From positions 1-47,514 of the forward strand of contig JAGNUG010000016.1 in assembly GCA_017987115.1 (NCBI GenBank): a DNA stretch of 47,514 nucleotides, written 5' to 3'. The notes under the pieces are model-generated. The model was not told the DNA's origin and ran no database searches. It saw nothing but the letters and a program-made list of their open reading frames with translations. The position numbers were made by a program, and so were the translations under genes. Every line of letters starts with the position of its first letter. Within the stretch, counting starts at the first letter, position 1. The stretch is from Flavobacteriales bacterium (GTDB taxonomy: Bacteria > Bacteroidota > Bacteroidia > Flavobacteriales_F > PHOS-HE28). Below are positions 1 to 47,514 of the stretch, piece after piece.

Positions 1-2
1 AC

Positions 3-1319
3 GTTTTCCAGGATGAGATCGGGGGTGCTAAACCTGTAGATGCGCCGACCAGACCGGAACCAGTATTGGCCGATGGTCCAATAGCCCCGATCGATACGTT
101 GGCAGCCGTCCCGTTCCAATACCCCGATCAGCGCAATTACAACCTCAACTTCACGATCGATCAGGTCGTTACGCAGGTCGATAACACCTATAGCAGTCAG
201 TTCTATCAACCATTCATTGGTCCGGATGCGTTGAACCCAGGCTTAAGTGCGCTCACGCGAATGGGCATCACCGACCTGTTCGAGGATCATCGCATTGTGG
301 GTGGATTCCGATTGGCGCTGAACTTGAATAACAACGACTACCTCTTCGTATACGAGAACTTGAGACGTCGGATCGATAAGCGGTTCACATTCCAGCGACA
401 AGCCCAACAACAGTTGATCGGGAACGGAGCCGGGGTCGTGAAGATCGTAACGCATAACTTCAGGTATCAGTTGAGCTATCCGTTCAGCGAACTGGCAAGC
501 GTGCGGCTTTCGGCGGTCTATCGGAACGATCGATACGTGCTGCAAGCTACGGACCGAAGTACGCTTAGGGCCGATAACGTGAGTGATCACATGGTCGGCG
601 GTAAACTGGAATACGTGTATGATAGCTCCATGCCGCATGGCCTCAACTTCTGGACAGGCTGGAAACTGAAGTGGTTCGCTGAGTATTACCAGCAACCCGA
701 TGCGAAGAAGACGGATATGCAGATCGTAGGAATGGACCTTCGGCATTCGTTGAAGGTGCACCGTGAATTGATCTGGGTATCGCGTTTAGCTGGATCCAGT
801 TCATTCGGCAGTAGGAAGGTGATCCATTATTTGGGGGGCGTGGATAATTGGTTGTTCGCGCAAACTGACGCTAGTATACCGATTGATTTTTCCCAGAATT
901 ATTTCTACCAGACAATGGGTGTCCCGATGCGCGGCTTTTTCTATAACGCACGTAACGGGTCCAGCTTCGCGGTATTCAATACCGAATTCCGGGTACCGAT
1001 TCTCCGGTACCTGTTGAACAGGCCGATACGCTCCGACTTCCTGAACCATTTGCAACTGACCACATTTGCTGATGTGGGCACTGCTTGGACCGGAAGTGAT
1101 CCCTATTCTTCCGAAAACTCGTTCAACCAGAATACGATACGCCGAAATCCGTTGACCATTACGCTGAACAACACGCGTGAACCGATCGTTGCCGGTTATG
1201 GCTTTGGTGTGCGCACACGGTTGCTCGGTTACTTTGTCCGTGCCGATTGGGCTTGGGGCGTGGATGATGGTATTGTGCTCCCGCGGGTGTTCTATTTCTC
1301 GCTCAATCTGGATATTTGA
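3..1319 (+). CDS. TolB-like protein with C-terminal outer-membrane barrel (5' partial)
   Basis: The reading frame is open from the left edge, so this is the C-terminal part (about 438 residues) of a longer protein. The visible part runs from a Pro-rich linker into a long stretch of alternating polar and aromatic strands typical of a BamA/D15-like barrel. It includes 'HYLGGVDNWLF', 'RGFFYNARNG' and the C-terminal 'GYFVRADWAWGV' followed by a terminal strand ending in Ile. This pattern is known from the large Bacteroidota proteins annotated as TolB-like or PD40, which have an N-terminal WD40-like propeller and a C-terminal barrel; the propeller would lie outside the window. It probably sits in the outer membrane. 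The substrate or role is unknown. The TTG at 66 is internal and not a start. The next gene begins 4 bases after the stop, so co-transcription is likely. Confidence 0.8.
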   Translation, partial: VFQDEIGGAKPVDAPTRPEPVLADGPIAPIDTLAAVPFQYPDQRNYNLNFTIDQVVTQVDNTYSSQFYQPFIGPDALNPGLSALTRMGITDLFEDHRIVGGFRLALNLNNNDYLFVYENLRRRIDKRFTFQRQAQQQLIGNGAGVVKIVTHNFRYQLSYPFSELASVRLSAVYRNDRYVLQATDRSTLRADNVSDHMVGGKLEYVYDSSMPHGLNFWTGWKLKWFAEYYQQPDAKKTDMQIVGMDLRHSLKVHRELIWVSRLAGSSSFGSRKVIHYLGGVDNWLFAQTDASIPIDFSQNYFYQTMGVPMRGFFYNARNGSSFAVFNTEFRVPILRYLLNRPIRSDFLNHLQLTTFADVGTAWTGSDPYSSENSFNQNTIRRNPLTITLNNTREPIVAGYGFGVRTRLLGYFVRADWAWGVDDGIVLPRVFYFSLNLDI

Positions 1320-1323
1320 GTTG

Positions 1324-1698
1324 ATGGACCTCACACCACAGACCATCGCTGCGTTGCTTGCTGTTGGTGTTGCTGCTGGCATCCTCAGCGGATTCGTAGG
1401 TGTTGGTGGTGGCATCATCATGGTGCCTGCATTGGTCTGGTTGCTGAGTTATTCGCAACACCAAGCGCAGGGAACAAGTCTTGCTGTGCTTATGTTACCC
1501 GTAGTTTTCCTTGCAGCCCGGAATTATTACAGAGCGGGGCAGATCGATGTGCAGACCGTTGCCATTATTGCCGTAGCATTCGTGGTCGGTGGCTATTTCG
1601 GAAGCAAATGGGCGCTGGTGCTGCCGTCTGATGCGGTACGGAAGGTGTTCGGTGTTGTGATGCTGTTGGCATCCTTTAAAATGATCTTCGGCAAGTGA
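1324..1698 (+). CDS. TauE/SafE-family membrane permease, half-length
   Basis: A 124-residue hydrophobic protein of the TauE/SafE (sulfite/anion exporter, DUF81) family. The signature is the N-terminal 'GILSGFVGVGGGIIMVPAL' stretch, with a Gly-rich loop after the first membrane segment. About four membrane helices are visible. Family members usually have 240-280 residues and two such repeats. This one has a single repeat and would need to dimerise to form a full transporter. The ATG at 1324 is chosen because the upstream extension of the frame (from 1177) overlaps the preceding barrel gene and lacks family character. The stop overlaps the GTG start of the next gene, suggesting translational coupling to the amidohydrolase. 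The substrate cannot be told from sequence. Confidence 0.8.
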   Translation: MDLTPQTIAALLAVGVAAGILSGFVGVGGGIIMVPALVWLLSYSQHQAQGTSLAVLMLPVVFLAARNYYRAGQIDVQTVAIIAVAFVVGGYFGSKWALVLPSDAVRKVFGVVMLLASFKMIFGK

Positions 1699-2909
1699 TC
1701 GACCTCATCAAAAAAGGAATTGCTGCGTTGCAACCGCAGATGGTGCAATGGCGAAGGCATTTGCATGCGCATCCTGAACTTTCTTTCCAAGAGCATAATA
1801 CGGTTGCCTACGTTGCCGAACAGTTGGAAGCCGAAGGGATCGAAGTCCGGAAAGGAGTTGGAAAGCTCAACCCGGATTCAAAAGGTACTGGGCTCATCGC
1901 CTTGGTGAAGGGTGAAAAAGCAACCTCCAATGCGTGCTTCGCGATCCGTGCGGACCTTGATGCGTTGCCAATTACCGAGATCGGAAAGGAAGGATATTGT
2001 TCGACTACTTCTGGTGTGATGCATGCGTGCGGACATGATGCACATACTGCGATGGTTCTTGGTGCGGGTATCACATTGCACCGTCTTCGGAAACATTGGT
2101 CCGGCACCGTCATGTTGGTGTTCCAACCGGGTGAGGAAAAAGAACCCGGTGGTGCATCACTCTTGATCAAGGAAGGTGTGTTCAACGATTCCAAACCATC
2201 TGGGATCCTCGGGCAACACGTTACACCGGAACTTGCGATCGGCAAAGTCGGCTTTCGATCTGGCCCATTCATGGCGGCTGCGGACGAATTGTACATTACG
2301 GTAAAAGGAAAAGGTGGCCATGCCGCTTCACCGCATTTATTGGTTGATACAGTCCTTATCGCAGCACACTTGATCACCAGTTTGCAACATGTAGTTAGCC
2401 GACGCAACAAACCGGGCAGACCGATGGTGCTCTCCTTTGGAAAAGTGATCGCCCAAGGTGCTACCAACATTATTCCGGACGAAGTGCACATTGCAGGTAC
2501 GCTCCGAACGTTCGATGAAGAATGGCGCAAGGAATTGCACATTCTTATCCCTCAACTCTCCAAGGACCTTGCGAAGAGCATGGGAGGCGATGTGGATTTC
2601 AATTTGGTAAAGGGATCACCTGCGGTTGTTAACGACCCGGTTTTGAACGAACGTGTTCGCAAGAATGCTGTCGAATACATTGGTGAGGAGAATGTTGTGG
2701 AAATGGATATCCGCATGGGCGCAGAGGATTTCGCATACTACACCCAAGTGATGCCCGGTTGCTTCTTCCGGCTCGGAACCGGTAACCCGAAGAAACAAGG
2801 TACTACCTCAGGACTTCACCGCGCAGAATTCGATATCGATGAAGATGCACTCGCGATCGGTGCGGGACTGATGGCGTGGTCCGCTTTAGGTGAATTGAAA
2901 AATTGCTGA
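1695..2909 (+). CDS. M20-family metallo-amidohydrolase (N-acyl amino acid / hippurate hydrolase type)
   Basis: A 404-residue M20D peptidase. It removes acyl groups from N-acyl amino acids or related amides using a two-metal centre. Visible metal and catalytic residues are the 'HACGHDAHTAM' motif (Cys112 and His114), the Glu pair in 'PGEEKEPGGA' (about 147-148), His175 in 'LGQHV', and the C-terminal 'GAEDFAYY' motif. A dimerisation domain lies between about 185 and 300. The start is a GTG overlapping the TGA of the TauE/SafE gene (GTGA), which fits tight coupling. No signal peptide is seen, so it is cytoplasmic. The exact substrate is not identifiable: auxin-conjugate hydrolase, hippurate hydrolase and carboxypeptidase annotations all occur in this family. 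Confidence 0.88.
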   Translation: MIDLIKKGIAALQPQMVQWRRHLHAHPELSFQEHNTVAYVAEQLEAEGIEVRKGVGKLNPDSKGTGLIALVKGEKATSNACFAIRADLDALPITEIGKEGYCSTTSGVMHACGHDAHTAMVLGAGITLHRLRKHWSGTVMLVFQPGEEKEPGGASLLIKEGVFNDSKPSGILGQHVTPELAIGKVGFRSGPFMAAADELYITVKGKGGHAASPHLLVDTVLIAAHLITSLQHVVSRRNKPGRPMVLSFGKVIAQGATNIIPDEVHIAGTLRTFDEEWRKELHILIPQLSKDLAKSMGGDVDFNLVKGSPAVVNDPVLNERVRKNAVEYIGEENVVEMDIRMGAEDFAYYTQVMPGCFFRLGTGNPKKQGTTSGLHRAEFDIDEDALAIGAGLMAWSALGELKNC

Positions 2910-3000
2910 TTCCTAATACCCGGTGCTCGTGTCGTTGTGCTGAACCAAGGCATTCATTGTGACAGTTCTCGCTTTTGCACCGGTAAAGGATCAAATCCTT

Positions 3001-3858
3001 TTATCTGAACAGGATCAATTTTCCTTGGTCTTGTTCGTTCAGCATATACAAGTAAACACCGGCCTGCAAATGGCTGAGGTCGATCTGTTCAATTTGGTTC
3101 GAGAGTGTTTTGGTATGAACGAAACGCCCGCTCATATCAATGATCTTAAACGTTTGAATAAGATCGGTCTTCCGGTTGATCGTTATTTGCCCAGTTGAAG
3201 GGTTCGGCGAAACTATGCTAGGGACAATGGATCCAACAGGATCAATACCTATGTTAATGGCGCAGGTGATCGTCCAAAGGTCATTAGGGTCGATCAATGG
3301 AACACCCGAAATCTTGTAACACCTCAAGGCCAAGTCAACTCCCAAGCCAGGCAATAATGGAAAGCCGATCCCGCTCATGCCACCGATGCCTTCTACGTAG
3401 TCATGGCCAGGTTCTACGTTAAAGCGCCTGCGAACCTCGCCATTTGCTAACGAAATGCTGTCTATACTATATAGTGTGCCTATGTGAAAATCGTACCAGT
3501 TTATCGAGTCACCGACCATTGCGTTATAGTCGTACAGCACAGTTTCAGCCGGAGCACCGTATGGATCAAGCACGAATACCTTTCGTGCTACGGTATCTTC
3601 CCTAAGATATTTTTCATCGAGATCAATATCATTCCAAAGACCACTAACGATCTTGTAATCCACATCCTGTATTGTTGTATCACCGCTAACATGGTAAGTG
3701 CCTGTTCCCGTCAGGTCCCCACAATAAGGTGGTGTTCCGCTAAAAGCCAAGCATTCAACATCCCAAGTCGCATTTTCGTTCAATGTGGGTATGTAGGCTT
3801 GGGCCGCTATCAGCAACGGAAGTGATAAGAAAAGAGCAAGTTGAATTAATTTGAACAT
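3001..3858 (-). CDS. Secreted protein with T9SS type A sorting domain
   Basis: A 285-residue protein with an N-terminal signal peptide (hydrophobic core, cleavage near 'IAAQ-AYI'). The central region of about 180 residues I do not recognise. A C-terminal domain of about 75 residues carries the 'SPNPSTGQITI' start, a 'FKIIDMSGR' strand and 'LQAGVYLYML' near the end, the usual layout of a Bacteroidota T9SS type A sorting signal. The protein should pass Sec to the periplasm and then leave through T9SS, with the tail removed. The central part has four cysteines, perhaps paired. It is the last of three cargo genes on this strand, 28 bases after the stop of the preceding one. Function beyond secretion is unknown. 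Confidence 0.8.
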   Translation of the reverse strand: MFKLIQLALFLSLPLLIAAQAYIPTLNENATWDVECLAFSGTPPYCGDLTGTGTYHVSGDTTIQDVDYKIVSGLWNDIDLDEKYLREDTVARKVFVLDPYGAPAETVLYDYNAMVGDSINWYDFHIGTLYSIDSISLANGEVRRRFNVEPGHDYVEGIGGMSGIGFPLLPGLGVDLALRCYKISGVPLIDPNDLWTITCAINIGIDPVGSIVPSIVSPNPSTGQITINRKTDLIQTFKIIDMSGRFVHTKTLSNQIEQIDLSHLQAGVYLYMLNEQDQGKLILFR

Positions 3859-3886
3859 ACCTAGTCGTGTTAATGCGTTAATACCT

Positions 3887-5350
3887 TCAATGGTGTATAA
3901 CCAGTTTTTCAGTGCGCAGCGTGTGTGTCTTGTTTACGAGTGTAACATTATACGTGCCAGACGCAACGGCTTGTGTATCCCAAACATAGTGCTGTTTTTT
4001 CTCGTTTACCTGATGTCGAAATAGCTCTCGGCCAAGTAAATCACTAACAACCAAATACGCCTCAGCCGTGGATTCGTGCATCGTATAGTCAATTGTAACT
4101 GTGCTTGTTGCTGGATTTGGAAAGAGGCTCAGTGTTGCATCAGATCGTGGATCCGAAAGCTCCTCCACCCCAACATTCACCTGTTTCAAGCGTATGATCA
4201 TGGTCTGGTCCGGGTGGTTCTGGTAGCCATCATCGAAACCATGAAAAAAGCCGTAGGCATACAGCATCCCATCCGGGCCCATCTCAAAATCGCGCATACC
4301 TAGTGCTATTATCGTATTCGGACCAACGATGGTATCACAATTCATCCCTGGAAAATACTCGGGTAGAATGGTTCCCGCTGTATCAATTGCAAAAACGCCT
4401 CCAACCCATTCTTCATTCAGCGTTGCGAATGAACCACCAATAAATAGTGTTGCAGAATCTAAGGTGTACATGCCCTGCACAACACCCACCGAACTGCTGC
4501 CCGGGTACTTGCGTAATCGAATATCGTAATTGAAACTATGGTCGATAGTGCCGTCGGGCATAAGCCGAACCAATGGGATTGTGTCGTTCGGAATCTCTGG
4601 TGAATGGAACCAGCCACTGGCCAATATTCGCCCATCGTTATAGAAATAGTAATCCGTTGCTGTGCCAAAGTCGATGTTTGTGTGGAATGTGCTATCCAAC
4701 GAACCATCATAGTTAACTTTAAAAATATGACCTACGGGTTGGCTATCGAATACATCCATAACACCACTTACCAAAAACTTACCATCCTGGTGCGCCACGA
4801 TCCGTTGTGCAATTCCGAATTGGCATTGCCGGTGCTGGAATGTACTATCTAAGTTGCCAAGCGTATCATACCGGGTAAGGCAAAAGTTTGCTCCGATCAA
4901 TGTGGTGTCTACGGTGCTGTATAGGTCACGACCGCCGGTAACCAGCACCTTATCATCTGGTAAGACTACGAATTGGCCGGCATGAACTGGTTGATAAAAA
5001 AAATTACCAATGGCAAACGAATAGTCCCGTTCTCCAGTTTCAAATTTACGAAAGACAGATTCCCCAATGCCAATATAATACCGATTCGACCATGGAACGA
5101 TCCCGCCCCCCCCGGAGAAACAGCCAGTCATATTCCCGTTGTAGTCAATTTTGGCAGAATAACACGGGGTAATTTCAGATTCAAACTGCAATAGTCCTGA
5201 GATCAGAATGTAATCATCGTAGAACTCGATGTCGGTTATAGACCTATGCTCTAAGTTCGTTGCAAAAGTGGTATCCACAACCCAAGCTTGCTGTGCATTC
5301 AAGAATAGGCTACAGAAGCCCAAGACAAATAAAGATGTAATCCGAATCAT
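3887..5350 (-). CDS. Secreted delta-60-repeat beta-propeller protein with T9SS type A sorting domain
   Basis: A 487-residue protein with a signal peptide ending near 'LNAQQAW'. The body contains several repeats of the delta-60 type, recognisable as 'Y.TLGNLDSTF', 'YDGSLDSTFHT' and 'PDGTIDHSFNYD', which build a beta-propeller. The C-terminus has the sorting domain: 'LSLFPNPATSTVTIDY', a 'VSDLLGRELF' strand and 'ASGTYNVTLV'. The ATG overlaps the TGA of the upstream 1857-residue gene (ATGA at 5347-5350), so the two are almost certainly translated from one mRNA. It is expected outside the cell or on its surface. Propellers of this kind are usually binding scaffolds; no catalytic residues are visible and the ligand is unknown. 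Confidence 0.85.
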   Translation of the reverse strand: MIRITSLFVLGFCSLFLNAQQAWVVDTTFATNLEHRSITDIEFYDDYILISGLLQFESEITPCYSAKIDYNGNMTGCFSGGGGIVPWSNRYYIGIGESVFRKFETGERDYSFAIGNFFYQPVHAGQFVVLPDDKVLVTGGRDLYSTVDTTLIGANFCLTRYDTLGNLDSTFQHRQCQFGIAQRIVAHQDGKFLVSGVMDVFDSQPVGHIFKVNYDGSLDSTFHTNIDFGTATDYYFYNDGRILASGWFHSPEIPNDTIPLVRLMPDGTIDHSFNYDIRLRKYPGSSSVGVVQGMYTLDSATLFIGGSFATLNEEWVGGVFAIDTAGTILPEYFPGMNCDTIVGPNTIIALGMRDFEMGPDGMLYAYGFFHGFDDGYQNHPDQTMIIRLKQVNVGVEELSDPRSDATLSLFPNPATSTVTIDYTMHESTAEAYLVVSDLLGRELFRHQVNEKKQHYVWDTQAVASGTYNVTLVNKTHTLRTEKLVIHH

Positions 5351-8300
5351 TTTGCAACAACAAATCGTTGTAAACCGAGCACTTTTGCAGCGATGCGCAA
5401 CTCAGCGGTATAGGTGCCTGTTTTTATTCCGCGCACATCCCAAACTTGTTGTGAAGCACCGAGTTGCACTGTTAACCTACCAACATTTCGGCCCGAAATA
5501 TCTTGAATGTCAATGGTTGCGCCTTCTACACGTTCTGGCAAAATGGTTTCAAAGGTTATCCACGTTTGAGCCGGATTCGGGTACGCCTTGAATGTTATGC
5601 CGTCCGTGTCAAATATTTCGTCAGTACTTGGTTGTTCGAGCAACGCTTTGGGTGTAATGGTGCCACCTGTAACTGGTGCTGTACATTCACCATAAGCGAA
5701 ACACAACAGATTCTGTGCCCAAACACCGGCATGGGTTGGCCTGCCTTGTGCAACCTGTTGCAAGTTGGATTGCGCGCCAGCGCTTAAATGGAACAGATCA
5801 ATCGCTGCATTGTTGGCAGCTTTGTACACTGCAATGAGGCCGATCATGTCAGCGCGTTCCTCTTCTTCATGGTCGTTCAGCCTGTACTGCTGGTCCAGGT
5901 CCTGAGCCACATCTTCTGCATCATTAAAGCGCCCAAGTTCCATCAGGGTTTGTATTTCACTATAACGGGCACCAAGCACCGTGTTCTGCTCAAAGCGTAC
6001 CAATAGCGAATCCAGTGGTTGCGGCACTGTGTCGTTTTTCATGTCGGCAATAAGCTTATCATTCCAATGTCCCATTAAGGCAAAGTGTTGCGCCATGCTG
6101 CTTTCGAGGCTCGTGCGCCAAGTGCGTTGATTCCAACTAGCATGGATCTGTTGGATCATGTAATGCGGCAATGGGCTAGGTGCTTCGAATTCGATCCATT
6201 TATCAAATCCTTTCTGTTTAGTCGCTTCCGGGTTGGCCAAACAGATCTCGAGCATCATGGCATCAGGGAGGATATCCCTGATCGCGGCCTCCTTCAATAT
6301 TTCCACGCTTAAGTACGGGCTATTGGCCATAAGTTCATTCCGCAAGTCCCATGCTTCATTGGGCCAAGTCAGCATTATTGTTTCTTTCAATTCGTCGAAA
6401 TCACCGCCATCCAAAAGGCTTTCGAAGACATATTTCAAATTTAGGTAAGCCGACTTTTGATCCTGAAAAAGATTGTGAATAGGCCCAGTTGTCATACCGT
6501 GTGTTTCTGGATAACGCACGCGAGAGACACAGGTGTTATAAGGTGAATCATTGCTGCCATCTACTACCACATATGGGAAGTTATAAGCTCCAGGGTTTGG
6601 TTTCCCAGGTGGTAACTCCCAGAAATAAGTAATGGGTGCGCCTTGAGCCTCATTGTCGTAATTGTAGAACAGACTTGTCCCCATTTGGGTTGCGGTAAAC
6701 GTATTCCCGGCAGATAAACTGGTTGAACCTTGGAACGTCTTGATGCAGTTTTCATTACCGGGAGTGCCCAGCGGTGGAGTCCTTACTACAAAATCGCGGT
6801 CGCTATTTGGAGCCGGGTTATTGCACTCAAAAGACAAGCCCGTTATAGTACTGTTATCTTCATCATAGCAATTTCCTTCAGCCACAAAGCTGTTTTCTAA
6901 GTGTTCAGATTCGTTATTGTAGACTAAGTCATTGTACGGGCCAGTATAGCCCATTACCGGACCTTCAATAGGAACACCGGATATCGCATTGGCCTCTTTC
7001 ATAAAGTCGTTCTCTTGGATGTGAAAACCAAAGCCAGTGTAATTATAAATTGCACGATGAAATAATTGAAACGCATCGTCTTCCATACCAGCCAAGGTAA
7101 CCTCCCGGTTACCCATAACAAACTCATTGCGGTTAATATCGAAGTGGTTTACGCCACTAGTGTAAACACCACAAATGTTATTCTCGAATGCGCTGTTGGT
7201 TACCCAGAAGGTGCGGCTATTTGAGCCGGTGCTAAGTGCATGTATACCGTGGTCTAGCCCAATAAACTTCGATCGTGTTAGGCTTGCTTCATCGCATACC
7301 GGTATTGGATGACCAGGGTCGATGGGTATTAGGTAACTGCATTGGCCAGTAACTCCGTACCCAGCATCAATGCTAATGATACCAAAGCCCAGTTTATTAC
7401 TTGGGGTTGTGGTTACTGTGGTTTGTTCGTTGATAAAATCGCATGCTGTGAATTTGATCCCATGCACATCCCACATACTTATATGGGCATAGAAATCGTC
7501 TCCACCATAATAGTTGTCATCTACTTTGAACTCGCAGCGGGCAAATTTGCTTCGGTTCACCATTTCTTGTCCGCTACCCGAAAAGTTTTTATAGCTCAGG
7601 AATGTGGCTGAACGCCTACAATTAATGAAATGCGCATCCGTAGCATCGATCACACCTCCGAAAGTTCCCCAATCTTCATTCTTTTTCATCGTAATTGCCT
7701 CTCGCGCATTTTCGATCGTGGCTCCATTTCTTAGCACCACATATCCTTGATGAGCGGGTTGGCTGGTTGGCCACTGATTTTCAGAGTTGTCTCCCCAAAC
7801 CTGTATACCACTCCAAAAGTCTCCACACGCGCTGTTTATGGTACCGCCATCCACCAATAATTTAGCACCTTCCTCTACGATGATCCCAGTGCCGGGGTAC
7901 ATGGAAAGTGTGCCATTTATAGTAAGCATAGCACCTGCTTGCACGCGCCAGTTCGAGTAGCCATAACTAAATCCGTTTACAGGAATAGTGGTGGTCGTGC
8001 TAATGACATGTTCCGCAATTGGTGTTTCGTAGATATCGGTTTGCCAAATACCTCTGCCGAAGGTACTTGCAAAAAGTTTCTTTGTGCATAAGTTCACCTT
8101 CACTTCGGTTACAATACACATTGGCATGTCTTCATTGAAGCATTGCCATTCCCCAATTGCCGGGTCATACACAAAGACCCCGGCATCTGTACCTGCATAA
8201 AGAATTCCACCAGAACCTCTTTGAATTTCCAGATCGTTAACCGGAAGCCCTAATAATCCTTCGGAAATGTCCTCCCAATTTTCACCATCATCTACAGATC

Positions 8301-10920
8301 TGTACACGCGCTGGGTCCCATCACTGTTCCAACCTGCAAACGAAACATAAACAGAAGCAGGTTCATCTGCTGGTATGTCCGGGTCCACGATCACATCCGT
8401 AATGCTGAACCGAGACAAAGGTTGTACCCCTGTACCACCTGAATTAGTGAAGCGTAAACGACTTGTAATGTCAGTCCACGTAATTCCCCCATCTCGTGTA
8501 CGCAAAAGGCCGTTGACCTGATCTTCACTAGGATCATATTCGATTCTGTTGCCTCCGATGAACATCACGTTGTCATCTTCCTCATGTATACCGATGCCCC
8601 AAACATAGTTTTGATATCCATCCGGGAGGCTGGCCATTGTGTTAACGGTAGTGGTGCAATTTGCCTTGTACAACTCACGATGGCCAACGTACATGCGAAA
8701 TGCTTGATTGGTTTTGTCAAAATAGAGTTCAGCATGACTGCCAAGTACAAAATCTCCAGAGTAATGACTACGTGTGCAATTGGTGGTGCCAGTAACCGTT
8801 AACGTGGCTGTCGGGTTGGCTTGAGTAACCCTCGCCTTCAGGCTGCCATCGAAAAGGCTGAACGATCGGCTAACGCCACCATCACCAACACTCTGACGTG
8901 TCCAAGCTCCAGTGCCAAAATCGTATTCGAAATTGCCGTTATCCTGGGTGCCTCCGATCAACAATTTTTGTGGTGCATCCACGCCCATACCGTAGAACTG
9001 GGTTATTGGTAGACCTGTGCCTTCTAGACTTGTAAAGTTCAGGGATGTTGCCTGGCCCCCATTTGTAGCGAGGCTTACTCCTCCATCATCTCCTTTCAGG
9101 ATGACTTCAGCGCCATTTGTTGCATCGTCAATAATAAAGATCGAGCGACAATCTGGATGCCCATCCATCGAACCAACTGGTGTTAGGTATCCGTCATCTT
9201 CGCGAAACAACGTTATATTATCAGTGCCGTATTGATTGTTGGAGCCACCAACATAGACATTGCCATTTCCTGTGACCCTGAATTGGCCGCCAAGCTCCGA
9301 AAATACTGAGTTTAATGACGATTGAAAGTTGTGGAACGTGCTAAACCCGACGCTTATGTCATCCATTCGGGCGAGTATTCGATCTTGGGGAGAACCATGG
9401 ATCCGACTCTTATAAAGAATAAATACCCCAGGGAACTGGGCGCTTTGGTCCTCTACCGCGTCAGCCACGAATAGATCCATGGCATCAGTCGTAAATGTCG
9501 TACTGCTAATGATAATACCCGTAGAGTTAGCTCCAGTAAATGTGGCCTCGAATACAAGTCGTTTGGCGAAAACATTACTCATTACAGGAATGCTAACGGT
9601 TCCGTTTTCATTTGCGCTGAACACATGCAAAGGGGTCAAGTTCGTTACGTCCGGTGGAGTTCCCGCAACATCATCACCGGGCACCGCGTAAACCCGTAGT
9701 ATGGAATTGGCATCTTTGACGAGGTCGATGTTAAGAACGTAGTACCCTTGCCATACCAAGCTAAAATCCGGATAATCGTAAGCCACCAAAGAAGTTGTGG
9801 CAGCGTCAGCTTGAATGCTCAAATTGGCTGGCGAAGTATTCAAATGCCATACGTTCGGGAGTGTACCTGATTGTTGACCAACGAAACGAAATGCTTGCGT
9901 AAAATTAACCGCAAGTGCTGTTTGGTTCGTAGAGAATTGGCTCGTAAGGTCAGTCCAATTATCACCTGCATCCACAGACATATATACTTTGGCACCGAAA
10001 TTTACGCCGTTCTTAACAAACGATGAAAGGACTAGTGCATCATTATTTGCGTCTTGGCGATAATGGACAATTTTGTTGAAACCTCCCTGTGGGCCAATGG
10101 TCATTGTGCCGGTAATGTCTGTAAATGCATTGATGCTCGTGAAATCTGCTGTTGCAGGCGCTTTGAAAACCTTCGAGGATTGCACGATATATATGTTACC
10201 CTCAAACACTTTGATATCTTCTACGCGCTGCCCATTTACATCAGGCACGAAATCGAGTAGGTTCGTCCAATTGGCTCCGTTTCCATCGGAGATCCAAACA
10301 CCTGCGGAGTAATTGTATCGCCCTCCGGTACCTATGATAATTCGCCCTGCATCAGTAACTGCTATTGTGCCAATACCCATGCCGGGAATACGTATGTCAT
10401 CAGTCAAACACTCCCAACTCCAAACACCTTGGTCCTTTGTACCTCGCCAAAGACCGCTAGCGTTCGTTCCGATCAATGCTGTGGTTACCGGCAATTCTTG
10501 TGGAGCCCACACGGTCCAAACAATACCCATGTCATGCCTGTTGGTAGCGCCACCGGGACTGGTTATGGGTCCCATAAGTTGCCATGGTGTTGGGTTCTCA
10601 TTATCTAAACACCAAGGACTAGCAGAATAGGATCTAAGCTGATCTACATAGGATTTCATATTGCCTACTTTCGTGGGGTCGTCGGTCTGGGTGCGATGCT
10701 TCCAGAAGTATTCAAATCGTCTAAATTTCTTCCATTCGTGTGACGTACTGTCGATCAGCCCTGCTGCCACATCACTCATGAAGGCATTTTCCACTTCCTG
10801 ATAAGTAAAGCCTTCATTCAATTGCACATCCTGCCAGGATTGCCCGTGAACCGTATTATTCAACAGAAAGAGTAATGTGAGGAATGCACTTTTAGCGCAA
10901 ATGGTTTTCAGGATGTTCAT
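5347..10920 (-). CDS. Giant secreted protein: BNR/Asp-box propellers, parallel beta-helix, helical region, T9SS sorting domain
   Basis: A 1857-residue protein with a signal peptide (cleavage near 'VHGQ-SWQ'). The first ~960 residues contain Asp-box/BNR turns such as 'SVDAGDNWTDL' (about 315), 'RDGGITWTDITS' (about 812) and 'SVDDGENWEDIS' (about 882), pointing to one or two sialidase-like propellers without an obvious active site. Residues about 980-1420 look like a right-handed parallel beta-helix ('LTINGTLSMYPGTGIIVEEGAKL' region and repeated short strands). Residues about 1480-1730 are helical. The last ~85 residues are a type A sorting domain beginning 'KAYPNPAQTWITF'. It is the first gene of a three-gene cargo operon, with a candidate promoter 38 bases upstream. 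It is likely exported by T9SS to the surface. The role is unknown; adhesion or polymer binding is only a guess. Confidence 0.85.
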   Translation of the reverse strand: MNILKTICAKSAFLTLLFLLNNTVHGQSWQDVQLNEGFTYQEVENAFMSDVAAGLIDSTSHEWKKFRRFEYFWKHRTQTDDPTKVGNMKSYVDQLRSYSASPWCLDNENPTPWQLMGPITSPGGATNRHDMGIVWTVWAPQELPVTTALIGTNASGLWRGTKDQGVWSWECLTDDIRIPGMGIGTIAVTDAGRIIIGTGGRYNYSAGVWISDGNGANWTNLLDFVPDVNGQRVEDIKVFEGNIYIVQSSKVFKAPATADFTSINAFTDITGTMTIGPQGGFNKIVHYRQDANNDALVLSSFVKNGVNFGAKVYMSVDAGDNWTDLTSQFSTNQTALAVNFTQAFRFVGQQSGTLPNVWHLNTSPANLSIQADAATTSLVAYDYPDFSLVWQGYYVLNIDLVKDANSILRVYAVPGDDVAGTPPDVTNLTPLHVFSANENGTVSIPVMSNVFAKRLVFEATFTGANSTGIIISSTTFTTDAMDLFVADAVEDQSAQFPGVFILYKSRIHGSPQDRILARMDDISVGFSTFHNFQSSLNSVFSELGGQFRVTGNGNVYVGGSNNQYGTDNITLFREDDGYLTPVGSMDGHPDCRSIFIIDDATNGAEVILKGDDGGVSLATNGGQATSLNFTSLEGTGLPITQFYGMGVDAPQKLLIGGTQDNGNFEYDFGTGAWTRQSVGDGGVSRSFSLFDGSLKARVTQANPTATLTVTGTTNCTRSHYSGDFVLGSHAELYFDKTNQAFRMYVGHRELYKANCTTTVNTMASLPDGYQNYVWGIGIHEEDDNVMFIGGNRIEYDPSEDQVNGLLRTRDGGITWTDITSRLRFTNSGGTGVQPLSRFSITDVIVDPDIPADEPASVYVSFAGWNSDGTQRVYRSVDDGENWEDISEGLLGLPVNDLEIQRGSGGILYAGTDAGVFVYDPAIGEWQCFNEDMPMCIVTEVKVNLCTKKLFASTFGRGIWQTDIYETPIAEHVISTTTTIPVNGFSYGYSNWRVQAGAMLTINGTLSMYPGTGIIVEEGAKLLVDGGTINSACGDFWSGIQVWGDNSENQWPTSQPAHQGYVVLRNGATIENAREAITMKKNEDWGTFGGVIDATDAHFINCRRSATFLSYKNFSGSGQEMVNRSKFARCEFKVDDNYYGGDDFYAHISMWDVHGIKFTACDFINEQTTVTTTPSNKLGFGIISIDAGYGVTGQCSYLIPIDPGHPIPVCDEASLTRSKFIGLDHGIHALSTGSNSRTFWVTNSAFENNICGVYTSGVNHFDINRNEFVMGNREVTLAGMEDDAFQLFHRAIYNYTGFGFHIQENDFMKEANAISGVPIEGPVMGYTGPYNDLVYNNESEHLENSFVAEGNCYDEDNSTITGLSFECNNPAPNSDRDFVVRTPPLGTPGNENCIKTFQGSTSLSAGNTFTATQMGTSLFYNYDNEAQGAPITYFWELPPGKPNPGAYNFPYVVVDGSNDSPYNTCVSRVRYPETHGMTTGPIHNLFQDQKSAYLNLKYVFESLLDGGDFDELKETIMLTWPNEAWDLRNELMANSPYLSVEILKEAAIRDILPDAMMLEICLANPEATKQKGFDKWIEFEAPSPLPHYMIQQIHASWNQRTWRTSLESSMAQHFALMGHWNDKLIADMKNDTVPQPLDSLLVRFEQNTVLGARYSEIQTLMELGRFNDAEDVAQDLDQQYRLNDHEEEERADMIGLIAVYKAANNAAIDLFHLSAGAQSNLQQVAQGRPTHAGVWAQNLLCFAYGECTAPVTGGTITPKALLEQPSTDEIFDTDGITFKAYPNPAQTWITFETILPERVEGATIDIQDISGRNVGRLTVQLGASQQVWDVRGIKTGTYTAELRIAAKVLGLQRFVVAK

Positions 10921-10957
10921 TTCAAGTGGGTTAGGCCTATTAAAGAACTCTAGTGTT

Positions 10958-10988
10958 CAAAGTGAACTGGTTTTATTGAATCTCGCAA
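10958..10988 (-). promoter_or_regulatory. Candidate promoter of the T9SS cargo operon
   Basis: Read on the minus strand, TTG at 10988-10986 is followed after 20 bases by TCACTTTG at 10965-10958, one mismatch from the Bacteroidota -7 consensus TAnnTTTG. The spacing is in the accepted 17-23 range. It would give a 5' leader of about 30 bases for the 1857-residue cargo gene. The remainder of the 280-base gap (10921-11200) shows nothing else I can support. Confidence 0.4.
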
Positions 10989-11200
10989 TAGCCAGGTAAC
11001 CGTAATAAGGTTGTATATTGTTTGATTAAACCAGCTTAGGGACGATCACAAATAATGAAAAAAGCTGCGGTAGAACCCCAGACCACCGATTTACGTTGCT
11101 CTAAACAACTCGATCTACATATTGCTTCGCCCAGAAGCTAATATGCCGTTGTTGCTGTTTGATGAATAGAAAGAACTCACCTTTTCACCCAGTAACCAAG

Positions 11201-11533
11201 TTACCGTACACCAATATCCTCCAGCTCAATAACCGGTTTCCCTTTCTTGGTAGATAGCGTCATCTCAACTGTAAAGTCAGCGCGGCCTTTGGCGGTCCAG
11301 AGATCCATGCGCACGTTGAAAGCACCCGGCCAATTTCTTACTGCTTGTACGTGAAGTGAATGCCAACTCGGTTCAGGAGGCATTACCAACGTCCCGACTT
11401 CATCAACCACATCTTCAATCTCCGAAGCACTGAGTTGCACACCATCGGTTGCCTCTTCCAATTCATCGAAGCGCCGCTCCACCAGCAGTTTCATAACGTG
11501 CCGGGCGATCATTTGAATACTTGATGGATCCAT
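11201..11533 (-). CDS. Small conserved hypothetical protein (possibly DUF7668-like)
   Basis: A 110-residue soluble protein without signal peptide or membrane segment. The N-terminal 45 residues are helical ('IARHVMKLLVERRFDELEE'). The C-terminal half is predicted mixed beta with 'DLWTAKGRADFTVEMTLS' and a terminal 'IELEDIGV'. The 'LWT..GR.D.T.E.TL......IE.EDI.V' pattern resembles the DUF7668 family as I remember it, but I cannot confirm this without a profile search. It follows recQ on the same strand with 75 bases between, and those bases contain an inverted repeat, so it may not be in the same transcript. Function unknown. Confidence 0.6.
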   Translation of the reverse strand: MDPSSIQMIARHVMKLLVERRFDELEEATDGVQLSASEIEDVVDEVGTLVMPPEPSWHSLHVQAVRNWPGAFNVRMDLWTAKGRADFTVEMTLSTKKGKPVIELEDIGVR

Positions 11534-11543
11534 GCTTATTGTG

Positions 11544-11587
11544 GGCAGTAGGCAGAAGCAGTGGGGCAGTCCATTTTGCCTACTGCC
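11544..11587. repeat. 11-bp perfect inverted repeat of a GGCAGT-type element
   Basis: The arms GGCAGTAGGCA (11544-11554) and TGCCTACTGCC (11577-11587) are exact reverse complements with a 22-base loop. The loop and right flank contain more copies of the GCAGT/ACTGCC unit. It lies between the stop of recQ and the start of the 110-residue gene. It could act as a transcript 3' end or be a dispersed intergenic repeat. No T-tract follows it, so a standard intrinsic terminator is not supported. Confidence 0.7.
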
Positions 11588-11608
11588 ACTGCCAACTTAT
11601 TCCAAATA

Positions 11609-13792
11609 TCAATTCGCAACCTCACTCATGAACCGCAACCGTACCATGCGCAATTCCTCTTCACTGTAGTCTCCATCAAATTCAACACGGGCTGCTTCAA
11701 TATCATCCGTTTCGCTCTCACGGAAATAGTCCATGATCTCGTCCTGCGTGTCCCCTTCGAAGACTTCGTTGAGGTGGTAAACAATATCCAACTTGGTTCC
11801 ACTGGTAACAATGCTTTCCAATTCCGTGAGCAGATCATCCATGCTGAGGCCTTTCGACTTCGCAATGCCATCCAAGGGTATGCGCTTGTCGATGTTCTGA
11901 ATGATGTGGACCTTGTTACCGCTCTTCTTCACAACAGAGCGAACGGTTACCTCCTCTTCGCGCTCGATCTCATTGTCCTCCACGTATTGGGCGATCAGTT
12001 CAACGAACGGCTTCCCGAATTTCTGCGCCTTACCTGGACCAACACCGGTCACTTGGGTCAGCTCCTCCATGGTGATCGGGTAACGCATGGTCATTTCCTC
12101 CAACGAAGGATCCTGGAAAAGAACGTACGGTGGCAGTCCCTTTTTCTTGGCGATCTGCTGGCGTAGTTCCTTCAGCATCTTCATCAAGGTTTCGTCAGCA
12201 GCCGTGGTACGGACCGGTGCATTGTCCATATCCGAAACGGTATCAGCGCTGTAATCCCGTTCTATGGCGAACATCACCTTGGTCGGTTTCTTCAAGAACT
12301 TCTTGCCCTTTTCCGTTAGGCTCAGATTACCGTAGGTTTCAATGTCCTTGTGCAAATAACCGTTCACCACCGTTAGGCGCATAACAGCCAACCAATGCCG
12401 AACATCCTTATCACTTCCCTTGCCGTATGATTTCCAGCTTTCACCTTTATAGGTCTTCATCTCACTGGTCTCAGTACCGGTAAGCAGGTCGCAGATGAAT
12501 TTGGCCCGGTGACGTTCCTTGCTCTCCAGCACGGCCTCAAGGATCAAGGCAACATCTTTCTGCGCATCAATGGTATCCTGCGGATTCAGGCAATTGTCAC
12601 AACTACCGCAATTATCCCCAGGTAGTTCTTCTCCGAAATAATGAAGCAGGTATTTGCGTCGGCACATGCTGGTCTCAGCATAGCTCACCGTATCCTGCAA
12701 CAATTGCTTGCCGATCTCTTGTTCCGCAACGGGTTTACCCTGTAGGAATTTCTCCAACTTCTCAATGTCCTTGTACGAGTAAAAGGTTATGCATTTTCCT
12801 TCGCCTCCATCTCTTCCACCACGACCGGTCTCCTGGTAATAGCTTTCCAGGCTTTTCGGGATGTCATGGTGGATCACGAAACGTACATCGGGTTTATCAA
12901 TACCCATTCCGAAAGCGATCGTGGCCACGATCACATCCACATCCTCCATCAAGAACTTGTCCTGATGGCTCGCACGTTGATTGGCATCCAGACCAGCATG
13001 ATAGGGCAATGCTTTGATCCCATTCACGCATAACGTTTCTGCCACTTCTTCTACTTTCTTACGGCTTAGGCAATAAATGATACCACTGCGGCCATCGTGC
13101 TGTTTTACGAAACGCGTGATCTCACGGGCCACGTCGCGCTTAGGCCGTACTTCATAATAAAGGTTCGGCCTGTTGAAGGATGCCTTATACGTTTTCGCGT
13201 TCGGTATATCCAGGTTCTTCAGGATATCCTCTTGCACTTTTTCAGTCGCTGTTGCGGTCAATGCGATGACCGGTACCCGTTTGATCTCATCGAATATGGT
13301 ACGCAACCGGCGGTATTCCGGACGGAAATCATGGCCCCATTCGCTGATGCAATGTGCCTCGTCAATTGCAAAAAAGCTGATCTTGATCTCCGTAAGGAAC
13401 TCAACATTCTCCTTCTTCGTCAGTGACTCAGGCGCTACATACAGGATCTTGGTCCGTCCGCTGCGGATATCCTCCTTCACCTTCAGCGCTTCATTGCGGG
13501 TCAACGAACTGTTCAGGAAGTGCGCAACACCATCGTCGGAACTGAAACCACGCAACGCATCCACTTGATTTTTCATGAGTGCGATCAATGGACTTACAAC
13601 GATCGCTGTGCCCTCACTCATAAGGGCCGGCAATTGATAGCACAAGCTCTTGCCCCCACCGGTAGGCATTATTACAAAGGTGTTCTCACCCTTGAGTACG
13701 CTCTTAATGACGGCTTCCTGCTCTCCTTTGAACTTTGTGAACCCGAAGAATTTTTCCAATGCATCCTTTGGGGTAACTGCTTCTTTGATCAT
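11609..13792 (-). CDS. recQ: ATP-dependent DNA helicase RecQ
   Basis: A 727-residue superfamily 2 helicase that unwinds DNA 3' to 5' during recombination and fork repair. Motif 0 Gln is followed by Walker A 'MPTGGGKSLCYQLPA' (residues 42-56), the DEAH box with the aromatic-rich loop 'DEAHCISEWGHDFRPEYR' (about 140), 'ALTATAT', and motifs V-VI 'AFGMGIDKPDVRFVIH' and 'QETGRGGRDG'. The RecQ-C zinc site is visible as 'CRRKYLLHYFGE' and 'CGSCDNC', followed by a winged helix. An HRDC domain ('LTQVTGVGPGKAQKFG') precedes a C-terminal helical extension that is usual in Bacteroidota RecQ. All canonical motifs are intact. It is transcribed away from tatC. Confidence 0.96.
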   Translation of the reverse strand: MIKEAVTPKDALEKFFGFTKFKGEQEAVIKSVLKGENTFVIMPTGGGKSLCYQLPALMSEGTAIVVSPLIALMKNQVDALRGFSSDDGVAHFLNSSLTRNEALKVKEDIRSGRTKILYVAPESLTKKENVEFLTEIKISFFAIDEAHCISEWGHDFRPEYRRLRTIFDEIKRVPVIALTATATEKVQEDILKNLDIPNAKTYKASFNRPNLYYEVRPKRDVAREITRFVKQHDGRSGIIYCLSRKKVEEVAETLCVNGIKALPYHAGLDANQRASHQDKFLMEDVDVIVATIAFGMGIDKPDVRFVIHHDIPKSLESYYQETGRGGRDGGEGKCITFYSYKDIEKLEKFLQGKPVAEQEIGKQLLQDTVSYAETSMCRRKYLLHYFGEELPGDNCGSCDNCLNPQDTIDAQKDVALILEAVLESKERHRAKFICDLLTGTETSEMKTYKGESWKSYGKGSDKDVRHWLAVMRLTVVNGYLHKDIETYGNLSLTEKGKKFLKKPTKVMFAIERDYSADTVSDMDNAPVRTTAADETLMKMLKELRQQIAKKKGLPPYVLFQDPSLEEMTMRYPITMEELTQVTGVGPGKAQKFGKPFVELIAQYVEDNEIEREEEVTVRSVVKKSGNKVHIIQNIDKRIPLDGIAKSKGLSMDDLLTELESIVTSGTKLDIVYHLNEVFEGDTQDEIMDYFRESETDDIEAARVEFDGDYSEEELRMVRLRFMSEVAN

Positions 13793-14004
13793 GACGAAAG
13801 GGACGAACGAAAATGGCTGGTTTTTATTTGAACGCTTAAAAGTAAGCCATGGAACAGATACGTCCTACCATCTTTTTCATGAATTGTGAAACTCCTTTTG
13901 CTTAGATTAATGCGCAACCTGAACTATTGCGTCAAATTCCGGGATCAAGCCATCATTCAGTTGATAACTGCTGGTTGCAAGCTCAAATCCCAATATACCG
14001 CGGC

Positions 14005-14012
14005 TATCTTTG
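14005..14012 (+). promoter_or_regulatory. Candidate -7 box for tatC
   Basis: TATCTTTG fits the Bacteroidota -7 consensus TAnnTTTG exactly, 42 bases before the ATG at 14055. The nearest TTG upstream (13975) is 27 bases away, longer than usual, so the -33 element is uncertain. The 262-base gap between recQ and tatC holds no other clear element. Confidence 0.45.
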
Positions 14013-14054
14013 ACGCAACATTTTTCATTGGATTCCTTGGAGCAGCGCAGTGAT

Positions 14055-14876
14055 ATGACCTTTTTGGAGCACCTTGAGGAGCTCCGTTGGACCTTGGTGC
14101 GTTCGGTCATTGCGATCGTCGTATGCATGCTTGCGGCATTCGTAGCGAAGGACCTCCTTTTTGATAATGTGGTGTTGGCACCCAAGAATGCATCATTCAT
14201 TACCTACCGGTTGATGTGCGCGCTAGGCTATAAAGTTGGGTTGGGAGATGGTATGTGCGTGAGCGATCTCAAGTTCAGTTTGCAGAACATCAGTATGAGC
14301 GGGCAGTTCTTCACGCACCTCATGGTCTCCTTCGTGGCCGGATTCATCCTTGCGTTCCCATTCTTCCTGTGGCAGATATGGCGCTTCCTTTCTCCGGGGC
14401 TGCACCCGAAGGAAAGGGCTTCACTACGCGGTGTTGTCCTCTTTGCGTCTGTCCTGTTCTTTGCTGGTGTTGCATTCGGATATTACGTGCTGGCTCCGTT
14501 AAGCCTTCAGTTCTTTGGAAGCTATCAAGTAAGTGCTACCGTGCAGAATGCTGTAGCTCTGGATAGTTATATCGCCATGTTAACATCGGTTACACTTTGG
14601 ACTGGCGTGGCTTTCGAATTACCACTTGTGGTGCTTTTTCTGACCAGGATCGGCCTCGTAACTCCTGTAATGCTTCGCGCATATCGCAAGCATGCGTTCG
14701 TGATCGTGCTGGTCCTATCCGCAATTCTTACACCACCGGATGTGGTCAGTCAATTGATCGTATCCGGACCTTTGATGTTGTTATACGAAGGAGGCATCAT
14801 GCTTTCCGCACGTGCATTGAGACAGATGAAAAGGGACGAACGCAAGTCCCTCAAAGCCGCAACACCCGGTGCTTGA
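14055..14876 (+). CDS. tatC: Sec-independent protein translocase TatC
   Basis: A 273-residue inner-membrane protein, the twin-arginine signal receptor of the Tat pathway for folded proteins. It opens with the diagnostic 'MTFLEHLEELRWTLVRS', has six hydrophobic segments and the conserved 'FPFFLWQIWRFLSPGLHPKE' loop, with 'YKKH'-like 'AYRKHAFV' and 'LTPPDVVSQ' near the end. The ATG at 14055 is chosen. A TTG at 14010 would add 15 residues, but it lies inside a consensus -7 promoter box, so it cannot be in the mRNA if that promoter is real. No tatA/B is present in this window. It is followed by the DUF5686 gene 2 bases after its stop. Confidence 0.94.
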   Translation: MTFLEHLEELRWTLVRSVIAIVVCMLAAFVAKDLLFDNVVLAPKNASFITYRLMCALGYKVGLGDGMCVSDLKFSLQNISMSGQFFTHLMVSFVAGFILAFPFFLWQIWRFLSPGLHPKERASLRGVVLFASVLFFAGVAFGYYVLAPLSLQFFGSYQVSATVQNAVALDSYIAMLTSVTLWTGVAFELPLVVLFLTRIGLVTPVMLRAYRKHAFVIVLVLSAILTPPDVVSQLIVSGPLMLLYEGGIMLSARALRQMKRDERKSLKAATPGA

Positions 14877-14878
14877 GC

Positions 14879-17380
14879 ATGATGGTTCCAAAAGGGGTGA
14901 AACGTTTGTGTTTAGCATTGTCATTCTGCATTCCACAGATCCTGACTTTCGCGCAGACAACGAAGGTGACCGGTGTGATAACGGATGCAGCAACCGGAGA
15001 AACGCTGCCGTTCGTCAACGTCGCATTCATCGATAGTAAGATCAGTACCGTTTCGGATCTCGATGGCAACTTTGTTCTGGATACATACTATGCAACTGAT
15101 TCGTTGCGCGCAATAGCCGTGGGATTTGTTCCGGTTACCTATGCAGTGAAGAAGGATCGCGAACAGGTGATCGACATCAAAATGAATGCGGGGGTGGAAT
15201 TGACCGCCGTTGTGATCCGCCCACCGGATGAGAATCCTGCGTTCCCCATACTTCGTAAAGTGGTTCAGCACAAACCCGTGAACAACCGGGAAAAGTTGGA
15301 AGCGTATGAATATGATGCGTACAACAAAGTGGAATTCGACATCAACAACATTACCGAGAAGTTCACGCAGAAGAAGCTCTTCAAACCGTTCGCATTCATC
15401 TTCGATAATATTGACAGTACGGATGCTAAACCCTACTTGCCGATCTTTATGACGGAGACACTTTCCGAAGTGTATTACCGTCAAAAACCCAAAACCCAGA
15501 AAGAGTTCATCCGTGGTACCAAAGTGAGTGGGATCGAGAACGAAAGCGTTTCACAGTTCTTGGGGGATATGTACCAGAACGTGAACATCTACGAGAACTT
15601 CCTTGTGATCTTCGGTAAGAACTTCATCAGTCCGATCGCTGATGGTGGCCGTGGCTATTACGACTACTACTTGGCGGACAGCGCATACTACGATAAGTTC
15701 TGGTGTTACAAGATCGAGTTCAAACCAAAACGGGTACAGGAACTTGCTTTCAAGGGCACCATGTGGATCAACGATACCACTTACGCTGTAAAACATGTCG
15801 AAGCGGGTATTGCAGAGGGTGCCAACCTGAATTTCGTTCAAGCGTTCAAGGTGGAGCAGGAGTATGACCAGGTGCAGAACGAAGTGTGGATGCTGACCCG
15901 TGACGAACTCGTTGTGGACCTGAACGTAGTGAACGACAAATTGCTGAAGGATGATAAGCCGGTGCAGGGATTTTACGGCCGACGTACAGCGACGTATCGG
16001 AATTTTTCGATCAACAAACCACGCGAACCGGAATTCTATGACGGCGTGGATCAGGTCATAGTAGAGATCGATCCGCTGAGTTTAGGAGCGGATTATTGGG
16101 ATACGAACCGCCATATCCAGTTGACCGCGAAAGAGGACGCGATCTACAAAATGGTGGATACCATGAAAACGATCCCTCGTTTTCGCACCTATGTGGACCT
16201 GATCACAACGTTGGTCACTGGGTACTATGTAAAAGGAAAAGTTGAGCTGGGACCCTATTCCTCGATCTTCAGTTTCAACCAGGTCGAAGGCCCTCGATTA
16301 CGATTGGGTCTTCGGACCAGTAACACCTTTAGCACGTGGGTGGAGTTTGAAGGGTTCACAGCCTACGGGTTCAAGGATGAACGATTCAAATATGGATTGG
16401 CCACGCGCGGTTTCATAAGTAAGCATCCGCGTCTGCTGTACAGAGCGGCCTATAAACACGACGTGGAACAGTTGGGGGCTGGTACGAATGCCTTCGTTAC
16501 GGATAATTTGCTCGGTAGTGTTTTCCGAAGGGGACCCAACAATAAGCTGACCGATGTTGAAGAATGGATGGTCGGGTTGGAGCGTGAGTGGTTCAGCGGA
16601 TTCTCCAATGAGCTTCGATTCCGCTTCCGGACACTTCAAGCATTGGGTTCGTTGTCCTATGAACACCCCGTCTTCGAACCGGTGTTCTCGGTAGAGACCG
16701 TGGGATCCTTGCGATCCGCTGAGGTCAGCTTGAATACCCACTTTACCTATAAGGAAAAATTCGTGAGTGGTGAGTTCGATCGGATCTCGGTCGGTTACAA
16801 TAAGTTCCCCACGCTCGAAATGCATTTGGCCTATGGTATACCAGGGTTTCTTGAAAGTGATTATGAGTATACGAAGGTCATTGGACGGATCTACAAACGG
16901 TGGCAGTTAGGGACGCTAGGCTGGTCACGTACAACGTTGGAAGGTGGCCGTGTATTCGGCCAATTACCATACCCTTTGCTGATCATCCATACGGGCAATG
17001 AAACGTGGTACTACAATGATGCAGCATTCAACACCATGAATTTCTTTGAGTTCCTGAGCGATCGATACATTCAATTGTTCGCGGAGCATCATTTCGACGG
17101 ATTGTTCTTCAATCGGATACCCTTATTGCGCAGGTTGAAATTCCGCGAGGTCGTGACCTTCAAAGCCGTAGCGGGTGACCTGGACCCAAAACATTCAGAA
17201 GAACTTCTTCTACTGCCGGGAATGTATACATTGAGTAATGGACCGTTCATGGAAGCCAGTGCGGGAATAGAGAATATTCTCAAGGTCCTACGCGTGGATG
17301 TGGTATGGCGATTGCGGTACAATGATCACCCGAACACTGCACCGTTTGCGATAAGGGGTAAATTCGTATTCAACTTCTAA
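14879..17380 (+). CDS. DUF5686 outer-membrane protein with carboxypeptidase-like regulatory domain
   Basis: An 833-residue protein with a signal peptide (cleavage near 'LTFAQ-TTK'). Residues about 28-110 form a CarboxypepD_reg-like/CNA-B Ig domain: '[21 protein letters not shown]' followed by '[13 protein letters not shown]', as found at the front of TonB-dependent receptors. The rest is the DUF5686 region, which ends in a long series of beta strands and a terminal Phe ('FVFNF'), consistent with a beta-barrel in the outer membrane. The start ATG at 14879 comes 2 bases after the tatC stop; the longer frame upstream overlaps tatC and lacks a signal peptide. The stop overlaps the lptB start (TAATG). 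Function is unknown in the family. Linkage to lptB suggests an envelope role. Confidence 0.88.
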
Positions 17381-18111
17381 TGCTGAGGGCAGAAAACTTG
17401 ATCAAGCGCTACAAGCGGAGGACCGTTGTTAACGGCGTGAGTATTGAAGTGAAGCAAGGGGAGATCGTGGGGTTGCTTGGACCTAATGGCGCTGGGAAGA
17501 CCACCAGTTTTTATATGATCGTAGGGTTGATAAAGCCCAATGAAGGAAATGTGTTCCTGGATGATCAGGAGATCACCCATATGGCGATGTATCGGCGAGC
17601 AACGAAAGGGATCGGTTACCTGCCGCAGGAAGCGAGCGTGTTCCGCAAACTGTCTGTGGAGGATAACATCAAGGCGATCCTTGAAATGACCAAATTGTCC
17701 AAGCAGGAGCAGGATGCAAAGTTGGAATCACTGCTCAATGAGTTCAGTCTGCAACACGTCCGTAAGAACATGGGTGATGTGCTTAGCGGGGGAGAACGGA
17801 GACGTACGGAAATTGCCCGTGCGCTGGCCACGGAGCCGCGATTCATTCTGCTGGACGAACCATTCGCTGGGGTTGATCCGATCGCGGTTGAAGACATTCA
17901 ATCCATCGTTGCAAAATTGAAAGAGAAGAACATCGGGATCCTGATCACCGATCACAACGTACAGGAAACGTTAAGCATTACCGATCGAGCGTATTTGCTC
18001 TTTGAAGGCAAGATCCTGAAACAAGGAACGGCAGAAGAACTAGCGGCCGACGAGACAGTGCGTAGGGTTTATCTCGGGAAGAACTTCGAACTGCGCAGAG
18101 CGAAATTATAG
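17380..18111 (+). CDS. lptB: LPS export ABC transporter ATP-binding protein LptB
   Basis: A 243-residue ABC ATPase that powers extraction of lipopolysaccharide from the inner membrane with LptF and LptG. Walker A is 'GPNGAGKTT' (34-42), the Q-loop Gln is 83, the signature 'LSGGE' is 135-139, Walker B with the catalytic Glu is 'FILLDE' (155-160), and the switch His is 192. '[11 protein letters not shown]' after the signature and '[17 protein letters not shown]' are typical of LptB rather than amino-acid transporter ATPases. The ATG shares a base with the stop of the DUF5686 gene. Neither lptF/G nor lptA/C is in the window. It converges on purS with 2 bases between stops. Confidence 0.95.
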
Positions 18112-18113
18112 GA

Positions 18114-18371
18114 TCAATTCAATTCCTCAACAGAGAAACTGTACTTCTCCATCACCTTGTTCGCTAGCAACTTCTCGCAGGCTTCTTCCACCTTGGCGCT
18201 TGCTGCTTTTTTATCCTTGGCCTCCACATTCAACGTAATGTGTTTACCAATGCGTACTCCCGTGATCTCTTCCAGACCCAAATTCTGCATGGTTCCACTG
18301 ACGGCTTTCCCCTGGGGGTCCAACAAATTGTCGTGTGGCATTACATCGATGGAGGCGCGGAAGGATTTCAT
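18114..18371 (-). CDS. purS: Phosphoribosylformylglycinamidine synthase subunit PurS
   Basis: An 85-residue protein matching PurS, the small subunit that bridges PurL and PurQ in the fourth step of purine synthesis (FGAR to FGAM). It has the family pattern 'IDVMPHDNLLDPQGKAV', 'ITGVRIGKHITLNVE' and 'CEKLLANKVMEKYSF'. The length is the usual 80-85 residues. purL and purQ are not in the window, so the complex is assembled from separated loci. It follows pssA on the same strand after 48 bases, so it may be its distal partner in one transcript. Confidence 0.88.
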   Translation of the reverse strand: MKSFRASIDVMPHDNLLDPQGKAVSGTMQNLGLEEITGVRIGKHITLNVEAKDKKAASAKVEEACEKLLANKVMEKYSFSVEELN

Positions 18372-18419
18372 TCGGGTAGGTACGGCTAAGTAAAATTGAA
18401 CTTGGTAAAGCGTTGATCG

Positions 18420-19238
18420 CTAAGCGTTAGAAGCAGAAAACAATTTACCCCACAACGGACATAGCACGTACAAAAGTAAAAGCATTGGGACAGCCTGCAT
18501 TCCAAATAAGGCAATAAGGAGGATACCAATACTTAATAGGATGTAGATCACTTGATTACCCTGCCATCCGAAATGCTTGAATTTCAGCCCCGGAAGCTGA
18601 AGCTCGGAAAGCATGAGTACACCCAGGATAAGTGAGATGAGCATTAAATAAGGACTATACAATAAGAGAAGTAGGAGGGACTTCAGCAAACCTCCGAACG
18701 GGGCCACAAGTCCTCCAGACCCCGTGATCGCTAGCGGCAAACTTGCCCAGAACAGACCATTGGCCGGTGTTGCCAAACCTAGGAATCCGTGTGTCTGGCG
18801 CGTATCCACGTTGAACTTGGCCAGTCTCCAAGCCGAAGCGACAACGAGTATCAATACAGTTATTCCGGTTAGTGCGAATATCTCATTGGCATCCTCCAAC
18901 TTGCCACCCACATTAACAGGCCCTTCGAAAGCCATGGCCATAAGCGATAAGAATTGCATGGGTTCAGCTAAGGGCATTAGTACCATGAACCAGATGATCA
19001 GAGCCGGCGCTACGCCAAAGGTCACCAGGTCTGCCAAACTGTCCAATTGCGCACCCAAGGCTGTGCCTCCGCCAGTAGCCCGAGCAGCGAAGCCGTCCAG
19101 CACATCGAAGAATCCGCCTGCGAATACCAACCAACACGCCATTGTTAGCTGTCCTTGTGAAGCCAAGAGTATGGATGCGACCCCGCAACATAGGTTCGCA
19201 CTCGTCAATAGATCAGGTAGTTTAGGCAAACGGAGCAT
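18420..19238 (-). CDS. pssA: CDP-diacylglycerol--serine O-phosphatidyltransferase
   Basis: A 272-residue integral membrane enzyme that makes phosphatidylserine, the precursor of phosphatidylethanolamine, from CDP-diacylglycerol and serine. The CDP-alcohol phosphotransferase motif is complete: Asp45, Asp48-Gly49, Ala52-Arg53, Gly62, Asp66 and Asp70. The N-terminal 'LPDLLTSANLCCGV' is typical of type II PssA. Several hydrophobic segments follow, and the C-terminus is membrane-embedded. The psd decarboxylase is not nearby. It is divergently transcribed from the PorV/PorQ-family gene across a 102-base gap. Confidence 0.93.
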   Translation of the reverse strand: MLRLPKLPDLLTSANLCCGVASILLASQGQLTMACWLVFAGGFFDVLDGFAARATGGGTALGAQLDSLADLVTFGVAPALIIWFMVLMPLAEPMQFLSLMAMAFEGPVNVGGKLEDANEIFALTGITVLILVVASAWRLAKFNVDTRQTHGFLGLATPANGLFWASLPLAITGSGGLVAPFGGLLKSLLLLLLYSPYLMLISLILGVLMLSELQLPGLKFKHFGWQGNQVIYILLSIGILLIALFGMQAVPMLLLLYVLCPLWGKLFSASNA

Positions 19239-19275
19239 ATTTTTGTATCGCCGCGGACCATTAGATCCAGCGGCG
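19238..19275 (+). promoter_or_regulatory. Candidate -7 box and 5'-leader hairpin of the PorV/Q-PorU2 operon
   Basis: TATTTTTG at 19238-19245 fits TAnnTTTG, but no TTG is found at the expected distance upstream. Immediately after it lies a GC-rich stem: CGCCGCGGA (19249-19257) with TCC-A-GCGGCG (19266-19275), with one bulged A and an 8-base loop. If the promoter is real, the hairpin sits at the very 5' end of a roughly 90-base leader. Confidence 0.3.
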
Positions 19276-19340
19276 CGTCGAAGTTGAGTAATTTAGGACA
19301 ATATCGGAGGCCACCCTCAGTTAATATGTGCGTCTACTAA

Positions 19341-20456
19341 ATGATAAATAGAATGAGTTCGAGAACTATCGCACATCGCATATTGGTGGTTTTGGTTGCC
19401 TGTATGGCCCTTTTTAACGTTTCGTACGCACAATCTGATGCTCCGAAATACAGTAACGAATTCCTAGCTATTGGCGTGGGTGCCAGGGCTTTGGGCATGG
19501 GAAATGCATATACCGCAGCGGTCAATGATGTCACCAGTGGTTATTGGAATCCGGCAGGACTTACCGGCGTGACAAGCGACCTCCAAGTTGGTGCTATGCA
19601 CAGTGAATATTTTGCAGGTATTGCCAAGTACGATTATATCGGCCTCGCGAGACCGATCGATTCTTCCAGTACCATTGGATTCACGTTCGTCCGTTTCGGC
19701 ATCGATAATATCCCCAACACCATCGATCTGTTCGACCCTTCAGGAAACATCGATTACGATCGCATCACTTCCTTTAGCTCGTCGGACCATGCGTTCATTT
19801 TGACCTATGCGCGAAAGCTGCGAACTCCGGGTCTGCAAGTAGGAGGTAATGTGAAAGTGATCTATCGCCGCGTTGGTGAATTCGGTAAGGCTTGGGGTTT
19901 CGGCTTGGATGCAGCCTTGCAATATCAGCGCAACCAATGGCGGTTTGCCGCGGTTGCCCGTGATGTTACCAGCACCTTCAATGCATGGAGCTATACGTTG
20001 GATCAGCGCACCATTGAGGTCTTTGCGCAGACCGGCAATGAAATTCCGGTGAATTCCGTTGAGGTCACCCTGCCCAGACTGATGCTTGGTGTGGCGCGTC
20101 AATTCAAGATCGGCAGTAAGTTCAATATTCTGGCAGCCATCGATCTGGAGAATACGTTCGATGGAAAACGAAATACATTGATCCAGACAAGCACATTCAG
20201 TTCGGATCCACGGGTTGGTCTCGAATTCGGATACGCCAACGTGGTTTTCGTGCGTACCGGTGTCAGCTACTTCCAATACATTACGGATATCAACGACAAG
20301 CGAACGCTGAACGTTCAACCGAACATCGGTCTGGGGTTGAAGATCAAGAGCGTTTCGCTGGACTATGCACTTACCGATATCGGCGATAACAGTGTTGCAC
20401 TCTATTCCAATATCTTTTCCCTTCGGTTCGATCTCTTCAAGAAACCTAGCCAATGA
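19341..20456 (+). CDS. PorV/PorQ-family T9SS outer-membrane protein
   Basis: A 371-residue beta-barrel of the PorV/PorQ family with a signal peptide ending near 'VSYAQ-SDA'. The N-terminal hallmark is 'FLAIGVGARALGMGNAYTA' followed by 'TSGYWNPAGLTG', shared by FadL-like PorV and PorQ proteins, which shuttle T9SS cargo to the surface attachment machinery. The C-terminus ends in alternating strands ('SNIFSLRFDLF'). Its TGA overlaps the ATG of the C25-peptidase gene (ATGA at 20453-20456), so the two are translationally coupled. Whether it is the true PorV or a specialised paralogue cannot be settled here, because canonical PorV usually follows PorU and this gene precedes a PorU2-like one. Confidence 0.85.
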   Translation: MINRMSSRTIAHRILVVLVACMALFNVSYAQSDAPKYSNEFLAIGVGARALGMGNAYTAAVNDVTSGYWNPAGLTGVTSDLQVGAMHSEYFAGIAKYDYIGLARPIDSSSTIGFTFVRFGIDNIPNTIDLFDPSGNIDYDRITSFSSSDHAFILTYARKLRTPGLQVGGNVKVIYRRVGEFGKAWGFGLDAALQYQRNQWRFAAVARDVTSTFNAWSYTLDQRTIEVFAQTGNEIPVNSVEVTLPRLMLGVARQFKIGSKFNILAAIDLENTFDGKRNTLIQTSTFSSDPRVGLEFGYANVVFVRTGVSYFQYITDINDKRTLNVQPNIGLGLKIKSVSLDYALTDIGDNSVALYSNIFSLRFDLFKKPSQ

Positions 20457-23400
20457 GAAGAACCTTACTGTTCGTTATATTCTTATACAGCGCCTTACAT
20501 AGCGTGGCCCAGGTTCCTCCTGGAAACCAGTGGATAGACTATAGCCTACAGTATTGGAAGTTCAGTATCGCAGCGGATGGTCTCTATCGAATTGATTCCA
20601 CAGCACTTGCTGATGCTGGTTTTCCAATAACAACGATCGACCCACAGGACCTCATGGTCTTTGGGCGTGAACAACAGGTACCCATTTACATTGAAGACGG
20701 TGGTGATGGCACTTTGAACGGTGCGGATTTCATTGAGTTCCAAGCCAAGAAGAACGATGGCTGGTTGGACGCGCAGCTCTATGCACAACCCTCATTTCAA
20801 CCGAACCCGTATTACAGCCTATATAATGATACGATCTACTATTTCATCACGTGGAGTGTAACTGCACAGAAGGAAAGGGTAGTGCCGTATGTGAATACGG
20901 ACTTTGCCGGTCATACACCACGTCCATGGTATTGGGGAGAAACGATCAGTTCCTTGACCGGCATTTATAGAATGGGTTACAACCAGCCCGGTGGCGCCGC
21001 GGTTACCAGCGGGTTCTATGTTGAAGGAGAGGGCAGGTTGCACCAAGCGGCGATCGTATCCAATTCGCCGAACGGTGCCTCCCAACCGCATACCATCTTA
21101 ACTCCTCGTGCATATCAAGGCCCCGATGCGCCGGATGCGCGTGTTTACACGGCTGTGGCGTCGCTGAATCATCGGGTGGCAGATAATCAATTGGATCATC
21201 ATTCCGTGGTCAGCTATGGACCCGCACCGGGCACGGATATGATCGATACGATTTTCAACGGTGTGCATACGATAAAAGCCGATTTCGATGTGCCGGCTTC
21301 TGCTCTAGGTGCGAACCTCGTGATCAACTACAAAGTGCCACATGACCTGTATTCGCTGGGGTTTCTCTCGGATTCCAACTACACGGATTATCAGAACGTC
21401 TCTAACACACGAATACGCTATGCAAAGGAGATGCACATGTATGCACAAGGGTTAATGAACATGTGGATCCCACAAGACCCAAGCGACCCGATCGCACGAG
21501 TTGATTTCACCAATTTTTCTGGCCAGCCGATCATGTATGCGTATGGAGATTCGGTGCGTCGTGTAATTCCAACGCAAGTTCTTTCTACGAGACAGGCCTT
21601 ATTTCCTACGGATCCATCCGGGAATGATACGTACGTTTTCCTGCATAAAGTACCCGTTGTTCCAGTTGGCACGATCAAGCGAGCAGGTCAGAATGGATAC
21701 TTTACCGACTTCAGTGCGGTACAGGAGGATTCCGCTCAGTTGATCGTCGCGCATAGTACGTTGATGCAAGGTGCGAACGCCTATGCGAGCTACCGCGAGA
21801 ACATGGCGCCCGATGGTAGTCGGTATAACGTGGTCATTGCCGATGTCGATGAATTGTACGATCAATTCGGAGGTGGCATACCGAAACATGCCATTGCTAT
21901 TCGTAAGTATTGCAAGTTCGCTTATGACACATGGAATACGCGCCCTAAAGCGTTGTTGCTCATTGGTAAATCCGTGCAGACAGCATTCATCAACAATTTC
22001 GATGTCGGTTATAGACCGGATGCACAAGGGGCTTATGCGCGTTGTTTGGTTCCCTCGTACGGTTATCCAAGTAGCGATCAGTGTTTCACGTTGGCTATTG
22101 GCCCGGATCCGAACAGATTGGCATTCCCAGTGGGGCGTATCAGCGCGTATACGGATAACGACGTTTACGCTTATCGCGATAAAGTGAGTGCTATGGAGAA
22201 TCAAGCACCAGCTCCATGGATGAAGAACATCCTTCATTTCAGAGGTGGGACGAGTGCCGGTGAATCGGCGTCGTTCTATTTCATTTTGAAAGCCCTCGAG
22301 GATATCGCTGTGGACACCTGTTTTGGTGGAGTGGTTACGGATTTCATTAAGTCCGGTTCTAATGTATTCGAACAGGCATCCGCGGATTCAGTGAAACATC
22401 TGATCGAGGACGAAGGTGTAACATTGATGACGTTTCTCTCCCATGCGTATGGTGAGAACTTTGAAGTGACCATTGATAATCCGGCGAATTACGATTGGAA
22501 CGGAAAGCACCCTGCTGTTCTCGGCCTTTCCTGTTATATCGGCAATATCCACCTCAACTCTAATTTGAGTGCCGCCGAGAAATGGGTGCTCATGCCGGCC
22601 AAAGGCCCCATTGCTTTCATGAGCACTCCGATAAGTGGGTATCCATTCGCGCTTTCGGCTTATGCTAGTAAGTGGTATGAGAGCTTCAGTACGTTGAATT
22701 ATGGTGGGACCATTGGAGACCACATGGCATTCGCTCTGAATCGACAGTTGCTCAGCTCAACGGATGTGATCACGTTAAGCAATGCGCATTCGTTTACATT
22801 GGAAGGTGACCCACTGATCCGATTGAACTCACCGTTGCTCCCGGATTATTCCGTTTCTGCCCAGGACATCTATTTTGAACCCGACCCGGTAACCGCGGAT
22901 GCAGATACGTTCATGGTAAAAGCCGTTGTTCGCAACATCGGTAAAGCAACAAATGCGTCATTCAACGTAGCATTGGATCGTGACAATACTGGTCTTGGCC
23001 TAACACAGACGGAGAATACCACGATGTCCAGCGTGTACAACGCAGATACCGCATACTTCAGCTTGGCGACACAGGCATTCAGCGGTGGAGCCGGTGTGAA
23101 CCAATTGACCATACGTGCCGACTTGGATCCGGATGTTGTTCCTGAATTGGATGACTTGGGAAATAACGTCACAACAACTTCATTGTTCATCACATCAGGC
23201 GATCTGGTCCCTGTGTATCCGTATGACTATGCGATCGTTCCGGATGCTGCTCCAATTTTGAAAGCAAGTACTGGAGATCCGTTAGCACCTCCACGTACAT
23301 ATCTGTTCGAGATCGATACGACCGATCTATTCAATAGTCCGATCCGTGAGGCCACAACGTTAACAGCACCGGGTGGTGTGGTGAATTGGCAACCACAGAC

Positions 23401-25621
23401 CATTTATAACATCAACTCCCTTCAGGACAGTACCGTGTTCTTCTGGCGATGTACCATTGATAGTACGGGGAATGGTGGATACAATTGGTACGAGCGTTCG
23501 TTCCAATACATCGAAGGAAAGAGCGGATGGGGACAAGCACACTATTTCCAGTTCAAGAATAATAGTTACAACGGGGTTGTTTATGACCGACCGCAACGCG
23601 ATTTCGACTTCTTCACTGGCGCTAGACATGTGCGTGCTTCAGTGCGTGATAGCATCTCCGATAACAACACGGGTTGGTACAGAGATAATGTTACGCAGGA
23701 ATATAATAACGGTTGTCAAGTGCCAACCGCATGGATGGTGGCGATCATCGACCCTATCACATTCGAACCGTGGGAAACCTTCTGGACAGCACCGGATGGA
23801 ACCCAATACAATGCCGATCATCAGTTCGGGAATATGAACAATAACACCGCTTGTAGGGACCGGGTTGAAAAAGTATTCAGTTACAACACAACGATACCTG
23901 CACAAATGGTTGCGCTACAGGATCTATTGGAGAACCAGGTGCCTGTAGGTCACCACATACTTATGTACACTTGGCGCTATATGGATCAGGATGGTATGCA
24001 GGCCAATAATCCAGGATTGATACCCGCTATTGAAAATCTGAGTGGTGGTAATATGAGCTTCGCAAGTATGTATGACAGCGCTGCTTATATATTTTACGTG
24101 CAGAAAGGGTTTCCGGCAACCTTCCAGGATACGCTGGCACCGGCGATCTTTCCGCCGCCGGGAGATCCAAGTGAAGACGGTGTGATCGATCTCTCCGTAT
24201 ACATTTCCGGACCGGGGAACCGAGGAACTATTTCCTCTTTGGTTGCAGGGCCAGCAAGTGCGTGGCATGCACTCTATTGGAACGAGGTGCCAATTAGCCC
24301 AACTGATAGTACGACGATCTCACTTATCGGAGTTCGAGCGGACCTTTTGACCCAGGATACGTTGATGACGATGCCGTCCGTGTTGGATTCGGTCCCCGAC
24401 CTTAGTTCCGTGGATGCGACCTTGCATCCTTATTTGAAGATATCCGGCAGTTATCACGATTACGGTGCTTTGACTCCGAAACCAGCGCAACAAGAGCGGT
24501 GGCAATTGCTCAGTTCCCAAGCACCGGAATGCGCCATCGATCCACCGGTGGGTTACGTGAACGGTTTGGATGATCTGTTCGAAGGTCAGAACGCATCGCT
24601 CGCCATTGCGGTCCATAATATCGGTGAAGTGGATATGGACAGTTTGTTGATGACCGCGTGGGTGATCGATAGGAACAACGTGAGACGGCGTGTGCATTAC
24701 AAGTACAATGCGCCCTTACTGGTTGGTGGTATATTGATGGATACGATCGTGTTCTCCACCCTAGGATACGGTGGCCCCAATACGATCATTATCGAAGCCA
24801 ATCCGGAGGATTCGCTGACAGGAGTTTACGATCAATTGGAACAAACGCACATCAATAATATCGCGCAACTCCGCTTTAATGTGGAGATGGATATTGAGAA
24901 TCCGTTGTTGGATGTGACCTTTGATGGGATCCATATCCTTGATGGCGATATCGTTTCCGCAAAACCGGAGATCTACATCACGCTTGATGATGAAAACCCG
25001 GTCCTGTTAATGAATAGCGTGACCGATACGACTTTGTTCCAGGTCTACCTGAAAACACCGGGTGCCAATGAAGAGCGTCTTTATTTCAGGGCGAATGGAC
25101 AAGATCAGCTGCTGTTCGAACCTTCCACCGGATCAAATAACATTTGTCACATTCGCCATTTCGGGAATTTCGAGATCGATGGCACATATGAACTCCGTGT
25201 GCGCGCCAGGGACCTGAGCAACAACAACTCAGGCGATAAGGATCTGATGATCAGTTTCGAGGTGATCAATAAACCGACCATCACGGAAACGCTGAATTAC
25301 CCGAACCCCTTCACCACAAGTACACGTTTCGTATTCACGGTCACTGGCTCTCAACCTCCAACGAACATGAAGATCCAGATCATGACCGTAACGGGTAGGG
25401 TTGTCCGTGAGATCAAAATGCACGAGCTCGGTCCTATACATGTTGGCCGGAACATCACGGAATACGCATGGGACGGTACCGATGAATTCGGTGATAAGCT
25501 AGCACGTGGTGTCTACATCTACCGTGTGATCTCACAGCTGAACGGCCAAGAGATCGAATACCGGGAGACAGGTGCCGGTGACTACTTCAAGAAGGGTTTC
25601 GGCAAGATGTACAAATTGTAA
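20453..25621 (+). CDS. porU2: C25-family cysteine peptidase, PorU2-like T9SS sortase
   Basis: A 1722-residue exported protein (signal peptide ending near 'SVAQ-VPP'). Residues about 420-770 are a gingipain/C25 peptidase fold. The candidate catalytic His is 664 in 'FLSHAYGENF' and the Cys is 694 in 'LGLSCYIGNIH', with 'PVGRIS' and 'LEGDPLIRL' flanking as in PorU proteins. CARDB-like Ig domains follow (about 770-860 and 1370-1480). A large unassigned middle comes between them. A FlgD-like C-terminal domain carries 'LNYPNPFTTSTRF' and 'WDGTDEFGDKLARGVYIYRV'. Canonical PorU cleaves the sorting tail of T9SS cargo and attaches it to LPS. PorU2 is the longer homologue known in some Bacteroidota. Its substrate preference is not known. 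It is coupled to the upstream PorV/Q-family gene. Confidence 0.82.
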   Translation: MRRTLLFVIFLYSALHSVAQVPPGNQWIDYSLQYWKFSIAADGLYRIDSTALADAGFPITTIDPQDLMVFGREQQVPIYIEDGGDGTLNGADFIEFQAKKNDGWLDAQLYAQPSFQPNPYYSLYNDTIYYFITWSVTAQKERVVPYVNTDFAGHTPRPWYWGETISSLTGIYRMGYNQPGGAAVTSGFYVEGEGRLHQAAIVSNSPNGASQPHTILTPRAYQGPDAPDARVYTAVASLNHRVADNQLDHHSVVSYGPAPGTDMIDTIFNGVHTIKADFDVPASALGANLVINYKVPHDLYSLGFLSDSNYTDYQNVSNTRIRYAKEMHMYAQGLMNMWIPQDPSDPIARVDFTNFSGQPIMYAYGDSVRRVIPTQVLSTRQALFPTDPSGNDTYVFLHKVPVVPVGTIKRAGQNGYFTDFSAVQEDSAQLIVAHSTLMQGANAYASYRENMAPDGSRYNVVIADVDELYDQFGGGIPKHAIAIRKYCKFAYDTWNTRPKALLLIGKSVQTAFINNFDVGYRPDAQGAYARCLVPSYGYPSSDQCFTLAIGPDPNRLAFPVGRISAYTDNDVYAYRDKVSAMENQAPAPWMKNILHFRGGTSAGESASFYFILKALEDIAVDTCFGGVVTDFIKSGSNVFEQASADSVKHLIEDEGVTLMTFLSHAYGENFEVTIDNPANYDWNGKHPAVLGLSCYIGNIHLNSNLSAAEKWVLMPAKGPIAFMSTPISGYPFALSAYASKWYESFSTLNYGGTIGDHMAFALNRQLLSSTDVITLSNAHSFTLEGDPLIRLNSPLLPDYSVSAQDIYFEPDPVTADADTFMVKAVVRNIGKATNASFNVALDRDNTGLGLTQTENTTMSSVYNADTAYFSLATQAFSGGAGVNQLTIRADLDPDVVPELDDLGNNVTTTSLFITSGDLVPVYPYDYAIVPDAAPILKASTGDPLAPPRTYLFEIDTTDLFNSPIREATTLTAPGGVVNWQPQTIYNINSLQDSTVFFWRCTIDSTGNGGYNWYERSFQYIEGKSGWGQAHYFQFKNNSYNGVVYDRPQRDFDFFTGARHVRASVRDSISDNNTGWYRDNVTQEYNNGCQVPTAWMVAIIDPITFEPWETFWTAPDGTQYNADHQFGNMNNNTACRDRVEKVFSYNTTIPAQMVALQDLLENQVPVGHHILMYTWRYMDQDGMQANNPGLIPAIENLSGGNMSFASMYDSAAYIFYVQKGFPATFQDTLAPAIFPPPGDPSEDGVIDLSVYISGPGNRGTISSLVAGPASAWHALYWNEVPISPTDSTTISLIGVRADLLTQDTLMTMPSVLDSVPDLSSVDATLHPYLKISGSYHDYGALTPKPAQQERWQLLSSQAPECAIDPPVGYVNGLDDLFEGQNASLAIAVHNIGEVDMDSLLMTAWVIDRNNVRRRVHYKYNAPLLVGGILMDTIVFSTLGYGGPNTIIIEANPEDSLTGVYDQLEQTHINNIAQLRFNVEMDIENPLLDVTFDGIHILDGDIVSAKPEIYITLDDENPVLLMNSVTDTTLFQVYLKTPGANEERLYFRANGQDQLLFEPSTGSNNICHIRHFGNFEIDGTYELRVRARDLSNNNSGDKDLMISFEVINKPTITETLNYPNPFTTSTRFVFTVTGSQPPTNMKIQIMTVTGRVVREIKMHELGPIHVGRNITEYAWDGTDEFGDKLARGVYIYRVISQLNGQEIEYRETGAGDYFKKGFGKMYKL

Positions 25622-25631
25622 TGGCCAAAGG

Positions 25632-27332
25632 ATGGAGATAACCCGTGCCCGTGTTGCGGCATGGGCTGCGGGATCCGGATTACTATGGTCATTGGCGTGG
25701 CCTTATGTTGGCGGATTTACGTGGGTCGCATTTTTTGCATGGTTACCATTGCTTCACGCCGAACGACTGCATTCGCAACGCACTGCGAACAAGGCACGAT
25801 CATTCTTCCCTTATGTGTGGATCACAACGCTGATCTGGAATGGCCTAGGTGCTTGGTGGTTTTATAATGTTAGCGAACCACTGGAAACGCGATTGGTAAG
25901 TGGTACAGCACCGCTGGTCGTGAATTCATTGTTGATGACCATCCCATGGTGGTTGAAACGCGTCGTGAACAAACGGTTCGGAATGCAATGGGCCGCTTGG
26001 GCATTCATCGTATTCTGGATCGCGTTCGAACGGCTACATCATGGCTGGGATCTCCAATGGCCGTGGTTTTCCATTGGCAATGTCTTCGGCACACAACCTG
26101 TGTGGATCCAGTGGTATGAGATCACAGGAATGCTGGGTGGAACACTTTGGGTCCTGCTGGTCACGCTGATTCTTGATCGGGCACTAGTAACATGGATCGG
26201 AAATGGTCCACGGAAAAAGATCGTCACCAACACGTCGATCGCCGTCGCACTTGTTGCTATCCCGATCGCGATCTCCTTGGCGCGTTTCTACACGTACCAG
26301 CAAAAAGGTTCAACTGCGGAAGTGGTTGTTGTGCAACCGAACATCGATCCGTACAATGAAAAATTCGGAGGGGTGGATGCGCTCATACAATTGGACCGGA
26401 TGCTGGCTTTGGCAAGGACCATGGTCACCGATAGCACCCAGTTGGTCCTATTACCAGAGACCGCCTTGCAAGAGAATGCAACCGTAGATGGAAGTTCCGG
26501 AACACAAAAATTCTTAGGTCTTTGGGAAAATGACCTGCACGCTTCCAAGAGCGTACAGCGCATCAAAGAATTCCAAGAGGAGTTTCCGCACGTATCCATT
26601 TTGGCGGGTATGAACAGTGATAGCCTTTATCCTGCAACTGGACCACGACCCATCGCGGCAAGACCGCTTTACAGAGATTTACCTCCGGACATGGAAGCCG
26701 AACAAAGGTGGTACGTTGCGTACAACGCTGCATTGTGGATGCCTGCGAAAGGCCCGATCGAAAGCTACCATAAATCGAAACTTGTGGCCGGTGTAGAACA
26801 GCTGCCGTTCGATAACGTTCTCGGGCCTATTGGTGCATTAGTAGTTGATCTTGGTGGCACAACCGGCTCGCTTGGAAAACAGAAGATCCGCTCGGTCCTA
26901 ATGGATGGCAACTCAGAACTACGTGTCATCCCCGCGATCTGTTACGAATCCGAATTCGGGGAACACATTGCAGCGCATGTGCGCAACGGTGGGAACCTAC
27001 TTGCTGTAATTACCAATGATGGTTGGTGGGGTGATTCACCCGGCTACAAGCAGCACATCACCTTCGCGACCATCCGAGCCATTGAAATGCGCAGGGATGT
27101 TGCACGCTCCGCAAATACAGGCATCTCCTGCTTCAGTGATCAACGCGGCGTGTTGCGCGACCATACGGATTGGTGGGTACCCACTGTGATCCGTTCAACC
27201 GTTCACTTGAATGATAAGATCACTTTCTATGCTGCACACGGTGATTTCATTGGGCTGGTAGCAATGGTGTTGGCATCGACTCTGCTGTTGGTGCTCGTCG
27301 TGTACGCGGTCTTGATCAAGATCCACTCCTAG
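25632..27332 (+). CDS. lnt: Apolipoprotein N-acyltransferase
   Basis: A 566-residue inner-membrane enzyme that adds the third acyl chain to the N-terminal Cys of lipoproteins. About six N-terminal membrane segments (to about residue 225) are followed by a nitrilase-type catalytic domain. The triad is visible as Glu276 ('LLPETALQ'), Lys381 ('SYHKSKLV') and Cys437 ('AICYESEFG'). Instead of the 'VPFGE' that follows the Lys region in proteobacterial Lnt, it has 'VAGVE'. The ATG at 25632 is used. Another ATG at 25621 is out of frame and stops after six codons. The gene starts 10 bases after the PorU2-like gene and its TAG overlaps the TAG of the convergent downstream gene. Confidence 0.93.
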   Translation: MEITRARVAAWAAGSGLLWSLAWPYVGGFTWVAFFAWLPLLHAERLHSQRTANKARSFFPYVWITTLIWNGLGAWWFYNVSEPLETRLVSGTAPLVVNSLLMTIPWWLKRVVNKRFGMQWAAWAFIVFWIAFERLHHGWDLQWPWFSIGNVFGTQPVWIQWYEITGMLGGTLWVLLVTLILDRALVTWIGNGPRKKIVTNTSIAVALVAIPIAISLARFYTYQQKGSTAEVVVVQPNIDPYNEKFGGVDALIQLDRMLALARTMVTDSTQLVLLPETALQENATVDGSSGTQKFLGLWENDLHASKSVQRIKEFQEEFPHVSILAGMNSDSLYPATGPRPIAARPLYRDLPPDMEAEQRWYVAYNAALWMPAKGPIESYHKSKLVAGVEQLPFDNVLGPIGALVVDLGGTTGSLGKQKIRSVLMDGNSELRVIPAICYESEFGEHIAAHVRNGGNLLAVITNDGWWGDSPGYKQHITFATIRAIEMRRDVARSANTGISCFSDQRGVLRDHTDWWVPTVIRSTVHLNDKITFYAAHGDFIGLVAMVLASTLLLVLVVYAVLIKIHS

Positions 27333-28693
27333 CGCACCAGCGGGATCCTACGTGACATCACCCCGTTTTGGCCATCGAACCGCACCATGTAGATGCCGCT
27401 GTTCAGCGAACTCTTCGGGATCTTGATGGTGCTCAACCCTTCCGGGAACGCAACCGTGTTCTGCTCCCAAACAACCTTCCCGCTGGCATCCAACAAACGA
27501 ATAGCTTGGTTTTGATCATGCGCCATCGTTACATGCACATTCAGGTCCATGCCATCGTCCCAACTATTGATGATCGCTGTCTCGCCACTACCTGAACAAG
27601 AGGTCGTTCTTACATCACTTACCTTCTCGTCTCCGTTCGTGTCGGTCTGGCGAAGTCTGTAAAATGCATTGCTTGGCGGGGCCTGATCAACGAAACGATA
27701 ATCGATCATTTGAAGGCTAGTGCCTGCTCCATCCACTTGTCCTATCGGAATGAATTCTACGCCATCAACGCTTCGTTCAATGGTGAAGTAGTCGTTATTC
27801 AGTTCACTGGCGGTAGTCCAGGAAACGGTCACCGCACGTGCATCACATTGGGCATCGAAACGGACCAGTTCAACTGGAAGTGGATTGAGGATGTCAGAAA
27901 GTGTCCAGGACCTGAACAAACTGGCCGGAGGAACAACTGCATTGGTTACGGATCCCACCGCCCACGTGCCAACTCCAGGTGCAAAGTCTCCCCATTTATC
28001 AATACCGGAATTGAACCGTTGCGCTCCTAAAGGAATACCGGCAATCAGGTTACCAGCTTGAATATCCTCCACAGGGCTGTACGTGAATCCCAAGGTCAGG
28101 GCAGGATTTGCGGTGAAGGCGTATGGAGCAACATTTACATCAACGATCCAGAAACGGTCCACCACATGGCGCGATTCATTCGTCGCGATCGGCGTAGTTG
28201 CAGTACCGGTCTGCCAGTTGTTCATATGCGTTACATCGCTCGGACGATAGGCATTGTTATCCCAAGTCGCCCCTCCGACAGTATGATTGTATGTGGCAAA
28301 AACGATGGATGATGCACCTGTGCCAGTGCCACTTCCGGTTACGGCACAAGTGAAGGGTATCTTAGTGCCAAGCCCGGATGCATAAGGTATTACGTACGTG
28401 TTGCCCGCCGCGGCATTACCAACGTTCCAACGGATCATGTCATTTTCAGCCTCACTGATGATCATGCCCCCCGCACCCATTGTGGTTATCGCATTCGGTG
28501 CCGGATTCTGAAGCACAAGCCAAGCTCCATTGTCGATCACCACACGTGCATCATTGTTCAGCACCAACCTCCCTTGTGCGTTCGACAGAGCAGGACTGAG
28601 ACTTAGAATTCCGCAAACCAAGATCAACACTGCCGGTTTCAGCACCAAGCAGAGGCCTTGATCTGGTAACAGTTGGTCGTTGTATTTCATCAA
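27329..28693 (-). CDS. Secreted protein with divergent T9SS-type C-terminal domain
   Basis: A 454-residue exported protein. A long N-terminal stretch precedes the hydrophobic core, with cleavage near 'LSNAQ-GRL'. The first 270 residues have the 'RLVLNNDARVVIDNGAWLVL' and 'TYVIPYASG' patterns common in Bacteroidota proteins that begin with short repeated beta strands. Residues about 270-370 form a fibronectin-like segment: 'LPVELVRFDAQCDARAVTVSW', 'TASELNNDYFTIERS' and 'FYRLRQTDTNGDEKVSD'. The last 80 residues resemble a sorting domain ('IRLLDASGKVVWEQ', 'NSGIYMVRF') but lack the usual PNP start. It is probably secreted by T9SS. Function unknown. It converges on lnt with a 4-base overlap. Confidence 0.78.
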   Translation of the reverse strand: MMKYNDQLLPDQGLCLVLKPAVLILVCGILSLSPALSNAQGRLVLNNDARVVIDNGAWLVLQNPAPNAITTMGAGGMIISEAENDMIRWNVGNAAAGNTYVIPYASGLGTKIPFTCAVTGSGTGTGASSIVFATYNHTVGGATWDNNAYRPSDVTHMNNWQTGTATTPIATNESRHVVDRFWIVDVNVAPYAFTANPALTLGFTYSPVEDIQAGNLIAGIPLGAQRFNSGIDKWGDFAPGVGTWAVGSVTNAVVPPASLFRSWTLSDILNPLPVELVRFDAQCDARAVTVSWTTASELNNDYFTIERSVDGVEFIPIGQVDGAGTSLQMIDYRFVDQAPPSNAFYRLRQTDTNGDEKVSDVRTTSCSGSGETAIINSWDDGMDLNVHVTMAHDQNQAIRLLDASGKVVWEQNTVAFPEGLSTIKIPKSSLNSGIYMVRFDGQNGVMSRRIPLVR

Positions 28694-28854
28694 TGGGTCA
28701 TATTAAAGACGCACGAACCGCTAAAAAGTGGCCTGAAAAAATTCAGTTTCTCTCCTAAGTCAATAATAAAGATAGCATGAGGATCTGCTTCGTTCTACGA
28801 TCACGTACTAAAATAGCTCGAATTTTCCCGCGTCCCGATAACTTGGCCCCTTCC

Positions 28855-30075
28855 ATGCGCCGAACAATTGAATTGAATGTCGACCCGGTGATCGACTTTA
28901 CCGCACTGCGTCCGTATCGACGGTTCCTGTTCCGTAATGTCGGCGATGAACAACGTTGGGTCCTCGGTGTGGATGAACTCAGATCAGTGGAACGCCCGGA
29001 CAAAGGAGTTGGTGACTGGGTATTCGGGTTCTTGAGCTACGAAATGAAGAACTCGTTGGAAGAGCTTCACTCGCGGTCGAAGGATGAATTGGGTTATCCA
29101 ACAAGTTACTGGTTCGTGCCTCGCTTCGTGTTCGAGTTGAATGATGAACGGTGTGTGTTGCATGTGCATGAAGCGGATGAATATGCAGGTATGGAACTTG
29201 CCAGGATGCTATTCCGGAATGACTCTGAAGAACCGGGTAGGCCGATCAAGAAGTGGGTCTCACGTACTCCGCGATCGGAATATATACGAGCCGTGAATAC
29301 GTTGTTGGAACACATCCACCGCGGTGATATCTACGAAGTGAATTATTGCACCTCACGGCATGCTGAGGTTGATGCTGACTGGGATCCATTCATTGCTTAC
29401 GTGCACTTGTTCACAAGCACGAAAGCAGAACACGCTGGATTCTTACGCATGAGTGATCGGTTTGCTTTGTGTGTAAGTCCAGAGCGCTATCTCGCATTCG
29501 ATGGAGTCCGAATAATGGCGCAACCGATGAAAGGTACTCGGGCACGGAGCGGCAGCGCTGTTGAAGATGAACGGATCGCGATCGAATTGGCCAACGATCC
29601 CAAGGAGCGTGCAGAGAACATCATGGCCCTCGACGTTATGCGCAATGACCTTTCACGCGTTGCAAAGAGCCGATCGGTCGTTGTGGACGAACTTTGTGCA
29701 GTGCGTCCGCATGCGAGGGTGTTGCAAATGACAAGTACCGTTCGAGCCGAACTGAGGGAAGGAGTTACTCCTTATGAAGCGATCCTTGCTTCATTCCCAA
29801 TGGCGAGCATGACCGGTGCGCCGAAGCATCGCGCGATGCAATTGATCGACGACATGGAGGATCAGTGCCGTGGACTTTTCAGCGGTACCATGGGTTTTTT
29901 CTCTCCGGATGGAACCGCGGACTTCAACGTTGTCATTCGGACGTTATTCTTCGATGCCGCGGAGCATAAGGCGACCGTCGTTACGGGGGGCGCACTTACA
30001 GCTAATTGCGATCCTGAAAAGGAGTGGGACGAGTGTGAACTGAAAGCACGTTCCGTTATTGACGCCTTGCAATGA
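28855..30075 (+). CDS. pabB: Aminodeoxychorismate synthase component I
   Basis: A 406-residue member of the chorismate-utilising family (anthranilate synthase I / PabB). It converts chorismate with ammonia to 4-amino-4-deoxychorismate for folate synthesis. Family blocks seen are 'HIHRGDIYEVNYC', 'SPERYLAFDG', 'AQPMKGTRAR', 'ERAENIMALDVMRNDLSRVAK', 'SFPMASMTGAPKHRAMQLID' and 'GLFSGTMGFFSPDGTADFNVVIRT'. The short, divergent N-terminus and lack of neighbouring trp genes favour PabB over TrpE. The ATG at 28855 begins the conserved part; an in-frame ATG at 28777 would add 26 residues with no family match. Its TGA overlaps the tilS ATG. pabA and pabC are not nearby. Confidence 0.87.
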   Translation: MRRTIELNVDPVIDFTALRPYRRFLFRNVGDEQRWVLGVDELRSVERPDKGVGDWVFGFLSYEMKNSLEELHSRSKDELGYPTSYWFVPRFVFELNDERCVLHVHEADEYAGMELARMLFRNDSEEPGRPIKKWVSRTPRSEYIRAVNTLLEHIHRGDIYEVNYCTSRHAEVDADWDPFIAYVHLFTSTKAEHAGFLRMSDRFALCVSPERYLAFDGVRIMAQPMKGTRARSGSAVEDERIAIELANDPKERAENIMALDVMRNDLSRVAKSRSVVVDELCAVRPHARVLQMTSTVRAELREGVTPYEAILASFPMASMTGAPKHRAMQLIDDMEDQCRGLFSGTMGFFSPDGTADFNVVIRTLFFDAAEHKATVVTGGALTANCDPEKEWDECELKARSVIDALQ

Positions 30076-31388
30076 TCACCAACGTAGAACGGTTCATCGC
30101 TTCGCAAGAATTGGCATTGCCCGGTCAGCCACTGTGGGTTGCGGTAAGTGGAGGGGTTGATAGCATGGTGTTATTGCATGTTCTTCGTACGCTTGGCTAC
30201 CAGTGCCAAGTAGCGCATGTGGATCATGGTCTGCGCGGCGCGGAAAGTGATGCTGACCTCCAATTCGTTGCAGAACAATGCAAGGCAAAGAAGATCCCGT
30301 TCAGTTCAACACTAGTGGACCTTTCAGAACTGAGAAGCACAGGAAAGTCCATACAGATGGCCGCGCGCGAACTACGTTATGCGTGGTTCAATTCACTTGT
30401 TGGCTCAGGTCCGTCAATTCTGGCAACGGCACATCATGCGGATGATGCCGTGGAAACATTGCTAATGGATATGATGCAAGGTATGGGCCCATCGAGTTGG
30501 GGTTCCATCCCACCGCGTAACGGACCATTCATCCGGCCTTTATTGCAAGTTTCGCGCAAGGAGATACTCGCTCATGCTGAAAGACACGGGATTGAATTTC
30601 GTGAGGACCATTCAAATTCCGATCCGAAATATTTGCGCAATCGCGTTCGGCATGAGGTGTTGCCTTTGTTGGAGGAGATAAGACCAGGAACACGGATCGT
30701 CATGCAACGGAATGTTCAATTATTGCGGGAAATGACGGGAGTTCTTGGAGCACGGTTGAATGAAGTGTTGAAGTCGTTGGTCCCGGATAGCGATGGAGTA
30801 GTGCGTATACCGTTCGAACTACTGCGCTCTTCGCAAATGCCCAACTTGATCCTACATCGTCTTCTTCGGGACAAAGGATTTCACCCTGGCCGAATTGCAG
30901 ATATCCTTTCGGCGATCGAAACGGGTAATACAGGTGCGCACTTCAATGATGGTGGTTTCACGGTAGTTGTTGATCGTGATGAGTTGATCATGGAAAAGGC
31001 CCAACCAACTCCACTGGAGTTCAGGATCGGTTCCATGAATGACCTGAAGGGTGCGTTGCCGATCTCTGTTTCAGTTGTGGATCAACTGGACTTGGATCTT
31101 GGACAGCGTAACAACGTCGCATGGCTCGATGCCGATAAAGTTCCATTTCCTTGGACCCTTCGCCCATGGAAACCTGGTGACCGCATGCACCCCATAGGTT
31201 TAGGTGGTTCAAAGTTGGTCAGCGACATGCTGATCAACCTGAAGGTCCCAAGGAATGTTAAAGAACGGACCTATGTACTTGTTGCACAGAACAGGATCGT
31301 ATGGCTGTGCGGGCATCGCATTGCGGAAGGATCACAAGGATCGGACAGTTCGGATAAGATACTCCGCATTGCGTGGAAAGGAATTTGA
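30072..31388 (+). CDS. tilS: tRNA(Ile)-lysidine synthetase TilS
   Basis: A 438-residue ATP pyrophosphatase that modifies C34 of tRNA-Ile (CAU) to lysidine, so that it reads AUA. The PP-loop 'SGGVDS' lies at residues 26-31, followed by 'HVDHGLRGAESDAD', 'ATAHHADDAVETLLMDM' and 'EDHSNSDPKYLRNRVRHEVLP', all typical of TilS. The C-terminal domain with 'WTLRPWKPGDRMHPIGLGGS' and 'VLVAQNRIVWLCGHRI' is present, so it is full-length. The ATG overlaps the stop of pabB (ATGA), suggesting translational coupling. Essential in most bacteria. Confidence 0.95.
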   Translation: MITNVERFIASQELALPGQPLWVAVSGGVDSMVLLHVLRTLGYQCQVAHVDHGLRGAESDADLQFVAEQCKAKKIPFSSTLVDLSELRSTGKSIQMAARELRYAWFNSLVGSGPSILATAHHADDAVETLLMDMMQGMGPSSWGSIPPRNGPFIRPLLQVSRKEILAHAERHGIEFREDHSNSDPKYLRNRVRHEVLPLLEEIRPGTRIVMQRNVQLLREMTGVLGARLNEVLKSLVPDSDGVVRIPFELLRSSQMPNLILHRLLRDKGFHPGRIADILSAIETGNTGAHFNDGGFTVVVDRDELIMEKAQPTPLEFRIGSMNDLKGALPISVSVVDQLDLDLGQRNNVAWLDADKVPFPWTLRPWKPGDRMHPIGLGGSKLVSDMLINLKVPRNVKERTYVLVAQNRIVWLCGHRIAEGSQGSDSSDKILRIAWKGI

Positions 31389-31398
31389 TCCTGATCGT

Positions 31399-31443
31399 GT
31401 CGGAATGGGATCGGATCGCTTACCTTAAGGCCACAATTCCGAC
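31399..31443. repeat. 8-bp inverted repeat between tilS and the 96-residue gene
   Basis: GTCGGAAT (31399-31406) and ATTCCGAC (31436-31443) are exact reverse complements 29 bases apart, in the 60-base gap after tilS. The right arm ends 5 bases before the ATG at 31449. It could be chance, or an RNA structure that hides the start. Confidence 0.3.
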
Positions 31444-31448
31444 CTAAC

Positions 31449-31739
31449 ATGCTCTTTCCGAATGCTAAATTGATCGCCAAGGAATTGATCTCTTCCTTGC
31501 GCTTCCCAAAGCAACCGCTCTCCCTTACGGATGAGGAGCGGAAAGCAAATTACTCCATCATGCAGCGTGCTACGCGTTTAGGTAATGCAGAGCATGGGAA
31601 ATGCCGAATAGTGTTCGAGGATGATGAAGGAATGAAGGCTGTGGAAACGACCATCTGGACCTTCGATCCGGACAATATCGTCCTGAAATACGGCATGTCC
31701 ATACCGATCGCAAGGGTGCTTAGTGTTTATATCCCTTAG
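31449..31739 (+). CDS. Small conserved hypothetical protein
   Basis: A 96-residue soluble protein. The N-terminal part is helical ('AKLIAKELISSLRF', 'LTDEERKANYSIMQRATRLGNAEHGK'). The second half is a small beta barrel-like segment: 'CRIVFEDDEGMKAVETTIWTF' continuing to 'IVLKYGMSIPIARVLSVYI'. This 'LGN..HGK...F.D.....VETT.W......I.LK.G..IPI' pattern recurs in small Flavobacteriales proteins I recall as uncharacterised. No signal peptide, membrane segment or catalytic motif. It lies 60 bases after tilS on the same strand and may be in its transcript. Function unknown. Confidence 0.72.
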   Translation: MLFPNAKLIAKELISSLRFPKQPLSLTDEERKANYSIMQRATRLGNAEHGKCRIVFEDDEGMKAVETTIWTFDPDNIVLKYGMSIPIARVLSVYIP

Positions 31740-31743
31740 CGAA

Positions 31744-31759
31744 TTCCTATCCATAGGAA
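31744..31759. repeat. Palindrome TTCCTAT-cc-ATAGGAA
   Basis: Two exact 7-base arms (31744-31750 and 31753-31759) are separated by two bases, 5 bases after the stop of the 96-residue gene. The 2-base centre is too tight for an RNA hairpin loop without opening inner pairs, so a dimeric-protein site is as likely as a terminator. Confidence 0.4.
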
Positions 31760-31778
31760 AACAAGGATCTTCACAAGG

Positions 31779-31814
31779 CCTTGGAGGCTCTTCCAAGGTA
31801 AAGGGTTATTTTTG
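31779..31814 (+). promoter_or_regulatory. Promoter of the DsbD operon with embedded inverted repeat
   Basis: TTG at 31781-31783 and TATTTTTG at 31807-31814 are separated by 23 bases and fit TTG-N17-23-TAnnTTTG exactly. An inverted repeat, CCTTGGA (31779-31785) and TCCAAGG (31792-31798), overlaps the -33 element and spacer, a position suited to an operator. Only 8 bases lie between the -7 box and the first ATG (31823), so the leader would be a few bases at most. Confidence 0.55.
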
Positions 31815-31822
31815 TAGTACAT

Positions 31823-32275
31823 ATGATGATGTACTTACTGTTTCTTCTTACGCTTCTTCAATCCGGACCCAGTGATCCCGTGAAATGGATGTTTTCTGCT
31901 GGACCTGCTGACGGAGGAGTAGTGAACGTTCAATTGCAGGCAACGTTGGAAGAAGGTTGGCATCTTTATGCGATCTCACTACCCAGTGATCAAGGACCGA
32001 TACCCACGTCGTTCACGTTCAAACAAACCAATGATTGGGTAGCTTCGGGCGAGTTGAGCGAACCAAAAGCAGTGGAGGAATACGATATCAATTTTGCGAT
32101 GGATGTTCGACATCATTCCGGTAGCCCGATCTTCGTTCTACTCATAGAACGTGCAACGAATGAAGCCTTCAATGTTGAAGGTGAATTGGAATATATGGTC
32201 TGTAATGACAAGACCTGTTTACCACCAAAAGTGGTTCCGTTCAGCATTGTGGTCCCCGCCAGTTCAGTGAAGTAG
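31823..32275 (+). CDS. Free-standing DsbD-alpha-like (DsbD N-terminal) domain protein
   Basis: A 150-residue exported protein with a short signal peptide. The whole mature part resembles the periplasmic N-terminal domain of DsbD: 'EEGWHLYAISLPSDQGPIPTSF' region and, near the end, 'EYMVCNDKTCLPP'. The two Cys of that motif correspond in position to the active pair of DsbD-alpha ('GC.....CYPP' in the E. coli protein), which hands electrons to periplasmic partners. The next gene starts immediately after its stop and carries a second copy of the same domain in full DsbD. There are three possible Met codons at the start (31823, 31826, 31829). It may be a soluble shuttle or an accessory to the transmembrane protein. 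Confidence 0.8.
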   Translation: MMMYLLFLLTLLQSGPSDPVKWMFSAGPADGGVVNVQLQATLEEGWHLYAISLPSDQGPIPTSFTFKQTNDWVASGELSEPKAVEEYDINFAMDVRHHSGSPIFVLLIERATNEAFNVEGELEYMVCNDKTCLPPKVVPFSIVVPASSVK

Positions 32276-34330
32276 ATGGTCAAGCAACTCATGTTCGCGG
32301 TTTTCACCGCATTGTTATTGGCTGGTTGTGCAATTGATGCTCCGACGGCTAAAGATGCTAAGTCCATCAAACTGGATCCCGCCATGGATAAAGTGGCATG
32401 GTCCGTTAGTGCAACGCCAACTACGGATGATGAGTGGGAAGTGATTTTCCATGCCGATATCGATGAAGGATGGTCGGTCTACTCCGTTGAGAATTTCGGT
32501 GAAATGGGGCCGTGGCCAAGTCGCTTTGAATTCGACTCGCTCGCGCACCAGAGCGCGAAAGGTGAAGTGGTTGAGATAAGCGAACACACGATCCAAGGAC
32601 ACGATCCAGTGTTCGATATGGAAGTGAAGAAATTCAAGCACAACGTGGATTTCAAGCGCAAGGTCGACCTCCTGGTGAATGAAGTGCCACTGCAGGGCCA
32701 ATTCGAATACATGACCTGTAACGACGTAACATGCCTTCCTCCACAGGTCGTTTACTGGCAATACAGCACGGATAGCGCGTCCTTCAACCTGAGTCCAGTA
32801 CCGTACGACCTGACCGGTTATAGCGTGGTTTCATGTTCTGATGGTGTGTACAAATTGCCCGGTGTTGATCTGGAAGCACCGGTGATTGCTGGTGAACGTA
32901 CGGATCATAAGAACAGCAGTCTTTGGACTCTTTTCTTCCTAGGGTTCATTGGGGGACTCCTAGCGTTACTTACCCCTTGCGTTTTCCCGATGATCCCACT
33001 AACGGTGAGCTTCTTTACCAAAGGAAGTGAGGATCGCAAGAAAGGAATGACCAATGCGATCACATACGGGGGCTTTATTCTGTTGATCTATCTGCTTTTT
33101 AGTGTTCCGTTCCATCTACTTGGGAGCGTCAACGAAGAGATCTTCAATGAAGTGAGCACCAACCCGTGGTTGAACATTTTCTTCTTCGTGATCTTCATTG
33201 TATTCGCGATCTCGTTCTTCGGATATTTCGAGATCCAATTGCCTAGTAGTTGGGTGAACAAGATGGATGCCAATGCTAGCAAGTCCGGTGGTATGATCGG
33301 TATCTTCTTCATGGCACTTACGCTTGCGCTGGTTTCGTTCAGCTGTACAGGACCTATACTAGGTTCACTGCTGGCCGGCGCTCTTACAGCGGACGGTGGC
33401 GCTTGGCAACTTACCGCGGGTATGGGAGGCTTCGGATCTGCATTGGCTTTGCCATTTGCGCTATTTGCGTTATTCCCACAATGGTTGAACTCATTACCAC
33501 GTTCCGGTAGTTGGTTGAATACGGTGAAAGTCGTGCTGGGCTTCATTGAGCTGGCGTTGGCGATCAAGTTCCTTAGCAATGCCGATCTCGTAATGAACTG
33601 GGGCTTGCTTAAGCGCGAGGTCTTCATTGCGTTATGGATCGTTATCGGGATCGGACTTGCGGTTTACCTGTTCGGATTCATCAAATTTCCGCATGACGGA
33701 CCGGCAAAACCAACGAAAACACGCATGGCTCTTGGCGCGCTTGTAACGGCATTCGTGTTGTACTTGATACCCGGACTTACGAACGGCTCAATGCGTAACC
33801 TGAAATTACTCAGCGGTTTCCCACCGCCACTTTTCTATAGTTTGTATCATCAGGAAAGTGAATGCCCGTTGGCATTGGAATGTTACCACGACCTGGAGGA
33901 AGGGCAGGCCGTTGCTAAAAGGAGCGGTAAACCGATACTGGTCGATAATACGGGTTGGGCCTGCGTGAACTGCCGTAAGATGGAGGAGACGGTCTGGAGC
34001 GAGCCTGAGATCCTGGAAGTGATACGGAATGAATATGTGCTTGTGTCCTTGTATGTGGATGATAAACGCGAATTGGCGGAAGAGGACCAGCATGTTTACA
34101 TCAACTGCCGTGGACAGAAAAAATTGATCCTTACAGAAGGGAACAAATGGGCGACACTTCAAAGTGAATCTTTTGGTCAAGTAAGCCAACCGCTTTATGT
34201 ATTGCTGAGCCCGGACGGCAAGTTGCTGACCGATCCTGTAGGCTATACGCCGGACAAATCCGAATACGGTGTATTCTTGGATCGCGGATTACAAGGAATG
34301 ACGAAGCTCGGACTGCGCGCTGAACGGTAG
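32276..34330 (+). CDS. dsbD: Thiol:disulfide interchange protein DsbD
   Basis: A 684-residue three-part protein that moves electrons from cytoplasmic thioredoxin to the periplasm. The N-terminus has a lipobox-like 'LLAGC' (Cys18), unusual for DsbD. Residues about 35-170 form the alpha domain with 'EYMTCNDVTCLPP'. About eight membrane segments follow, with the redox Cys235 ('LLTPCVFPM') and Cys357 ('FSCTGPILG'). The C-terminal thioredoxin domain has Cys563-Val-Asn-Cys566 in 'GWACVNCRKMEETVW'. All three Cys pairs are present, so it should be functional. The ATG directly follows the stop of the upstream alpha-domain gene. The 190-base gap after it (34331-34520) shows no convincing terminator. 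Confidence 0.92.
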   Translation: MVKQLMFAVFTALLLAGCAIDAPTAKDAKSIKLDPAMDKVAWSVSATPTTDDEWEVIFHADIDEGWSVYSVENFGEMGPWPSRFEFDSLAHQSAKGEVVEISEHTIQGHDPVFDMEVKKFKHNVDFKRKVDLLVNEVPLQGQFEYMTCNDVTCLPPQVVYWQYSTDSASFNLSPVPYDLTGYSVVSCSDGVYKLPGVDLEAPVIAGERTDHKNSSLWTLFFLGFIGGLLALLTPCVFPMIPLTVSFFTKGSEDRKKGMTNAITYGGFILLIYLLFSVPFHLLGSVNEEIFNEVSTNPWLNIFFFVIFIVFAISFFGYFEIQLPSSWVNKMDANASKSGGMIGIFFMALTLALVSFSCTGPILGSLLAGALTADGGAWQLTAGMGGFGSALALPFALFALFPQWLNSLPRSGSWLNTVKVVLGFIELALAIKFLSNADLVMNWGLLKREVFIALWIVIGIGLAVYLFGFIKFPHDGPAKPTKTRMALGALVTAFVLYLIPGLTNGSMRNLKLLSGFPPPLFYSLYHQESECPLALECYHDLEEGQAVAKRSGKPILVDNTGWACVNCRKMEETVWSEPEILEVIRNEYVLVSLYVDDKRELAEEDQHVYINCRGQKKLILTEGNKWATLQSESFGQVSQPLYVLLSPDGKLLTDPVGYTPDKSEYGVFLDRGLQGMTKLGLRAER

Positions 34331-34507
34331 TTGTCCTGTTTCCTATTCGTTTATTGAAGTTGTAGGGCCATAGCAGAACCGAGATCTTGCTCGACCGAGG
34401 GAAACTACCGGTATGTCCCTTGAAAGTTGTTCGTGGGATTGAGTGCTCAGATTTTTTCACTTTATGGCTTTCTCGCTTTTCAGTCTCTTTAACAACCAAT
34501 AAACTCG

Positions 34508-34515
34508 CATCTTTG
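34508..34515 (+). promoter_or_regulatory. Weak -7-like box abutting gmhA
   Basis: CATCTTTG differs from TAnnTTTG at the first base and ends only 5 bases before the gmhA ATG. No TTG is found at the normal distance upstream. If used, the mRNA would start at or next to the start codon. Confidence 0.25.
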
Positions 34516-34520
34516 ACGGG

Positions 34521-35120
34521 ATGACACAAGACCGCATCCGAACACATTTTACCGAAGCTGCCGATGTGCTGAAGCGCTTCTCTGATGACCCGGCGAATAT
34601 TGCAGCAATTGAGCAAGCAGCGGCATTCATGTCCTATTGCCTGAAACAAGGTGCGAAGGTGATCAGTTGTGGCAATGGTGGCAGTATGTGCGATGCCATG
34701 CACTTTGCCGAAGAACTGACCGGGCGATTCCGAGAAGATCGTGAACCGATCGCAGCACTTAGTATCAGCGACCCAAGTCACCTTACCTGTGTCGCGAATG
34801 ATTACGGTTGGGAGCACGTTTTCTCACGCTTCGTAAAAGCACATGGTCGAGAGGGCGATGTTCTGCTCGCCATCAGTACCAGTGGTAACAGTCCCAATGT
34901 CCTTCGTGCAGCGGAAGAAGCGCGTGCCAAGAACATGCATGTGATCGGACTTACGGGCAAGGATGGAGGTAAACTTGCTGAACTTTGTACGGTTGAAGTG
35001 CGCGTGCCACATGATGGTTTCGCGGATCGCATCCAGGAGGTCCATATCAAGGTGATCCATGCTTTCATAGACCACATTGAGCGTGATATGGCCTTGCCAA
35101 AGCGTACCGAACAGTATTGA
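34521..35120 (+). CDS. gmhA: Phosphoheptose isomerase GmhA
   Basis: A 199-residue SIS-domain enzyme that turns sedoheptulose 7-phosphate into D-glycero-D-manno-heptose 7-phosphate, the first step to ADP-heptose for LPS core. The phosphate-binding '[20 protein letters not shown]' (49-68) and '[11 protein letters not shown]' (118-128) are present. The catalytic residues known from the E. coli enzyme, Glu65 and His180 (with Gln172), are found at the same numbers here ('HFAEEL', '[10 protein letters not shown]'), which makes this a confident assignment rather than a generic SIS protein. The other heptose genes are not in the window. yifB follows 4 bases after the stop. Confidence 0.93.
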
Positions 35121-35124
35121 CCAC

Positions 35125-36663
35125 ATGCTCGTTAAAGTATACGGATCAGCGGTATTCGGCATCAATGCCACAATTGTTACTGCTGAGGTTAATGTGGAGA
35201 ATGGTGCTTTCTTTTTCCTGGTAGGTCTGCCGGACAGTGCGGTCAAGGAGAGCCAACAGCGCATGGACGCGGCACTGCGCAATAACGGATTGTATTTTCC
35301 GCGAGGCAAAGGCGTGACCATCAACCTTGCTCCTGCAGATATTCGCAAGGAAGGAACTGCGTATGACCTACCACTCGCTGTTGGGTTATTGGCCGCTACG
35401 GATCAAGTTCCAGCGGAAATGCTGGAATCTTACTTGGTGATGGGCGAATTGTCCTTGGATGGTGGCGTAAGGCCCATTAAGGGTGCGTTACCGATCGCTA
35501 TTGAGGCGAAAGCAAAAGGATTCAAAGGCGTCATACTGCCTGTCGAAAATGCCAGGGAAGCCGCCATCGTTAACGACCTTACGGTTTATGGCGTTTCACA
35601 TTTGACGGATGTAGTGGACCTGCTGAATGGCCGTGGTGTACTGGAACCGACCGTGGTGGATATTGCCGCTGAGTTTGCGAATAGCAGCCGGAATTACCCG
35701 GTGGATATCGCAGATGTGAAGGGCCAGGAAAATATTAAACGAGCCTTTGAGATCGCAGCAGCAGGTGGGCATAACATCATCCTGATAGGTCCGCCAGGCT
35801 CGGGAAAGACCATGCTCGCAAAGCGCTTACCAACAATCCTTCCTCCGCTCACCATCGATGAAGCGTTGGAGACAACGAAGATCCACAGCGTGGCAGGTAA
35901 ACTGAATAAGAACGACAGCTTGCTGAGCGTACGTCCCTATCGTTCCCCTCACCATACGATCAGCGATGTCGCATTGGTAGGAGGAGGCTCATATCCACAA
36001 CCCGGGGAAATAAGCCTTGCACACAACGGTGTGTTGTTCCTTGATGAATTGCCTGAGTTCAAACGGCAGGTCCTCGAGGTTCTTCGCCAGCCGTTGGAAG
36101 ACCGCACGGTTACGATCAGCAGAGCGAAGTTCTCCGTGGAATACCCGACCAGCTTTATGCTCGTGGCGGCCATGAACCCATGTCCTTGTGGGTATTATAA
36201 TCATCCGGATAAAGCCTGTGTTTGTGGTCCTGGTGTGGTACAGAAGTATTTGAACAAGGTCAGCGGTCCGTTGCTGGATCGCATCGACATCCACATTGAA
36301 GTTACACCCGTTCCATTCAGTGAATTGAGTGCAGAACGTTCCACGGAAAAGAGCGTGACCATGCGTGATCGCGTGATCGTCGCAAGGAAGGTGCAGCAGG
36401 ATCGCTATGCCAATACCCGGATCCACTGCAATGCACAGATGGGTAGTAAGGAACTTCGGGATATCTGTCGTATCGATGAAGTTGGAAAGAACCTTCTCGA
36501 GAAAGCCATGGATCGGCTTGGATTGAGCGCAAGAGCGTATGATCGCATCCTGAAAGTAGCACGCACGATCGCTGATATGGGCGGTAGCACTGATATTCGA
36601 ACGGAGCATTTGGCGGAAGCTATACAGTACCGAAGCTTGGATAGGGAAGGGTGGGCCGGGTAG
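35125..36663 (+). CDS. comM: YifB/ComM-family Mg-chelatase-like AAA+ ATPase
   Basis: A 512-residue AAA+ protein. The N-terminal ~190 residues form the Lon-like substrate domain (ChlI type: 'VNVENGAFFFLVGLPDSAVKES' region). The ATPase has Walker A 'GPPGSGKT' at 222-229 and Walker B in 'NGVLFLDELPEF'. A Cys-rich segment 'NPCPCGYYNHPDKACVCGPG' is followed by the Mg-chelatase C-terminal helical domain ending 'HLAEAIQYRSLDREGW'. ComM is a branch-migration helicase acting in natural transformation in some species; many YifB proteins have not been tested. The ATG at 35125 matches the family start 'MLVKVYGSAVFGI'. The longer frame from 35077 overlaps gmhA and is rejected. Confidence 0.93.
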   Translation: MLVKVYGSAVFGINATIVTAEVNVENGAFFFLVGLPDSAVKESQQRMDAALRNNGLYFPRGKGVTINLAPADIRKEGTAYDLPLAVGLLAATDQVPAEMLESYLVMGELSLDGGVRPIKGALPIAIEAKAKGFKGVILPVENAREAAIVNDLTVYGVSHLTDVVDLLNGRGVLEPTVVDIAAEFANSSRNYPVDIADVKGQENIKRAFEIAAAGGHNIILIGPPGSGKTMLAKRLPTILPPLTIDEALETTKIHSVAGKLNKNDSLLSVRPYRSPHHTISDVALVGGGSYPQPGEISLAHNGVLFLDELPEFKRQVLEVLRQPLEDRTVTISRAKFSVEYPTSFMLVAAMNPCPCGYYNHPDKACVCGPGVVQKYLNKVSGPLLDRIDIHIEVTPVPFSELSAERSTEKSVTMRDRVIVARKVQQDRYANTRIHCNAQMGSKELRDICRIDEVGKNLLEKAMDRLGLSARAYDRILKVARTIADMGGSTDIRTEHLAEAIQYRSLDREGWAG

Positions 36664-36876
36664 CCATTAAGATCCTGATTTACCACCTTGGCATGTTCAA
36701 TTCCGATATGTCAATTCTGCCGTTTCTTGGTCGTGCACGCACTAGGAGTGCTATTCTCTGTTCGTCAGATCCACTGATCGTGTCGCCATGACCATGGCCT
36801 TCAGCACACGTTCTTGGAGACCAGTTGCCTATTATCGAAACAATCTTCGTTGGCCTTACGTACTACGGGCAACGAA

Positions 36877-37584
36877 ATGTATTACACACTACGAACCATC
36901 GCCATCTCCTTGGTCATTTTGATCGCCTCCTCGATCTTTTCATTGACCTTGAATGCTCAAGACGCGGAACCGCAGTACTTGAGCAACGTTCTCATCACAA
37001 CGGATAAGAAAAATGCCTCTTATTTCCGGAATGCTGATGGAAAGCAAGGCGATCATTTCGTGGGCAAAACATATTCCATTGAGGGTGTTCTGAAAGTTGA
37101 AGGGGTTTATGCCGATAAGCAACTCTCGATCGAAGATGGGCACTTTACGTTTTATTACCCGAATGGAAAGATTGAAAGCCGCGGTGATTATGAAATGGGA
37201 TTGAAATCCGGTATCTGGGAGCGTTTCGATATGAATGGAAACGAACTAGCGGAGAAGATCTACGACGCAAAGGCCCTGGAGAATATTGTCTATACGATGG
37301 CCCAGACCATGCCAAAATATAAAGGGGGTGACGAAAAAGTATTCAAGCACTATATAAAAAGCACCGTAGCGAATTCGATCCGTACAAAACTGAAGGGTGG
37401 GGTAACCACAAGTTTCATTGTGGAGAAGGACGGTGCGTTAAGCGATATCAGAGTGATCGGGAATGAGGACAAGATCGTTCAGGCAAAAGTCATTGAAGCC
37501 GTTCAAGCCAGTTCGCCCTGGGATGCAGGCGTGGAGAAAGGACGTCTTGTTCGTGTGCAATTGGAAGTGCCTGTGAAATTCTGA
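36877..37584 (+). CDS. Secreted protein with YwqK/MORN-like repeats and TonB C-terminal domain
   Basis: A 235-residue protein with a cleavable-looking signal peptide ('IASSIFSLTLNAQ-DAE'). The middle has antitoxin YwqK/MORN-like units: 'HFTFYYPNGKIESRGDYEMG' and 'KSGIWERFDMNGNEL'. The C-terminal ~80 residues fit the TonB C-terminal fold: 'GGVTTSFIVEKDGALSDIRVIG' region, 'VIEAVQASSPWDAG', 'VRVQLEVPVKF'. Real TonB keeps its N-terminal helix as a membrane anchor; here the helix looks like a signal peptide and there is no Pro-rich linker, so coupling to ExbBD is doubtful. ATG 36877 is chosen because the upstream 21 residues of the frame are not signal-like. The 213 bases before it hold nothing I can name. 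An intrinsic terminator follows. Confidence 0.75.
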   Translation: MYYTLRTIAISLVILIASSIFSLTLNAQDAEPQYLSNVLITTDKKNASYFRNADGKQGDHFVGKTYSIEGVLKVEGVYADKQLSIEDGHFTFYYPNGKIESRGDYEMGLKSGIWERFDMNGNELAEKIYDAKALENIVYTMAQTMPKYKGGDEKVFKHYIKSTVANSIRTKLKGGVTTSFIVEKDGALSDIRVIGNEDKIVQAKVIEAVQASSPWDAGVEKGRLVRVQLEVPVKF

Positions 37585-37613
37585 CCTTGGTCCAACTTAT
37601 CGAGATCACTTGG

Positions 37614-37637
37614 AAGCCTCATTGATCGAGGCTTTTT
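37614..37637 (+). terminator. Rho-independent terminator
   Basis: The stem AAGCCTC (37614-37620) and GAGGCTT (37628-37634), with a 7-base loop, runs into a TTTTT tract (37633-37637). It lies 29 bases after the stop of the TonB-C gene and ends that transcript. Confidence 0.85.
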
Positions 37638-37720
37638 GTGTTTCAGGTGCATTTCAAATACCATTCGAGGTCTTGTGCGACCGTTCAACCATAGGGAATG
37701 TTCCTACTGATCACAACCGT

Positions 37721-37728
37721 TAGTTTTG
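37721..37728 (+). promoter_or_regulatory. Candidate -7 box before the GNAT-like gene
   Basis: TAGTTTTG matches TAnnTTTG. No TTG is seen 17-23 bases upstream. It lies 41 bases before the ATG at 37770 and follows a terminator, a sensible place for a new promoter. The ATG at 37731 just after it opens only a 10-codon frame. Confidence 0.4.
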
Positions 37729-37769
37729 TCATGCGATCAACTCCGCTAGCGATCGGGGCTTAGCATCAC

Positions 37770-38963
37770 ATGTCATATTTACCACGTTGCCCTTTGGATA
37801 AGCCGTCGCTTGGACTGAGCATTCATGATTCGATCCATTTGATCCATCGTGAAGATTGGGAGAAAGTGGCCAGCGATGCGAGACCGTATCTGAATTACGA
37901 CCACCTGATGGCATTGGAAGATGTGATGGTCGGATCGATGGGTTTCCGATATGCTTTGTTCTATTGTGAGCAATATCAGCCGATCGGGATAGCCTATTTT
38001 CAATTGGCCGAACTTGTGGATAACGGAAGCAATTATCGCGATGCCGTGCGTAAGATGGGCGCTGGTTTAGGTGCAAGGATCGTAAAGGACCTGAAGTTGC
38101 GCAGTCTGGTCTGCGGAAATATCTTTCATTGTGGGGAACATGGTGCTCACTTCATTAACGGGATCCCACATGATGAGCAATTGAAAGCACTGGAAACGGC
38201 TATGCGGCAATTGCGATCCGACGAACGATCAGGTCCGAAGCCTTCCGTATTGATCTTCAAGGAATTCGGGAATGGTCATACGATGAGTGCGGCAGTGCTT
38301 GAAGATAAAGGCTATCACCCGTTGGCCATGGACGTGAACATGGTCATGAACGTTGATCCAAATTGGAAGGATCTGGATGGTTACATGAGTGTACTCACTT
38401 CCAAGGCACGAACAAGGGTAAAGTCGATCCTGGACCGTTCATCAGGATTGGAGATCAAGGAACTGACGGAAATTGAGATCCAGAATGCCATACCCGAGCT
38501 TCAGCAGTTGTTCGATGAAGTGATCCAACGTGCACCATTCGTATTCGGAAGGTTCAATGTTGCAGTTTATACGCAATGGAAAAGGCTGTTAGGGGATAAC
38601 CTCATGTTCCATGGATTCTATTTGAATGATCAATTGGTCGGTTTCAGTGCGGCGTTCGTTCTCAAGGACACGCTTGACGCGCAGTTCGTGGGGATCAATT
38701 ATGGGTTGAACCAGGAACACTTTATATACCAACGCATGTTGATCGATCTGCTTGAGTTCGCTCTTGGTAATGACCTTCGGACGATCAAATTCGGTCGAAC
38801 AGCGGAGCAAGCAAAAAGTACGATCGGAGCGCTGCCTGAACCGTTGCTTTGGTATGTGAAGCATCGGAACCGGTTAGCTAATAAGATCATAGGTCCATTC
38901 ATTCGAGGTGTAGTACCTACCGAATTCGAACTGCGGGAACCCTTCAAGAAGGTGACGGTGTAA
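37770..38963 (+). CDS. GNAT/FemAB-like acyltransferase family protein
   Basis: A 397-residue soluble protein that resembles the COG3146 / FemAB-like group with two GNAT-type folds. Features are an N-terminal 'LGLSIHDSIHLIHREDWEKVAS', the middle 'VLIFKEFGNGHTMSAAVLEDKGYHPLAMDVNMVMNV' region, and the second fold with 'FHGFYLNDQLVGFSAAFVLKD', 'AQFVGINYGLNQEH' and 'IYQRMLIDLLEFAL', ending in a pattern ('IKFGRTAEQAKSTIGA') recurrent in this group. It probably transfers an acyl or aminoacyl group, but the acceptor is unknown. No signal peptide or membrane segment. The next gene begins directly after its TAA. Confidence 0.7.
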   Translation: MSYLPRCPLDKPSLGLSIHDSIHLIHREDWEKVASDARPYLNYDHLMALEDVMVGSMGFRYALFYCEQYQPIGIAYFQLAELVDNGSNYRDAVRKMGAGLGARIVKDLKLRSLVCGNIFHCGEHGAHFINGIPHDEQLKALETAMRQLRSDERSGPKPSVLIFKEFGNGHTMSAAVLEDKGYHPLAMDVNMVMNVDPNWKDLDGYMSVLTSKARTRVKSILDRSSGLEIKELTEIEIQNAIPELQQLFDEVIQRAPFVFGRFNVAVYTQWKRLLGDNLMFHGFYLNDQLVGFSAAFVLKDTLDAQFVGINYGLNQEHFIYQRMLIDLLEFALGNDLRTIKFGRTAEQAKSTIGALPEPLLWYVKHRNRLANKIIGPFIRGVVPTEFELREPFKKVTV

Positions 38964-40109
38964 ATGGATTCAGTTACGCAGATCGTATTAGGCGCTGCCG
39001 TGGGTGAACTGGTGCTCGGTAGAAAGATCGGTAATAAGGCCATGTTATGGGGTGCTATCGCGGGTACAATTCCGGATCTCGATGTACTGAACCGTTCGTT
39101 GTTCGATGATCTTCGTGCCAATGAATTGCATCGCGGAATAACGCATTCCATTCTTTTCTCCGCAGTGATGGCACCAGTGCTCGGTTGGTGGGTGAAAAAG
39201 AACAGACGATCACTTCTTGCGGTTTTTATTCTTCTGATCGCCTTGGTTTTCATTCAAGGCCTAACAACGACCAGTGCGTACTTCATGATGATGTCCATTA
39301 CGTCATTGATCGTCGCACTGGTGCTATGGAAAGGAAACAGAACCGATGATGTGACCACCATGGACTGGACAAAATTGTTCTGGTGGAGCTTGGTCACACA
39401 CCCGCTGCTCGATTGCCATACCACATGGGGAACACAGCTGTTCTGGCCCTTACCGCTGAAAGTCGCTTACAACAATATCTTCGTGGTGGACCCGCTCTAT
39501 ACCTTGCCGTTCTTGATCTGTGTGGCGGCTGCCATGTTCTTCAGGCGGTCGGATCCTCGACGTCGGACCATCAATAACATCGGCCTGATCATCAGCTCCG
39601 CATATATGGTCACTACGATCGCATTCAAGTTCATCGCTTATCGCTCCATTCGGGATTCCGTGGAACGACAGGGGTTGACGTACTCCGCAATTTCAACACG
39701 GCCAACTCCTTTCAATTCGATCCTATGGACAACGAATATCAGCAGTGGTGATCACTATTATCTCGGTTATTATTCATTGCTCGATACCAAGCCTGAAGTT
39801 GAGCTGATCGATCTCCCTAAGCAGCATGAATTGTTAGGAGAGTGGTCCGATAATGAAAAGGTGCATCGGTTGATCCGCTTGTCGGATGATAACTACATCA
39901 TCAGAAAGGAGAACGATACGCTCGTGTTCTGTGATCTCCGTTTCGGGCAAATGGGAGCACCTTCCACTGATAAACCGTTCGTGTTCGCTTACAAGTTGAT
40001 CCCTGATGGTAATGACCTAAGGGTAGAGTTGAAACCTCCACCCGATGTTGAAGGAAAGATGTTGATGGCAGTGATGGGTGAGCTTTGGGAACGGATCAAA
40101 GGGGAGTGA
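38964..40109 (+). CDS. YdjM-family membrane-bound metal-dependent hydrolase
   Basis: A 381-residue protein of the YdjM/LexA-binding inner-membrane hydrolase family. The N-terminal 'MDSVTQIVLGAAVGEL', the acidic 'GTIPDLDVL', 'HRGITHSI' and 'SLVTHPLLDCHTTWGTQL' carry the conserved Asp and His residues expected to bind metal. Around five membrane segments occupy the first 215 residues, and the last 165 form a soluble beta-rich domain. The start codon abuts the stop of the previous gene. The physiological substrate is not known for the family, although phospholipid-related roles have been proposed for relatives. Confidence 0.85.
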   Translation: MDSVTQIVLGAAVGELVLGRKIGNKAMLWGAIAGTIPDLDVLNRSLFDDLRANELHRGITHSILFSAVMAPVLGWWVKKNRRSLLAVFILLIALVFIQGLTTTSAYFMMMSITSLIVALVLWKGNRTDDVTTMDWTKLFWWSLVTHPLLDCHTTWGTQLFWPLPLKVAYNNIFVVDPLYTLPFLICVAAAMFFRRSDPRRRTINNIGLIISSAYMVTTIAFKFIAYRSIRDSVERQGLTYSAISTRPTPFNSILWTTNISSGDHYYLGYYSLLDTKPEVELIDLPKQHELLGEWSDNEKVHRLIRLSDDNYIIRKENDTLVFCDLRFGQMGAPSTDKPFVFAYKLIPDGNDLRVELKPPPDVEGKMLMAVMGELWERIKGE

Positions 40110-40181
40110 AATACCTGGATCTCCGCAGCTGAACATTGCTCCGGATCGTTGAAGATCGGACCAGAAGCGCTTGAATTATTG

Positions 40182-40228
40182 TCCTCACGAGAAAGTCGAC
40201 CATGATCAGGTCGGATTTCTCGTGAGGA
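40182..40228. repeat. 20-bp-arm hairpin between convergent genes
   Basis: The left arm (40182-40201, beginning TCCTCACGAGAAA) and right arm (40209-40228, ending TTTCTCGTGAGGA) pair over 20 positions with two adjacent mismatches, around a 7-base loop. It lies in the 135-base gap between the YdjM-like gene (+) and the DUF1761 gene (-). Neither side has a T-tract, so it is either a factor-dependent or bidirectional transcript end, or a mobile or REP-like palindrome. Confidence 0.75.
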
Positions 40229-40244
40229 TCATTTCATATATGGA

Positions 40245-40754
40245 CTACCCCCACTGGGCCAGGATCATGAACATGATGGCAATGGTAATGACCCAATATC
40301 CCCAGTTGATCAAGAACGTTTTGAACGAACGACGCTCGAATAAAGCCACAGTAGCCATTACTGGTAGTAGTACGAAACATGTGATCATGATACTATGGGC
40401 GAGCCCATGGCTCCACGTATGGAAGCGTACACCATAAGCATCAATGATACCTTGTAGTTCTGCGCCGAATGCGGAGGAAGCATCCACGCCCATGCCATGT
40501 TCCTCCACCGGCCTGAAGAATGCTTGGAAAGCGAAATGGTGATCCCCCAAGAACTTATAGGTGAAAGAAAGCAGTAGGGCCATCAAGAAGCTGAGTCCGA
40601 ATATCATGGGCATATTCCCCGTCCTGATGCGCTCTTCGGTCAGTCCAACGCCATTCATCCAAGTCGTGCCGAATACGCTCGGGTTATACCAGATGAAACC
40701 GACGATCATCGGTACAAGTGCAGCAACAATGTGTATCAACCAGTTGATCTCCAT
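40245..40754 (-). CDS. DUF1761-family membrane protein
   Basis: A 169-residue protein with four hydrophobic segments, matching DUF1761: an N-terminal 'NWLIHIVAALVPMIVGFIWYNPSVFGTTWM' run with the Trp-Tyr-Asn pattern, a central soluble loop, then 'WSHGLAHSIMITCFVLLPVMA' and a terminal segment. Family members are small inner-membrane proteins without known function. It is the last gene on this strand before the hairpin at 40182-40228. The upstream LysE-type gene ends 49 bases before its start. Confidence 0.8.
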   Translation of the reverse strand: MEINWLIHIVAALVPMIVGFIWYNPSVFGTTWMNGVGLTEERIRTGNMPMIFGLSFLMALLLSFTYKFLGDHHFAFQAFFRPVEEHGMGVDASSAFGAELQGIIDAYGVRFHTWSHGLAHSIMITCFVLLPVMATVALFERRSFKTFLINWGYWVITIAIMFMILAQWG

Positions 40755-40803
40755 GGTGTAAGGGTTTGGTGAATATGTTCCAAATATATCTTTTCATGAT
40801 CCC

Positions 40804-41418
40804 TTACGACCAATGGGTATAGGCATGAACGAACAACCTCATACTGAAAAGCAGCAGTACAATGCCGATACCGCGATAGACTTTCTTCAGCAGATGTGGT
40901 GCAAGTAGTTTGCGGAGCTTAGGCGCCAATGCGGATTTCAAAAGGTCGGTCAAAAAGATCCCGACCAGAATTGAGATGAGGAACATCCATTCATTATTAT
41001 CCAAAGCAAAACCTGCTGTTGCTCGCAAGGAGAACCCTGTCCATACCACGAATACGAAAGGGTTGATGAAGTTGACCAGAAAACCAGCCGTGTAAAGGCC
41101 AACTGCATTCTTGCTCCCTAGCCGCACTTCCTGATCCTTGTTCACGTTCGAGTTGAACGTATACCAGGCTCCTAACACAACAAGAACAATACCTGCAGCA
41201 AGGGCCAGCCAGCCGTCGTTCACGTTCCCTTCGAACAACGCAACGGCACCGGTCTTACAAATGATAGCGACCAGAATATCTGAAGAAATAATGCCGAGCG
41301 CGACAGAAGCGCCACCCCAGAATCCGTAGTCCAGCGCTGCACGCAGCAGCGTAAAGAACACGGGTCCGACCAAAAATGCTGTAATGAAGCCATAACCTAG
41401 GCCTTCCAAAATAGGCAT
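40804..41418 (-). CDS. LysE-family amino-acid exporter
   Basis: A 204-residue integral membrane protein of the LysE/RhtB superfamily. It starts with 'GLGYGFITAFLVGPVFFTLLRAAL', the family's first-helix pattern with the GP motif, has 'WGGASVALGIISSDILVAI', and the conserved 'GFLVNFINPFVFVVW' (N..NP) in the middle. About six membrane segments are seen. It should export an amino acid or a small polar compound by proton exchange; the substrate cannot be predicted. The ATG at 41418 is preferred to a TTG at 41454 because the family match begins right after it. Confidence 0.87.
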   Translation of the reverse strand: MPILEGLGYGFITAFLVGPVFFTLLRAALDYGFWGGASVALGIISSDILVAIICKTGAVALFEGNVNDGWLALAAGIVLVVLGAWYTFNSNVNKDQEVRLGSKNAVGLYTAGFLVNFINPFVFVVWTGFSLRATAGFALDNNEWMFLISILVGIFLTDLLKSALAPKLRKLLAPHLLKKVYRGIGIVLLLFSMRLFVHAYTHWS

Positions 41419-41454
41419 GGCCGAAAGGTAGTGTGGACAAACTGATGCAAGCAA

Positions 41455-42171
41455 CTAGGAGCTGTGCTGTTCAAATACGATCTTCTTGATAAAATTACGT
41501 TTCAAGAAGATCCGGATACCACCTTCTCCGGTTCGCAAATGATCATCCCATTGCGGTGTGATGCCATACTGGAAGTAACATCCAATACCCCATTGATAGG
41601 TTGCATTGACAGGCCGTTGATAGTTGAGTCCGATCGTCGGAATGAAGTTGAAATGCCCGTAATTTTTCAATTTTCCATTGATCAATGTATCAATGTCAAC
41701 GCTAAGTGGTACGTAGTAACGTCTACGGCCGGTGGCGTTGTTCGTAATTGGGTTATCAAGTTGAGCGGCAAGGAACAGCGAGAATTTCTTGGCCTCGTCC
41801 AGAAACCATGAAATGCCGAATATCAATGATACATAGCTAGCTCGCACAGTAATGCTATCTGTATTCGTACAACACTGGCTCCCATCAGATACATTGAAGC
41901 CCAAATTCTGTACATGATATCCTAATCCTACAATGGCTTCAGTATTTTCATTTACGGGTTCCGAATAAAGCAATTGTACGCTATAACCGGAGTAGCCATA
42001 TGTTGATGCGCCACCACGAACTTCTTTGGTGTAGGTCGTTCCTACCTTCCCTAAGAATGAACTAACACTGATACTTCGTTGCGCGGAACAATGGTTAATG
42101 AACACCACGTTTCCAGAAACGCCAAGCAGCAGCGCTAATGCAAAATTCTGAAACGTTCGTGAATTGATCAT
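41455..42171 (-). CDS. Outer-membrane beta-barrel candidate, unknown
   Basis: A 238-residue protein with a signal peptide (ending near 'HCSAQ-RSI') and a body of amphipathic beta strands with many Tyr, Gly and Thr ('YGYSGYSVQLLYSEPV', 'YHVQNLGFNV', 'FNFIPTIGLNYQRPV', 'GIGCYFQYGI'). This fits a small outer-membrane barrel of 8-10 strands. The ATG at 42171 overlaps the stop of the preceding similar gene (ATGA), so the pair is coupled. The frame extends upstream of the ATG, but without signal-like sequence. No domain recognised. Confidence 0.65.
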   Translation of the reverse strand: MINSRTFQNFALALLLGVSGNVVFINHCSAQRSISVSSFLGKVGTTYTKEVRGGASTYGYSGYSVQLLYSEPVNENTEAIVGLGYHVQNLGFNVSDGSQCCTNTDSITVRASYVSLIFGISWFLDEAKKFSLFLAAQLDNPITNNATGRRRYYVPLSVDIDTLINGKLKNYGHFNFIPTIGLNYQRPVNATYQWGIGCYFQYGITPQWDDHLRTGEGGIRIFLKRNFIKKIVFEQHSS

Positions 42172-42839
42172 TGGTTGTCCTTGCCGATCTTCCTTTCTAC
42201 GACAACGGTAACGTACAGCTGCGAAATTTGCCCTATGAACTTGGACGGTTGCGTAAACCAAACCGCTGCTCCGGGACCAAAAAATACGTTGTAGTTCGAG
42301 GTCCTCTTGATGTTCTGATGAAGTTCGAAAACAAATTGCCCGTAGGTGTTGCCATACTTTACCCGTTCCTTGGTGAAGGTTAGATCCTCAGCACCATTAC
42401 TGTATGTTATTGAACCTGTACGAATCGCCCATAACGGTATTACAAGTTCAATTCCGAATTTTAGGCGGGTGAGGTCATCTTCATTAAGCGGTATAATTGG
42501 TGCAGCACCTAACGTTAACCAACCAGCATTGACTTTCCAGTGGTCATTGGTCGAGCCGCCTAAACCAGAACTTTTATTCTTCTCCCCGAACCACTGCTGT
42601 TGGTATCCAATAGCGTATTGCACCTTGGACCGTATACCGAGTTGCTTGGTAAATGTGCCACGCAATTCCGTTGAAAACCCAAGGCTTCTGGAATTGGATT
42701 GGGTATAGCTATCGTTACTGGTTGAAATTGGAATAAGCGCTCCGGTACGCAGATCCGCACCTAGCGTGATCTGTGCTTGTAGTTCGCCATCAAACCCGGT
42801 TAGGAACAAGACCACTGCAATGCAGAACGTGCGGCGCAT
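42168..42839 (-). CDS. Outer-membrane beta-barrel candidate, unknown
   Basis: A 223-residue exported protein (signal peptide ending near 'ELQAQ-ITL') made of beta strands typical of Bacteroidota porin-like proteins: 'LGADLRTGALIPIS', 'LGFSTELRGTF', 'WLTLGAAPIIPL', 'YGQFVFELHQNI' and a terminal 'YVTVVVERKIG'. No known domain recognised. It overlaps the next barrel gene by 4 bases and probably forms a functional pair with it. A candidate promoter ends 4 bases before its ATG. Confidence 0.65.
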   Translation of the reverse strand: MRRTFCIAVVLFLTGFDGELQAQITLGADLRTGALIPISTSNDSYTQSNSRSLGFSTELRGTFTKQLGIRSKVQYAIGYQQQWFGEKNKSSGLGGSTNDHWKVNAGWLTLGAAPIIPLNEDDLTRLKFGIELVIPLWAIRTGSITYSNGAEDLTFTKERVKYGNTYGQFVFELHQNIKRTSNYNVFFGPGAAVWFTQPSKFIGQISQLYVTVVVERKIGKDNQ

Positions 42840-42843
42840 ATCG

Positions 42844-42876
42844 TAAATCTACGCTTAAACCGCCCGTGTGCTTCAA
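42844..42876 (-). promoter_or_regulatory. Candidate promoter of the two barrel genes
   Basis: On the minus strand TTG (42876-42874) is followed after 22 bases by TAGATTTA (42851-42844), one base from TAnnTTTG. Only 4 bases separate it from the ATG at 42839, so the mRNA would have essentially no leader. Confidence 0.35.
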
Positions 42877-42909
42877 CTTGAACAGAAGAATGTTATGGTT
42901 CTCGGTTAC

Positions 42910-45900
42910 CTATCCGTGGCACTGCTTGTATTTCTTGCCGCTTCCACAAGGACACGGATCGTTACGCCCGATCTTCTTTTCTACACGCACAGGTTCAATT
43001 GGCTGGCGCTGCTGTTGCGGTGGCATAGCGCCACGGCCAGGCGCTGCAGCGCGTGCTGTTGCTGCTGGGCGGGTTGCCGTTGCTGTACTTGAAGAGGATC
43101 CCTGTGTAGGAATATCCGTTCGGCTTGTCTGTAATCGCTGCTGCGGTGCGCGAGGCTCCTGCGCTTGCTGAACGTTCGGTTGAGCTGCAGGTAGACCAGC
43201 TTTGGCCAAGAACCCGATCACATCTCCGTTCATGCGCTCCATCATTGATTTGAAGAGTTCGAAACTCTCCAATTTATAGATCAGCAAGGGATCTTTTTGC
43301 TCAATGCTCGCATTCTGCACACTGCGACGCAATTCATCCATCTCGCGCAAGTGCTCTTTCCACTCGTTGTCGATCGTCGCCAAGGTGATGTATTTCTCGA
43401 TGCTTGCGATCAGTTCTCGTCCTTCGCTCTTATAACTCTTTTGCAGATTGCTCACGACCTGTATGGTCTTCAACCCATCGGTGATCGGAACCACGATGTT
43501 CTCATATTGCTGGCCTTGGTTCAAGAACACATCCGTCAATACCGGCATGGCCTGTTTTGCGATCTGGTTCGTATGCCGCTCATAGCTCTTCAATGCTGCA
43601 GCGTACACGCGCTCGGTAACCTCATCGGTCTTCAATCGCTTGAATTCCTCTGCGTTAACGGGACTTTCCGTGAAAAGTCTTCGGAAAAGATCCAATTCGA
43701 ATCCTTCGTAATCACCTTCTTGATGGTATTCGTTAACCAGATTGGCACTTACGTCGTAGAACATGCTCAGGATGTCCAGCTTCAACCGTTCGCCGAACAA
43801 AGCATGGTGCCTCCGTTTGTAGATAACGGTCCGCTGGCTGTTCATTACGTCATCATACTCCAACAGTCGCTTTCGTATTCCGAAGTTGTTCTCCTCTACT
43901 TTTTTCTGTGCACGTTCAATGCTCGCGGTGACCATGCTGTGTTGGATCACCTCGCCTTCCTTCAAGCCCAAGCGGTCCATCAGTTTGCTGATCCGTTCAC
44001 TATTGAACAAACGCATCAGCTCATCTTCCAGCGATACATAGAACTGGGATGACCCAGGATCTCCTTGACGACCCGCACGACCGCGCAACTGTCTATCCAC
44101 ACGGCGACTGTCATGCTTCTCCGTACCAATGATCGCGAGACCACCAGCAGCTACAACCCCAGGCCCGAGCTTGATGTCCGTACCACGACCAGCCATGTTG
44201 GTAGCGATCGTAACCGTTCCGGATAGTCCGGCTTGCTGAACGATCTCCGCCTCACGTTGGTGCTGTTTCGCGTTCAGTACGTTGTGCGGGATGTTGCGCA
44301 TCTTGAGCATCTTGCTCATCAATTCGCTGACCTCAACGCTTGTTGTACCCACCAGAACAGGTCGTCCTTTTTCGCGCAATGCCACGATCTCGTCGATCAC
44401 CGCGTTGTATTTCTCGCGCTTCGTTTTGAAGACCATGTCCTCCGCATCACCACGTGCGATCGGACGGTTGGTCGGGATCACCATCACATCCAATTTGTAG
44501 ATGTCCCAGAGTTCCTGTGCCTCGGTTTCCGCCGTTCCGGTCATACCCGCCAGCTTGTGGTACATGCGGAAATAGTTCTGCAAGGTCACGGTAGCATAGG
44601 TCTGCGTTGCGGCTTCTACTTTAACTTTTTCTTTGCTTTCTATCGCTTGGTGCAGGCCATCGCTGTATCGACGGCCATCGAGGATACGACCGGTCTGCTC
44701 GTCAACGATCTTCACTTTCCCATCCATCACCACGTACTCCACGTCCATTTCGTAGAGCGCGTAGGCGCGGATCAATTGGTTCACCGTATGGATGCGTTCG
44801 CTCTTGATCCCAAAATCACGCAAGAGTTCATCTTTCCGTTTTGCTTTTTCCTCTGTGGTGGCAGCGCTTTTCTCGATCTCCGCAATGCCCGCTCCCACAT
44901 CGGTCATGATGAAGAAGTTGCTGTCGTTCGAATCTCGACTGATCAGATCCACACCTTTTTCCGTGAGTTCGATACCGTGCTGTTTCTCGTCGATGGTGAA
45001 GTACAGTTCCGCATCCACCTTCGGCATTTCTTTTCCTTGGTCCTGGAGGTAGTAGTTCTCCGTTTTCTGCAAATGCGCACGAACTCCTCCTTCACTCAGG
45101 AACTTGATCAACGCATTGTTCTTTGGCAAGCCTCGGTGGGCACGCAACAACGCCATTCCTCCAACTTCCAATTGCTCCTTTGTGGCCGAGCCATCGCTGA
45201 TCCCTTTCAGATTCTCCTTCGCTTCAGTGAGCAATTTGGTCACGAGCTTTTTCTGCACGTTATAGAGATTCTCTACACGTGGTTTGTACTCATCGAATTG
45301 ATGAATGTCTCCTTTCGGAGTTGGGCCACTGATGATCAGCGGTGTACGGGCATCGTCCACAAGTACGCTATCCACTTCATCCACTATTGCGAAATGGTGT
45401 TTACGTTGTACCAAAGCGCTAGGTGCATGCGCCATGTTATCACGCAAGTAGTCGAAGCCGAATTCGTTGTTCGTTCCATAGGTGATATCGGCCATATAGG
45501 CCTTACGCCGTTCCGCACTGTTCGGTTCATGCTTGTCGATGCAATCCACACTGAGCCCATGGAATTCGTGCAACGGCCCCATCCACTCAGCATCACGTTT
45601 GGCCAAGTAATCGTTCACGGTGACCAAATGCACACCGCGACCAGGTAATGCGTTGAGGTAAACGGGCAATGTGCTCACCAGTGTTTTTCCTTCACCGGTG
45701 CTCATCTCCGCGATCTTGCCTTTGTGCATGGCCCAACCGCCGATCAACTGCACATCATAGTGCAACATATCCCAAGTAATAGGAACGCCAGCCGCCATCC
45801 ATGTATTCTTCCATATGGCATGATCCCCTTCAATGCGGATCTCATTTTGTCGTTTGGTGGCCAGTTCGCGGTCCATATCCGTAGCACGAACACGGATCTC

Positions 45901-46281
45901 CTTGTTCTCCTTGAAACGGCGCGCGGTTTCCTTAACCACCGCGAATGCTTCTGGCAGGATCTCCAACAAGACCTCTTCAATATCCTTTACACTCTGTTCC
46001 AGGATCTTGTCGATCTCTTCGTAACGCTGCTCCCTGTCCTGGATATCCATACGCGGATCTTCCTCGATCTCATTACGCAGCGCGATGACCTTATCATCAC
46101 TTTCCTTGGTCCGTTCAGCAATACGTGCTTTCAACGTGGTGGTCCGTTCACGCAGTTCATCGTTACTCAATCCGGCCAGCTTCACGAATTCCGCATTGGT
46201 CAGCTCCACGATCGGTGTAGCCTCCTTTAGATCACGCGTGGCTTTATCGCCGAATACTTTCTTTATCAATGTACCGAACAT
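42910..46281 (-). CDS. secA: Protein translocase ATPase SecA
   Basis: A 1123-residue motor that drives preproteins through SecYEG. Walker A is 'MSTGEGKTL' (193-201) and Walker B '[20 protein letters not shown]' follows. The preprotein cross-linking domain is longer than in E. coli and explains most of the extra ~220 residues, as is usual in Bacteroidota. The second ATPase fold has '[13 protein letters not shown]', '[14 protein letters not shown]' and '[29 protein letters not shown]'. The helical scaffold is followed by a low-complexity Gln/Pro/Ala/Thr/Arg linker (about 1035-1100) and the zinc-binding SEC-C tail '[17 protein letters not shown]', which contacts SecB or ribosomes in other bacteria. 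A -7 box lies about 69 bases upstream. Confidence 0.97.
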
Positions 46282-46349
46282 GGATCGATGGTGTGTTGGT
46301 GGTGTTGGGCGTATCGCAATCCGATAGGGCCCCGATTTTATAAGGTTGG

Positions 46350-46357
46350 CAAAGGTA
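46350..46357 (-). promoter_or_regulatory. Candidate -7 box for secA
   Basis: TACCTTTG on the minus strand matches TAnnTTTG, 68 bases before the secA ATG. No TTG lies at the expected distance upstream. Confidence 0.4.
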
Positions 46358-46423
46358 ACCGGATCGTGGTGTGCACAGACCTTGCCGGATCAATGAGTCT
46401 GCCAAGGCGTCAGCTACTGAACG

Positions 46424-46458
46424 CAAAAGCCCCCTCGCTTCTGGCGAGAGGGCTTTTG
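46424..46458 (-). terminator. Terminator downstream of the 73-residue gene
   Basis: A 15-base stem (46424-46438 with 46444-46458) and a 5-base loop. On the plus strand one position is a C.A mismatch, but in minus-strand RNA it becomes a G.U pair, so the hairpin is complete only for transcripts from the gene ending at 46473, 15 bases away. The 3' side of the stem ends in UUUUG. Confidence 0.75.
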
Positions 46459-46472
46459 TGGATCAAGTCCGT

Positions 46473-46694
46473 TCAGTATTCGTCCTCGTTGAAGAAAAAG
46501 TCCTCTTTCGACGGATAATCCGGCCAAATATCTTCAATGGTCTCGAATACTTCTTCATCGTCCTCAATGGCCTGAAGGTTCTCCACTACTTCCAGTGGAG
46601 CGCCAGTACGCATTGCAAAATCAATAAGCTCATCCTTGGTGGCAGGCCACGGGGCGTCCTCCAAATATGAAGCAAGTTCTAAGGTCCAGTACAT
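46473..46694 (-). CDS. DUF2795-type small acidic protein
   Basis: A 73-residue soluble protein with 'MYWTLELASYLEDAPWPATKDELIDFAMRTGAP' as its conserved part, matching the short DUF2795 helical fold ('L..yL....yPaTk.eLi..A...gap..v...L..l'). This is followed by a strongly acidic tail ('IEDDEEVFETIEDIWPDYP'). Relatives are common in Bacteroidota, but the function is unknown. It has its own candidate -7 box and a terminator, so it can be a single-gene transcript, although read-through from the adenosyltransferase gene upstream is possible. Confidence 0.82.
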   Translation of the reverse strand: MYWTLELASYLEDAPWPATKDELIDFAMRTGAPLEVVENLQAIEDDEEVFETIEDIWPDYPSKEDFFFNEDEY

Positions 46695-46728
46695 GTATTC
46701 GCTTTCTTAGCGTCTGTGAAATTGGCCG

Positions 46729-46736
46729 CAAATATA
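46729..46736 (-). promoter_or_regulatory. Candidate -7 box for the DUF2795 gene
   Basis: TATATTTG on the minus strand matches TAnnTTTG and ends 34 bases before the ATG at 46694. No clear -33 TTG. Confidence 0.4.
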
Positions 46737-46787
46737 GGTTTTAGGATATTCCGCTCGACGATAGCTGGGTTGCCTGCCGTAAATCCA

Positions 46788-47339
46788 CTACTGGCGCGGG
46801 GTCCATGGCGTGTCACTGACCCCATTGCGGTGCGCTATGCTTCTAGCGAGTACGAAAAGGAGGTCGCTGAGACGATTCAAATAGCGCACTACGATCTCAG
46901 GAACGGGTTCTTCGGATGCTAATCTGACGACCATACGCTCCGCCCTTCGACACACCGTTCGGCAGATATGCGCTTGTGATGATGCCATATCACCTCCAGG
47001 TAGAATGAAATTCCGCATTTCCGGAAGTTCTGCGTCCATCCGATCCATTTCGGATTCCAACTGCGTTATGTGCGGTTCGGTTATCGCCGGTACTTTGAAC
47101 TTTTCGGCTTGCTCTTCCGTCCCACTTGCCAATCGTGAACCAAGGCTGAAGAGTGTTGCTTGGATCGGCTTCAGTTGCTCATCAAGTTCACCTTTCGCAA
47201 AGTCGCGTAACAATCCGATATGACTGTTCAGCTCATCGATCGTACCATAAGACTCAATGCGCAAACTGTCTTTAGGTACACGATCGCCACCCAATAAGCT
47301 GGTCTGGCCTTTATCTCCTGTTCGGGTATAGATCTTCAT
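46788..47339 (-). CDS. Cob(I)alamin adenosyltransferase, PduO type
   Basis: A 183-residue ATP:cob(I)alamin adenosyltransferase that makes adenosylcobalamin. The N-terminal ATP-binding 'MKIYTRTGDKGQTSLLGGDRVPKDSLRIESYGTIDELNS' region is diagnostic. Later conserved parts are 'FILPGGDMASSQAHICRTVCRRAER' (with the conserved Arg that contacts cobalamin-side elements) and 'YLNRLSDLLFVLAR'. The ATG at 47339 is the family start. The frame upstream up to 47432 reads into the transposase gene end and is not part of the protein. The cobalamin-dependent enzyme that would use the product is not in the window. Confidence 0.93.
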   Translation of the reverse strand: MKIYTRTGDKGQTSLLGGDRVPKDSLRIESYGTIDELNSHIGLLRDFAKGELDEQLKPIQATLFSLGSRLASGTEEQAEKFKVPAITEPHITQLESEMDRMDAELPEMRNFILPGGDMASSQAHICRTVCRRAERMVVRLASEEPVPEIVVRYLNRLSDLLFVLARSIAHRNGVSDTPWTPRQ

Positions 47340-47398
47340 GGGGTGTAAAGGTGAGGAAGAACGATCGGTCCAATTGTGAAATGGTATTAGAAGCCATC

Positions 47399-47514
47399 TC
47401 AAAAATAACTCTTGAGAACGATCATCACACATGCCAGTTGTACCATACCCAAGAAGAGATGTGCATGGTATTCGTACCTAACGAATGTACGGCGCGAGTT
47501 AAATAGCCACGCGA
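47399..47514 (-). mobile_element. IS5-type transposase, C-terminal fragment (cut by window edge)
   Basis: Translation of the minus strand from the right edge gives 38 codons to a TGA at 47401-47399: 'AWLFNSRRTFVRYEYHAHLF' followed by 'LGMVQLACVMIVLKSYF'. This matches the end of IS5-family DDE transposases ('..WLFNFRRL.VRYE......F..L..A.I.....'). The frame is open at the edge, so most of the element lies outside. The insertion end is expected between about 47380 and 47398, perhaps within 'GAGATGGCTTCTAAT' read on the minus strand, but the terminal inverted repeat and target duplication cannot be checked without the other end. Confidence 0.75.

Follow-up and report, generated by a model that had tools for sequence, protein, structure and literature searches.

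Systems closest to the locus analysed here include the T9SS sortase PorU and PorZ, which delivers A-LPS in the canonical attachment complex. Outside P. gingivalis, the anchoring of T9SS cargo is, to our knowledge, poorly known. PorZ is described as two beta-propellers plus a CTD (PMC8545088). Two further families, PorV2 (NF052325) and PorU2 (NF052324), are already named in NCBIfam. In open-licence PMC articles we found no experimental work on PorU2, a name absent there as a whole word, and no mention of PorU together with ILEI. A text match for PorV2 in the same collection was false, as the passage concerns PorV.

A second PorV/PorU-type gene pair

Within the window, the whole 47,514-nucleotide stretch of Flavobacteriales DNA that was analysed, porV2 (19341..20456, + strand) encodes a 371-aa outer-membrane barrel of the PorV/PorQ family, and porU2 (20453..25621, + strand) a 1722-aa T9SS sortase-like C25 protein. 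Both products exceed the cut-offs of their own families (510.7 bits against 325 for NF052325; 597.5 against 450 for NF052324) and score below those of the canonical ones (41.4 against 250 bits for PorV, NF033710; 169.6 against 420 for PorU, NF033707). The porV2 product also matches the solved PorV 6h3i (phmmer, E 3.2e-4). The two reading frames share an ATGA stop/start overlap (20453..20456, + strand), as a preliminary description of this DNA had read from the sequence. The matched barrel that it saw directly upstream is likewise borne out as a PorV/PorQ-family partner. In 69 of 80 related loci porV2 lies immediately 5' of porU2, with the exact 4-base overlap in 38, so the pairing is beyond chance. 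Among the remaining 11 loci, which have no porV2 directly upstream, 4 have less than 1 kb of upstream sequence. The linked pair is also present in Cryomorpha ignava (record L095), a culturable carrier of PorU2.

The preliminary description had suggested a search for separate canonical porU and porV genes. Both were found as a pair in the same genome, so porV2-porU2 is a second system rather than the only one. In a tree built with 13 PorU2 proteins out of 69 that are complete and named, a 100/100 branch splits canonical PorU from all PorU2-type proteins, and the window protein falls outside the PorU clade. PorU2 is an ancient and widespread paralogue of PorU, the split having been kept across the phylum.

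Catalytic domain and C-terminal tail

The C25 peptidase domain spans residues 430-791 (21740..22825, + strand; Pfam PF01364, 1.3e-45), and a profile match to P. gingivalis PorU (6za2) gives 1.2e-16. His664 (22442..22444, + strand) and Cys694 (22532..22534, + strand) sit exactly where the preliminary description had placed them in this 1722-residue peptidase. They align with the P. gingivalis PorU dyad, and all 83 PorU and PorU2 proteins in the alignment have His and Cys there; the loss of alignment that had been named as a risk is not seen.

Homology to PorU covers the N-terminal, C25 and C-terminal parts of the protein. The C-terminal Ig and FlgD-like region, residues 1476-1692 (24878..25528, + strand), is common to canonical PorU: it matches the genome's own PorU (blastp, 1.5e-19), and the NF033707 stretch scores 87.7 bits. 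It includes a FlgD_ig sorting-domain-like tail, residues 1621-1692 (25313..25528, + strand; Pfam PF13860, 3e-5), just behind a YPNPF motif at residues 1616-1620. Motif and FlgD_ig match are thus present as first described, although the match, at 24.4 bits, lies under the curated Pfam cut-off of 27. The type A sorting-domain model TIGR04183 gives 20.9 bits, also under its cut-off (23). The sorting-domain call therefore rests on the alignment with the PorU C-terminus and not on a library cut-off. As a reading, the idea that PorU2 is both processing enzyme and secreted protein holds, but it is not unusual: according to a review, an enzyme that is itself secreted is normal for PorU (PMC10202324). 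The CARDB-like domains once ascribed to the window protein are not found there (Pfam, E 0.01) but do occur in 23 of 28 PorU2 relatives.

C25 domains are common to gingipains and PorU. Together with a tail of the cargo type and an activity that is only predicted, this would also suit a secreted gingipain-type protease, which would act degradatively at the surface, be cargo in its own right and not be a sortase. We regard this as unlikely. At E 0.001 its sequence matches PorU 6za2 alone in the PDB and no gingipain, and the homology to PorU runs beyond C25 into the N-terminal and C-terminal Ig-FlgD regions. Moreover, the coupling of porU2 to a PorV-family barrel is conserved, and in some T9SS genomes with type A cargo PorU2 is the only PorU-type protein (see below).

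The additional length holds a GG/ILEI domain

PorU2 had initially been called far longer than canonical PorU. It is longer, but such a length is usual among PorU2 proteins and does not amount to padding: within it lies a GG/ILEI (FAM3, POMGnT1-stem) domain unseen at first reading, which model and profile place at residues 1030-1235 (23540..24157, + strand) with a core at 1078-1228. When residues 806-1722 were compared in one piece (Foldseek), Ig-rich proteins such as complement components were returned, with PorU 6za2 at rank 17. As this proved uninformative, the insert was then folded by itself. The resulting model (pLDDT 91.2) matches the stem of human POMGnT1 (5ggn) with a Z of 13.8 over 135 residues, and the domain profile reaches POMGnT1 at 6.6e-17. 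Pfam PF15711 gives no match in the window segment even at E 1. It is matched by 31 of 67 members (best 1.6e-9), and when a copy that does match Pfam ILEI serves as profile seed, the window domain is found at E 1.5e-38. By profile, the domain is present in 110 of 120 PorU2-type proteins (10 are without it) and in 0 of 19 canonical PorU proteins. Alignments A3 and A4 hold 67 of the 70 available rows (all but L082, L134 and L153), and domain alignment A8 holds 35 of 41 (all but L222, L234, L244, L247, L252 and L286). Pfam scans covered 49 of 50 other PorU2-type proteins (all but L222).

The GG/ILEI fold binds sugar in other proteins. In the window copy the GlcNAc contacts of POMGnT1, R129/D179/R207, are T/R/S. 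Of 112 domain rows, only 4 have the whole triad; copies of the L237 and L245 type keep R/D/R. As these known contacts are not kept, residues give no support for sugar binding by this copy.

Genomes with PorU2 and neither PorU nor PorZ

Of 58 hand-picked genomes, 25 were searched for SprA, 10 for PorV and 8 for sorting domains. Five PorU2-bearing genomes (G007, G195, G309, G328 and G344) lack canonical PorU, and the same five lack PorZ. They were picked for showing one match; G199, a fifth f36 genome, has two matches and was left out. All five keep SprA and canonical PorV and have 8-35 type A CTDs each. Type B CTDs number 0 in the four f36 genomes, an indication that the substrates are of type A. 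On the tree, the PorU2-only state has two origins. Since SprA, PorV and type A cargo persist in these genomes that lack PorU and PorZ, PorU2 is probably able to act as sole sortase without PorZ. PorZ could also have been lost after PorU through causes that have nothing to do with PorU2.

In most of the tested PorU2 genomes PorU and PorZ are retained as well, and the domain order around C25 is common to PorU and PorU2. Both observations would suit a redundant backup for PorU, acting on the same cargo and the same A-LPS acceptor within the same PorQ/PorZ complex. Such redundancy is, in our view, quite unlikely, given the deep split maintained phylum-wide, the extra GG/ILEI domain in PorU2 only, the own barrel of PorU2 in many lineages and the persistence of PorU2 without PorZ.

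Neighbouring genes and cargo

Divergently from porV2 lies a pssA-like CDP-alcohol phosphatidyltransferase gene (18420..19238, - strand; TIGR00473, 101.5 bits, under the cut-off of 107). It is found in 62 of 69 related loci with a linked porV2, divergent in all 62. The downstream neighbour is lnt (25572..27332, + strand; TIGR00546, 177 bits against a cut-off of 132.9), whose start, judged by eye, is probably the ATG at 25632. In 20 of 62 loci with enough downstream sequence the gene after porU2 encodes Lnt, and in two genomes that lack porU2 an Lnb-like gene comes after porV2. A lipoprotein N-acyltransferase as conserved partner is suggestive but lineage-limited, and was set aside.

The preliminary description had further proposed a dedicated attachment unit, possibly for cargo encoded nearby. 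Neither part found support. Four genomes (G012, G021, G029 and G041) have a PorV2 above the cut-off and no PorU2, three genomes with a strong PorU2 lack PorV2 (G049, G190 and G249), and in several lineages PorU2 does not adjoin PorV2. Nearby cargo was rejected as substrate evidence, as the window has 4 type A CTD proteins where 1.9-3.2 are expected, which does not amount to enrichment; in sorting-domain scoring of the window's genome, up to 150 were scored. For all the tight coupling of the two genes and these four proteins, a unit for a cargo subset, chiefly CTD proteins encoded nearby, is highly improbable, with each partner occurring without the other, no enrichment of cargo, a 1857-aa neighbour without homologue in the 80 related loci, and canonical PorV retained in the PorU2-only genomes.

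Proposed mechanism

The reading that we lean towards is that porV2-porU2 forms a second, ancient T9SS sortase with its barrel, which cleaves sorting domains without dependence on PorZ. The gene coupling suggests that the PorV2 barrel probably holds PorU2 at the outer membrane. By analogy with PorU, export of PorU2 would start with Sec and continue with the T9SS, the latter via the FlgD-like tail of PorU2 itself. Its His664/Cys694 dyad would cleave C-terminal sorting domains, most likely of type A, with an acceptor or water then receiving the new C-terminus of the cargo. In contrast to PorU, PorU2 would not need PorZ for this. By analogy, the GG/ILEI domain may take part in acceptor recognition.

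It is doubtful that this extends to a second T9SS anchoring route, in which PorU2 is the sortase, no A-LPS is delivered by PorZ, and another acceptor is recognised by the POMGnT1-stem-type domain that PorU2 carries. For Flavobacteriales an amine phospholipid is a conceivable acceptor, because porV2-porU2 is divergently paired with the phosphatidylserine-synthase gene in 62 loci. Against a lipid acceptor, pssA adjoins porV2 even in the absence of PorU2, and it is not found near PorU2 in the PorU2-only genomes. A phylum-wide second sortase that carries a domain missing from canonical PorU, together with natural lineages without PorU and PorZ, provides a direct genetic system for the question of a second anchoring chemistry.

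Comparison with known systems

PorU (P. gingivalis 6za2; NF033707) has the same C25 His/Cys dyad and related N-terminal and C-terminal Ig-FlgD regions. PorU2 differs from it in exceeding the PorU of the same genome by about 400 aa, in its GG/ILEI domain, in usually carrying CARDB domains and in forming a separate clade. The gene order differs as well: porU2 usually lies 3' of its barrel gene, whereas canonical porU lies 5' of porV. PorZ, absent in the five PorU2-only genomes, may have a functional counterpart in GG/ILEI-bearing PorU2, as the acceptor-presenting part.

The insert resembles the POMGnT1 stem, FAM3 and TMEM2 (PF15711) in fold and sequence profile. Unlike them, it is bacterial and lies inside a sortase-like protein; the window copy is without the GlcNAc-contact triad of POMGnT1. 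Substrates of archaeosortase need PssA and PssD (PMC7157517), and this system would parallel PorU2 if the acceptor were a lipid. The NCBIfam PorU2 and PorV2 models, whose curated cut-offs the window proteins both exceed, give a putative role only; to these we add the GG domain and the genomes free of PorU and PorZ.

A second PorV-PorU pair in the genome

The genes porV2 (19341-20456, 371 aa) and porU2 (20453-25621, 1722 aa) both lie on the + strand and overlap by ATGA. Both products exceed the cut-offs of their NCBIfam models: PorV2 (NF052325) with 510.7 bits against 325, and NF052324, titled 'putative type IX secretion system sortase PorU2', with 597.5 bits against 450. The NCBIfam model for canonical PorU is not passed by the window PorU2 (169.6 bits vs a cut-off of 420). 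His664 and Cys694 were found as previously placed, and this dyad aligns with the C25 catalytic pair of P. gingivalis PorU (6za2; 1.2e-16). The overlap, the family assignments and the intact dyad thus establish the gene pair as real. Neither family name is new, as both are in the 2026 library.

The preliminary description left room for this being the only such system in the genome. A canonical PorU (1328 aa, 1242.6 bits) is encoded on a different contig, with a canonical PorV immediately downstream. The presence of this separate pair, together with the aligned dyad, supports porV2-porU2 as a second T9SS system. Canonical PorU is present, at least in part, in all 35 genomes of the window's genus code (own genome included) and PorU2, complete or partial, in 33; the other two are 73% and 82% complete. 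In the phylum sample, 236 of 345 genomes contain some NF052324 match, 30 of them above cut-off, and many further genomes carry long PorU2-like proteins below it.

Phylogenetic analysis of 83 C25 regions (root position assumed) separated 19 canonical PorU from 64 PorU2-type proteins at 100/100 support, with the window PorU2 among Flavobacteriales. The dyad is conserved in all 83. PorU2 is an ancient paralogue of PorU. Long PorU-like proteins also form a third clade (L249, L250, L251, L282; 100/98 support), with a PorV-family barrel encoded immediately downstream; the GG/ILEI (GG) domain described below was not found in its members.

Among 80 related, named loci, porV2 lies immediately upstream of porU2 in 69, with an exact 4-base overlap in 38. 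Seven lack an upstream porV2 despite at least 1 kb of upstream sequence, and the other four are at contig edges. Canonical loci show the opposite order: where the PorU frame is intact, a barrel comes after porU in 18 of 19. Coupling is not universal: many other families lack a barrel adjacent to PorU2, PorV2 was not found in three strong-PorU2 genomes (G049, G190, G249), and PorU2 was not found in four PorV2-bearing genomes.

An additional GG/ILEI domain in PorU2

The structure of PorU2 residues 806-1722 was predicted with a pLDDT of 87.9. Modelled on their own with a 67-row alignment, residues 1030-1235 (pLDDT 91.2, pTM 0.86) best match the human POMGnT1 stem (Z 13.8, 2.6 Å, 135 residues), with FAM3B, FAM3C, FAM3A and TMEM2 also among the best matches and the first unrelated row at Z 2.8. 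Foldseek again placed the POMGnT1/FAM3/TMEM2 families on top, at E 0.008 or worse. Pfam ILEI matched 31 of 67 Flavobacteriales PorU2 segments, the window segment not among them, as well as 16/28 and 12/21 other PorU2-type proteins (best E 1.4e-19); it was listed in none of 19 canonical PorU. A profile grown from one ILEI-matching copy recovered the window (1.5e-38) and 110 of 120 PorU2-type proteins, and 0/19 canonical PorU. A profile of 35 domain copies matched POMGnT1 at 6.6e-17. The POMGnT1-stem-type domain in PorU2 is new here. Three short PorU2-type proteins of one family (L218, L219, L220; 1080-1345 aa) are without it, and their genomes also carry canonical PorU.

The POMGnT1 stem and FAM3C are reported to bind GlcNAc, in POMGnT1 through Arg129, Asp179 and Arg207 (PMC9802357), and a phage module of the same fold is termed a carbohydrate-binding module (PMC9437275). 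Reading the correspondence by eye from alignments and the spacing of the three residues, we found the triad complete in just 4 of 112 domain copies, and T/R/S in the window. Our claim for the window copy is therefore limited to a predicted POMGnT1-stem fold and does not extend to sugar binding. The PorU2-type proteins with all three contact residues (L237, L245, L248, L226) may be the best candidates for glycan binding.

Lineages with PorU2 but neither PorU nor PorZ

A hand-picked set of 58 genomes from the 345-genome phylum sample represents 52 of 54 family codes. In 50 of these genomes canonical PorU was above cut-off, and in 46 of the 50 so was PorZ; two more PorZ are full length and slightly below. 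The remaining two (G190, G318), where PorZ was not found, are exceptions to the PorU-PorZ rule. PorZ was found in none of the eight PorU-less genomes. In three of these (G002, G010, G230) SprA was also not found; the other five, G007 and four of family f36 (G195, G309, G328, G344), have PorU2, SprA and PorV. A Fisher test of PorZ in 46/50 vs 0/5 gives p 3.6e-5, which is optimistic given kinship and the choice of single-match genomes; a fifth f36 genome, G199, has two matches in the phylum sample and was left out. PorU2 of the five branches at two places on the C25-region tree. These PorU/PorZ-free lineages carrying PorU2 are new here.

Each of the five encodes 8-35 type A sorting domains (CTDs), and type B domains number 0 in those of f36. 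In F. johnsoniae, the PorV shuttle is reportedly used by type A CTDs (PMC12618676). We consider it somewhat probable that PorU2 is a functional sortase for type A cargo.

Cargo and acceptor of PorU2

The preliminary description suggested that the pair may serve cargo encoded nearby. The window holds four type A CTD proteins (at 3001-10920 and 27329-28693), against an expectation of 1.9-3.2, so closeness to porU2 carries little meaning and the suggestion is not borne out. For one of the four (1857 aa), the 80 related loci contain no homologue. A combination of enzyme and secreted protein in PorU2 would not be unusual, since PorU and PorZ are likewise CTD proteins, described as keeping their tails unprocessed (PMC10202324). 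Taken together, we regard porV2-porU2 as a known yet uncharacterised second T9SS sortase pair.

porU2 is followed by Lnt (25572-27332); of the 62 related loci that extend far enough downstream, 20 show the same order. Two genomes without porU2 (L273, L274) have, in place of Lnt, a gene for an Lnb-like lipoprotein N-acyltransferase after porV2.

A pssA-like gene (18420-19238) is divergent from porV2. Of the 69 loci where porV2 is linked, 62 have it, in every case on the opposite strand and in a few some kilobases away; of the other seven, five are too short upstream and two have room but lack it. It also adjoins or is near porV2 in three porU2-less genomes, and lies upstream of canonical porU in L254 and, immediately, in L259. 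No pssA was found near PorU2 in the five PorU2-only genomes.

In P. gingivalis, PorZ is described as binding A-LPS and presenting it to PorU (PMC8545088). Given its absence from the PorU2-only genomes, the acceptor probably reaches PorU2 by a route other than PorZ. In archaea, archaeosortase-dependent anchoring is reported to require PssA and PssD, and artA to adjoin pssA in several methanogens (PMC7157517). Although the lack of a pssA near PorU2 in the PorU2-only genomes speaks against it, this requirement and the position of the pssA-like gene beside porV2 make a lipid acceptor for PorU2 a candidate, akin to archaeosortase-dependent anchoring.
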